Positions 1 through 64,000 of a DNA stretch of 64,000 nt are shown in pieces (the stretch's first letter is position 1; each line of letters begins with the position of its first letter). The notes below the pieces were generated by a model. The model saw nothing but the letters and a program-made list of their open reading frames with translations. It searched no databases and was not told the DNA's origin. The position numbers and the translations under genes were made by a program. Source of the stretch: Lycocorax pyrrhopterus obiensis (lineage: Eukaryota; Chordata; Aves; Passeriformes; Paradisaeidae); the NCBI GenBank assembly GCA_014706295.1, contig JACSVZ010000027.1:4878924-4942923 (forward strand), read 5' to 3'.

Positions 1-686
1 TGGTTTTTATTCCATAGAAAACTCGTGTGAGATATTACATCTCCAATTTTTAATGCATTTGGAATTTGTTCCAGGAGGTTTTCTCCCAGCCCTGGTGTCC
101 AAGAAGCTGCTTTGGGACACAACCAATAGACCCAGCCAGCAGAGCTGCAGTGTCCTGCTGACTGCACAGCACTCAGCACTCACCCAGCAGCATAAAAATT
201 CCCAATGGAAACTGGAATAGATGGGATCTGAGACTGGGATCAACCCAGAATGTCCCAATATGATGTGTGCTACACATTGACCATGTGAGTATTTAACAGG
301 TTGGTCAGGGAAGCTGTGGCTGCCCCTGGATCCCTGGAAGTGTCCCAGGCCAGGCTGGACGGGGCTTGGAGCACCCTGGGATAGTGGAAGGTGTCCCTGC
401 CCATGGCAGGGGTGGCACTGGATCGGTTTTAAGGTCCCTTCCAACCCAAACCATTCCAAGAACATTTCCTAAGCCACGAGCTGTTGCTATGGAGCTTTAT
501 CTCAGCCCCTGAGGTGAGATTCTCCTTTTGTGTCCAACCCTGCCCTGTGCTGCTGGCGGGGAGAGAAAATGTCTGTGAGATGGTTTCTCCTGCACTTCCT
601 CTTGTTTTGGGTTCAGAACCTGGGAATTGGCTGCTCTCAGGCCTGTGCTGGGGTCAGTAGCTGCCTCCCCCCAGCCCCACACTCAC
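1..686 (-). other. EFTUD2 intron 3 (partial)
   Basis: Intronic sequence downstream of the exon 3 donor at 681-686. It holds one CR1 fragment, listed separately. I see no further exon. Confidence 0.75.
301..456 (+). mobile_element. CR1 LINE 3'-end fragment
   Basis: About 155 bp matching the 3' end of avian CR1: the CCTGGCCTGGACACTTCCAGG-like segment, then the CCCATGGCAGGGG segment, ending in CCTTCCAACCCAAACCATTCC. In this orientation the element's sense strand is plus. It is 5'-truncated, as is usual for CR1, and the terminal short ATTCTATG-type repeat is degraded. It sits in an EFTUD2 intron, antisense to the gene. Confidence 0.88.
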
Positions 687-2497
<1,811 letters not shown>

Positions 2498-2764
2498 CTA
2501 CCGAAGGCCCGCGGGCTGCCCTCGCCGCCTGTCGCGACAGAGCGACCCGCACCCTCCGGCAGCGCCGTGCCCACTGGAGAAGCGCCGGGTGTGTCCGGGG
2601 CCGGCTCGGGGCCGGTTCCGGAGCGTCCCGGGGGCCGCGGGCCGGGCGGGGCAGCGCGGGGCGGCAGGGCCGGGTAGGCGGTCCTGTCAGGCGCGGCCGG
2701 GGCAGCCCGGGGACCTCGCGCGGCTCTGGCGCTCTGGCAGCGGGAGCGCGGCCCCGGCGGGGTC

Positions 2765-2976
2765 GGGACTGTGGCGATAGAGAGCGGCCCTGGGGGCGGC
2801 GGTGTTCGTCACCCAGCGGGACTGTGGCGATAGAGAGCGGCCCTGGGGGCCGAGGTGTTCGTCACCCAGCGGGACTGTGGCGATAGAGAGCGGCCCTGGG
2901 GGCCGAGGTGTTCGTCACCCAGCGAGGCTGTCGCGACAGATCCAGGGGCCCCGGGGCCGGCGGTGTTCCTGTGGGG
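2765..2976. repeat. 53-bp promoter minisatellite (about 4 units)
   Basis: Three units start at 2765, 2818 and 2871, each opening GGGACTGTGGCGATAGAGAG and ending GTTCGTCACCCAGC. They differ from one another at only a few bases. A fourth, diverged unit starts near 2924 and contains the palindrome CTGTCGCGACAG. The array lies in the shared EFTUD2/CCDC103 promoter. Confidence 0.93.
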
Positions 2977-3186
2977 GGGGGCTAAGCAATAGAGGAGAGG
3001 TTCCCAGTTGCCACCCACGTGCGTGGTGGCCTTTAGGCTGCCGCAGTGGGAGTCCGCAAGGCAGGACTGTCACGATAAGGTCGGGGTTGTCGGGCCGGTC
3101 CTGGCAGCGCTGTTGTGACAGAAGCGGGGTCCTCGAAGCCATCCCCGGCAGGGCTGTCCCGACAGGAGGGGTCCCGCGCCCCGGGG

Positions 3187-6100
3187 ATGGATCCGGCCGG
3201 AGCGCTCCCTGCGCTGCAGCGGGAGCTGCGGGAGGCGCTGGCGGAGGACGAGCGGCGGCAGCGGGAGGGCGAGGCCAAGCTGCGGGCGGTGCGCCAGGGC
3301 GTCCCCGACTACGGCCAGTTCAGGTCCGGGGCTCGGGGACCGGCCCGAGGGGGTCGGAGGGGCCGCCTGGGCTCGGGAGGAGCCGGGAATTCGTTTGGGG
3401 CTCCGGAACCCCTCGGGGTCTGAGGTCGGAGCTGCCCCGGGAGGGGCTGGAGCTGATGGCCCGAGCACTGATCTTGGGGGACTCGAGGGGCAGCAGCCTC
3501 GGGATCCCTGGAACGGCCTCGGGATGCCCGGGACAGCCCCGGCTCCGAGGACAGAGCCCCCAGGCGCGGACACTCGGCCGTGGTTCAGATTTGTCCCAAA
3601 ACTCCTCAGGTGGCCCCGTAGGGGCTGAGATCTGCCCCTGCTCTGTGGCCGGTCCCTGTGGTGGCCCGGCTGTGGCCAGCAGTGGGATGGCACTGTCCCC
3701 TCCCCAGAGCACTGTCCCTTCTCCAGGACACTGTCACCTCTTCCCATTCCCACCCCCAGCCCCCCGTCTCTCCCCACACCCCCCAGGCCACGCTGGGAGT
3801 GCAGAAGCAGAGGGTGACGTGTCCCCCGTGCCCTTCCCAGCCCGTTCCTGCTCCCAGTCCTGTCACTCCTTTGTCCAGGGGGTTGTGAGCAGGTTGGGAT
3901 GGCCGGGCTGCTCCATGGTGCAGTGTCAGGCACTCCCAGTGCCCTCCAAACTCCTGGATTCCCTATGGATCCGTCTGGGGACTCCCAGTGTTCATCAAAG
4001 CCCTGGGTCCATCTACAGATCTGCCCGGGACTCCGAATGCCCACCCAAGCCCTGGATCCCCTACAGATCCATTCCTGTCCGTTGACATCCAGGATCCATA
4101 GGTAGATCCAGGACTTTGACCACACTTGGGAGACATCCTGGGACCAGATCAAATTCCATTCATGGATTCACATCTGTCTCACCCACCCATGCCACCTGAT
4201 CCCTGAGAGGCAGGAAAGCACTTTCAAGTGGCTTCTCCCCTGAACATCTTGCCAGTCCCTGTAATGGGATCCCTGAGGGATTTTAGGCTGGTTTATCCTT
4301 GTATTGGGAAGGGCCTGCTCCTGCAGCCTGTCCAGCCCCCCGGGATGATCCATACAGCCCAAAGTCAGAAATTGCCTCAGAGAAGCAGCTTGAAGCCTCA
4401 AAGTGTTTTCTCTTGCCACGTGTCCCTCCTGTCCCTGTTCCCTGTAGGGAGATTGTGCTGGCCTCACACCTGAAGCCCCTGGAGAAGAAGGACAGGCTGG
4501 GACAGAGGAGGAATGTGCTGTGGAATCCCTGTGCAGCCCCGGCCGAGGCAGCGCCCACCCGCGCTGTGGAGATCCCACAGGTGAGGGAGAGGCTGCCAGG
4601 GCCTCGTCCACAACTGGAAATGACTCAGGAATCATCTAGGTGTTAACTGGAATGCAGGAGTTACTCAGGACTCACTCTGGCTGTGAGCCAGCTCTCCCGG
4701 GCCCCTGGAATATCGGGGTTTGGATCAGCACAGGGTCAGGCTGGGCCCCTTCAAGAGGAGTCTGCTCCAGCCCTGTGGGAGTGGAGGCCTGGCTGCACAC
4801 CCTGGCCCCAGAGCTCCCAGTGCCTCCCATGGTGGGCAGGAACAGAGTATGGAAGCCATCCCTCCTGGCTGGGAGCAGCTCCCAGCAGCTGCAGCCTGGG
4901 ACCGAGAGCCAGGGCTGTGCACCAGGATCCTCCCTGGAGCAGCCTCTGGCTGCAGAGATTCCCTGAGCACAGCTGATGCTTTGCCCATGGTTTAGTGATC
5001 ATGGAAAAGGGCTGGGTTGGGTTAATCCTGCTGCCTGATGAGCTCACTGAGTCCCTCAGTGGTGGGAAACAAGGACAGGACATTTTCTGTCCAGGTCATT
5101 TGTGACTGGAGTCACCTCAGTCCTGCCCCGCCATGGGCTCTGTCCACGCTGGAGTGTCCTGGGCATTGGATGTTTCCCATGGTAATGCAATTTCATGGAT
5201 TGCCTTATAAACAATCCCATGGATTGTTTATGATGCTGGATTTCATTGACCTGTGTTTATTATAGGATCTTTTGCAAGTCTCCTGGGTAGCATTGTGTTT
5301 TCTTGGGCTGAGCAATGATCTCCTCAGGCAAATCTTGCTCCCACTCCCATCAGATCTGAGCACCAGGCTCAGATCTCCAGAGCTTTTCCCGCTGTGCTCA
5401 GCCCCAGCTGATGTCCCTTTGCCTTGTTCCTTGGCTGTAGAAAAGCTGCACATTTGCCTCCTCCTTCAGCTTGTGCATCAGTGACCCAGCGGGGATGGGC
5501 TCAGCAGTTAATTAGAGCTGGTATAAAATGGGATTTCCTTTATCTGGGAATGCCTTTATCTTGGAGCTCAGCTCTCAGCCTCTGCTCTGCCACAGCCCCA
5601 CCAATGTCGGGTGGTACCAGACAGGGCATCTGCACATTTTCTGGGGTTTGCATCTCCCACCTTTTCTCTGCCACTCCCTGGGTTTGCCTCTCAGTGCTCA
5701 GAGTGTTCCCTGCCCTGCCCCGATCTCCGTGAGATCCCTTCCCAGGCAGTGCTGGTGGATCCAGGCTGGGCAGAGGGTCTGACTCGGGTTGGGGTCACTC
5801 CAGGGCCATCTGTGTTCACAATGGGTGTCACATCTCATCCACACGTCCCTTTTCCCCCTGGAGTTCCCTGGTTTCTCAGGGCTCAAGGCACCCAGCATTT
5901 CCTTGTCTTCCCCTTTTCCCCCTCAGCAGCTCCTTGTGCTGCCCAAGCCCCTGGTAAAAACATCTCGGCTGTCCATGGGCTGATCAGGGGGAGGGGATCA
6001 AAGTCTTCAAGAGGGACCAAACCAAAAGGGACTGAGTGACTCCTTTCTCCTTCAGGAACTGGATCAGCTGCCCGCAACCGCCGCGGAATTTCACAGAGAT

Positions 6101-6523
6101 TGGCGCAGATGCTTGAAAAGTGGGACAGAGAAATACCAGTTTTTGCTGGAGCTCGGAGGGGAGGCCTTGGGCAGGATCTTCCAGGCTGATGTGGGCTTTG
6201 GCCTCCTGGGGGAATTCCTGACAGTGCTGGCAGAGAACATCCGTCCTGGAGACAGAGCTGCCATCCTTCAGATCCTGCAGAGCCTGGCGGGCACCAAGCG
6301 CTTCGGGCTGAACATGGCTCTCCTGAGCCAGCCGGAGAAGGAGAGCAGCCGGGATTTGTTCAGGAAGCTGCAGAGCAGGGATTGTCAGGCTGCTGGCCAG
6401 TCGGGCAGCCCGGCCAGCCATGAGGCAGGGGGGGAAGCCCATCCCATGGAGACCCACTTGGAAAAGGAAACCAAGGAGGAGAGGACAGTGGTGGAGCTAA
6501 TGAAGTGTTACCAGGTCAGCTGA
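3187..6523 (+). CDS. CCDC103: CCDC103, coiled-coil domain protein 103 (complete, 3 coding exons)
   Basis: CCDC103 is a cytoplasmic and axonemal factor needed for dynein-arm assembly in motile cilia; loss causes primary ciliary dyskinesia in humans. Exons: 3187-3323, 4448-4580 and 6056-6523, with phases that join exactly, giving 245 aa (human 242). The N-terminus opens MDPAGALPALQRELREALAE, a short helix/coiled-coil segment. Exon 2 starts with the family hallmark REIVLASHLKPLEKKDRLG. Exon 3 encodes the globular part, with FHRDWRRCLKSG, YQFLLELGG and QADVGFGLLGEFL, and ends MKCYQVS against the human LYQVD. The start is the first ATG after the GC-rich leader and matches the family N-terminus. 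In mammals FAM187A lies directly beside this gene; here it does not. Confidence 0.96.
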
Positions 6524-6623
6524 GGGAGCAGGAGCACCGGGATTGAGCAGAAACAGGGTAAAAGAGGCTCAGAAAAACCTCAAAGCTTGCCTTTGGCATC
6601 ACCCAGAGCACAAGTTCTGCACA

Positions 6624-6629
6624 AATAAA
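6624..6629 (+). terminator. CCDC103 poly(A) signal
   Basis: AATAAA 100 bp after the CCDC103 stop codon, implying a short 3'UTR. A second AATAAA at 8417-8422 on the plus strand could be a distal site. Confidence 0.75.
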
Positions 6630-7814
6630 GTTTAGCTCCCAAGCTGTGGTGCTGTGATCTCTGAGCAGGGTGTCCTCACAGATGGGTAAGGGAGAGTCTC
6701 TTGGATAAGGAGAAAACTGAGGGAAAGAACACATTGGGTGGCAGTTTTGAAGGAGAAACCCAAACCCAAATAGTCCCTTCCCTCTTCCACCCCTGTCCAT
6801 GGTCACTGGGGGGATTTAGGAGATGTAATCAATGACAGTGACAACTGTCAGCTCCATTTTTTTCCCAAACCCCATGCAGCAAACAGCAGAGTCGCCCCAG
6901 CAGACTGGAGCCACCTACTCCCACCTGCCCTGGAGAAACCACCAGGCACCTGATGGCAGCATCCAGGTTCATCTGCAAGGCCTGGCATGGGAATATTGGG
7001 CTTTGCGAGGACGTGTCCCTGCACTCTGCTGTGCTGCCATTCCTCCTGCCTCTGCACACTGAGGGCAGCTGAGGCCTGGAGACGTCAACAAAAGAAGATC
7101 CTGGAGTTATCCAAGGTCGGGATGGAGGATTTTGATGCCAGAACAGCCCGGCACAACAGTCACAGCTCTGGTGGGAACAGGCACGCTGCTTGAGTGGTGC
7201 CAAAGCTCAGGGTGAGGATGTCAAGGCTGGGAGCATCATCCCCACCTCTTGGGAAAGGCAAAATCCCTGGGGGTTGGTGGGAAAACTCGGGAGAGATGCA
7301 TTAGAGCAGAGATTGAATGGTGACAGGATGGGGCTGTGAGAGCCACTGGGACCCTTTCCAGGTCAGCCGGGTCATGGTGTGACCTGAGCTGGCAAGAGCT
7401 GAGCTGAGGGGCCAGGCAGGGTCCGTGATGAGCTTCATCATCATCATCATCATCTGTCGCTGTTCTCCCCACAGACAAGTAGAGAAACAACACAGAGTCC
7501 AGGCTCAGGGATAAATGGAAGCAATTTAATGATCTCTCAGAAGGCTTTTTATAGGTTAGTTTGCAAAAGTGTGTTAAGTGGCATAAGGTAATTCGTTTTT
7601 TGCCATCCACCCCTTGAGGGGATTGGTCAAGTTCTAAGACACCCATCTCTGAATGTTTTTCTAGTTAGAACCGTAACAATTCTGCAAAACAACCTGCAGC
7701 TGCAAGAAGTTTACAAAACTGTAACATTGTTTTGAGTTACTTGCATGGGAAAGACAGAACTCTCACAAAAATGCTGCAGAGAGCTGAAGAAATTCTCTGC
7801 TGAAGCTTTTTCAG

Positions 7815-8100
7815 CATCCGTAATCATCCTCATCATCATCTTCATCCTCACCCACGTGGGCATCCAGGCAAGGTCCACAGGGAGCAAACATGGGCATCAT
7901 CATCATCACCTTCATCATCATCATCCTTGCCCATGTGGGCACTCAGTCAGGGTCTGTGGAGAGCAAACATGAGCTTCGTTGTCACCATCATCATCATCGT
8001 CACCATCATCTCCATCCTCACCCACATGGGCATCCAGGCAGGGTCCACAGGGATCAAATATGAACATCATCATCATCATCATCATCCTTGCCCATGCAGG
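7815..8100. repeat. ATC-rich compound minisatellite (about 80-90 bp unit)
   Basis: About 3.5 imperfect units alternate a (CATCAT)n run with a unique block containing CCCA(C/T)GTGGGCATCCAGGCA and GGTC(C/T)(A/G)(C/T)(A/G)GGGA. A lone (TCA)n run with a similar flank lies at 7435-7456. The long reading frames across it are by-products of the triplet repeat. Confidence 0.85.
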
Positions 8101-8699
8101 CCGCTGCTGGCGGCGCTCAGGAACCCATCCAGGCTGGAACACCATTCCCATGGGCACTCAGACACCCTGGACCATCGTCCCATTGGAAATTCCGATGTTC
8201 TGGCCATCAGCAGTCAAACACTGCCAAGTCCCCACTCTCCCTCCCCTCAGGGCAGGAGTGGGACAGCAAGGACTGATGTGGGAAACTCCCTGTGCTGGCA
8301 CAGCTCAGTAGGGACGGGCAGGGTTTGACACAGCCAGGGTTTGCTGCAGGTGGGATTTCACAGCACCAGGATTTGTTCCTGGCTCTGCCACTGGTTGGCA
8401 GTGGGGGTTAAAGCTCAATAAAGTCCTTTTCAAAAGAAAACTTGGAACTGGTGCAAGATGTTCTGGCCAAACTCTGTAGAGTTCTTCATCCGCACCACTG
8501 ATTTATTGCTGTTTTTCTAAGAGGCTGCTAAAAACATCCACCAAACTGTTTTGATCCAATTAATACTTGCTTTTCTCACCCTTTTTTGCCTTGTTTTCCT
8601 TGTTGAGAACTGTGTGTCCCAAACCCTTCAGTGTTCCTTTTGAGCTCCTCAGCTGGAGCAAACCTTTAAATTTTTGTTGAAGTATTTTTTTTTACTTTT

Positions 8700-9045
8700 G
8701 AAGGAAAAAATATTTTTCAGATTAATCTGATGTTTTTCTTCAGAAATGGCTGCTTTCAGGGTGTTTTTAACTCACCCGACTCAGCACAGAGTCGGGAGTC
8801 AATGTTTGTGCCTGACAAAGTTATCTTGAACGTCCCCCAAAGGTGGTGACATCTCTGCAGGGTTTCGGTGGACACTTCATCCTCAGCACGGAGCAAGATC
8901 TGCCCTCCAGGGTAATCTCCTTTTTCTGAGAATGTGGCTTGAGGATTTCAACAGAAATCCCTCTGTCCAAGAGGGCACTGAGGGTCCCAGTGATGCTCTG
9001 GCGCTTGAACCGTGTCAATGATGTGCAGGATCCCAAATCCACCCT
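8700..9045 (-). repeat. Dispersed local repeat, copy A
   Basis: About 345 bp that aligns inverted to 20093-20422 (copy B) at roughly 80% identity by eye. Shared landmarks are ACCACCTTTGGGGGACGT, AGATAACT(C/T)TGTCAGGCACA and GTTAAAAACACC. It matches no bird transposon I know. Both copies keep the same stop codon, and the two main indels are multiples of three. Confidence 0.8.
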
Positions 9046-9416
9046 CAGCGCAACAGCTGCAGCCAATCCCAGGAGCTTCCCAGGAGCTGGGATTGTGTGG
9101 GGAAGGAGCTGGGTTCGACCCTGAAGTACCCCGAGCAGATTCCTGGTTCCCAGCCCGGGAAGGGGATCTCTCCCACCCCACTGCCGGCTGTGGGGGGTTA
9201 TCCCTGCACCCCTCCCCTCTGTTCAGTCCCTCGTGGGTGTTGGCCCCTGGAGTGTGTCCCTGCCCTGGGGCTCAGCCTTGAGCACGTCCCCCTGCAACAT
9301 TAGGATTGGTTTGGGCTCCCAGAGGTCCCCACTGCCCATAATCCCCAAATCCCACGGCCCTGGCTGTGGAGAGGTGGGTGCAGGCACGACCATGGAAGCT
9401 CAGTGTGTTCATTAGC

Positions 9417-9422
9417 TTTATT
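9417..9422 (-). terminator. GFAP poly(A) signal
   Basis: AATAAA on the minus strand 1.57 kb after the GFAP stop codon. That gives a 3'UTR of about 1.6 kb, similar in size to the mammalian one. The interval 9423-10995 has no competing coding exon and is taken as GFAP 3'UTR. Confidence 0.75.
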
Positions 9423-10995
9423 CTCATCCCGAGCTGCGGCAGTGTTAGTGCATTAATTCGGTAGCAAGGGAGGCTGCTCGTGGTGTCCCAGCCCAGCACC
9501 ATCCCCCTGCATTCCCACCCTGGGCACCACCCAGGGCTCCCATAACACCTCCTGCCCTGGGAATTGTAGCTGTGGACTGGGTGTTATTTCTGGAGTCAGA
9601 GCAAAGCTGCTCAGCACCTGACCCAGGGGGTGAGGGGACAGAGGGGACGAGGGGATGGCACCCGAGGGCAGCTGTGTGCTCATCCCAAAGGTTGGCAGGG
9701 CACGGGAAGTGCTGCTGGGTCATTGTTCCTGTGTCAGGTGGCATCAGACGGGTCCTGCTCGTGGTCAGTGGCTGCAGTGAAGGTGAGGACGGGGCTGCGG
9801 GCGAGCACCGGGCCGGGCAACGGCCCTGGGGGCGTGTGCTGGTCTGGGGGAGGATGAGTGGGAGACAGGGCCACATGCAGCCCAGGGGCAAGGGATTTCT
9901 TCCAATCCCATCCTGAATGCCCATGGAGAGAGTGGGCTCAGGCTCTGTACAGGGCAGGGACTGTGGCTGGGGCAGCCCCAGTCCCCAGAGCCTCTGGCTC
10001 CCAGTGTGACCCCTGAGTGACGAGACTCCCCTGTCACTCCTGGGTTGCAGGTGGCACCTTGTGCTCTGAGACCCTCACAGGTGCCCCGACACCTTCCTCC
10101 TCCTCCTCCTCCTCTGCACCCCTCTCCTCTCCATTTTCACCTGAATGGGACTCCCCAGCCGTAGGGCCATGGGTCACCCCTCACCACGAGCCAGTCAGGC
10201 CTGTTTGTTCCCCACCAGTGTCGGGGACACCTTGGTGGCAGTCACCCAGTGGGGTCAGGACAACCCCATGGCTCTGTGCCAGGAGAAGCTCTTGAGGCCA
10301 CTGTGTAGCTCCACAACCCACTCCAGACACCCCAGCACCCTCAGGAACCCCTCTTGATCCTCATTTTGTCACTCCTTGACACCATCCCAAGAGCATCCTG
10401 CTTCTCCACCCTCCTCTTCCTCCACCCCTGCCTCTCCATCCTCCTCTTCCTCCTGCCCTTGCCTCCCAGCTGAGCTCACCCAGCGCTGGGTGACAGGGAA
10501 ATATCCCTCTCCAGCCGGTACCTCGCACCCTGCATCCCCCCCACCCGAGGCTGCTCAGCGTCTGGGTGCACTGGGGAGATCCGGGGAGCTGTCCCAGACC
10601 AGTGAGTGGATGCAGGGAGATGCTCTTGGCACCATCGTGTTGTCTGACGGTGCACGGAGATAGATCGAAACAGGACAGACTCTCTCCCTGGAGACCCAGG
10701 GTGCGGCTCACCCCGTGCTGTGGGAATGCGGCAGCATCCCGGCAGGGAGCTCGGCTCCGCCCGGACCCGCTGGACTCGCCCGGGTGCTGCCCGGTCCGAC
10801 GGGTGCTCTGCTGGCTGCCAGCCCCTCGCGGGGTGCCACCGGGCCCTGGGCACGGGGGAGAGGCGAGGGGTGCACGGGAGGGAGATGCCCCCCCCGGAGC
10901 GGCACCGGTCCCTCCCCTGCCCCGTGCCCGGCCCGGGGCTCCCGCGCGGCAGCGGGCGGGACCTGCGGGGCTGCGGCTGCCGCGGCTCCCCCGCC

Positions 10996-13900
10996 CTATG
11001 GCGCCTCCTTGTGCTCCTGCTTGGACTCCTTCAGCACCTGGGGGTAGAGCGACTGTCAGCCCGGGATCGGGCTCTGCCACCGGCTGAGCCTGCCTGGGCT
11101 CTGAACGAGCTTGGGGACAACGAGGGATCGGGACAGGACAATTTTCGCTATGAGCTGCCAGCCTCAGCTCCACCATGACCCAGAGCCGGATCGTGCCGTG
11201 CTCTCAGGGATCACTGGCTCCCTGCGTGGGCTGCTCGTGGGGCTCGGGGATGGTGGCCCCATGTGCAAGTCCCTTGGGGATACCCTGTGGGGAGGTAGGG
11301 ATGGAGCGTGGGTGACACAAATGAGTATTTCCCACCTCTCCATCTCGGGTCTCCACAGTTTTGACCACGATGCTCCTCTTCACATGGGCTTCTGACACGG
11401 ATTTGGTGTCCAGGCTGGTCTCTGGGGGACAGGGACAGGACAAGGCAGTGACACCCTGCCCAGGGTATGGCCCTTCCAGCCACACTCAAGAGGAGAAGCC
11501 CAAAGTAAATGGATTGGGCTGGAAGCCCCTGAACCATGAGAGACAGAAGCCTTGGGGACACAACCGGCCTCAGGGACAGGGTTGGCCTCAGGAACATGGC
11601 TGGCCTTGGGGATGTGGCAGGCTGTGGGATCTGATGAGTCCTGGGGACACAGTTGAGCTGTGGGGACAGCTGGGGACATTTCTGGCCTTGGAGATGTTGT
11701 TGACCATGGGGACATGGGTGGCTTTGGGATGTGATTGAGCTTGGGGACACGGTTGTCCTTGGGGGCACAGTTGTCACTGAGGAATACAGTTGGCCTTGAG
11801 TGTTTGGTTGTCATTGAGGACGTGATAATGTGATCAGTCTTGGGGACAAATATTGGCCTTGGGGACATGTTCAGCCTTGGGGATATGGCCGTGGCACCCT
11901 CCTCCCCCCTCCCTGGGAGAACCCAGGAGCCCTGGTTCCCTGAGATTCAGAGAAAAACCTCCTGATCCCTCTGAATGGGGTAGGGATGGCCAAGGTGGCA
12001 TCTCCTGCCACAGAGCCCCCAGAAGCCACCCCTGTTTGTGCCACCATCCCGCTCCCCCTTCCCACACATGGGCACAGCCTCACCTCGGATCTGCAGGTTG
12101 GAGAAGCTCTGCACAGGGATGGTGATCCTGTGGGGCACCAGGAGCATTGGGAAGAGCATGAGGTCCTGCTGCCCCCCAGCTCCACCTGGAGCAGGGCTGG
12201 AGGATGGTCCCCAACCCAGCCGGACACCCCAGAGGGACCACGAGGACTTGGGCTTGGTTTGGGGCATGGCTGGGGTGGGGTGAGGGGCAGGATGGAGCTC
12301 ACCTGCTCTCCTCGCCCTCCAGCAGCTTGCGGTACGTGGCAATCTCGATGTCGAGGGCCAGCTTGACGTTGAGCAGGTCCTGGTAGTCCTGCAGGTGCTG
12401 GGCCATCTCCTCCTTGAGGCTGCGGATGTCCTCCTCCAGCCGCACCACCGTGTCCTGGTAGGTGGCCGTCTCCAGGGCATAGCGCTCCTCCAGCTCCCGC
12501 AGCTGCCTCTCCAGGGACTCGTTCTGGGGGGCCACAGGGGGCCGTGACACCCTCCATGGCCACCTCCTCCCGGGAGCTTGGGGCTCTCCCCAGTGCCCAT
12601 CCATCTCCCACCCTTGGGGACCAGCCATTCCCCTGGCATTGGGTGGTGGTCCCGCCAGGGAACCCCCTGGTGGTGGCAGCTCCCTGAGGCCGTGTCCCCT
12701 CTCTTGCACCCCACGGCTGTCACCTACCGAGCCCCGCAGCGCCTCCAGGTCACAGGTGAGGGCCTGGAGCTGGCGCCGGTACTCGTTGGCCTCCTGCTTT
12801 GCCACCCTCAAGGCCTCGGCGTGCCGGGCGGCCGCATCCGTCAGATCTGCGAACTGGGACAGGGGACGTGTGCCACGGGACGGGACCACAGGGCAGGGAT
12901 GTGTTCTGGTGGCACACGGTGTGGGAACACAACCCTGCTCTGCTCACAGCAGGGACATGGCCCCGGAAACACCTGGCAAGGAGAAACAGCCCTGGCACAA
13001 GTGGGGACAGCAGAGCTCCCAAACCCCACACACCACCGAGGAGAACCACCCAACCCTGGGTGACCAACCCTGGCCCCGAGATGGTGACACCCCGGGAGGG
13101 GGCAGCCAGGCCACCCATTGCCAACCAGGCAACCAGCTCCCACCGCACCTTGGACTTGTACCACTCCTCGGTCTCCTGGACGTTGCTGGCGGCCATGGCC
13201 TCGTACTGGCTGCGGATGTCGCGCAGGGCGGCCGTCAGGTCCGGCTTGCTCGTGTCCACCTCGACGTGCACCCGCTGCCGGGCCAGCTGCTCCTGCAGCT
13301 CCCGCAGCTCCTGTGGGGACAGGGGGGTCAGGGCAGCCCCCTGAGCCCCGGCACCCCCAGCCTCAGAGCGGGGTTACCTCCTCGTGGACCTTGCGGAGGA
13401 AGGCGATCTCGTCCTGCAGGGTCCCCACGCGCCGCTCCAGGTCCAGGCGAGCCAAGGCAGCATTGTCCACGTCCTGTCACCATGGGGGGACAGGAGGGAC
13501 TGTCCCAGCTGGCCACCCGGGTCTGCTCTGTCCTGAGCTGCCCGGTTATATCCATTCCCTCCTGCTCCCACCCAGCCCTGCCTCTCTCTGCCCATCACAG
13601 CATATCCCAGTCCCTCACTGCCAGCTCCTGCCATTCCTGCCCATCCATGCTACATATCTGTCCATCCGTGCCCTCCCCATTCATCCTTGCTCCATTCCTG
13701 TCCCTTACCTGCCCATTGTAACACATACCAGTCCCTCAGTTCCTGCTCCTGCCCATCCCTGCTACATCCCTGTCCATCCCTTCCTGTCCCTGCTACATCC
13801 CTGGCCATCCCTCCCCCATCCCTGCCCATTCCCCAGGGAGGCCAAGCTGGGAGCTGAGCCCCCGGAGTGCAGGATGGGGGATGCAGGATCTGGCCTCTGC

Positions 13901-14922
13901 CCTCACCTGTCTGTAGGCAGCCAGGTTGCTCTCGGCCTCCAGCCTCAGGGTCACCTCGTCCTGCAGCCTGTGCCAGAGCAGAGGCACAGTTACACATCCG
14001 GCACCGTGGCTGGTCACTCTCAGCCCACAGACAGACGCCCCTGGGCTGACACAGCCCCACAGCACCGGCACCCCCCCAAATCCAGGTCAGCTTGTGTGCC
14101 CACCCTGCACACCCACCACCATCCCACACTGTTCCCAGGGGTCACCCATATTCCCATTGCAATCCTGGTGCACACCTGTCCCTGGCCCCCAGGGCTACCC
14201 TGCTCCTGTCTCAGTAGCCACTGTGACCCCTGGGTACACCCAAGACTCCTTTCTGGTCCCAGGGGTCACCCTGGTGCTTGTCACCACCATGGTTCCCATC
14301 ACCAGAAAGATCCTGATCACCATCCTGGTGTCCATCCTGGTCTCTCTTGCCACTTTGGTACAGGTGGCCACCTTGGTCCTGGTAGTCACCCTGACACCCA
14401 TCCCAAGTGGGCCACCCTGGTCCCCAGGGCTACCCCAAGCTGGACAGTGCCTTACTTCTGCTGGAGGCTGCCGAGGTCCTCGGCCAGGTTGTCTCTCTCC
14501 ATCTCCAGCCGGGCCTTGGTGCTGGCCAGCTGCTCCACACGGCGCCGCAGGTCCCGCAGCTCCTCCTGGTAGATGTCGGCCGTGCGCGAGGGCTCCTGGT
14601 CCCGCGCCTGGTTCAGCTCCACCACCAGCACCTTGTTCTGCTGCTCCAGCAGCCGAACCTTCTCGATGTAGCTGGCGAAGCGGTCGTTGAGCTCCATCAT
14701 CTCCACCTTCTCGTTGGTGCGCGTCTCCCTGAACTCCGAGTTGAGCGCCGCGGCCAGCGAGAAGTCCATCTTGCCCGAGCCCAGGCGGGGACCCACGCGG
14801 GGACTCAGCTGGGTGCTGCGGGGTGCCCGGAGCCGGCCTGGGGGGCTGGCGGCGAGCACCCGGTACACGGGGATGGAGGGGCCGAAGCGGCGGCCGTAGG
14901 AGGACAGGCGCCGGCTCTCCAT
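10996..14922 (-). CDS. GFAP: GFAP, glial fibrillary acidic protein (complete, 9 exons)
   Basis: GFAP is the type III intermediate filament of astrocytes. Exons on the minus strand: 14456-14922, 13907-13967, 13378-13473, 13149-13310, 12728-12853, 12303-12523, 12084-12127, 11336-11421 and 10996-11037. The lengths 467, 61, 96, 162, 126, 221, 44, 86 and 42 follow the standard type III exon pattern and give 434 aa (human 432). The head opens [15 protein letters not shown]. Coil 1A begins [21 protein letters not shown]. Coil 2 ends with the filament hallmark [20 protein letters not shown]. The tail has [14 protein letters not shown] and the conserved RDGEV. The last exon encodes [13 protein letters not shown] where human has [13 protein letters not shown]. 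The ATG at 14922 sits about 40 bp below a TATA-like box. Introns carry degenerate minisatellites. Confidence 0.98.
11540..11890. repeat. Degenerate minisatellite in GFAP intron 8
   Basis: Imperfect repeats of roughly 24-30 bp around GGCCTTGGGGACA(T/C)GG and TTGGGGACACGGTTG. The repeat explains the long minus-strand open frame in this intron, so no coding function is inferred. Confidence 0.7.
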
Positions 14923-14956
14923 GCCGCAGGGATGGGCGCGATGTGCCCGGCCGGGG

Positions 14957-14966
14957 GTTTTTATGG
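14957..14966 (-). promoter_or_regulatory. GFAP TATA-like box
   Basis: CCATAAAAAC on the minus strand, 36-45 bp upstream of the GFAP ATG. Mammalian GFAP also has a CATAAA-type TATA element and a very short leader. The implied start site is near 14930-14936, giving a 5'UTR of only about 10-15 nt. This is inferred from position and motif. Confidence 0.65.
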
Positions 14967-15399
14967 AGTCCGGGAGCCCCCGTCCCGCCGGCTGCCCGGC
15001 GCTGGCCCCCGGCCAGGAGCCAGCGGGCCGGCACGACGCCAGGCTGTGGCGCCCGGCGGGGTGGCTGTGCCCTGGCACCCAGCCCCGGCACCGCGGCACA
15101 GCCCCTGCCCACCGCTGGCCCCCGCACCGGGCACTGCAGGGTTTGGGGAACGCACCGGGCTGGGGACAGAGCGGTGGCCACGGGCACCCCGTGGGTGGGG
15201 GCTGCGTGCGAGGCTGGGTGCGATGCCGTGGGGCGCTGGGGGGGCAGGGTGAGAGATCTACACACAGAATATTTGTGAGAGCTGCACGTAGAGATCTACA
15301 CACGTGTAGAGAGATCTGCACAGAGAGATCCACACACGTGTAGGTCATAGAGACAGACGCACAGAGGGCTCTACAGGAGGGATGCCCACACCCCCACTC

Positions 15400-16345
15400 G
15401 AGCACGCACACACCTGCAGGGATGCACACACGTGTCTGGCCATGCTCACACACACCCAGCCCTCCCTGCCCTGTGCACACACACCCCACATGCAGTGCAC
15501 ACACACAGGTGCCTGCCTTGCACACGCGTGTACACACAGAGCATGCACGGACACACAGCGTGCACGGACACACAGCGTGCACAGACACACAGAGCGTGCA
15601 CAGGCACACACACAGAGCATGCACGGACACACACACAGCATACGTGGACACACACAGAACATGCACACACACACACAGTGTGCACAGACACACACAGAGC
15701 GTGCACAGACACGCACAGTGTGCACGGACACACACACAGAGCATACATGGACACACACAGAACATGCACACACACACAGTGTGCGCAGACACACACAGAG
15801 CATGCACAGACACACACAGCATGCATGGACACACACACAGAGCATACATGGACACACAGAACATGCACACACACACACAGCATGCACAGACACACAGACA
15901 GCATGCACAGACACACACACACAGCGTGCACGGACACACACATACACAGCATACATGGACACACACAGAACATGCACACACACAGTGTGCACAGACACAC
16001 ACAGAGCATGCACAGACACGCACAGCATGCATGGACACACACAGTGTGCATGGACACACACAACATGCACAGACACACACACAGAGCAGACATGGACACA
16101 CAGAACATGCACACACACACACAGCATGCACAGACACACAGACAGCATGCACAGACACACACACACAGCGTGCACGGACACACACAGAGCGTGCACAGAT
16201 GCACACACAGCGCTGCTTCCTCTGAACACTCACACACCCCCGGAGTGGCCCCTCTGCCCTCCCCCATACACACAACACACACAAGCACAGAACACAGAGT
16301 ACACCCAGGCGTGCACACACACACACACACACACACGTGCACCCC
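15400..16345. repeat. CA-rich higher-order minisatellite upstream of GFAP
   Basis: About 0.95 kb of short units such as GCACAGACACACACAGAGCAT and GCATGCATGGACACACAC. A block of about 97 bp recurs near-identically at 15846 and 16090 (offset about 244 bp), so there is higher-order structure. Long open frames on both strands are repeat artefacts, because the unit lacks stop codons in most frames. It lies about 0.5-1.4 kb upstream of the GFAP start. Confidence 0.92.
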
Positions 16346-18150
16346 TCCATGGTCCCTGTGCCACATGCCCCTGGCATGAGCCCCGGCATGAACAGCTCAG
16401 CACCAGCCCCCAGAGCCCGTCACCCCAGCCTGGCCACAAAGGCAGGCTACTAATTAAGGGCGGCTGTCAATTAAGTGGCTGGAACCTCCTAAGCCCTTCT
16501 CATCCCAATGGGTCTGTGCAAGCACTGGCTGGTGGCCCTGGAGCCCGGGTCCCCATCCCAAATCCGGGTAGGTGTTTGTCCCACACAGCTGAGTGTGCAT
16601 GGCCATGTCACTGGCTGCACATGCACTGAGTTTGAGGGGCCTTTCGGCCCTGGTGGCACATGGCACGGGGCGGTGGTGGCCAGGACTGGGTGCCAGGGGC
16701 TTTCCACAGCAGCTGAAAGGGGCTTTGTGCGGAGCCAGAGCCGTGGCACAGCCGGGAGGGACCTTTGTGCCAGGGCACGGCACTGCCGGGAAACACCGGG
16801 GGTTGGATCCAGGGGTGGGCACGGGGCCACCGCCAGCCCTGTCCCTCCCAGTCACAGCATAATGGCCACAAACTGGGGCATGGATGAGTCTTGGGCACGG
16901 CCCGGGGAGGGGATGGGGATGTTCTGGGGACATGGGGACATTGAGCGACACGTGGTGGCACCAGGGTGGGCGCCCCGAGAGGCAGCTGGGGTGAAGCTGG
17001 GGGACAGGGGGGTCCCTGGGACTCTGCTGCAGGGACAGGGACAGGGACGGGAACAGGGATGGGGACTGGCCTCGCCGCTGGCAGTAGATGGCAGCCGATG
17101 GCCGGGAAAGGCTCCTGCCTGCCGTGGGACGGGGACACCCCGCGGGACCACGGCTACCATCACTGGGCCACCAACAGTGGCCAGTGGGGAGGGCTGTGGC
17201 AACGGCTGTGTCCCTGTGGGTGCAATCTGGGGAGACCCAGAGCCACTGAGGACCATACTGGTGGGACTGGTGGGACTGGGGCAGCTGCCACGCCCTTCTT
17301 TAATCCCCAGAAGCTCCCTGTCCCCAGCCAGCCCCGTGTCCCCCCGTCTGTCCTGTGCTGGTGTCACCAGCGACAGGCCGGGGTTGTCCCCACAGAAATT
17401 CCAGGTTTGGGGCACCTACACATCCCCTCGTGACTCCTGTGTCCCCAGCCAGAGCGGTGGCATCCCTGCAGACACGTGCTGTGTGACAGCTCTGGTGACG
17501 GGGAGCCTCCCTCCCGGGGGTGCACAGCGGGGTGCAGGGGGGACAGAGCGGGGGCTGGGGGCTTTGGGGTCCTGTGTGGGCACCCGCTGCTCCCCGGGGA
17601 TTGATTCTCTCCCAGCTCCCACGCAGCGGGATCAAAACAGGGGAAGCTGCCACTGCCGGCAGCGGCGGGAGGCAGAGCTGGGCTCTCCCCCTCCTCCTCC
17701 TCCTCCTCTTCCCCGGCCCCCCTTAATGGGACAAACGAACTGAGAGAGAGAGAGGGCTGGGAGTTTTAATTGGAAGCTTCCAGGCTCAAGGAGACAAAGG
17801 TGAGATAAGCTGCTGCCGGGCAGGGAAGGAGCCAGGAGGAGCCGGTGACCCCGGCCCCGTGGGACAGCAGCACGCCCGGAGCTGTCCCGGTCCCGGCCCT
17901 GCTCCTGCCACTCGTGGTCACCACCGAGGGTGGCTGTGAGGAGCTGGTGCAGGGAACCAGATGTGGCAGTGCCAGAGGTGCCCTGGCACGGCAGGAAGGG
18001 AGTCACGGGGTGGTGGGAACACTGGTCCCTGGGTCGGGTGCTTGGAGGTCTCTGTCCCAGGGTGGGGATGCCACAAGGGTGGCAGTGATGGGGTCGGAGC
18101 AGGGGGGAAAGACAGAACAAAACCCTTCCCCCATCACTGCACAGTGTCAG
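16346..18150. other. GFAP upstream region without genes
   Basis: No gene was recognised. A pair of homeodomain-type sites, CTAATTAAG and TCAATTAAG, lies at 16449-16476, about 1.5 kb upstream of the GFAP start. The best-known mammalian astrocyte enhancer is at a similar distance. A CTC/CT run is at 17688-17712 and a short GAGAGAGAG run near 17742-17753. Confidence 0.5.
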
Positions 18151-18159
18151 GTCCCAGGA

Positions 18160-18340
18160 GGGCAGGTGGCTCTCCCACCCCTCGCCTGCACTCTGGGACA
18201 CTGAGCAGGGTGCCCAGACCCACCCCCCCAGGCCCAGAAGAGGGTGCAGAGGCACCCACAGGACCCTGGGATGATGGAGATGGGAGGAAGCCACAATGGA
18301 GCCCAACCCCAGAGCAAGAGCTTTTTCCAGGCCAGCTCAG
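18160..18340 (+). repeat. Copy of the sequence flanking the KIF18B 3' end (pairs with 22570-22725)
   Basis: Same-strand similarity to 22570-22725. The shared landmarks are CTCTGGGACACTGAGCAG, then AGGGTGCAGAGGCA, CCCTGGGATGATGGAGA and AGAGCAAGAGC(C/T)TTTTCCAGG, in the same order. It forms the left end of the mosaic that continues into the KIF18B fragment. Confidence 0.78.
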
Positions 18341-18379
18341 CTGGGAGCTGCTCCTGAACCCCGATTCCCCGTATGGGAA

Positions 18380-19472
18380 CTCCTGTGGGAGCCCAAAAGG
18401 TAGCTGTGGGAGGGGTTTTGGGGGCCAAAAGGGGGTGCAGAATAATTGGGGAGGCTGTGGTTTAAGGGGGTGTCAGGTTGTGAGAAGGCAGAAAAGGGAC
18501 AATGTTGGAGGAGAGGCTGTGGGAACGCGAAGGAGGTTCAGGCTCACGGGGGGCTCTAAGGGGGCACTGGCCAGGGTTGGCACGGGGGCAGGGGGGAAGC
18601 AGAGCCGAGGAGGTGTCTGAGGCCTCTCCCAGCCTGGGGATCTCTCTCCCCCACTGCACCCTCCAGCTGAACCTATCCCCACCTCAAGGAGTGCATGAGG
18701 ACCCAGACCACTGGATCTGGAGCCGTGTCCTCCGGCAGCTCCATGACCCCGTCCCAAGCAGCTGCACGAATGGGGAAACACAACAGCAACCCCGAAACAC
18801 GCAGCCTGAAACTGTTCTGTGCCTCCACAGGTGCTGAGAGGGGCTGGGAGTCCTGGGGACACGGGGGTGTGCAGGTCCCAGGTGCCTCCTGGCTCCTGGC
18901 TGGCACAGACATGGCCTCGAGCTGCCACGGGCCCAAGAGCTGCCGGGTGCCTCGGCCCCAGTGCCCAGGGCTGCTCGGCCTCGGGGTGTCCGGCTGCTGT
19001 GTCCAGCTGCTGATCCGGCCCCTGCCCGTTCTCCCCCAGCCCACGTCACCAGAGCAGCTCCTGGACATGTTGGCCAAGGGCAACAAAAACCGCGCCCAGC
19101 GTCACACCAAGGCCAACGCCACCTCCTCCGGCTCCCACGCCATCTTCCAGGTGAGGGCTGCTGCCTCTGGGATCGCTGCCACTGCTGCTGGAAACGGGGC
19201 TGGGAAACTGCCAGGACCAGCATGCCAGGGCTGTCCCCCTCAGCAGTGAGCTGGGAATTTCGCTCCCCAGGGGCTCTGTCCGTGTGCTCTCTGGTTTCTC
19301 GGTGCAAAGCTGCCAGTGGATTTCAATTGCAGCCAGGCCCTTGCCCAAATTCGCAGGGCTGTCACGGCTGCCTGGGCAGACGGAGGCTCTGGCTGTCACT
19401 TCAGCCCGAGCCTGGTGCCTCGGCCCTGGCTGCTTGCAGGGGAGCAGCCCAGGTGTCTGGATGCTTTTCCAG
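18380..19472 (+). pseudogene. Partial inverted KIF18B duplicate (mosaic pseudogene)
   Basis: Three KIF18B blocks appear in order but on the opposite strand to the gene. The first, 18380-18755, matches 29210-28790 (upstream sequence and start of coding exon 1), at about 80% identity. The second, 18760-18832, matches about 28355-28285 (intron 1). The third, 18833-19472, matches 26606-25963: coding exon 4, which encodes the PTSPEQLLDMLAKGNKNRAQ segment, plus flanking introns. I counted only about three differences in the first 290 bp of the third block. Most of exon 1 and all of exons 2 and 3 are missing, and nothing downstream of intron 4 was copied. Introns are retained, so this is a DNA-level duplication, not a retrocopy. 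It cannot encode a kinesin. Confidence 0.88.
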
Positions 19473-20092
19473 CCAGCTCCCAGCTGGGCTCGTTGGTGGG
19501 TCCTGGATTCCTGCCTGCACGAATCCCTGAGCTCTGCTGGAAATCTGCCCTTCCCACTGCCAGCTCTGCCTCCCAACAAGCAAACCACGGGCTGAGGAGG
19601 ACACAGGAGCAGCCTTCAGCTTCCAGCACCTCTGTGGCAGCTCCAGTCCATGCAGGGGTTGCTCCTGGTGGGGCTGAGGGGATTACAGGGCAGTGGGGGA
19701 AGCATGTTTGATTCTACTGGGAAATTTTTAGGGATTCAGAGGGGAAGGTATGGAGCAGTGCTGCCAGGTGAGTCTTGGTGCCTGTGTCCCTCTTGGCCTG
19801 CACTAGCCCTGGGCTTGGCACCCACAGCCAAGCTGGTGCCTCCCTGGGGACACTGTCAGGCTCTGTCTAGGGGCTGAGTTTGGTGGCAAAGTCCACAGGG
19901 AGAGTCAGGCCTGGAGCTGCCTCTGTGTGTGAGCCCATCCCGGCTCATGCTGAGGCTTTGGGTGGATTTGTTGCCCTTCAAGGACCCAACCAGCTGTACC
20001 CCTCTCCATCTCTGAGTGTGGGAGATGCAGATTGTATTCCATAGCTCTGTCCCTTCCTGCCTCCCTTCCTGACTTTGCTTCTCATGTCACCT
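19473..20092. other. Spacer with no recognisable feature
   Basis: Between the end of the KIF18B homology and dispersed repeat copy B. I see no exon, no known transposon and no clear tandem repeat. Confidence 0.5.
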
Positions 20093-20422
20093 CCAGGTGT
20101 TTGGCTCACCATCATTGACATGGTTCAAGTGCCAGAGCATCGCTGAGACCCACAGTGCCCTCCTGGACAGCAGGATTTCTCCTGGGAATGCTGAAATCCT
20201 CAAGTCACACTCTCAAACAAAGGAGATGAGCCTGCAGGGCACATCCTGCTCCCTGCTGGAACCCTGCAGAGGTGCCACCACCTTTGGGGGACGTGCAAGA
20301 TAACTCTGTCAGGCACAAACATCGACTCCCAATTCTGTGCTGAGCTGGGTGACTTAAAAACACCTCAAAAGCAGAGATGTTTCTGAAGAAAATTGCCAGA
20401 TTCATTTGAAAAAAAATTCTTT
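20093..20422 (+). repeat. Dispersed local repeat, copy B
   Basis: Inverted relative to copy A (8700-9045). Its last 71 bp (20350-20421) recurs as copy C at 22234-22304 on the same strand. It ends about 120 bp from the FAM187A stop codon. Confidence 0.8.
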
Positions 20423-20544
20423 TCCCTTCAAAAAGCCGAAACCAAACATTGAAAAAAATGTTGAAAAAATATACGAAAAACTCACACTGGAAATTCCCAA
20501 TGTGAGGGTGATCCAAGGTGTCCGGGTGTCCTGTGGGGGAGCTG

Positions 20545-21789
20545 CTATAACCTGGCTGGTTTCCTGAACGCCTGACAGCAGCAGCGGCTCACGTGGATGA
20601 GGAAGAAGACGCCGGTGATGACGGCAAAGCTGATGCCCACAGCCCTCATGACAAAGATTGACTCGGGGTCAGTGGGGCTCCGCTGGCGCCGGGGCTGGAA
20701 GGTGACGCTGAGCTGGAAGCCGGCCACCAGCTCGCCCTCCCGCCAGCAGAAGTAGGTGGCTCTGTCCCTCCTGCGCAGTCGCTGGAGGTGCAGGTGGTTC
20801 CCGTGGTCGATGAAGACCCTCATGTGCTTCCTGACCCCCACGAGGTAGTGGGAGCGGTAGAGCCGGACGGAGCTCTTGTCCCAGGCCACGGCGTGCTCCA
20901 GCCGCGCTCCCGGGCACGTGATGACCAGGTCACTTTGGGAGGGCTGGCTGTGGTACTGGATGGGGACACGGGGCACCTGGGGCTTCTCGCCCAGCTTGTA
21001 CACGATGTTGGAGATGGACTTCACGCCCTCCTCGGGCACTTCCTTCTCTGGGCAAGGGGCCAGGCAGCTCCGGATGGCCACCTCGGGGCTCCGGAGGTGG
21101 ATGAGGCTCCCGAAGCGTGCAGGCACAGCCCTGGAGCCGCAGGAGGTGACGTTGGGCAGTGCTGTGCGGTACCGGGGGTTCAGCTGGGCACTCTGCACAT
21201 AGCAGAGCCCGATCCGCCGCTGCTCCCCCCGCACCCCACAGCGGTCACAGCTGGTCCAGTCCCAGAAGGTGGTGAAGAGGGTGAATTCCTTCGCTGTGTA
21301 GTCCTCTTGCACGTGCTGGTCATTGTCCAGAAAAGCCACTGTGATCTGCCTGGTGGGCTGCACGTCCACGTCATAGCCATAGAAGAAGAGCCCTTCCTTG
21401 GTGCCACACAGGTAATGCCCCGAGTCCCTCACCTGGGCTCGGAACACGATCAGACTGAACATGCGGATGCTGAAGCGCTTCAGGAGGTCACTGCCCGCGC
21501 GGACGTTGCTCGAGTCCACGACCACGGTGCCGTTGAAGTCCGTCAGCACCGTGGTTTCATGGCTGTGCAGGTTCTTCTGGAAATACCAGACAACAGAGGA
21601 GGCCTCCTCGGGCTTGCATTTGCAGGGCAGCTCGAAGGTCATGTCCGCCAAGTACGCGACGTTCTCGAACATCAGGAAGGCGGGACACGCCATCTTCTTG
21701 AACACATCCCCTTTCTTCTCAATGGCATAGGCCTGGAGAACAACCACCAGGGAGAGGAGAACGGCGGCTCCCAGCAGCCTCATCCCCAT
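20545..21789 (-). CDS. FAM187A: FAM187A, Ig-like V-type membrane protein (complete, single exon)
   Basis: A single-exon 414-aa reading frame starting at the ATG at 21789. FAM187A is a poorly characterised type I membrane protein with Ig-like folds. Visible parts: a signal peptide at residues 1-22 (LLGAAVLLSLVVVLQAYA); a first Ig-like domain with ELPCKCKPEE, VVWYFQKN and the canonical DSGHYLC; the family motif CDRCGVRGEQ with RIGLCYVQS; a second Ig-like segment with VITCPGAR, HAVAWDKSS and DRATYFCW; and a C-terminal transmembrane helix (ISFAVITGVFFLIHV) followed by CCC. These motifs match mammalian FAM187A closely. In mammals the gene adjoins CCDC103 on the same strand; here it is on the minus strand between GFAP and KIF18B. 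No frameshift is seen. No AATAAA was found within 250 bp downstream. Confidence 0.95.
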   Translation of the reverse strand: MGMRLLGAAVLLSLVVVLQAYAIEKKGDVFKKMACPAFLMFENVAYLADMTFELPCKCKPEEASSVVWYFQKNLHSHETTVLTDFNGTVVVDSSNVRAGSDLLKRFSIRMFSLIVFRAQVRDSGHYLCGTKEGLFFYGYDVDVQPTRQITVAFLDNDQHVQEDYTAKEFTLFTTFWDWTSCDRCGVRGEQRRIGLCYVQSAQLNPRYRTALPNVTSCGSRAVPARFGSLIHLRSPEVAIRSCLAPCPEKEVPEEGVKSISNIVYKLGEKPQVPRVPIQYHSQPSQSDLVITCPGARLEHAVAWDKSSVRLYRSHYLVGVRKHMRVFIDHGNHLHLQRLRRRDRATYFCWREGELVAGFQLSVTFQPRRQRSPTDPESIFVMRAVGISFAVITGVFFLIHVSRCCCQAFRKPARL

Positions 21790-22770
21790 CGCTCCGGGTG
21801 GTCTCTGGCCCAGCAGAACTCACTCGGCCCAGCCAGGGATCTGCTGGGAGCATCTTGCCCTGAAACAGCCCTGCCTCTGTTACCGGCTCTGGAACCTGCC
21901 TCTCCCCAGCAGCTCTGGAGCATTGTCACCCATGTCCCTGGCAACAATGGAGTTGAGCTGGGAACAGTGGAACCCCCGACTTCTCATCATGGTTTGAGTT
22001 GCATGGGAACTTAGAGAGGATCTCTAGTGCAGATCAACACCTTCATGGCTGGTGCCGTCAAGAGGGTATTGGCTTTTGGGGCAGTGGGCTGTGCCTTGAT
22101 GACTGGGGCCTGTTAGAGAGGGCAAGAGAATCTTCCACCATGGGCTGGCCCATCTGCTGGGAGGGGCTTTATGTGGAAAGGCTTGGGGGGTGGGTTCCAA
22201 AGAGGCAATGCTTGTGCCACTGCTTCCTCCTGGGTGAGTTAAAAACACCTCAAAAGCAGAGACGTTTCTGAAGAAAATTGCCAGATTAATTTGAAAAAAA
22301 ATTCAGCCTGTGGAGCCTGATGTTCCTTGGCTCAAACCCCACCAGTAGTGTGTGTGGCTGTGGTGAAACCTCTCACACCCCACGTGGTTTCTGGATCTCC
22401 TCTCTGAAGTGCCTGGACACAAACAGTCACAGCATGGGGAACAAACAAAAACTAGAAATGTGGATGTGCAGCAGCAGGGCCATGATCACACTGCAGTGAC
22501 AGAGACACAGTGGGACAGCTCACGTGCCTGGGATGTTGGCATGGATGGCCACGGCCATGTGCCCCCCCCACAGCCCTCACCTGAGCTCTGGGACACTGAG
22601 CAGAAGGCCCAGACCCCGCACAGCAAAGGGTGCAGAGGCAGGCCACAGGCCCTGGGATGATGGAGAAGGCGGATGGGCCCCAAGCTCAGAGCAAGAGCCT
22701 TTTCCAGGCTCCCCACACGAGGGGCAGGCAGGAGGGAACAGCCTCATGTTGGCCCTTGGATTCGGAACAG
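21790..22770. other. FAM187A upstream / KIF18B downstream spacer
   Basis: Contains dispersed repeat copy C (22234-22304) and the segment duplicated at 18160-18340 (22570-22725). There is no other gene. The FAM187A promoter must lie just above 21789; no TATA box is apparent. Confidence 0.6.
22234..22304 (+). repeat. Dispersed local repeat, copy C (71 bp)
   Basis: Near-identical to 20350-20421, with about three or four differences. The landmarks are TTAAAAACACCTCAAAAGCAG and TTTCTGAAGAAAATTGCCAG. Together with copy B it brackets FAM187A as a direct repeat. Confidence 0.87.
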
Positions 22771-22775
22771 AACAA

Positions 22776-22781
22776 TTTATT
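22776..22781 (-). terminator. KIF18B poly(A) signal candidate
   Basis: AATAAA on the minus strand only 15 nt after the predicted KIF18B stop codon at 22796. If used, the 3'UTR would be a few tens of bases. No better AATAAA was seen nearby. Confidence 0.5.
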
Positions 22782-22795
22782 AAAAACACAACAAC

Positions 22796-25700
22796 TTATT
22801 TCCTAAACCCACCCATAACCTGCAAACAAACAAACAGGACTGAGCCAACAGGGCGGGCACAAACGTGGGGATGCAGCTGGAACCATGGGCAGGGGGGCAC
22901 TGCGGGCCAGGAGGGGATGCTCAGGGGGCTGCAGGAAAAACGGGAGAGAGAGGAGCTGGAGGCGTTTGGGGTTTGAACGCTGGGAGGGGCGCTGGGCGGT
23001 GGATGCGGGAGGGCTGCCCGGAGCTCTGGCTGCTGCTCAGCACCCGGGGGAAGCAGCTCTGGAGCCGGCCCGGGGAGGGGGCTGGGGGTCCGTGCGGCCG
23101 CTGGTGCCGGGGTGCCAGGGCTTGGGGTGCCCGCCGGCGGGGAGGGCTGGGGGCTGACACTACGGGGCTCCGGGGACACAGCGGGGCTCTGCACGGGGCT
23201 CTGCGCTGCCCGGGGAGTCTCTGCTGCCTTCCCATGTCTCCCCTGGCGCTCCTTCCATGTTCGGGAGCTGCGGGAATTTTCTGACTGGGAATCGCTGCTC
23301 GACTCGAGCATCCCCTTAACCGGCCCGGGAGACATCGGCCTGGGGCTGGAGCACGCAGAGAACTCCTGGGAGCATTCCGGGTCGGCGCCGGGCACAGGGG
23401 GATCGGGCATGGTGACAGGCGCCTCGGCTAAAGGAGCAGAGAAGAAACAGAGTCACCTCCCTGTCTGCAGCTCCCGGACACCCCCAACCCCCGGAGCACC
23501 CCCTGTGCCCCCCAGCTCAGTGCAGATCTGCCCTCCCAGCCCCGCAGCAGCCCTTTGCCAGCGGCTGTTCCATCAAAGCGCATCCAACCCAGAGGAAAAG
23601 AGCCGGCGCAGGCGCCGGGCTGGTCCCGCAGCCGGTGTCCCGGGGGCAGTGTCTGCGCTGGCCCCGGCAAACGGGGTCTGCAGAGCCACAGCTCCGCTCC
23701 CAGGATCGCGCCGTGGCACGGAGGATGAGGAGGAAGAGCTCAGCCCTGCTCAGAGCCGGCTGCCGGCTGCGAGGCTCCACCGCGGCTGGCTCGGGCAAGG
23801 GAAGCAGGGAGGAGTAACGGAGACGGGAGAAACGCGGCTCAGAACTGCTGCTCTGGGCTCCTGCGAGATTCCTCCCGTGGGAGCTCCCTCGCACACACGA
23901 ACTGAGCTCCCCAGAGCCCAGGGCTGCTCCCGGCTCCTTCCCGAGGTGCTGCCCGGCTCGGATCGCTCTGCACAGTGAGGCCAGAGCCACGCCGGGCACA
24001 AGCCGCTTGGTGACACCTGGGGACACGCCCGTTCCTCTGCCCTGTGCCGGGAGCTGTGTCCCACCGCCGGCTCCTCCAGCACCCACTGAGACACAGAAGA
24101 GGGGCCAATCCCCACTGTCCCCATCCCAAATCCTCACCGGCACAGCTCAGCTGCGTTCCCGGGACTGGAGCGGCCTTGCTGGGCTCTGCGGGGCTGCTGG
24201 GAGCTGCAGCTTCCTCCAGTCCTACAGCCTCCTCTGGCCCTATGGACTCCTCTGGCCCTATGGCCTCCTCCGACCCTATGGACTCCTCCGGCCCTATGGC
24301 CTCCTCCGACCCTATGGACTCCTCCAGCTCTATGGAATCTTCCTGTCCTATGAAGTCCTTCTGCCCTATGGACTCCTCCAGCCCTAGGGACTCCTCCAGC
24401 CCTAGGGACTCTTCCAACACCAGGACCTCCACCTCCTCTGTCTTCGCAGTCATTTCGTCAGGGCAGAGGCTGCGAGTAGAGTTTGGGGTAAGAGAGTCAA
24501 ACTTGGAAGGCGGGACATTCCCGAGCTGTAAATCCCTTCCTGGAGAGCCTGAGCTGCGAGGTGTGTGTGTCCTTGTGGGTGACAAGGGACCCACGGGACA
24601 GGCCAGCATCTCCAGGCACAGCCCTGGTCCCACATCCATCCAGACCATGGACAACCCAGTCTGGCCAGACCGAGGAGAGGCAGCAGGACGTGGGGAGGGC
24701 ACGAGGACACTCACCTCTGTTCCTGGTGCCCAGACAGCTCCTGCAGAAGCGGACTTGGTGTCCTGGCCTGGAACTGCGTTTCAGGCAGGGAGGCTGCTCT
24801 GGGGCTGCCGGGAGACATCTCGGTGTGCTGCAGCTGCAGGGCCTGCGATGAAGCAGTGGTTAAAACACAACGGGGCAGCACGGACCCAGCTCCGGGGCTG
24901 GAGCAGGGCAGCTCCTCAGCCTCCTCCAGGCTCTAGGGCTCCCGGGAGCCCCGGATGGCTGCAGGGGACACGATCTGTGCTCAGGGACCTGCTGCCATGG
25001 GCAAAAGCCCTGCGGGGCCCTGGGCTGAGCAGCTTTAGCAGCAGAGCGAGCACACGCTGCTGCAGCTCCACCGGCTGCTCCTGCCCGCAGCGGCACCCCC
25101 GGGCTGGGAGATTCCCGCGGGATACGGGAGGCACCCACCAGTGCACCCCACCGCGCACCCTCCTGCCCCCCGCCCAGCAGCTCCCGAGCCCGGTGCTCAC
25201 CGGCAGCAGGATGTGCCGGGCCCGGCTGGCGAACCGGAGCGTGCTGCAGGTGTCGGAGCGGGCGGGCGCCGCGGGGCTCACGGCCGCGATCACGGTGCTG
25301 CGGCAGCTGCCGCCCAGCGAGTCCTTCAGCAGGCGGGTCAGTTTGCTGTCCCGGAACGGCACGTGGCTCTGCCCGCCCTGTCCCGAGACACCGAGGCTCC
25401 GCTCAGCTCCGGGCCCCGGGGAGACCCTCCCGGACCCGTCCCGGAGAGCCAGAGCCCGGCGGGGCCGGCCGGGAGCAGCCTCACCTTGGCTCCGGCCAGC
25501 GCACTGATGACGCTTCTGAGGGCCAGCAGCGAGCGGTTGGTGCTGGCGCCCTCCCATTGCGCCTCTCCCCGGCCCGCGGTGTCCCAGACTCGCTCCGAGC
25601 TCGCCAGGTCGATGAAGCTCAGCTTGGCCACGCGCAGATCCCCGGCGAGGCCGCCAGCAGGGTCCCACTGCTTCACCTGGATCTGCGAGGACAGAGGGGG

Positions 25701-28700
25701 CTGAGACTGTGGCTCCACAGAGCTGCTGGAGCAGGGACAGGGCTGTCCCCCAGCAAGGACAGGGCTCTGTGTTTTCAGGGGAAGGGCCAGTGGTTCCTGT
25801 GGGGAGATGAGGCAGGAGGAGGAGAGGAACCTGGCACCTGGTGGTGACACAAGGAGCAGAGCCAGGGAAGGGATCTGGCAGGAAGGGACAGCTATGGGAA
25901 CAATCAGCATCTCCCACGCTCGATGATAGAGAGGGGTACGGCTGGTCAGGTCCAGAGGGACTGGAAAAGCATCCAGACACCTGGGCTGCTCCCCTGCAAG
26001 CAGCCAGGGCCGAGGCACCAGGCTCGGGCTGAAGTGACAGCCAGAGCCTCCGTCTGCCCAGGCAGCCGTGACAGCCCTGCGAATTCGGGCAAGGGCCTGG
26101 CTGCAATTGAAATCCACTGGCAGCTTTGCACCGAGAAACCAGAGAGCACACGGACAGAGCCCCTGGGGAGCGAAATTCCCAGCTCACTGCTGAGGGGGAC
26201 AGCCCTGGCATGCTGGTCCTGGCAGTTTCCCAGCCCCGTTTCCAGCAGCAGTGGCAGCGATCCCAGAGGCAGCAGCCCTCACCTGGAAGATGGCGTGGGA
26301 GCCGGAGGAGGTGGCGTTGGCCTTGGTGTGACACTGGGCGCGGTTTTTGTTGCCCTTGGCCAACATGTCCAGGAGCTGCTCTGGTGACGTGGGCTGGGGG
26401 AGAACGGGCAGGGGCCGGATCAGCAGCTGGACACAGCAGCCAGACACCCCGAGGCCGAGCAGCCCCGGGCACTGGGGCCGAGGCACCCGGCAGCTCTTGG
26501 GCCCGTGGCAGCTCGAGGCCATGTCTGTGCCAGCCAGGAGCCAGGAGGCACCTGGGACCTGCACACCCCCGTGTCCCCAGGACTCCCAGCCCCTCTCAGC
26601 TCTGGTGCAGATGAGTCTGTCCCAGCCCTTGTGTCCTTTTTGTGCCCAGACCTGGTGGAAGGAGAGACCCTGTGCCACAGCTCCTTTCCCGGGCTGCTCC
26701 CAGATGTTCAGCGGGCCCCGGGGTTCCAGCAGGTCATATACGCGCTCTTTGTACACCTGGAGCAGGAAATCAAGGTCAGGCTGAGGTTTGGTTCTCTGGC
26801 AGAGAGCTGGGAGAAAAGCTGGGTACCCCTGCAGGATCTGGCACAGGTGGGGGTCCCCCTTGACCACACCTCCGGGACCCCATTCCACCAGGAGCAGCTG
26901 ACAGGGCTCGGAAGGCAGGGACAGCTCACAGAGTTTTGGTGGCCAGTTCCCCCAACCCCGCTCCTCTCCAGCCCTTCCAGCTAGGAAGCCCTCACTGCTC
27001 ATTGGAGCACAGCAAGGGAGAGAAAAGCCCCCCGCTCCAGCTGGCAGAAGCCAGCAGCACCAGTTCACTGCACTGGGTGGGCGATCCTGCCTCCAGTCAG
27101 GCTGCCCTGCGGACCCCGGGCACAGCAGGGGACACTGCGGGTACCCCGAGTGTGGCACTACAGGCTCTGGATCAACCCCAACTCTCTTCCCTGGGGACCC
27201 TGAGGCCGGAGGGGACACGCTGGGCCACAGCAAACCTGCTGGTAGGAGACGAGGACCTCACAGCTCTTGTCCCTCATGGCTTCGAGCCTCTTGTACAGCT
27301 CCACCGTGGCCAGGTGCACGATGCCGGGGCTGGTCTTGGAGCCCACCATGGTGTGGGTCTTCCCAACTCCCGAAGCACCGTAGGCAAACACTGGAAGGAG
27401 AAGGGGTGGGTGGTGAAATGATCTATCATTCCTCACCTGGTGCAGCAGAAGGTTGGGTTCTGGCTGGAGAGGAGAGCAGAGCAGAGCAGAGCAGAGCAGA
27501 GCAGAGGAGCTTCCCACACAGACAAGACATGAGGTAAAACTCATAACCTTCCCCACTGCTCCTCAGGGCAATTTTCCTCCCTGGTTTCAGCCTCTCTAAT
27601 GCAGCAGGGACAGAACGAGTCCTCAGATGAGTGCTGCTCCCATGCTCAGGTCACCTCTGACCCTGCCCTGGGACAAGCCGACAGCCCCGTTTCCCCCAGC
27701 TCTCCCCACGAGGCATGTCTGCTTCCAGACCTTGTCGTTCCCCTATTTCACCCCATCTTCCAACACCTCCTTTGAAGCCTCCACATCAGGGTGGAACACA
27801 CTGATCTGGAGCCTCAGCCCTTCTCCCATGGGCAGCACTCAGTGCTGGAGCCTGGGGACAGGCGCAGCCCTTCAGTGGCTCTCAGGAATCACCGAGAGCT
27901 GGAACAGCATCCTCTGGTCCGAGCACCTGGCACAGGATGAGCCTGGAGAGTGCTGGGCTCCTCCCGAGATGTGCCCGTGACATCCAACGGCTGCCAACAG
28001 CTGGGAACGGCTCCGGGGGCTGCAGCAGCAGCCAGGGGCTGTGGGAGCTGGGCAGGCCCTGTCACACCCGGCTCTACGGAGCCATTCAGGGTGGGAAGGG
28101 ACGGCAAAGCCAAGGGGCTCTTTCCCCATGCATCCACCACATTTCTTCCCATCCTTCCTGACCCAGGACAGACAAGAGTGAGTGATCCTTGTCCCTCGAA
28201 ATGCCTGGATGGCTCCTGCCCGGCCTCACCTCTACCCCAACCCCATATCCACCCTCTCCACCCCGTCTCCCAGAGGGCCCAGCACCCCTGGAAGGAACCA
28301 ACAAGCTTCAGGCTGTGTGATTTTGGGTTGCTGTTGTGTTGCCCCATTCCCAAAGATGCATGGGGGCTTCCAAATTAAATCCAGGGCTCTGCTGAGCCCA
28401 CCCCGCCCGGGAACGGATTGGCCAGGAGCTCCTGCAAGGATCAGAGATGTGTGCCAGGACTTACCGGAGCAGTTGTAGCCAGCGAGGAGGGTGTCCAGCA
28501 GAGGGAGTGTGGTGTGCTGGAACACCTCCTCCTGCGTGGCCCCCTCGTCAAAAACGTGGTCGAACACAAATTTAAGGTTCCTGCGGCGGCGGCCGGGGCT
28601 GCGGGCGGGGCTGCGGGCGGTGCCGCCGGCGCTGCCGGGCTCCTCGGGGCTGAGCAGCACCACGTTCTGGTTCAGGACGCGCAGGACGGGGGATGCAGCT

Positions 28701-28801
28701 CGCTCCCGGGGGCTGGGGGGCCGCACACGCAGCACCACTGCCACGGAGCCCTCCTGGGGCGGGGGGGTCTGCGCCCCAACGGGGATCTGGGGCTGGGACA
28801 T
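22796..28801 (-). CDS. KIF18B: KIF18B, kinesin-8 mitotic motor (divergent; at least 10 exons)
   Basis: KIF18B is a plus-end-directed kinesin-8 that limits astral microtubule length in mitosis. Motor exons: 28465-28801, 27236-27390, 26652-26756, 26283-26393, 25485-25682 and 25201-25377; phases join and give 361 codons. Recognisable parts are VVLRVRPPSPRE, DHVFDEGATQEEVFQHTT, the P-loop FAYGASGVGKTHTM, VYDLLEPRGPL and VPFRDSKLTRLLKDSLGG. Later exons: about 24960-25080 (3' border unresolved), 24715-24842, 24138-24469 (acidic 18-bp coding repeat) and 22796-23427 (Pro/Ser-rich tail). The total is about 760 aa (human 852). Two key residues differ from the kinesin consensus: switch I reads SSGSH and switch II reads DLASSE. 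Donors after exons 2 and 3 (GTTTGC, GTCTGG) are weak. The ATG at 28801 is used; upstream in-frame codons run only to a splice acceptor near 28856, so a 5' noncoding exon is likely. The gene may be fast-evolving or decaying. Confidence 0.85.
24211..24415 (-). repeat. 18-bp coding repeat in the KIF18B tail exon
   Basis: About 11 tandem 18-bp units read on the minus strand as variants of Glu-Glu-Ser-Ile-Gly-Pro (LEESLG, PEESIG, SEEAIG). They keep the frame and add an acidic stretch after the motor domain. Human KIF18B has an acidic LQEESLG-type segment at a comparable place. Confidence 0.88.
25963..26606 (-). repeat. Right arm of the inverted KIF18B duplication
   Basis: Pairs inverted with 18833-19472 at very high identity, across intron 3, exon 4 and intron 4 alike. 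The homology stops abruptly at GGATGCTTTTCCAG on both sides. The arms are about 6.5 kb apart and enclose FAM187A and the 3' half of KIF18B. Confidence 0.9.
27473..27507. repeat. GAGCA pentanucleotide microsatellite
   Basis: About seven tandem GAGCA units in KIF18B intron 1, roughly 80 bp upstream of exon 2. Confidence 0.88.
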
Positions 28802-28869
28802 GGAGCTGCTGGGGATCACGGCTCCCGATCCAAGGATCTGGGTCTTCACGCGGTCTGGGAGGGAACAGG

Positions 28870-29750
28870 TTCAGCTGGAGGGTGCAGTGGGGGAGAGACA
28901 TCCCCAGGTTGGGTGAGGTGTCAGAGCCCCGCAGCCCCCTGGGGTCTGAGCCCACTCCCCTCCCTGTGCCAACCCCACCCGGTGCCCCTTTGGAGCCCCC
29001 CATGAGCCTGAACCTCCTTCAGGCTCGCACAGCCTCTCCCAAAACCCTGCCCCTCCTTCGGGTCTCCTTGGATCCCCAACGGCCCTACAAACCCCTTCAT
29101 GCTCCTACTGGGTCCCCACAGCCTCCCCAAAGACCCTAAATCCCTTTGGGACACAGCCCCCTCCCACAGCCTCCCCAAGAGTCCCAACATCCCCCTTCCA
29201 GCCCACTCAGCCTCCCCACCTTTTGGCCCCCAGAGCCCCTCTCACGACCCCATCACCCCTTTGGTCCACTCAGAGCCCCCTCCCACAGCCCGGCCTCCCT
29301 CCCCTCCAGACCCCCGTGTCCCCATTCCGCCCCCGGCTCCTCCCGCGCCCCGCCCCAGCCCAGCACAGCAGAACTGACCCAGCGACCGCGTTCCCAGCGG
29401 GGACGGCAGCACCCACGCGTGGGGCCGGCAGTGCCAGGAGACGTGTGGGGTGTGCCAGGGGCGAGGCACGGCCTCGTTCACAGAGAAGGGGCTTTGCAAT
29501 CGCCTCCGTGCGGAGAGCAGCGATCAGAGCGCGGCTGAGCGATGCCAGCGCGGCCGGGACCTGCCGGGAGCGGCGGCCGCGGGGCAGCCCGGCCGTTGTC
29601 ACTCGCGCTCAGGAATCCGCCGGTACCCGGCAGCCCCGGAACGTTGTCACTCGTGCCGCGGTGCCACGGAGACATGGAACTGTGCCGGGACCAACGGCAC
29701 CCCCGACGGTTCATTCTCGTGGAACCACAGGGTCACGGAAGGGTTTGGGT
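28870..29750 (-). promoter_or_regulatory. Candidate KIF18B 5'UTR/promoter region
   Basis: Sequence upstream of the first coding exon becomes CpG-rich around 29390-29720, with GCGGCCGGGACCTGCCGGGA and repeated GTTGTCACTCG(C/T)G. An acceptor-like TTCCCTCCCAG precedes the coding exon at about 28857, so the start site could be here or further away (see 32100-32235). The assignment is inferred from position only. Confidence 0.4.
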
Positions 29751-29799
29751 TGCACGGGACCCGAAAAGACGGTCTCGTTACACCTCCCCAGAGTGGAGG

Positions 29800-30295
29800 G
29801 GCAGCACTCCCTTTCTCACACCCCTCTGGCCACTCCTCTTTTGCTGCAGCCCAGGATGCGTTTGGCGTTTGGTGCTGCCAGCGCTCGCTGTTGGCTCAGG
29901 TGCAGCTTTTCCTCCACTGGAACCCCCAAGTCCTTCTCTGCAGGGCTGCTCTCAGCTCTTCTCCCACTCTGTGCTGGTGCCTGGGATTGTCCCTGCGCAG
30001 GTGCAGCCCCTTGCACTTGGGTTTGTTGAACTTCATCGTGTTCTCTTGGTCCCACTTCTCAAGCTTGTCCAGGTCCCCCTGGATGTCACCTGCACCGCTC
30101 AGCTTTATGTCACCTTTGTGAACGTGCTGAGGGTGGGCTCGACTCACTGTCCATGTCAGTGAGGAAGGGATTGCAGAGCCCTGGTGCCACCGCAGAACCC
30201 TGAGGGTCCCCTGGTCACCGGCCTCCCCCAGGACACGGGGCCAGTGCCCACAACCCTCTGGCTGCATCCAGCCAGCCAATTCCTCACCCACTCAC
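29800..30295 (-). mobile_element. CR1 LINE fragment with ORF2 C-terminal remnant
   Basis: The minus strand reads as a broken CR1 reverse-transcriptase C-terminus, with recognisable pieces such as [34 protein letters not shown] and [12 protein letters not shown]. It is interrupted by frameshifts and truncated at both ends. It lies upstream of KIF18B. Confidence 0.92.
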
Positions 30296-30717
30296 AGCCC
30301 ACCCTTCACACCCGTGTCCCTCCAGTCCAGGGATGAGGATGTTCTGTGGGACCGTGTCTTGTGTGCTGGATTTGTAAAGGGAACGAAGGAAGCTCCAGCC
30401 TGCGGGTGCAGCTGTGGATTGGGGTGTTTGGGGATGTTGCTCTGTCACAGTTTGGGGTGTGTAATGAGGGTCCCTCGTGTTGAGGAGCACATTTAGTGCA
30501 GAGAGCTCAGGAGGCAGCTGGGGGGTCCTTTGTTGGGGTCCCTACCCAGAGGCTCTGTCTCAAGCTGTTATTGAGCTGCTGCACCACAATAAAATTCCAT
30601 GAAGGAACCAGAGCCTGTGACTGCACTCCAGGAGCCTTGGGGCTGAGCTGGGGAGGAAACCAGGAGCAACTGTGGGATGGGGTGTGGGGGAGCCAACAGG
30701 GCCCCTCGGGGCACTAG

Positions 30718-30890
30718 AGCTGCTGAGGGCCTCGGCCCCACCAGTGCCAGTCTGGGGTGGGAGTGTAGCTGCCAGGGCAGCTCCAGAATGGATGACAGGG
30801 AAGTTCCCTGAACAGTTTCTGACCCAGATGGGACCTCAGGTCACCTTCCTTCTGCAAACATCTGACTGCCAGCACCAGGTGACTGATGCA
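30718..30890 (+). repeat. Direct repeat pair, left copy
   Basis: Aligns without gaps for about 150 bp to 31133-31315 at roughly 78% by eye. Landmarks are CCAGTGCCAGTCTGG, GGAAGTT(C/T)CCTGAACA and TTTCTGACCCA. Both copies stay open in one frame around GKFPEQFLT-MGP-FLLQTS-CQH. Identity unknown. Confidence 0.75.
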
Positions 30891-31132
30891 GTATGTCAAT
30901 AGGTAGGGAATGAGCAACCCATTTTTTGTGATTTTATATTGATAATCCTTTGTGATTTTCTATTGGTAATAATTTCTGGCCTATGGCAAATCTATTTGCC
31001 TTAATTCTGTTCTGTTTGGTACATGCAATAATGTTGTGTGTTGGAGCAGTGTTAAGTCCCTTGAAACTTTTCCCTTTGAGTGTATTAGCAGGAATGCCCC
31101 ACTAAAACCAAGGGAGGAATTCCTGTTGAGGA

Positions 31133-31315
31133 ATCTCTGGAGCTGCTGCTGCGAAGGGGCTTCGGTGCCAGCAGTGCCAGTCTGGAGGGGCAGGAACGTG
31201 ACTGCCAGAGGGGCTCTGGGATGGATGGCTGGGAAGTTTCCTGAACAATTTCTGACCCATATGGGACCTGAGCCCAACTTCCTTCTCCAAACATCCAACT
31301 GCCAGCACTGCGTGC
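31133..31315 (+). repeat. Direct repeat pair, right copy
   Basis: Partner of 30718-30890, with about 415 bp between the starts. The stretch from 30900 to 31130 between them is AT-rich and shows nothing recognisable. Confidence 0.75.
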
Positions 31316-31974
31316 GTTCACCTGAGATCTTTGCAGCAGGGAGGAAACAGAAGGAGAGTGTTAAAATTCCCTGAGCAGATTCCACATAAATTCTAAGAGC
31401 GGGTTTGAGTCTCTCCGTTGGTGCAGCACTTTGGTGCAGTTACTGCAGTGGGTCGAGTACAGGGCCGGGCTGTGCCTGCACCTGCTGCGGGTCTGGGGGA
31501 GCAGGGTCCGAGCTGGGCTCGGGGGGGACAGAGTGAGCCCAGAGTCCTTTCAGCGTTTTAAAGGATGAAGTGGGAAACAGTTCACGATCCTGGGCTGCAT
31601 CGTGTGCTGGACACCGTGTTTAGTGCGCGGGGATTCCTCTGAGGCACTTCCATGGCAGAGTCTCCTGCGCAGCTCCCAGGCTGCCCGCGGTGTCGGGCCG
31701 GGCCGTGCCGCTGGGGCACAAATCCCCGTGGAAGGAGCCGGTCCTCGGGAAAGCTGGCGGTGCTCACGGAGCCTCCTCGGGAAGGGGATCCCGGGCGATC
31801 CGCGGGGAGAGGCGCCTCGGCTCCAAACCGCTCCTGTAACTATTTACGCCACAGTGGTAACACTGTCCGCTTTTGCCCGCTCAGCCCCTCACGATCTGAC
31901 GCCCTCTTAAGCCACGGCCTCCTCACTGTCCCTGAACGTTCTTTGGGGCCCTGCACCCACTTCGTGCCCGTGCC

Positions 31975-32036
31975 CCCGGCCCCGTGCCCCGTGCCCCGGC
32001 CCCGTGCCCCGTGCCCCGTGCCCCGTGCCCCGGCCG
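31975..32036. repeat. CCCCGTG-type tandem repeat
   Basis: Tandem CCCCGTG and CCCCGGC heptamers at the edge of the CpG island at 31.9-32.5 kb. Confidence 0.85.
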
Positions 32037-32099
32037 CGATCCCGATCCCGCTCGCTCCGCCTCAGGCGGGTTCCCGCCGCCGCGCCGCCTTTAAATTGC

Positions 32100-32235
32100 C
32101 CGCGAGGCCCCGCCCTGCCCCCTGATTGGCCCCGCGTCGCCTCCGACTCCCATTGGCTGCGTTCCGCGTGGTGCCTCATGGGGGTTGTAGTCCCGAGCCC
32201 CGCGCGATGCACCATGGGAGCTGCAGTCTCGCCGC
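32100..32235. promoter_or_regulatory. Unassigned CpG-island promoter with CCAAT and ZNF143-type sites
   Basis: Two inverted CCAAT boxes (ATTGG at 32125-32129 and 32152-32156), a GC box, and two elements resembling the ZNF143/STAF consensus ACTACAA(C/T)TCCCA(G)xATGC. Those elements are the complement of 32178-32193 (ACTACAACCCCCATG) and of 32211-32228 (ACTGCAGCTCCCATGG). This layout is typical of vertebrate housekeeping promoters, yet neither neighbouring gene starts here. It may be a distal KIF18B first exon or the promoter of an unrecognised transcript. Confidence 0.55.
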
Positions 32236-32499
32236 CGCCGGCGCCTCCTGCCGGCGCCTCCCGGGGCAGCAGCAGCAGCTCAGAGCCCCGGCGGGCGGGG
32301 GGGCTTGGAAGGTCCTGGGGGGTCCCGGGGGGTCCCGCGGGGTCTTGGAAGGTCCCGGAGGGTCCCCGGGCGGGGCTTCGGCCGCACCGTTCTCGGGGAC
32401 CTTCTGCTCGGGGCTGCGATCCAGCCCGGCCCCGCCGCCGCCTCCAGCTGGGAGCGGTGCTGGGGAACAGCGCCGGGACCCGCCGAGGCTTTGGACACA

Positions 32500-32945
32500 C
32501 ACACAGAGCTGGGGCAGGGAGCGCACACCTGGAACACACACACACACACACACACACCCCTAGAACACACACACCTGTGACACAGACACACACACACCTG
32601 AGGGACACACACACACCTGGAACACACACCTGGGACACACACACACACCTGGAACAAACACACACCTGTGACACAGACACACACACCCCGGAGGGACACA
32701 CAGCCCTGGGACACAGACACATCCCTGGGGGCACACACAAACACCTGGGGGGACACACATACAGACCTGGGAGCACACTGCCCCGGGGGTCACCCCCCGC
32801 GGGGGCACACACACTTGGGACACACACAGACATTCCTCTCTGAGGGGACACACACAACCCCCTGGGACACACACACACACCTGGGGACATGGACACACAT
32901 CCTTGGGGACACACACACACACACAGGACACACACACACACAGCC
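32500..32945. repeat. CA-rich minisatellite near the C1QL1 3' end
   Basis: Degenerate units combining (CA)n with CACCTGGGACACA or CCTGGGGACA. Open frames here on either strand are repeat artefacts. Confidence 0.9.
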
Positions 32946-33903
32946 AGGAGGACACCCAGCCCCGTCCTGTCCCCAAGGCCACTCCGTGTCCCCAGGGCTC
33001 CCATTCTCTGATCCCACCACAGCCACTCCGGAGGTGGCCGCTGGCCCCGGGCTCCCGCTGTCACCTCTAATTGGGCCACGTCCTGCCCGTGCCGAGGCAG
33101 CGGTGACGGGCGCTGTGCCCGAGGGTCCCGGTGGCTCTGTGTGGCCTGGCCGTGTCCCTCCCCTCACAGTGGCAATGCTGTGTTACACAGGGGACACCCC
33201 CACATGGGGCCACCTGGGCTCTGGGGACAGGGCCATGGTAGTGGTGGCACCCCAAGTGGCCCCACTGAAGGTGGCAGAGGGACAGGGATGGGCCGATTTG
33301 ACAAACCAAGCGGGGTCGGGGTGGGGGGGTGGTGGCAGGAAGACCCCGTCCCCAGGGTGGGGGACATCGGGGACACAGACAGCAGACGGGGAGAGATCAC
33401 AGCTCTGCTTTACCATGTTGTCACCCCGGCGGGGGGGAGGGGGGGCAGGACGGCGGCTCCCCCCGCCCCAGCACAGCTCCCCCGCCCGGGGCCGTGCGGA
33501 CACCGCGCGTCTGTACAGCCGGACCCCCCCGAGACCCCCGGCATCGCCCCGGGGCGGGCAGAGAGCAGGGGCGGGACAAGGGGGGCACAGCCGGGGATGG
33601 GGGCGCCGTGAGGCAGCGCGGGGGGCACCCCCAGCCTCTTGCCACCCCCCAACCCTCTGCAGCCCCAAGCCCTCAGCTGGCAGCCTTGGTGCGAGCTACT
33701 GGGAAAAGGGGGGGTCTGGCACCGAAGGCAGCCGGGAGCGCGGGGAGGGGGGATCCGTGGGCTGGACCGTGGCGGGGGGATGCCGTGGGGCTGGGCAGGA
33801 GCGAGGGGAGCTGGGGGGCAGCAGGGAACCGGACCACGGCACAGGGACGCCGCGGGGCTGGGCGGCTGCGGGGGGTGCCGGGGGCGGTGCCGCGGGTCCA
33901 GGC

Positions 33904-39853
<5,950 letters not shown>

Positions 39854-39859
39854 ACGGGA

Positions 39860-41635
39860 ACGCCCCAGCTCCGCCCCCCGATCTCCGGGGGAGGGAAACT
39901 GAGGCAAGGAGGTGAGATCGGCCCCGGCTGACCCACTGACCGCCCCCTCCAAGCTCTCGGGACCCCTCGGTGGCCCCCGCCCCGCGTGGTCACCCGAGCC
40001 ACGCCCTGTCCCCACGCCGTGCCGCCCTCGACCCCGAGCACTCCGAGCGTCCCCGTGGAGCTGGGGACACCCCTGGGGGATGGTCCCTAGGGGCTGCCCC
40101 TTCTCCCTGCCTCAGTTTCCCCTCCCACGAGGGACCACACTTTGGGACAGCCCAGGTGACACCCACGTGGCCAAGCGTCCATCGCGGTCAACCGTGGGTC
40201 CGCGGGATGGGATGTCACAGCTGGTGGCAAAGGCCACAGCGACAACGGGGCACCCGCAGGTGCCACCGCGGGCATGGCCGGGCCATGCCAAAGAGCCGTC
40301 CCCAGGGGGCTGAGCACCGGCGGGCTCATGGCATGGGGACACGCGGCTGCGCCCGCTCCGTCGCCTGCCATCTCCGTCAGCCTCGGCGGGGACAGCAGGA
40401 CGCGATGGCAAGTGACAGGCGCCGCCAGCGCCGGGGGTGAGCGAAGGACGCGGGGACGGGGGAGGGGGACACGGACACACAGGCGTAGAGCAGCCCGGGG
40501 CTGCTCCCAGTGCCGCCCGCCACAGCGGTTCGGTGGCCCCGGGTGACAACACCGAGGTGGCATCAACCTCGGTGGCACCTGTGAGGTCCATAGGGTCACG
40601 ATGCCCCCTGCCCCCGAAAGAACACCCTGGGAGTGCATCCCCTCATCCCCTTCCCGCCTGCACAATAGCCCCAAACCCCAGGGGACACGCGGGGGACAAG
40701 CCCCACCCCCGCCCCAGAAGAGGGGGGACCAAGGGGACTCTTGACAGCCATCGATCGCCCCCACATGTCCCCTGGCTCCCGCAGAGGCTTTAATCAGCGA
40801 GCAGAAATCAATTAGCTGCCTTTAAGGAGGCAATTATTCCTGGGGGCTTAACAAGGCTGGGGAGGGGGAGAGTATTTTGGGATGGGGGTGTTGCCAGCAC
40901 CGTATGCCCCCCTCAAAGTTGTCACCATTATGTCACCAGCTGCTTCCCTGATTCTTTTCTCCATCATTTTTGTCACCCCCCCCCACCCCCCCCATTCCTC
41001 ATTATCTTTCTGTTTTAACAAGTGCCTAAAAATACGCCTCGCGAGGTCACGGGCTGCGTGAGTCACCACCAGCACGGGGACGGGGTAGCCCGGGTGGGCA
41101 GGGGGCTCTGCATGGGGACAGGGTGGCCATGGTGGGGACACAGAGGGAGGACAGGCCCGCCCTGGTTGCATCAGGGCACTTGTCTCACCTGGAGGGTCAG
41201 GGGACATCCCTGGTCCTGGCTACTGCATCCTCATGGTAGGGACACGGCCCCAGGTCACCTTGTTGCCACAGAACATTGTGTCCCCATGGCATGGCCACTA
41301 CCCCAGGCCACTGCGTCACCCTGGGCCGCCCTGTCCCCATGGCACGGCCACCAACCTTGGCCATCATGTCCCCATGCTGTGGCCCTACAGGCTGGCTGCA
41401 GAGCCAGGACAGCTTCAACACTGCCCTGGGACAGCAGCACTGTATGAGGGGGTACAACACCCCAGGGGACACCAGCTGGAGCCCCTGAGGTGCTCCCTGT
41501 CCCCAGGCCCTGCATGGGGAGGGGGTGCAGTGCAGCCCCTCAAACCAGCTCCATCCACCTGGACACAGGGAACGGATCGGCAAAGCTCCAAAGGGCCGCA
41601 TTTGGGAGTGCAGGAGTTGGGAAAGGGACAAAGCT
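39860..41635. other. C1QL1 upstream spacer (proximal)
   Basis: No gene recognised. The stretch 40788-40856 (CTTTAATCAGCGAGCAGAAA, CAATTAGCTGCCTTTAAGG, CAATTATTCC) is non-repetitive with several TAAT cores and is a candidate conserved element. The rest is GC-rich unique sequence. Confidence 0.45.
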
Positions 41636-41639
41636 GGGA

Positions 41640-41910
41640 GGTGGCCACAGTAGTGGCAGCAGTGGCTGCAGTGGTTGTGGTGGTGGCCACAGTGGCTGTG
41701 GTGGCAGTGGTGGCTGCAGTGCTTGTGGCTGTTGCGGTGGTGGCTGCAGTGGTGGCTGCAGTGGCCGTCACAGCTTCGGTGGATGCAGTGATGGTGGCAG
41801 GAGTGGCTGTGGTGGCTGCAGTGGTTGTGGTGACAGCAGTGGCAGCGGTGGCTGCAGCTGTTGCGGCGGTGGCTGCGGCGGTGGCGGTGGCTGCGGCTCC
41901 GCTCGACGCC
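41640..41910. repeat. GTGGCTGCA minisatellite
   Basis: Imperfect 9- and 12-bp units such as GTGGCTGCAGTGGTGGCTGC and GTGGTTGTGGTG. Open on both strands because of the triplet structure. No protein is inferred. Confidence 0.88.
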
Positions 41911-42599
41911 CGCCGCTCCTCTGCAAAGGTTAAGCAAACAGCAGCTCCCGTAGAATCGATGCCGGCCGAGCCCTCGGCTGTTTGCTTTGGCAGCGCGGCG
42001 CGGGGGCGGGCGGGCCGTGCTCGGGATGCCGGCAGCCGGGAGGGGGACGGTCAATGCTCCAGGGGCGCAGGTTTGGCCGGGGGGTGGCTGTGCCCTCCCA
42101 CCTTCCACTTGCTGTGGAACTCGTGGAGGAGGATTTGGGGAAGAGCGAGGGTGGCCAGGGGGCTCATGGGGCCGGCGCTGTGCCGTGCCTCTGTTTCCCC
42201 TCCCAGCATTGTGGCAGACACTGCCTATAGGACCACGCTTGACCAGGGGGACAGGGACATTGTGTCCCCCACACCTGCCACCTGGTCCTGTAGCTGTGGC
42301 TCAGCCCAGGTGGGCTCAGCCCAGGAGTGGCTCAGCTGGAATTAAGACAGAGCTGGACACAACCAAGGAGCCCAATGTCGGCCCACGGTGACGAGGCTGG
42401 GGAGGGAGTGGCTGTTTGCAGACTGCCCCGAGGAGTTTGGATGCTGGCCCCCACACTCCCACTGTGTGCCCAGGATGGGATCTGGAAGGGGCCATGGGAG
42501 GGGGACGTGCAGCTGTGGGCAGGGAGGGCAGATGTGGCTCCAGCATGGATCAACGTGAGAGTGAGGGAAGGACCCATGGACCAGCCCCGAGGTGATGAC

Positions 42600-43000
42600 C
42601 CTGGAGCTGGCCAGTTGGCTGCTGCACTAGCCACAGAGCTAGCTGGTGGGTTGGCCAACTCTCTGGTGGCCTTGAAGGACAACTGTATGGCTGGTTGGTG
42701 AGCTGGGTGGTTGGTGGCCAACTGGCTCAGTGGCAGTGAGCTGGCCGGTTGGACACTTCGCCGGCTGGATGGGTAGATGGCTGGCTGGTGGGTTGGTTGG
42801 CTAGCTGGCCAGTTGGCTGGTTGATTGCCTGGCTGGCTCATTGGCTAGATGGCTGGTTAGCTGGCTGGCCAGTAGACCACCAGTCTGGTTGCCTGTCCAG
42901 CTGTCTGTCTGCCTGTCTGGCCAGCTGACCAGTTGGCTGGTGGCCAGCCAGCTGACCCACAGGCTGGCTAGCTGGCCAGACAGCTGGGTCAGCCCTGCCC
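42600..43000. repeat. TGGCTGGT minisatellite
   Basis: Degenerate tetra/octamer array of CTGG, TTGG and CTGGCTGGTTGG units over about 400 bp. Confidence 0.88.
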
Positions 43001-43179
43001 CCCGGGACAGCAGCATCCTTAGCATGTCTCAGCCCAACACCAGGCACTGTCCCTTGCCCAGCGGGGGGAGCCCGGCCGCAGGCAGCGGGGGGGGCAAGGT
43101 GCGGCTGGCACATCCCCCGTCCCTGTCCCCGTCACGCTGCCTCTCATTACGGACACGGCGGGGCCCGTCACCCTCCCAC

Positions 43180-43225
43180 CGCGCGGCAATTAAGGGCTGC
43201 CAACACCGGCAGTTAATTAGCGCCA
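43180..43225. promoter_or_regulatory. Homeodomain-type site pair
   Basis: GCAATTAAGGGC and CAGTTAATTAGCGCC lie about 20 bp apart in GC-rich DNA between two minisatellites. Candidate regulatory element only. Confidence 0.25.
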
Positions 43226-43379
43226 GCGGTGAGTGCTGGGAGGTGACGGCCGCATGGCTGGCGGAGGGAACGGGCTCGGGGACGTGTCCCCTCAGGGGGA
43301 CATGGGGTGGGAGTAGCGGGGATTTGGGCTGCTGGGACCAGCTGTGCTGTCCCGGGGGTGCCCCATGGCCGGTGGGGAC

Positions 43380-43970
43380 GGGGTGTGACACGGAGGGCGT
43401 GCGCAGTGACAGTGGGTGCCAGCCATGGGGTGGCACTGGGGAGTGTCCCGCACGGTGACGGTGTGTGGCACCCCAGGCTGTGCAGTGACGGTGACAGTGG
43501 GTGACACCGCGTGGGCCATGCAGTGACAGTGACACTGGGTGATACACTGCGGGCCGGCAGTGACGGTGACAGTGGGTGACACCCCGTGGGCCACGCAGTG
43601 ACATAGCATTGTGTGACAGCCCCAGCACCAGGCACTGACGGTGACTCTGTGTGACAATCCACGGGAGCTGCAGTGACACTGCGTGGCACCCGGCGGCCCC
43701 ACAGTGACAGTGACACCCTGTGCACTGCGCGGTGACAGTGACACCATGTGACACCCCAGGGAGCAACAGCGAAGCTGTGCAACACCGCAGGGCTGCGCAG
43801 CAGCTCCGTGTGACACGAGTGGGGCTGTGCAGCCGTGGTGACACTGTGTGACACCCCAGGGAGGCGTGCAGTGACACTGACACTGTGCCACACCCTGGGG
43901 GCCATGCAGTGAGAGTGACACCTGCGACAACAGACGCCATGCAGCGATACTGGTGACACCAGTGCCATGT
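43380..43970. repeat. GCAGTGACGGTGACA minisatellite
   Basis: Tandem units of about 30-60 bp built from GCAGTGACGGTGACAGTGGG, TGACACCCC and GGGCCA(C/T)GCAGTGAC. About 590 bp. Confidence 0.9.
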
Positions 43971-44139
43971 AGTGACACCACGCTCAGGTCCCCCGGCCTG
44001 TCCCCCCGTGTGGGTTTTGAGGCGCCCACCCAGCTCACACCTGGGGACATTCCCCACTGGGGGACATCACCCTGTACCTGCAGCCTCGTGGGGGGACATC
44101 TGCCCCCACCCTCCCCAACCCCTGCCCCAGCGGGTGTCC

Positions 44140-44400
44140 CGTGGTGGGTGCTCCAAGGAAGGGGGGCTTCAGGAATGGGCTACCCCAGGAAGGGGGTGCT
44201 CTGAGGAAGGGGTTACCCCAGGGAGGGGCTGCACCGTGGAGGGGGTGCTCCAGGGATGGGGTGCTCCAAGAAAGGGAGGTTTCAGGAATAGGGTGCACTG
44301 GGGAAGGGGATGCTCTGAGGAAGGGGTGCAGTGGAGAGGGGGTGCCCCAGGAAGGGGGTGCACCGGGGAAGGAAGTGCTCCAGGTAGGGCTGCTCCGGTT
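44140..44400. repeat. GGAAGGGGGTGCTCC minisatellite
   Basis: Units of about 20-36 bp on the theme GAGGAAGGGGGTGC(T/A)CC. Ends near 44400. Confidence 0.9.
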
Positions 44401-45179
44401 CGTAAAGGGGTGCAGGAGCAGGGGGTGCAGCAGGAGGAGCGTCCGTCTGTCACGAGCCCCCGCCAGCCGCAGCAGAATCGATCCGGCCGCCAATTTGCAC
44501 AGTCAAATATTTGGCTTCGCGGCGCGGGGCCGGCTCTGCTCGAGCCGCCCCGGTGGGCGCGGGCCCGCGGTGACGGTGGCGGCTGCTCCGCGATCGATGG
44601 CGGGACGTGCGGCGTCCTGGGGCGGCCTCAGCGCGCGGGACCGGGGCTGGGCCGGGGCTGGGGCCGTGCTGCAGCACCCACGATCCTCCATCAGCACCCA
44701 CGGGCCCTGAGAGCCCATGTGGAGCCCGCTCAGGGGGCAGCACCCATGCCACGAGCGCAGGGTCTCAGCCGGGCCCCCTCCATGGCCACTGACGGCCGAT
44801 GCCACCCAGCCCAGGGAGCTGAGCCATCTGTCATCGGCAGGGGATGGCTGAGGCTGAGCCATGCGGTCACTGCCACGGCCACAGGTGGCCATGGGCTTGT
44901 CCCCGAAGGGGTTTGGCTGGGGCATAGGGTGGGCAGGAGTGGGACTGGGGGTGCTGAGGCAATCCTGGGGCAGCTCTCACGGATGGGCACCGCACAGCTC
45001 CCGTGGGCACAACTCCGTGGCCGAGCTCCAGAGCCCTTCCCCCGTGGGTGCCAACGCCTGGGCCCGCAGCCCACGCAGGGGGCTCAGCCCCCCGCTCAGC
45101 TCAGAGCCCCCCACACCAGGCTCCCCCGGCCACGCCAGCGCGATGGGCAGCCCTGTGCCTCACCATGCCCCTGGAACCG

Positions 45180-45430
45180 CTCGCTCCCTCGGCCCCGCTA
45201 AACTCGTTAGCGGCGGGCGAACGTCAGCCGGGCGGCAGCGAAGCGCCAAATGCGATTACGGCCCCGTCTCGCTCCCTGCTTCCGCCCCCGGCCCCATTTA
45301 TCGCGGAGGCGGGCGGGAGGGAGGCGGAACCGGTGCTTATCTCGGCCGAGAAATCCCGCTCCGGCCCTGATTTATGGCTGGCTGCGAGGGACTCCAGCAG
45401 CACCGCGCAATTACGGAGCATTTAGAGCAG
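45180..45430. promoter_or_regulatory. CpG-rich non-repetitive island with AT-rich cores
   Basis: CpG-rich sequence with CTCGTTAGCGG, CAAATGCGATTACGG, CCCATTTATCG, CTGATTTATGG and GCAATTACGG. It contains no exon and no repeat. It could be a distal promoter or enhancer. Inference only. Confidence 0.3.
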
Positions 45431-46165
45431 GGGTGGGGCAGCGCTCGGGTACGGCTCCCCCAGCACGGCTGGAAGAGTTGGGGTAGCCAGGTGGGCGCTC
45501 CAGCTCAGGGATGCTCCCTGGGACTGCACAGGGACCACCAGGTCTCTCCAGGTGGGTGAGACATGGCACCTGCAGGTGCACAGTGAGGCTCAGGGGAGGA
45601 TGGGGGTGGAAGAGTGCCCAGCCCCAAAAAGGAGCACGTACTGGCTGGGGACACCCTGGGAAGGTCCCAGTGCCTAAAGGATGGCACAGGGGATAGGCAG
45701 GACACTGCCTCCAAGGACCAAGCCCAGGCAGGAGGGTGGGAGCATCCTGGAGGATCCCAGGGATCACTGTGAGCAGGGAGAAGGTGGCCAGGGGCTGGCA
45801 GCATCCACCTTTCTCAAAGTGTGGGGACAAGGGGTGGCAGTGGGGACAGGGGTACCCCAGAGGGAACGTGCTGGCCACTGAGAACCACAGCAGGTCCAGG
45901 ATCACATCCCGGGAAGCCAGACCCACCCCGTGGGGTGCCCAGAGCCAACACTGAGCCACAGCCTCCCAGGGAAGATCACAGCAGGGCTGATGCAGCTCCT
46001 GGAGCAGCTCAGGGATGTTTACCAGGAAAAGCAGGAGCGCCCGGCAGCTCTTCCTGCGTGTGCTGAACTTTACAGAGCGCAGCCGTGCCCCGGCATAGGA
46101 ACAACCTGGGAGCGGGCCGGGAAGAGCCGCGGGAGCAGCCGTGGGATGCGGAGCAGCTGCTGTTC
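45431..46165. other. Spacer before DCAKD 3' end
   Basis: Nothing recognisable: no exon, no known transposon and no clear tandem array. Confidence 0.5.
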
Positions 46166-46170
46166 AGTGT

Positions 46171-46176
46171 TTTATT
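46171..46176 (-). terminator. DCAKD poly(A) signal
   Basis: AATAAA on the minus strand 764 bp after the DCAKD stop codon. The 3'UTR therefore spans about 46150-46939. Confidence 0.7.
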
Positions 46177-46603
46177 AAAACAAAAGCGAAGACCCAGCAC
46201 CCGCCTCGCCCAGGCTCAGCTCTCCCACCGGGAAACCGCCACTGAAGGAAGCTCAAACAGCAGGAAATGAGTTTGAACGAGGTAGAGCCCAGGTCTCAGA
46301 CTACTCCAGGGTGGATCAGACCCTTGCATCCAAAGCCAAAGGTGACCCACAAGTGATGGCCACAGAAACAGAGGGCAGGAGGGAGGAGCAGCCAGCTGAA
46401 CATTCGATCCAAGTGAACGAGGTGCTGTCCTCCCCCTTGCTGATTTAACAGGTTTCCATTAAATCAACATGAAAGAGGGGAAATCCCAAGTGTAAATTTG
46501 GATTAGGAGGGCTGAGCTACAAGGAATCACCCAGGGGACACTGGAGGCGGTGACAGGTACTGAGAAGCCACCCAGCCCCAGGGAGGAGATTGTCCTGGAA
46601 GAC

Positions 46604-46676
46604 ATTAAAGTGAGATTATACCCGATTAAAGTGAAATTGTACCCGATTAAAGTGAGATTGTTCCAGATTAAAGTGC
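46604..46676. repeat. 21-bp tandem repeat in DCAKD 3'UTR
   Basis: Three and a half units start at 46604, 46625, 46646 and 46667, each ATTAAAGTGA(G/A)ATT followed by (A/G)TACCCG or a variant. Confidence 0.93.
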
Positions 46677-46939
46677 CTCAACTCATTGAAGTCCCACAAC
46701 AGAGACCCACGTGGGGACAAGGGCCTCATCCCACAGGCACGGCTGATGGGTGAGAACCTGAGCAGGGAGAATGTGCCTGAAAAAACCTCTGGCTGTGTTC
46801 ACCTTGGGAAGTGTGCAAGGAGACACCTCATACCGCTGTCTGCATTCAGCTGGCAAAGCTCATTAACAGAGGTGGCCTTTCACTGCCCTTTTCAAACTGG
46901 GAAATTCAGGCCCTTTCCCTGACTAAGAGAAAAGGTGAA

Positions 46940-49900
46940 TTAAGAGATGAAATGCCGGAGGAGGAGGAACACCAGCCCTCCGAGCCCGGCGACAGCCGTG
47001 CCCACCGCCAGCCGTGCCCAGAGGAAATCCAGGGAATCCTCGAGGCGGGCGTGCAGCCGCAGGACCTGCCGGCGCGTGCTCTCCCACTCCCCGGAGTTGT
47101 CGATGACGTGCGTCGCCCACTTGCGCTTCTCGTCCAGGGGCAGCTGGGAGCTGATCCGAGCTTCGGCCTCGGCCGCGTCCAACCCGCTCCTCTTCATCAG
47201 CCGCGCCAGCTGCGTCGGGGGGTCACTGCCGGGCGGAGCACGGGGTTGAGCTGGGAGTGGGAGGGAACGGGGGATCTGCCTTCCTCGGGCACCAGGGGGA
47301 ATCACTGGGATAAAACGGGAGTGAGAGAGGTGGCCCCTGTCATTTCTGACACAGTCAGCCTGCATTTGGATCAGCAGAGCCACCGCTGCCTGGGCTTTTC
47401 TCAGCATTCCCACACTGTAACAGTGCCCCAGATCCTGCCCTGATGGAGCACGGGTTGTGGAAGGCCCAAAGGCAGCGATTTCCCTTCTGTGATGGTGCCA
47501 GATTCCAGGGAAAGCTCAGGAAGGCCCTCATGCACTAATAAGGCAGCGTTGCTTCTCTCAGTGGGGTCTGCACCAGGGCTGTGGCTGAACCTTCACCAGA
47601 GTGGAGGCACATGATGATCCCCTCTGAGAGAGGTGATCTTATCTGGCATTCTCCCTGTCCTCATGGCTCCCAGAGCACTTACCAATAAACCAGCACCGTG
47701 TATTTCATAAACCTGGTCAATCCGCGGGTCTCGAAGAGCAGAGGGATGTCGAGGATCACGTAGCGGTAGCCTGTGGAAATGGCAACATTCCCCAAAAAAG
47801 GGAACAGTGTTAACCCCCATTCCCAAATTCCTCATGCTGCACACACACCATGGCCAGGAAAAGCAAAGCAAGCAGGAGCTCTACAGCTCCACAATTACAG
47901 CTGAGCAGAGCAGAGCCCCTGGCCCTCCTCCCTCTCACAGGGAGGAAATGGTTTCATTCCAAGTTTCCAGAGCAAAAAAAAACCAACCCTAACCTAGCTG
48001 CTCTCAGACCAAAGGTGAAACTGCAGAAATATAATGAGGAGCTGAAATGAGAGCAGCAGTGCCTGGCTGGCAAGAGCGGCAGCCATGCGCCGTGCCGGCC
48101 TCTCCCGGGAAGCAGTGCCCACAGCAGGATCTGCTTTCCACTCCTTCTCTTGTCCAAGACTTCGCCAGGCTGCAGCCATCTGAGCCAACATTTCCCAGCT
48201 CAGCTCTCCTCCCTTCATGAAAAGCTTTGGCTAAACAGCTGCATTTTATCAAGGGGAGCAAGGAAATCCTTGCAGACCTCTTGCAGCTGTGACACTGAAA
48301 CGCGGGGGGAGCCTCCAGGCACAGCCCAGGGGCCGAACCCTCACCAAAACTGGCTGAGTTTGGTTTAAAACCTCTGTCATCACAGGGAGCAGGGCTTGTC
48401 ACAGTCAATCGCTGTCCCCCTGGTTCTCCCTGTGCCTCTGCCCTTGGCCAGCGTTTGGCAAGGTGGGAGATGCTCTGCTGAGCCTGGGGGAAAGGGCAAG
48501 GGCAGGAGAAAGCTCCAAGTCAGGACTTCATTCCCCTATGTGTCCCCAGCCAAGGAGACATCTCCAGGTTTGTTGGTGTCCCCTCTTTATGACCCCCCTT
48601 AAACCGAGCTGCCCACAGCAAGCAATGCCTCGACAAAGACATCATCATCCAAGGAGCCACCATTCCACCAGCATCTCCGCCCTGAGAGGCTTCTCGCTGC
48701 CCTCGGATTTGATCGATCAGAGCTTTCCTTACACAGCGATCCTCAGAGACAACATCCAGCTATCCCAAATCATTAAATCCTGACTAATGAGGACAAAGCA
48801 GCCTGCTGAAGCCACACAGCGCTCTCGCCGAGGGCCAGGACAGCATCCGCCTCCTGAGCCCACAGCCCCGAGTTCAAGACTCCATCTCCGGCTCCTGGCA
48901 TTCCTGCCTGTTGCTTCCTTTGTGCTTCCTCCTCCTCACCCTGCAGCAGAGCTCGGCCCCGCGGTGCCCCGGCCTGTTCAGCTCTCACAGGGCTCAGCTC
49001 TGATAAGCACCACGAATCCAGACTGACTCTATTAAGGCATCCGTCTGTCTACACGGAGACCTCTGGAACAGCTGGTGATCTTATCTGGCATTTCCCCAGC
49101 CCGGCCTGACAGCTGCATTTGTTCCATTTATCAGGGGGAACGTGGGACTTTGGAAACCACAGCTGTCAGCCCATTCCTCACCTTATTGACACTCAAAGGG
49201 CTCCACAGCTTCCAGTGAAGCTGGAGCAGGCTGGGGGCAGAGAGGGACATTTGGCCATTTTGGGAGTGTGACATTATCTGGTGGGTAATCTCTGCAAAGC
49301 TGCTCCCAGGCCCTACAGATACACTTTAAACCGCAGAGGAAAGCGGTGAAGGGCAGCAGTGAAAGGCAGGAGTGAATCAGGAATGAATCCTCCAAACAGA
49401 CACCAAAGGCCACCGGAGGCAGAGCACAAAGGCTGTCACTCAACGTCCCTTCCCTTTCTCTGTTGTCCCTGTTCCTCTCCCCACATTCAAACCAAAGGTA
49501 GAGGGAGCAGGGATGGCTCCTGCCCAAGCAGAAGTCCTGGCAGGCCGGACATGGCCTCTTACCGAGCACAAAGTACTTCAGGACCTGCTTCAGCATCTCC
49601 TTCAGAATCTCAGGGTGGGTGATGGAGTTCAGCAGCCTCCGTTTCTCCGGCTGAGAGAAGATAATGTTTCCAAGAGCCTCACGATTTATCTCGCCATTCT
49701 CCAGGAGGATCTCGGTGCCAAAGTGCTGCAGGATCTGCTGATGGGCCTTGGAGTGGGGCTGCACCACTGAGAACATCAAACAGCCGGGGGTGAGAGCCGG
49801 TTTTACAGCACAGTCGGTGTTTGCATCAGCAATCGCCCTCAGATGGGGTTTGCTCATTAACTGACGGAGCTGATGCTCCCCGTGGCAGCACATCTGCCTC

Positions 49901-51882
49901 CAGCTCATCTGTCCCGGCACCACAGCTGCACGGCCTGGCAGCTCCTGCCAGAACAGCCCTGCCAGCCCAAGGTCCCTTTGAGGGCTGACACCTGGGAGAT
50001 CGAAGTCCTGCAGACATTAATTCAGCACCACAACCCTCCCGGCACGTGCTGCTGCTCGGGGTGACAAGTCAGCAGGGCGGGCAGGAGGACACGGTGATGG
50101 CCACACGCCAAGGCAGGGGCAGCAACTGGGCTGAGACAATTCCCACCAGGGATCGAGCAGGGAGATCCTAAAGGGACCAGGACCAGCCAAAAACTTCAGC
50201 ACTACGTGGATACTCACTGCTGCAACTTGGCTCTGGCTGCTGCTGAGGTGTTTTTTTTTTACTGTCTTTCACGTCAGTCACTAAATTCTTCAGGAAAATG
50301 AACACAAAAACCTTCTAAAAGCTCAATCCCCAATCAGCCCTTGCAGGGGCTCTGACGTTACAGGAGTGTATAACTTTAAAGCCACCAAAAAAAAATCCCC
50401 AACAAAAGGGATGAAGCAATAAAACCATAATTAAGCTCCAGCTGAGGGTAACCACAGCGAAGGACAGACCGCAGATAATCATCTCTCCCAAATCCAGGAA
50501 CATTGCCACAGGTTGTAACCTCAGACCAACCTCATAAAAGTCTTTAAGACCAATTTTTTTCTCCCGTGGAATATCACATGGACGCAGTTTCAGGACGGGT
50601 GAAATCCATATAGTAAACAAACACATATAAAAAAGGAATTGGTGGAAAATAAAGTGATTGGCAGAAAACTTCCACAGAGTATCTGTGGTGTTTTCCTACC
50701 GTCTCCGAGGGCTTTTAGCACCTCCAGCAAATTTCCTGCACCTCCAGGGGAATTACAGTGCAATAAAATGTTAAAGCATCACAGCTTTGAGTGGCTACAC
50801 AGTAAGTTCTTCACCAAACAGAAAAGCTCAGGCACTTCTAAATGTGCACCACGGCTCAGCCACAGACCCCAAACCTGCTGCATGCAGGATCCACAGCCCT
50901 CAGAATCCCAGACTGGTTGGGGAAAAAGAGCATCCAGTCCCACCCCTGCCATGGGCAGGGACACCTTCCACTACTCCAGGTTGCTCCGAGCCCCATCCAA
51001 CCTGGCCTTGGACATTTCCAGGGATCCAGGGGCAGCCACAGCTACTCTGGACAACCTCTGCTCTCCTCGTTATCCTGGTGGGGTGAAGGGATTAACATCT
51101 CACAGGTAATCAGGGAAAACAAGGTCTGCTCCAGTCCTACTGAGGCAACAGAGCTGGGATCCTGGGTCTTTTCTCCAGCCCGAGCAGCACGTTTTGAGAG
51201 CAGCAAGAGGCACGTGTGCAGTGCAGGAGCACGGACCAAATTCCCCCTGGCCTGGGATCTCTGGAGTCTCTTTTTTTTTTTTGAGCACAACAAATTTGTG
51301 GTCTGATCTCTCAGGATCAGCAGACAAACGACATCCAGCACAGAGGGGCATTCTCTTTCAGCTGTGTTAGTGATCCCACCCAACGTAACTGAGCGACAGG
51401 ATGGGTGTCCTAGGGCTCAGAGGGCATATCAGATTAGCCAAGGGATCCCACTTTACAGGGAACCACATTTATTTTTGCCCAGACTTGGCTTTCAAAGCTG
51501 GGAAGCATCACACTTCAGGGGAGGAAAACTCAGAGCACAGTCTCCCCAGGGTGTTTATTAGGTCATGATCTTCTTCTTTTCTTTATTAAAAATATATCCT
51601 AGCTCCAATCCCGCCCCCGGGGCAGCTGCTCCGCAGCCTCGCGGACTGGGAAGCGGGAGGGAAACGCTTCTCCGATGTACCCAGAGCACCCTCTGCCGTC
51701 AGCGCTTCCCGGCAGCGATCCCGGTTGTCAGGGGAACCTCAGGGAGCAGGACCAGCTCTGGAAAACTCACCCTGCCTGGCAATAACATCGGCATCGATCA
51801 CGGCACAGCCCAGCTCCCGCAGCACGGCCACCACCGTGCTCTTCCCCGACGCGATCCCACCCGAGAGTCCCACCAGGAACAT
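46940..51882 (-). CDS. DCAKD: DCAKD, dephospho-CoA kinase domain protein (complete, 4 coding exons)
   Basis: DCAKD has the CoaE dephospho-CoA kinase fold (ATP-dependent phosphorylation of dephospho-CoA to CoA); in vertebrates COASY also does this step, and the DCAKD role is less defined. Exons: 51771-51882, 49563-49766, 47683-47770 and 46940-47225 (112, 204, 88 and 286 nt). Phases close exactly to 229 aa (human 231). The product opens [16 protein letters not shown] with the Walker A P-loop GGIASGKS, then [10 protein letters not shown]. Exon 2 encodes [18 protein letters not shown] and SITHPEI. Exon 3 has [14 protein letters not shown], the conserved CoaE segment. Exon 4 has [24 protein letters not shown] and VIDNSGEW, then a hydrophobic C-terminal helix ([18 protein letters not shown]) as in mammals. 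A noncoding first exon is indicated by a GTGAGT donor at 55073-55078. Confidence 0.97.
50899..51068 (-). mobile_element. CR1 LINE 3'-end fragment
   Basis: Complement of the CR1 3' end: CCTGCCATGGGCAGGGACACC, CCAACCTGGCCTTGGACA and TTCCAGGGATCCAGGGGC in the usual order. In DCAKD intron 1. Confidence 0.9.
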
Positions 51883-52246
51883 CGTGCTCTGGAAGGGAAA
51901 GAGAAGAGCTGGAGAACGTGCCAGGACAGGGCCATTTTGTTCATGCTGAGCACATCAAATATTTAGCCCCAAACAGGCAACTTCATTCGAAGCTCATTTT
52001 CATACTTTCTCAGGGCATCACTGAGACATCAGCAGGATTCTGGCACCCTCTGAGCTGGGTATCTCTGTTTCACAGGCTGGAGGACAGTGTTGGATTAAAT
52101 GAGGCTTTTCTGGACCCCCCCTAACTCTGGATGTGCCACTTGAGCCAGCCCTAAGTTCCTCCATCTGGCTTATCTGCAGCTCCAGCAACTCATTCCCCTT
52201 TAGCATCTCCAGCCATCAAACCAGAGTCCCATCTACAGCACCCTGA

Positions 52247-52682
52247 GTCATGGAATCATGGAATTGCTTGGATCGGAAGAGATCTTAAAGCTCATCCAGC
52301 TCCACCTCCTGCCATGGGCAGGGACACCTTCCACTATCCCAAGGTTGCTCCAAGCCCCATCCAACCTGGCCTCGGACACTTCCAGGGATCCAGGGGCAGC
52401 CACAGCTGCTCTGGGCATCCTGTGCCAGGGCCTCCCCAGCCTCACAGGGAGGAATTCCTTCCCAATATCCCATCTGGCAGTGGGAAGCCATTCCCCCTTG
52501 TTCTGTCACTCCAGGCCCTTGTCCAAAGTCCCTCTTGGAGCCCCTTTAGGCCCTGGAAGAGGCACTGAGGTCTCCCTGGAGCCTTCTCCTCTCCATGTGA
52601 ACAGCCCCAGTTCTCCCAGCCTGGCCCCAGAGCAGAGGGGCTCCAGCCCTTGAAGCATCTCCGTGGCCTCCTCTGGACCTGT
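52247..52682 (-). mobile_element. CR1 LINE fragment (about 435 bp)
   Basis: The longest CR1 copy of this part. It starts TCATGGAATCATGGAATTG, passes through CCATGGGCAGGGACACCTTC and GTCTCCCTGGAGCCTTCTCC, and ends GTGGCCTCCTCTGGACCTG. The element's sense strand is minus. In DCAKD intron 1. Confidence 0.93.
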
Positions 52683-52689
52683 TCAGAGA

Positions 52690-55070
52690 AATCAGGAAAT
52701 TTCTGGCAGGTTTGTCAGGGGTGACCCAGGAGCAGCGAAAAAGGGCAGAGTTCAGACAACATCTCAGCCAGGACTGGGACACACGAGGCCTGAGGGGAAG
52801 AGCCCTGCTGAAACCCTGCAGCCAGGTATCAGAGCTCAGCCACCTCTGACACCACGGGGACCCAGAGCCCACAAGGCACTCAGTGAATCCCATTCCCACA
52901 CTGCTGGCAGCCCAAAGGACAGGGAAATCACAGCTCTGAGCAGCAAACTGGTGTCCGTGAGCTGCCAAACACGGCCCTGAGCACAGATCTGTGCTTGCCC
53001 TTGGCCTCGAGGCCGGGAGGGGGTTGGTAACGCTGCTCTCACAGCTCCTGCACAGAGATCTCCCTGCTCAATCCAAACCCTGCAATCCTCTAAATCCTGC
53101 TTGTGTGCTCTCAAAACCAAACGGCTCAGCCACACAGAGGGAGCTCTGGAGAGCTGAGGGGACTACTGTGAGTATCCACATCCCAAAAATACAACAGCCT
53201 CAGCAGGCTGGGTACAGACCCCAGCCTAGAGTGTCCAGGGCTTTGTGCAGCCGAGTTGTGCAAATCCCCAAGGACAGCAGCTCTGACTTTGCTGTCACCT
53301 CATCCAGGGTGACACCATGGGTGAGGGGCCGAACCTCCCACAGCCCAGCCTGTGGCTGTTGCATCTGAGAAGGAATTGGCTCCATCACCTTTGGCCAGGA
53401 GCCACAGGCTGCTGGTAGCCGCTCCTTGGCTTCCCCTTGCCCAGATCCTGCTCCCTCCTGGAACCCCAACCCCAACAATCTCAGTCACCATTGCCCTGCC
53501 TAACCTGGCTCTGGCCTCCTCGCTCCCTCCAGACAGCACCAGCCCCCCAAAAACTCTGCACATAAAGGAACCAGGTACCTACTGCCCACACTGTCCCCAG
53601 TGAGAGGGGCCCGTCCCGCTGGCACCCAAGGACAGCAGGAGGGAACGCGGGGCTGCAGGAGGGCTGAGGATGGGCGACAACACAGCACTGCGTCCCTTCA
53701 GCTAGAACGCAACAAAAACAGACGCTTTAGTCATAATTCAGTCCTACAAACAGGACCCAAACCCACAGTTTGGGGGGAAGGAGGGTAAGGGCAAGTCCTG
53801 TGGCAGCTGGAGGCAGCTCAGCAGAGGGAAGGAGCAGAGCTGGAGCAGAAGCAGCAGCCCCTGCCAGCAGCTCCACCGAGCGCCTGTAGCAGCACCACGT
53901 GCTCCTTCCCTTTCCCAGACACCGGGAAAACAGATGGGAATGGCTCCAGCAGCAACAAGGCGGGATCCAAAAGGAATCAGAGAGGGCCAAAATAATAATA
54001 GTAAACAGCAGTGCTTTGGGGAGGCTGATGTTCTTCCCAAGCAGGACCTGGACCCTACAGGGAGCCTCTCCCGATGTTACAGGGGGCTTGGAACGACAGA
54101 GAAGCCGTTTACTTAGCCCAGCAGGTTAAAATCTGCCCTCCCTCCAGGAGTTTGTGCTCCTGCTGCAGCAGCCTGCAAGGGGCAACACTGCACCAGGAGG
54201 ATCCGGATCACGGCAGTGGAGGGTCCATGTGCCTGTTTTGTAAAAACACTCTAAAAACTCTCCTGCCCATGTAAACACAGGCCTTTAACTGCAGTAACCT
54301 CAGCGTTCTGGCCTCCAGCCTCAGCTGGGACTTGCTCCCAAAACCCCTGCTATTTCTGTCCCTCCGTCGCATGCCTCCACCACAGGAATTACTGCAGGGG
54401 GAAAGCAGCCCTCAGAAGGGTTATCCTGGAAACCAGGGCCAGCCGGGGAGCTGAACACTCGTGCTGTCCAAGGGCCTGCACAGATCTCAGGCATCAGTAT
54501 TTAACAAGCTCGGGTTTGAACTGCACATGACGGGAGAGGCCAGCCCGCTCCTGCAGATGCGACCGGCAGGAGCCAGAACCAGTTTTCCCCCAAATACACC
54601 ATTTTTTGGGGGATGTATTTGGCCTGTGCCAACTAAACCAGACACGAGGAAAAACAGAACACGAGCCACAGAGGCTGTTCCGGCTGGAAAACTCGGTGAG
54701 CTGTTCCTGCAGGGAGGAATGGGGAGATGCACCCAGGGCACGGAGGAAATGTTTTTTAAAGAATTAAGCGCCCAAAAATTCCCGTGTCCCAACTCCTGCG
54801 GGTTTTGAGCACAGCACAAGCTGCCAGCGTCAATCCGTCCATCCGGCAAGCAGAGGGACTGGGGATGAAGCTAGAGCGTGTCCTCCAGCACCATCCCACA
54901 CCCGGCCCTCCTCTTGAGCCCATCCTCGTCTCTGGCTGGGGATGAGAGACCTGCTGTTTGCCTCGAGGAGGCTGCAGTCAAAGGGAAGAACCACCAAATA
55001 CATCCTTAATTGGCAGGGAAAGAGCCGCCGCCACAACCACCTTGACCCGTCCCGCGGAGCGCCGGGGCCG
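52690..55070 (-). other. DCAKD intron 1, 5' portion
   Basis: Intronic between the noncoding first exon and the CR1 copy. An imperfect inverted repeat CCAAATACACC / GATGTATTTGG is at 54591-54622. No additional exon was recognised. Confidence 0.55.
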
Positions 55071-55078
55071 CCACTCAC

Positions 55079-55507
55079 CCTCAGCCCGGCTTCACACGTG
55101 CCGCAGTGTCCCGCGTGCCTATTGGCTGGCGGGAAGAGGCGGGGGGGGGGGGCTCTCCCAGCCAATCGGCGCCGCCCTCATTAGACTCGACCCATCCCCT
55201 CAGGCAGGAAGCTGGCGGAGAGGCGAGCGCCGCGGCCTCGGGGCACGGGCGAGCGCGGGGACGGGCCGCGGCTCTCCGTCAGTCGGGGCATCCACACGGC
55301 TGCCCCGGTGTGAGGGAACCCTCCCGCCACCGGCGCCCCGCCCCTGGATGCCCCCAGAGACCGACGGGAATTGTAGTCCCAGTCCCGGCGCAGCCCGGCC
55401 CCCGCATGCCCACGCAGACTACCACTCCCGGCATGCCCCGCGGCCCACCGCCCAATCGCGGCGCGCTTTGTTGCGGGGGTGCGGCACGCGCCGAGGCCCC
55501 GTTCAAG
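55079..55507. promoter_or_regulatory. Bidirectional DCAKD/NMT1 CpG-island promoter
   Basis: Head-to-head promoter. The minus strand carries the DCAKD noncoding first exon, whose donor GGCTGAGG|GTGAGT puts its border at 55079. Elements: an inverted CCAAT box (ATTGG at about 55121), a CCAAT at about 55163 and CCCAATCG near 55450. There are two ZNF143/STAF-type sites, ACTACCACTCCCGGCATGC at 55418-55436 and, on the minus strand, ACTACAATTCCCG at 55367-55379. A poly-G run is at 55140-55153. No TATA box. Confidence 0.8.

Positions 55508-64000
<8,493 letters not shown>

Follow-up and report, generated by a model that had tools for sequence, protein, structure and literature searches.

The question raised by this locus is what a songbird KIF18B can still do when its switch I reads SSGSH and its switch II reads DLASSE, where kinesins have SSRSH and DLAGSE. 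The window, by which we mean the whole stretch of 64,000 nucleotides from Lycocorax pyrrhopterus obiensis that was analysed, carries this gene on its minus strand, and a first-pass annotation had proposed either a hydrolysis-deficient kinesin-8 or a gene at the start of decay. In human cells, KIF18B is reported to shorten astral microtubules and to centre the spindle (PMC6028548). The explanation that we hold to be reasonably probable is that oscine KIF18B has been eroded under relaxed but persisting selection, and that the window gene has lost the switch arginine and the switch glycine and would encode a hydrolysis-deficient kinesin-8.

Judged by its homologs and by the order of its tail blocks, the gene is the KIF18B of an oscine songbird, as it had been named before. 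The motor matches the kinesin motor family PF00225 with 305.6 bits over profile positions 1-327 of 327. KIF18B is the best match in all three homolog searches, KIF18A rows rank lower, and the nearest solved relatives by sequence are structures of KIF18A (5oam, 3lre; E 3e-98). Exons 7, 8 and 9 match a tail profile built from 104 non-passerine KIF18B tails in order, with gaps (18.3, 14.8 and 49.0 bits). An Ig V-set gene and a CoaE (DCAKD-type) gene flank the locus (Table 1), and we take genes of these two types to be the usual neighbours of KIF18B, as in human.

The six motor exons (28801 to 25201) are open, in phase and bounded by GT-AG ends, in agreement with the open frames reported earlier, and give a kinesin-8 motor of 361 aa. 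Exons 7-9 were located with oscine proteins as guide, extending the six-exon motor model. The whole model has nine exons, eight GT-AG introns and 721 open codons with start, stop and AATAAA, and no stop, frameshift or broken splice site is found across these codons and introns. A Met at the start position of exon 1 is also observed in the Malurus and Poecile proteins. The donors of exons 2 and 3 are indeed weak: on a frequency matrix they score 0.34 and 0.42, compared with 5.0-7.5 for the other six. An exon near 24960, possibly a missing neck exon, had been listed together with these donors as pointing to decay. This candidate is rejected. The neck profile from the same 104 tails has no match over 20500-30000 (best E 1.9), and no such exon is needed, since four oscine models (Poecile X1, Cyanistes, Malurus and Passer) pass straight from exon 6 to exon 7; other oscine models continue differently. 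The region thus gives no evidence of decay.

Table 1. Coordinates in the window of the KIF18B exons, neighbouring genes and the inverted partial copy.
Feature	Position	Strand	Remarks
KIF18B exon 1	28465..28801	-	start Met, motor N-terminus; donor CCG/GTAAGT (slash marks the exon end)
KIF18B exon 2	27236..27390	-	P-loop GASGVGKT; weak donor CAG/GTTTGC
KIF18B exon 3	26652..26756	-	VYKE, VYNE in other birds; weak donor CAG/GTCTGG
KIF18B exon 4	26283..26393	-	switch I; SSGSH at 26295-26309 (R230G)
KIF18B exon 5	25485..25682	-	switch II; DLASSE at 25593-25610 (G264S); GEAQWEGASTNRSL
GEAQWEGA motif of the KIF18B motor	25545-25568	-	
KIF18B exon 6	25201..25377	-	end of motor; RFASRARHILLP
KIF18B exon 7	24715..24833	-	start of tail; matches positions 108-144 of the non-passerine KIF18B tail profile
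KIF18B exon 8	24138..24469	-	EES/GPEE repeat; its end matches tail profile positions 182-219
KIF18B exon 9	22796..23427	-	Ser/Pro-rich tail up to stop; tail profile positions 217-345
Polyadenylation signal AATAAA	22776..22781	-	directly past the KIF18B stop
Ig V-set gene	20548-21789		one side of KIF18B
CoaE (DCAKD-type) gene	49186-49923		other side of KIF18B, about 20 kb off
Inverted copy of 25961-26600	18833..19472	+	640 bp, 4 mismatches, 99.4% identical
Exon 4 copy inside the inverted copy	19040-19150	+	also SSGSH
Older part of the same inverted partial copy	18510..18756	+	78% identical to 28788-29039
Older part of the same inverted partial copy	19982..20099	+	81% identical to 25835-25953

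Both switch motifs are found as the first-pass annotation had read them, SSGSH in exon 4 and DLASSE in exon 5, with GGC and AGC, respectively, as the altered codons. In the numbering of the window motor, R230 corresponds to R203 of kinesin-1, G264 to G234, E266 to E236, position 280 to E250 and position 285 to N255, as mapped by offset from SSRSH and DLAGSE; by the same offset Y138 should correspond to Y162 or Y166, both of which are retained in the window. Comparison with orthologues, which had been proposed as a check, shows that all 121 non-passerine bird rows and the 7 other oscines aligned have R at 230 and G at 264, so that R-to-G and G-to-S are seen in the window KIF18B only; the same comparison reveals that the oscine protein as a whole is strongly derived. 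Neither SSGSH nor DLASSE occurs in any of the 229 fetched proteins. SSRSH is present in 228 of them, and the exception, P0227, reads SSRLH and retains the arginine (an SSASH in the same protein is a chance match away from switch I). DLAGSE is present in 221. Three of the eight exceptions are tit rows from two species that read DLAGSG. The remaining five are P0117, which reads DLVGSE (its DLASSN lies at another location), P0065, which stops before the motif, P0066, which is misframed there, the low-quality Aegotheles row P0029, which reads DLVALSE, and P0106, where no such motif is found.

R203, E236, E250, N255 and Y138 are presented in passages of PMC4383081 as a conserved kinesin network, and its residues are called universally conserved there. 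In the window R203 and G234 are lost and E236, E250 and N255 are retained. Two tit genera have lost E266 (the E of DLAGSE) and N285 (the N of NRSL), which are equivalent to E236 and N255. The complete network, including both switch residues, is found in Passer, Camarhynchus, Junco, Anomalospiza and Malurus. Judged by the aligned residues, the two lineages have each lost a different partner of the R203-E236 bridge, the window R and the tits E. The chance of at least two hits among six such sites is p = 0.046 for the window and 0.09 for the tits. The network sites appear to have lost their protection rather than to have been clearly singled out.

What these losses would mean for the enzyme can be predicted from kinesin-1. 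Passages of PMC3416812 describe a G234A mutant that binds tightly to microtubules, is deficient in ATP hydrolysis and does not move. According to passages of PMC5307337, the R203-E236 bridge is needed for water activation and hydrolysis, a role that is also treated in PMC5718755. By analogy, impaired hydrolysis is predicted for the window motor, and on this cited work the earlier prediction of a hydrolysis defect holds; the analogy draws on kinesin-1 and on an exchange of G for A, where the window has S. The P-loop GASGVGKT with its K and T, the Mg-contacting S228 and S229, and D261 are all retained, so nucleotide binding by the head is probably kept.

The songbird KIF18B proteins found come from Passer, Camarhynchus, Junco, Cyanistes, Poecile, Anomalospiza, Coccothraustes and Malurus, eight species which we take to be all oscines, and they form a single derived type. 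Their divergence was counted at 172 motor positions whose conservation among the 121 non-passerine rows reaches 98% or more; some species are present in these rows as several isoforms. In the six full-length oscine motors, window included, 32-38 of the 172 positions are changed, and in partial Cyanistes 28 of 131. The 121 non-passerine rows have a median of 0 and a maximum of 6 changes, low counts that are partly there by construction because the same rows define the positions; the turtles (n = 3), which do not define them, have 1/172 each. Twenty-one conserved positions are altered in all six oscines, among them those that turn YNE into YKE and TDAN into TKAN. Excluded from this count were three oscine rows, of which P0004 and P0061 are second models and P0066 is misframed past exon 4, and six non-passerine rows that are second, partial or low-quality models. 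When restored, the oscine rows have 39/170, 24/108 and 56/138 (misframed) changes, respectively, and the non-passerine rows 3/164 (P0022), 12/172 (P0026), 19/162 (P0029), 2/148 (P0032), 39/165 (P0063) and 0/107 (P0065). The highest of the latter belongs to Rhynochetos, the kagu, with 23 changes before residue 300 and 16 after it, where it is misaligned near the end; P0029 is Aegotheles and P0026 a second Melanerpes model. P0028 is in the count, but its end is misframed and its 48/142 were unused. The kagu, Aegotheles and Melanerpes changes could reflect poor models or real erosion outside songbirds, and the heavy change in some non-passerine rows suggests that erosion is not specific to songbirds.

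A tree of these proteins gives the oscines a stem of 0.497 and root-to-tip lengths of 0.80-0.93, compared with a non-passerine median of 0.166 and maximum of 0.508 (116 rows). Path length from the oscine ancestor is smallest for the window among the six oscines. The tree also groups Piciformes next to oscines, which is taken for long-branch attraction. The 120 rows listed out of 5238 matches (clustered at 90%, with protein lengths between 0.55 and 1.75 times that of the query) span oscines, other birds and two turtles. The eight passerine rows in this set are all derived and none is a conventional KIF18B; no suboscine KIF18B is found among the matches listed. In the open-licence literature, we found no paper on oscine KIF18B.

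Part of what had looked peculiar to the window is therefore common to oscines. The alteration of the LREG helix, pointed out in the first-pass annotation, is present, but each of the six full-length oscines has a change at R277, and Passer, Camarhynchus, Junco and Anomalospiza have W279 as well. The helix residues that the window shares with no other oscine are A277, Q278, A282 and T284, and A282 is the non-passerine residue too. Over the whole motor 22 changes are private to the window. Exon 5 holds nine of the 22 (p = 0.011, uncorrected for the several tests made), and at two of these nine (A282 and I295) the window has the residue common in other birds.

The tail is shortened. The LLTP block is found in 96 and SxIP in 68 of the 104 non-passerine tails. 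Neither was found in the window, nor were the C-terminal microtubule-binding region and profile positions beyond 345. LLTP and SxIP are absent from the Poecile, Malurus and Cyanistes tails too; there the profile reaches position 421 in Cyanistes and 389 in Poecile, with compositionally biased scores. For human KIF18B, passages of PMC6028548 report that the C-terminus and EB-binding motifs are needed for plus-end gathering and that residues 500-593 dimerise. We infer that the lost LLTP block is this dimer domain. The window and Malurus contain SPLP, an SxLP-type motif and possible weaker relative of SxIP, and EB binding to some degree would be possible through it. Compared with Poecile, Malurus and Cyanistes, the window tail has 6-7 indels each, several in repeats with units of 3 bases or multiples; these counts come from protein alignments, which are blind to frameshifts, and were given no weight.

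Within the six oscines, 40 of the 172 conserved columns are variable as against 74 of the 157 others (Fisher 6e-6), and a residue-stratified permutation reached this contrast in 0 of 20,000 draws (p = 5e-5, the floor). Constraint thus persists across oscines. For the window branch alone, 7 of the 19 scorable private changes (of 22) lie in conserved columns, with p = 0.13 and little power, and no significant avoidance of conserved positions is detected. A stop-codon test is without power on this branch, where neutrality predicts only 0.9 stops. A gene at the start of decay, as the first-pass annotation had worded it, does not fit these results: the derived motor and shortened tail are common to the oscines found, including Malurus, an early oscine branch, and the open frame, the residual constraint and the shortest path of the window from the oscine ancestor also oppose it.

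Exon 4 is present a second time in the window, inside an inverted partial copy (Table 1). Similarity falls to background right beyond the 640-bp tract, and the outer pieces are colinear. At residue 220 the exon 4 copy has R and the gene has C; compared with Malurus exon 4, the copy differs at 1 of 37 residues, R to G. This arrangement fits an old inverted partial duplication in which gene conversion, bounded by a structural break on either side, has recently made the middle uniform. As SSGSH is found in both gene and copy, the switch I change predates the split of the two tracts, and a read error is hard to invoke. The identity of the copy with Malurus exon 4 apart from R230G makes transfer from gene to copy the likelier direction.

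Several other explanations have to be weighed against relaxed selection followed by loss of the two switch residues. The change of function that would come with positive selection, making oscine KIF18B a non-motor protein in which the ATPase gate is dispensable or disfavoured, could account for the long stem with its 21 common changes at otherwise conserved sites, for the frame and constraint retained across oscines including Malurus, and for two lineages that have each lost a different half of the gate. We nevertheless regard it as unlikely, since the network is complete in five of the genera, Passer, Camarhynchus, Junco, Anomalospiza and Malurus, the same pattern is expected from relaxed constraint, and some non-passerine rows are heavily changed too. 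Slightly less credit is given to a recent pseudogene, in which KIF18B would be dispensable in songbirds and the window copy dead, with stops still to come. Two catalytic residues are lost, the private changes have no detectable avoidance of conserved sites and cluster in exon 5, and two donors are weak, all as this explanation would predict, and so is the low number of passerine species, 8, with KIF18B proteins among the matches listed; against it stand the 721 intact codons, eight GT-AG introns, start, stop and polyA signal, and the fact that of the six oscines it is the window that lies closest to the common ancestor.

The same low likelihood is assigned to an origin of the switch I change in, or its spread through, the inverted partial copy about 6.5 kb off. 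The 99.4% tract does span exon 4 in both copies between outer pieces of 78-81%, and SSGSH is in both, but a copy exon that equals Malurus save for R to G is unexpected from a long-neutral donor, and the tract does not reach DLASSE in exon 5. An intact conventional KIF18B elsewhere in the genome, with the window gene as a spare copy, is very improbable: the locus looks syntenic, and all eight passerine rows are derived among the 120 of 5238 matches listed. Least credible is a sequencing or assembly error. There is a single assembly and DLASSE has no second copy; SSGSH, however, stands in two copies with four other base differences and different surroundings, and the frame is open throughout.

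Under relaxed, persisting selection the following course can be proposed. In the ancestor of the sampled oscines purifying selection would have weakened without vanishing; the neck, the LLTP tail block and SxIP would have been lost, and the motor would have started to change at otherwise fixed positions. Later, in the window lineage, the switch I arginine and the switch II glycine would also have been lost. With neither the R203-E236 bridge nor a flexible G234 in place, closure of the active site and ATP hydrolysis would be poor. The protein would then bind microtubules while staying put or moving very slowly; it would probably be a monomer and be directed to plus ends only poorly. Its mitotic role might have been taken over by KIF18A. 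A bolder version, that oscine KIF18B went from a dimeric plus-end-tracking mitotic motor to a neckless, probably monomeric protein with a non-walking head, its ATPase gate broken independently in at least two lineages from opposite sides, is put forward tentatively and is more doubtful than not. The window KIF18B may be on its way from motor to non-motor protein, or it may be slowly dying.

Stripped of neck, tail motifs and in places the ATPase gate, KIF18B would be either dispensable in those birds or a head with a non-motor use. Oscines that keep the switch network whole and oscines that have broken it would together provide a natural test of mutations in residues described as universally conserved and, if the bolder version is true, successive stages between a working motor and a pseudo-motor inside one bird suborder.

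Among known systems, the laboratory mutant G234A of kinesin-1 is altered at the same switch II glycine, and absence of hydrolysis is predicted for the window as well; the window differs in being natural, in having G to S and in the additional loss of R203. KIF18B of other birds and turtles resembles the window gene in a motor matched end to end and in tail blocks in the same order, whereas in the window 32 of the 172 conserved motor sites are altered, including the switch I R and the switch II G, and the neck, the LLTP-region block, SxIP and the tail profile beyond 345 are all unmatched. KIF18A, the closest solved motor, is a separate gene and retains SSRSH and DLAGSE. KIF26A presumably belongs to a different kinesin family. 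It is described in PMC10585591 as a kinesin without motor activity; the loss described here is, unlike that case, lineage-specific and lies inside a family of active motors.

Self-comparison of the window shows an inverted partial copy of KIF18B; copy and gene share a pair of arms that are 99.4% identical. Between them lie the single-exon Ig V-set gene, presumably FAM187A, and exons 5–9 of KIF18B. Recombination between the arms could therefore invert this segment and split KIF18B. The CoaE-domain gene is taken by us to be of the DCAKD type. The two self-similar stretches are probably tandem arrays whose units have diverged.

Features of the window
Feature	Position	Strand	Evidence
KIF18B partial copy, inverted	18510-20099	+	self-comparison
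Counterpart of the copy at the KIF18B locus	25835-29039	-	self-comparison
Ig V-set gene, single exon	20548-21789	-	Pfam V-set match
CoaE domain, DCAKD-type gene	49186-49923	-	Pfam match
Self-similar stretches	15441-16331; 37971-38921		self-comparison
Dispersed repeat, both orientations, copies 86-90% identical	296-461; 50925-51061; 52256-52425		self-comparison
Match to terminal part of Junco KIF18B model	6029-6523	-	165 residues, 78% identity

In the annotated KIF18B models of Coccothraustes (P0066) and Junco (P0004), exon 3 is skipped in frame or the exon 2–3 junction is altered, which agrees with the weak donors of exons 2 and 3 in the window. The segment of the Junco model matched in the window (Table) is probably an adjacent gene that the annotation has joined to KIF18B.

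Outside songbirds, KIF18B of woodpeckers and their allies (P0013, P0017, P0024 and P0225) reaches root-to-tip lengths of 0.42–0.51 in the protein tree, a second, milder acceleration, with SSRSH and DLAGSE retained in all four proteins. Two low-quality models are changed at conserved motor positions, that of the kagu Rhynochetos jubatus (P0063) at 39 of 165 and that of Aegotheles (P0029) at 19 of 162. Either these models are poor, or KIF18B is eroding in additional bird lineages.
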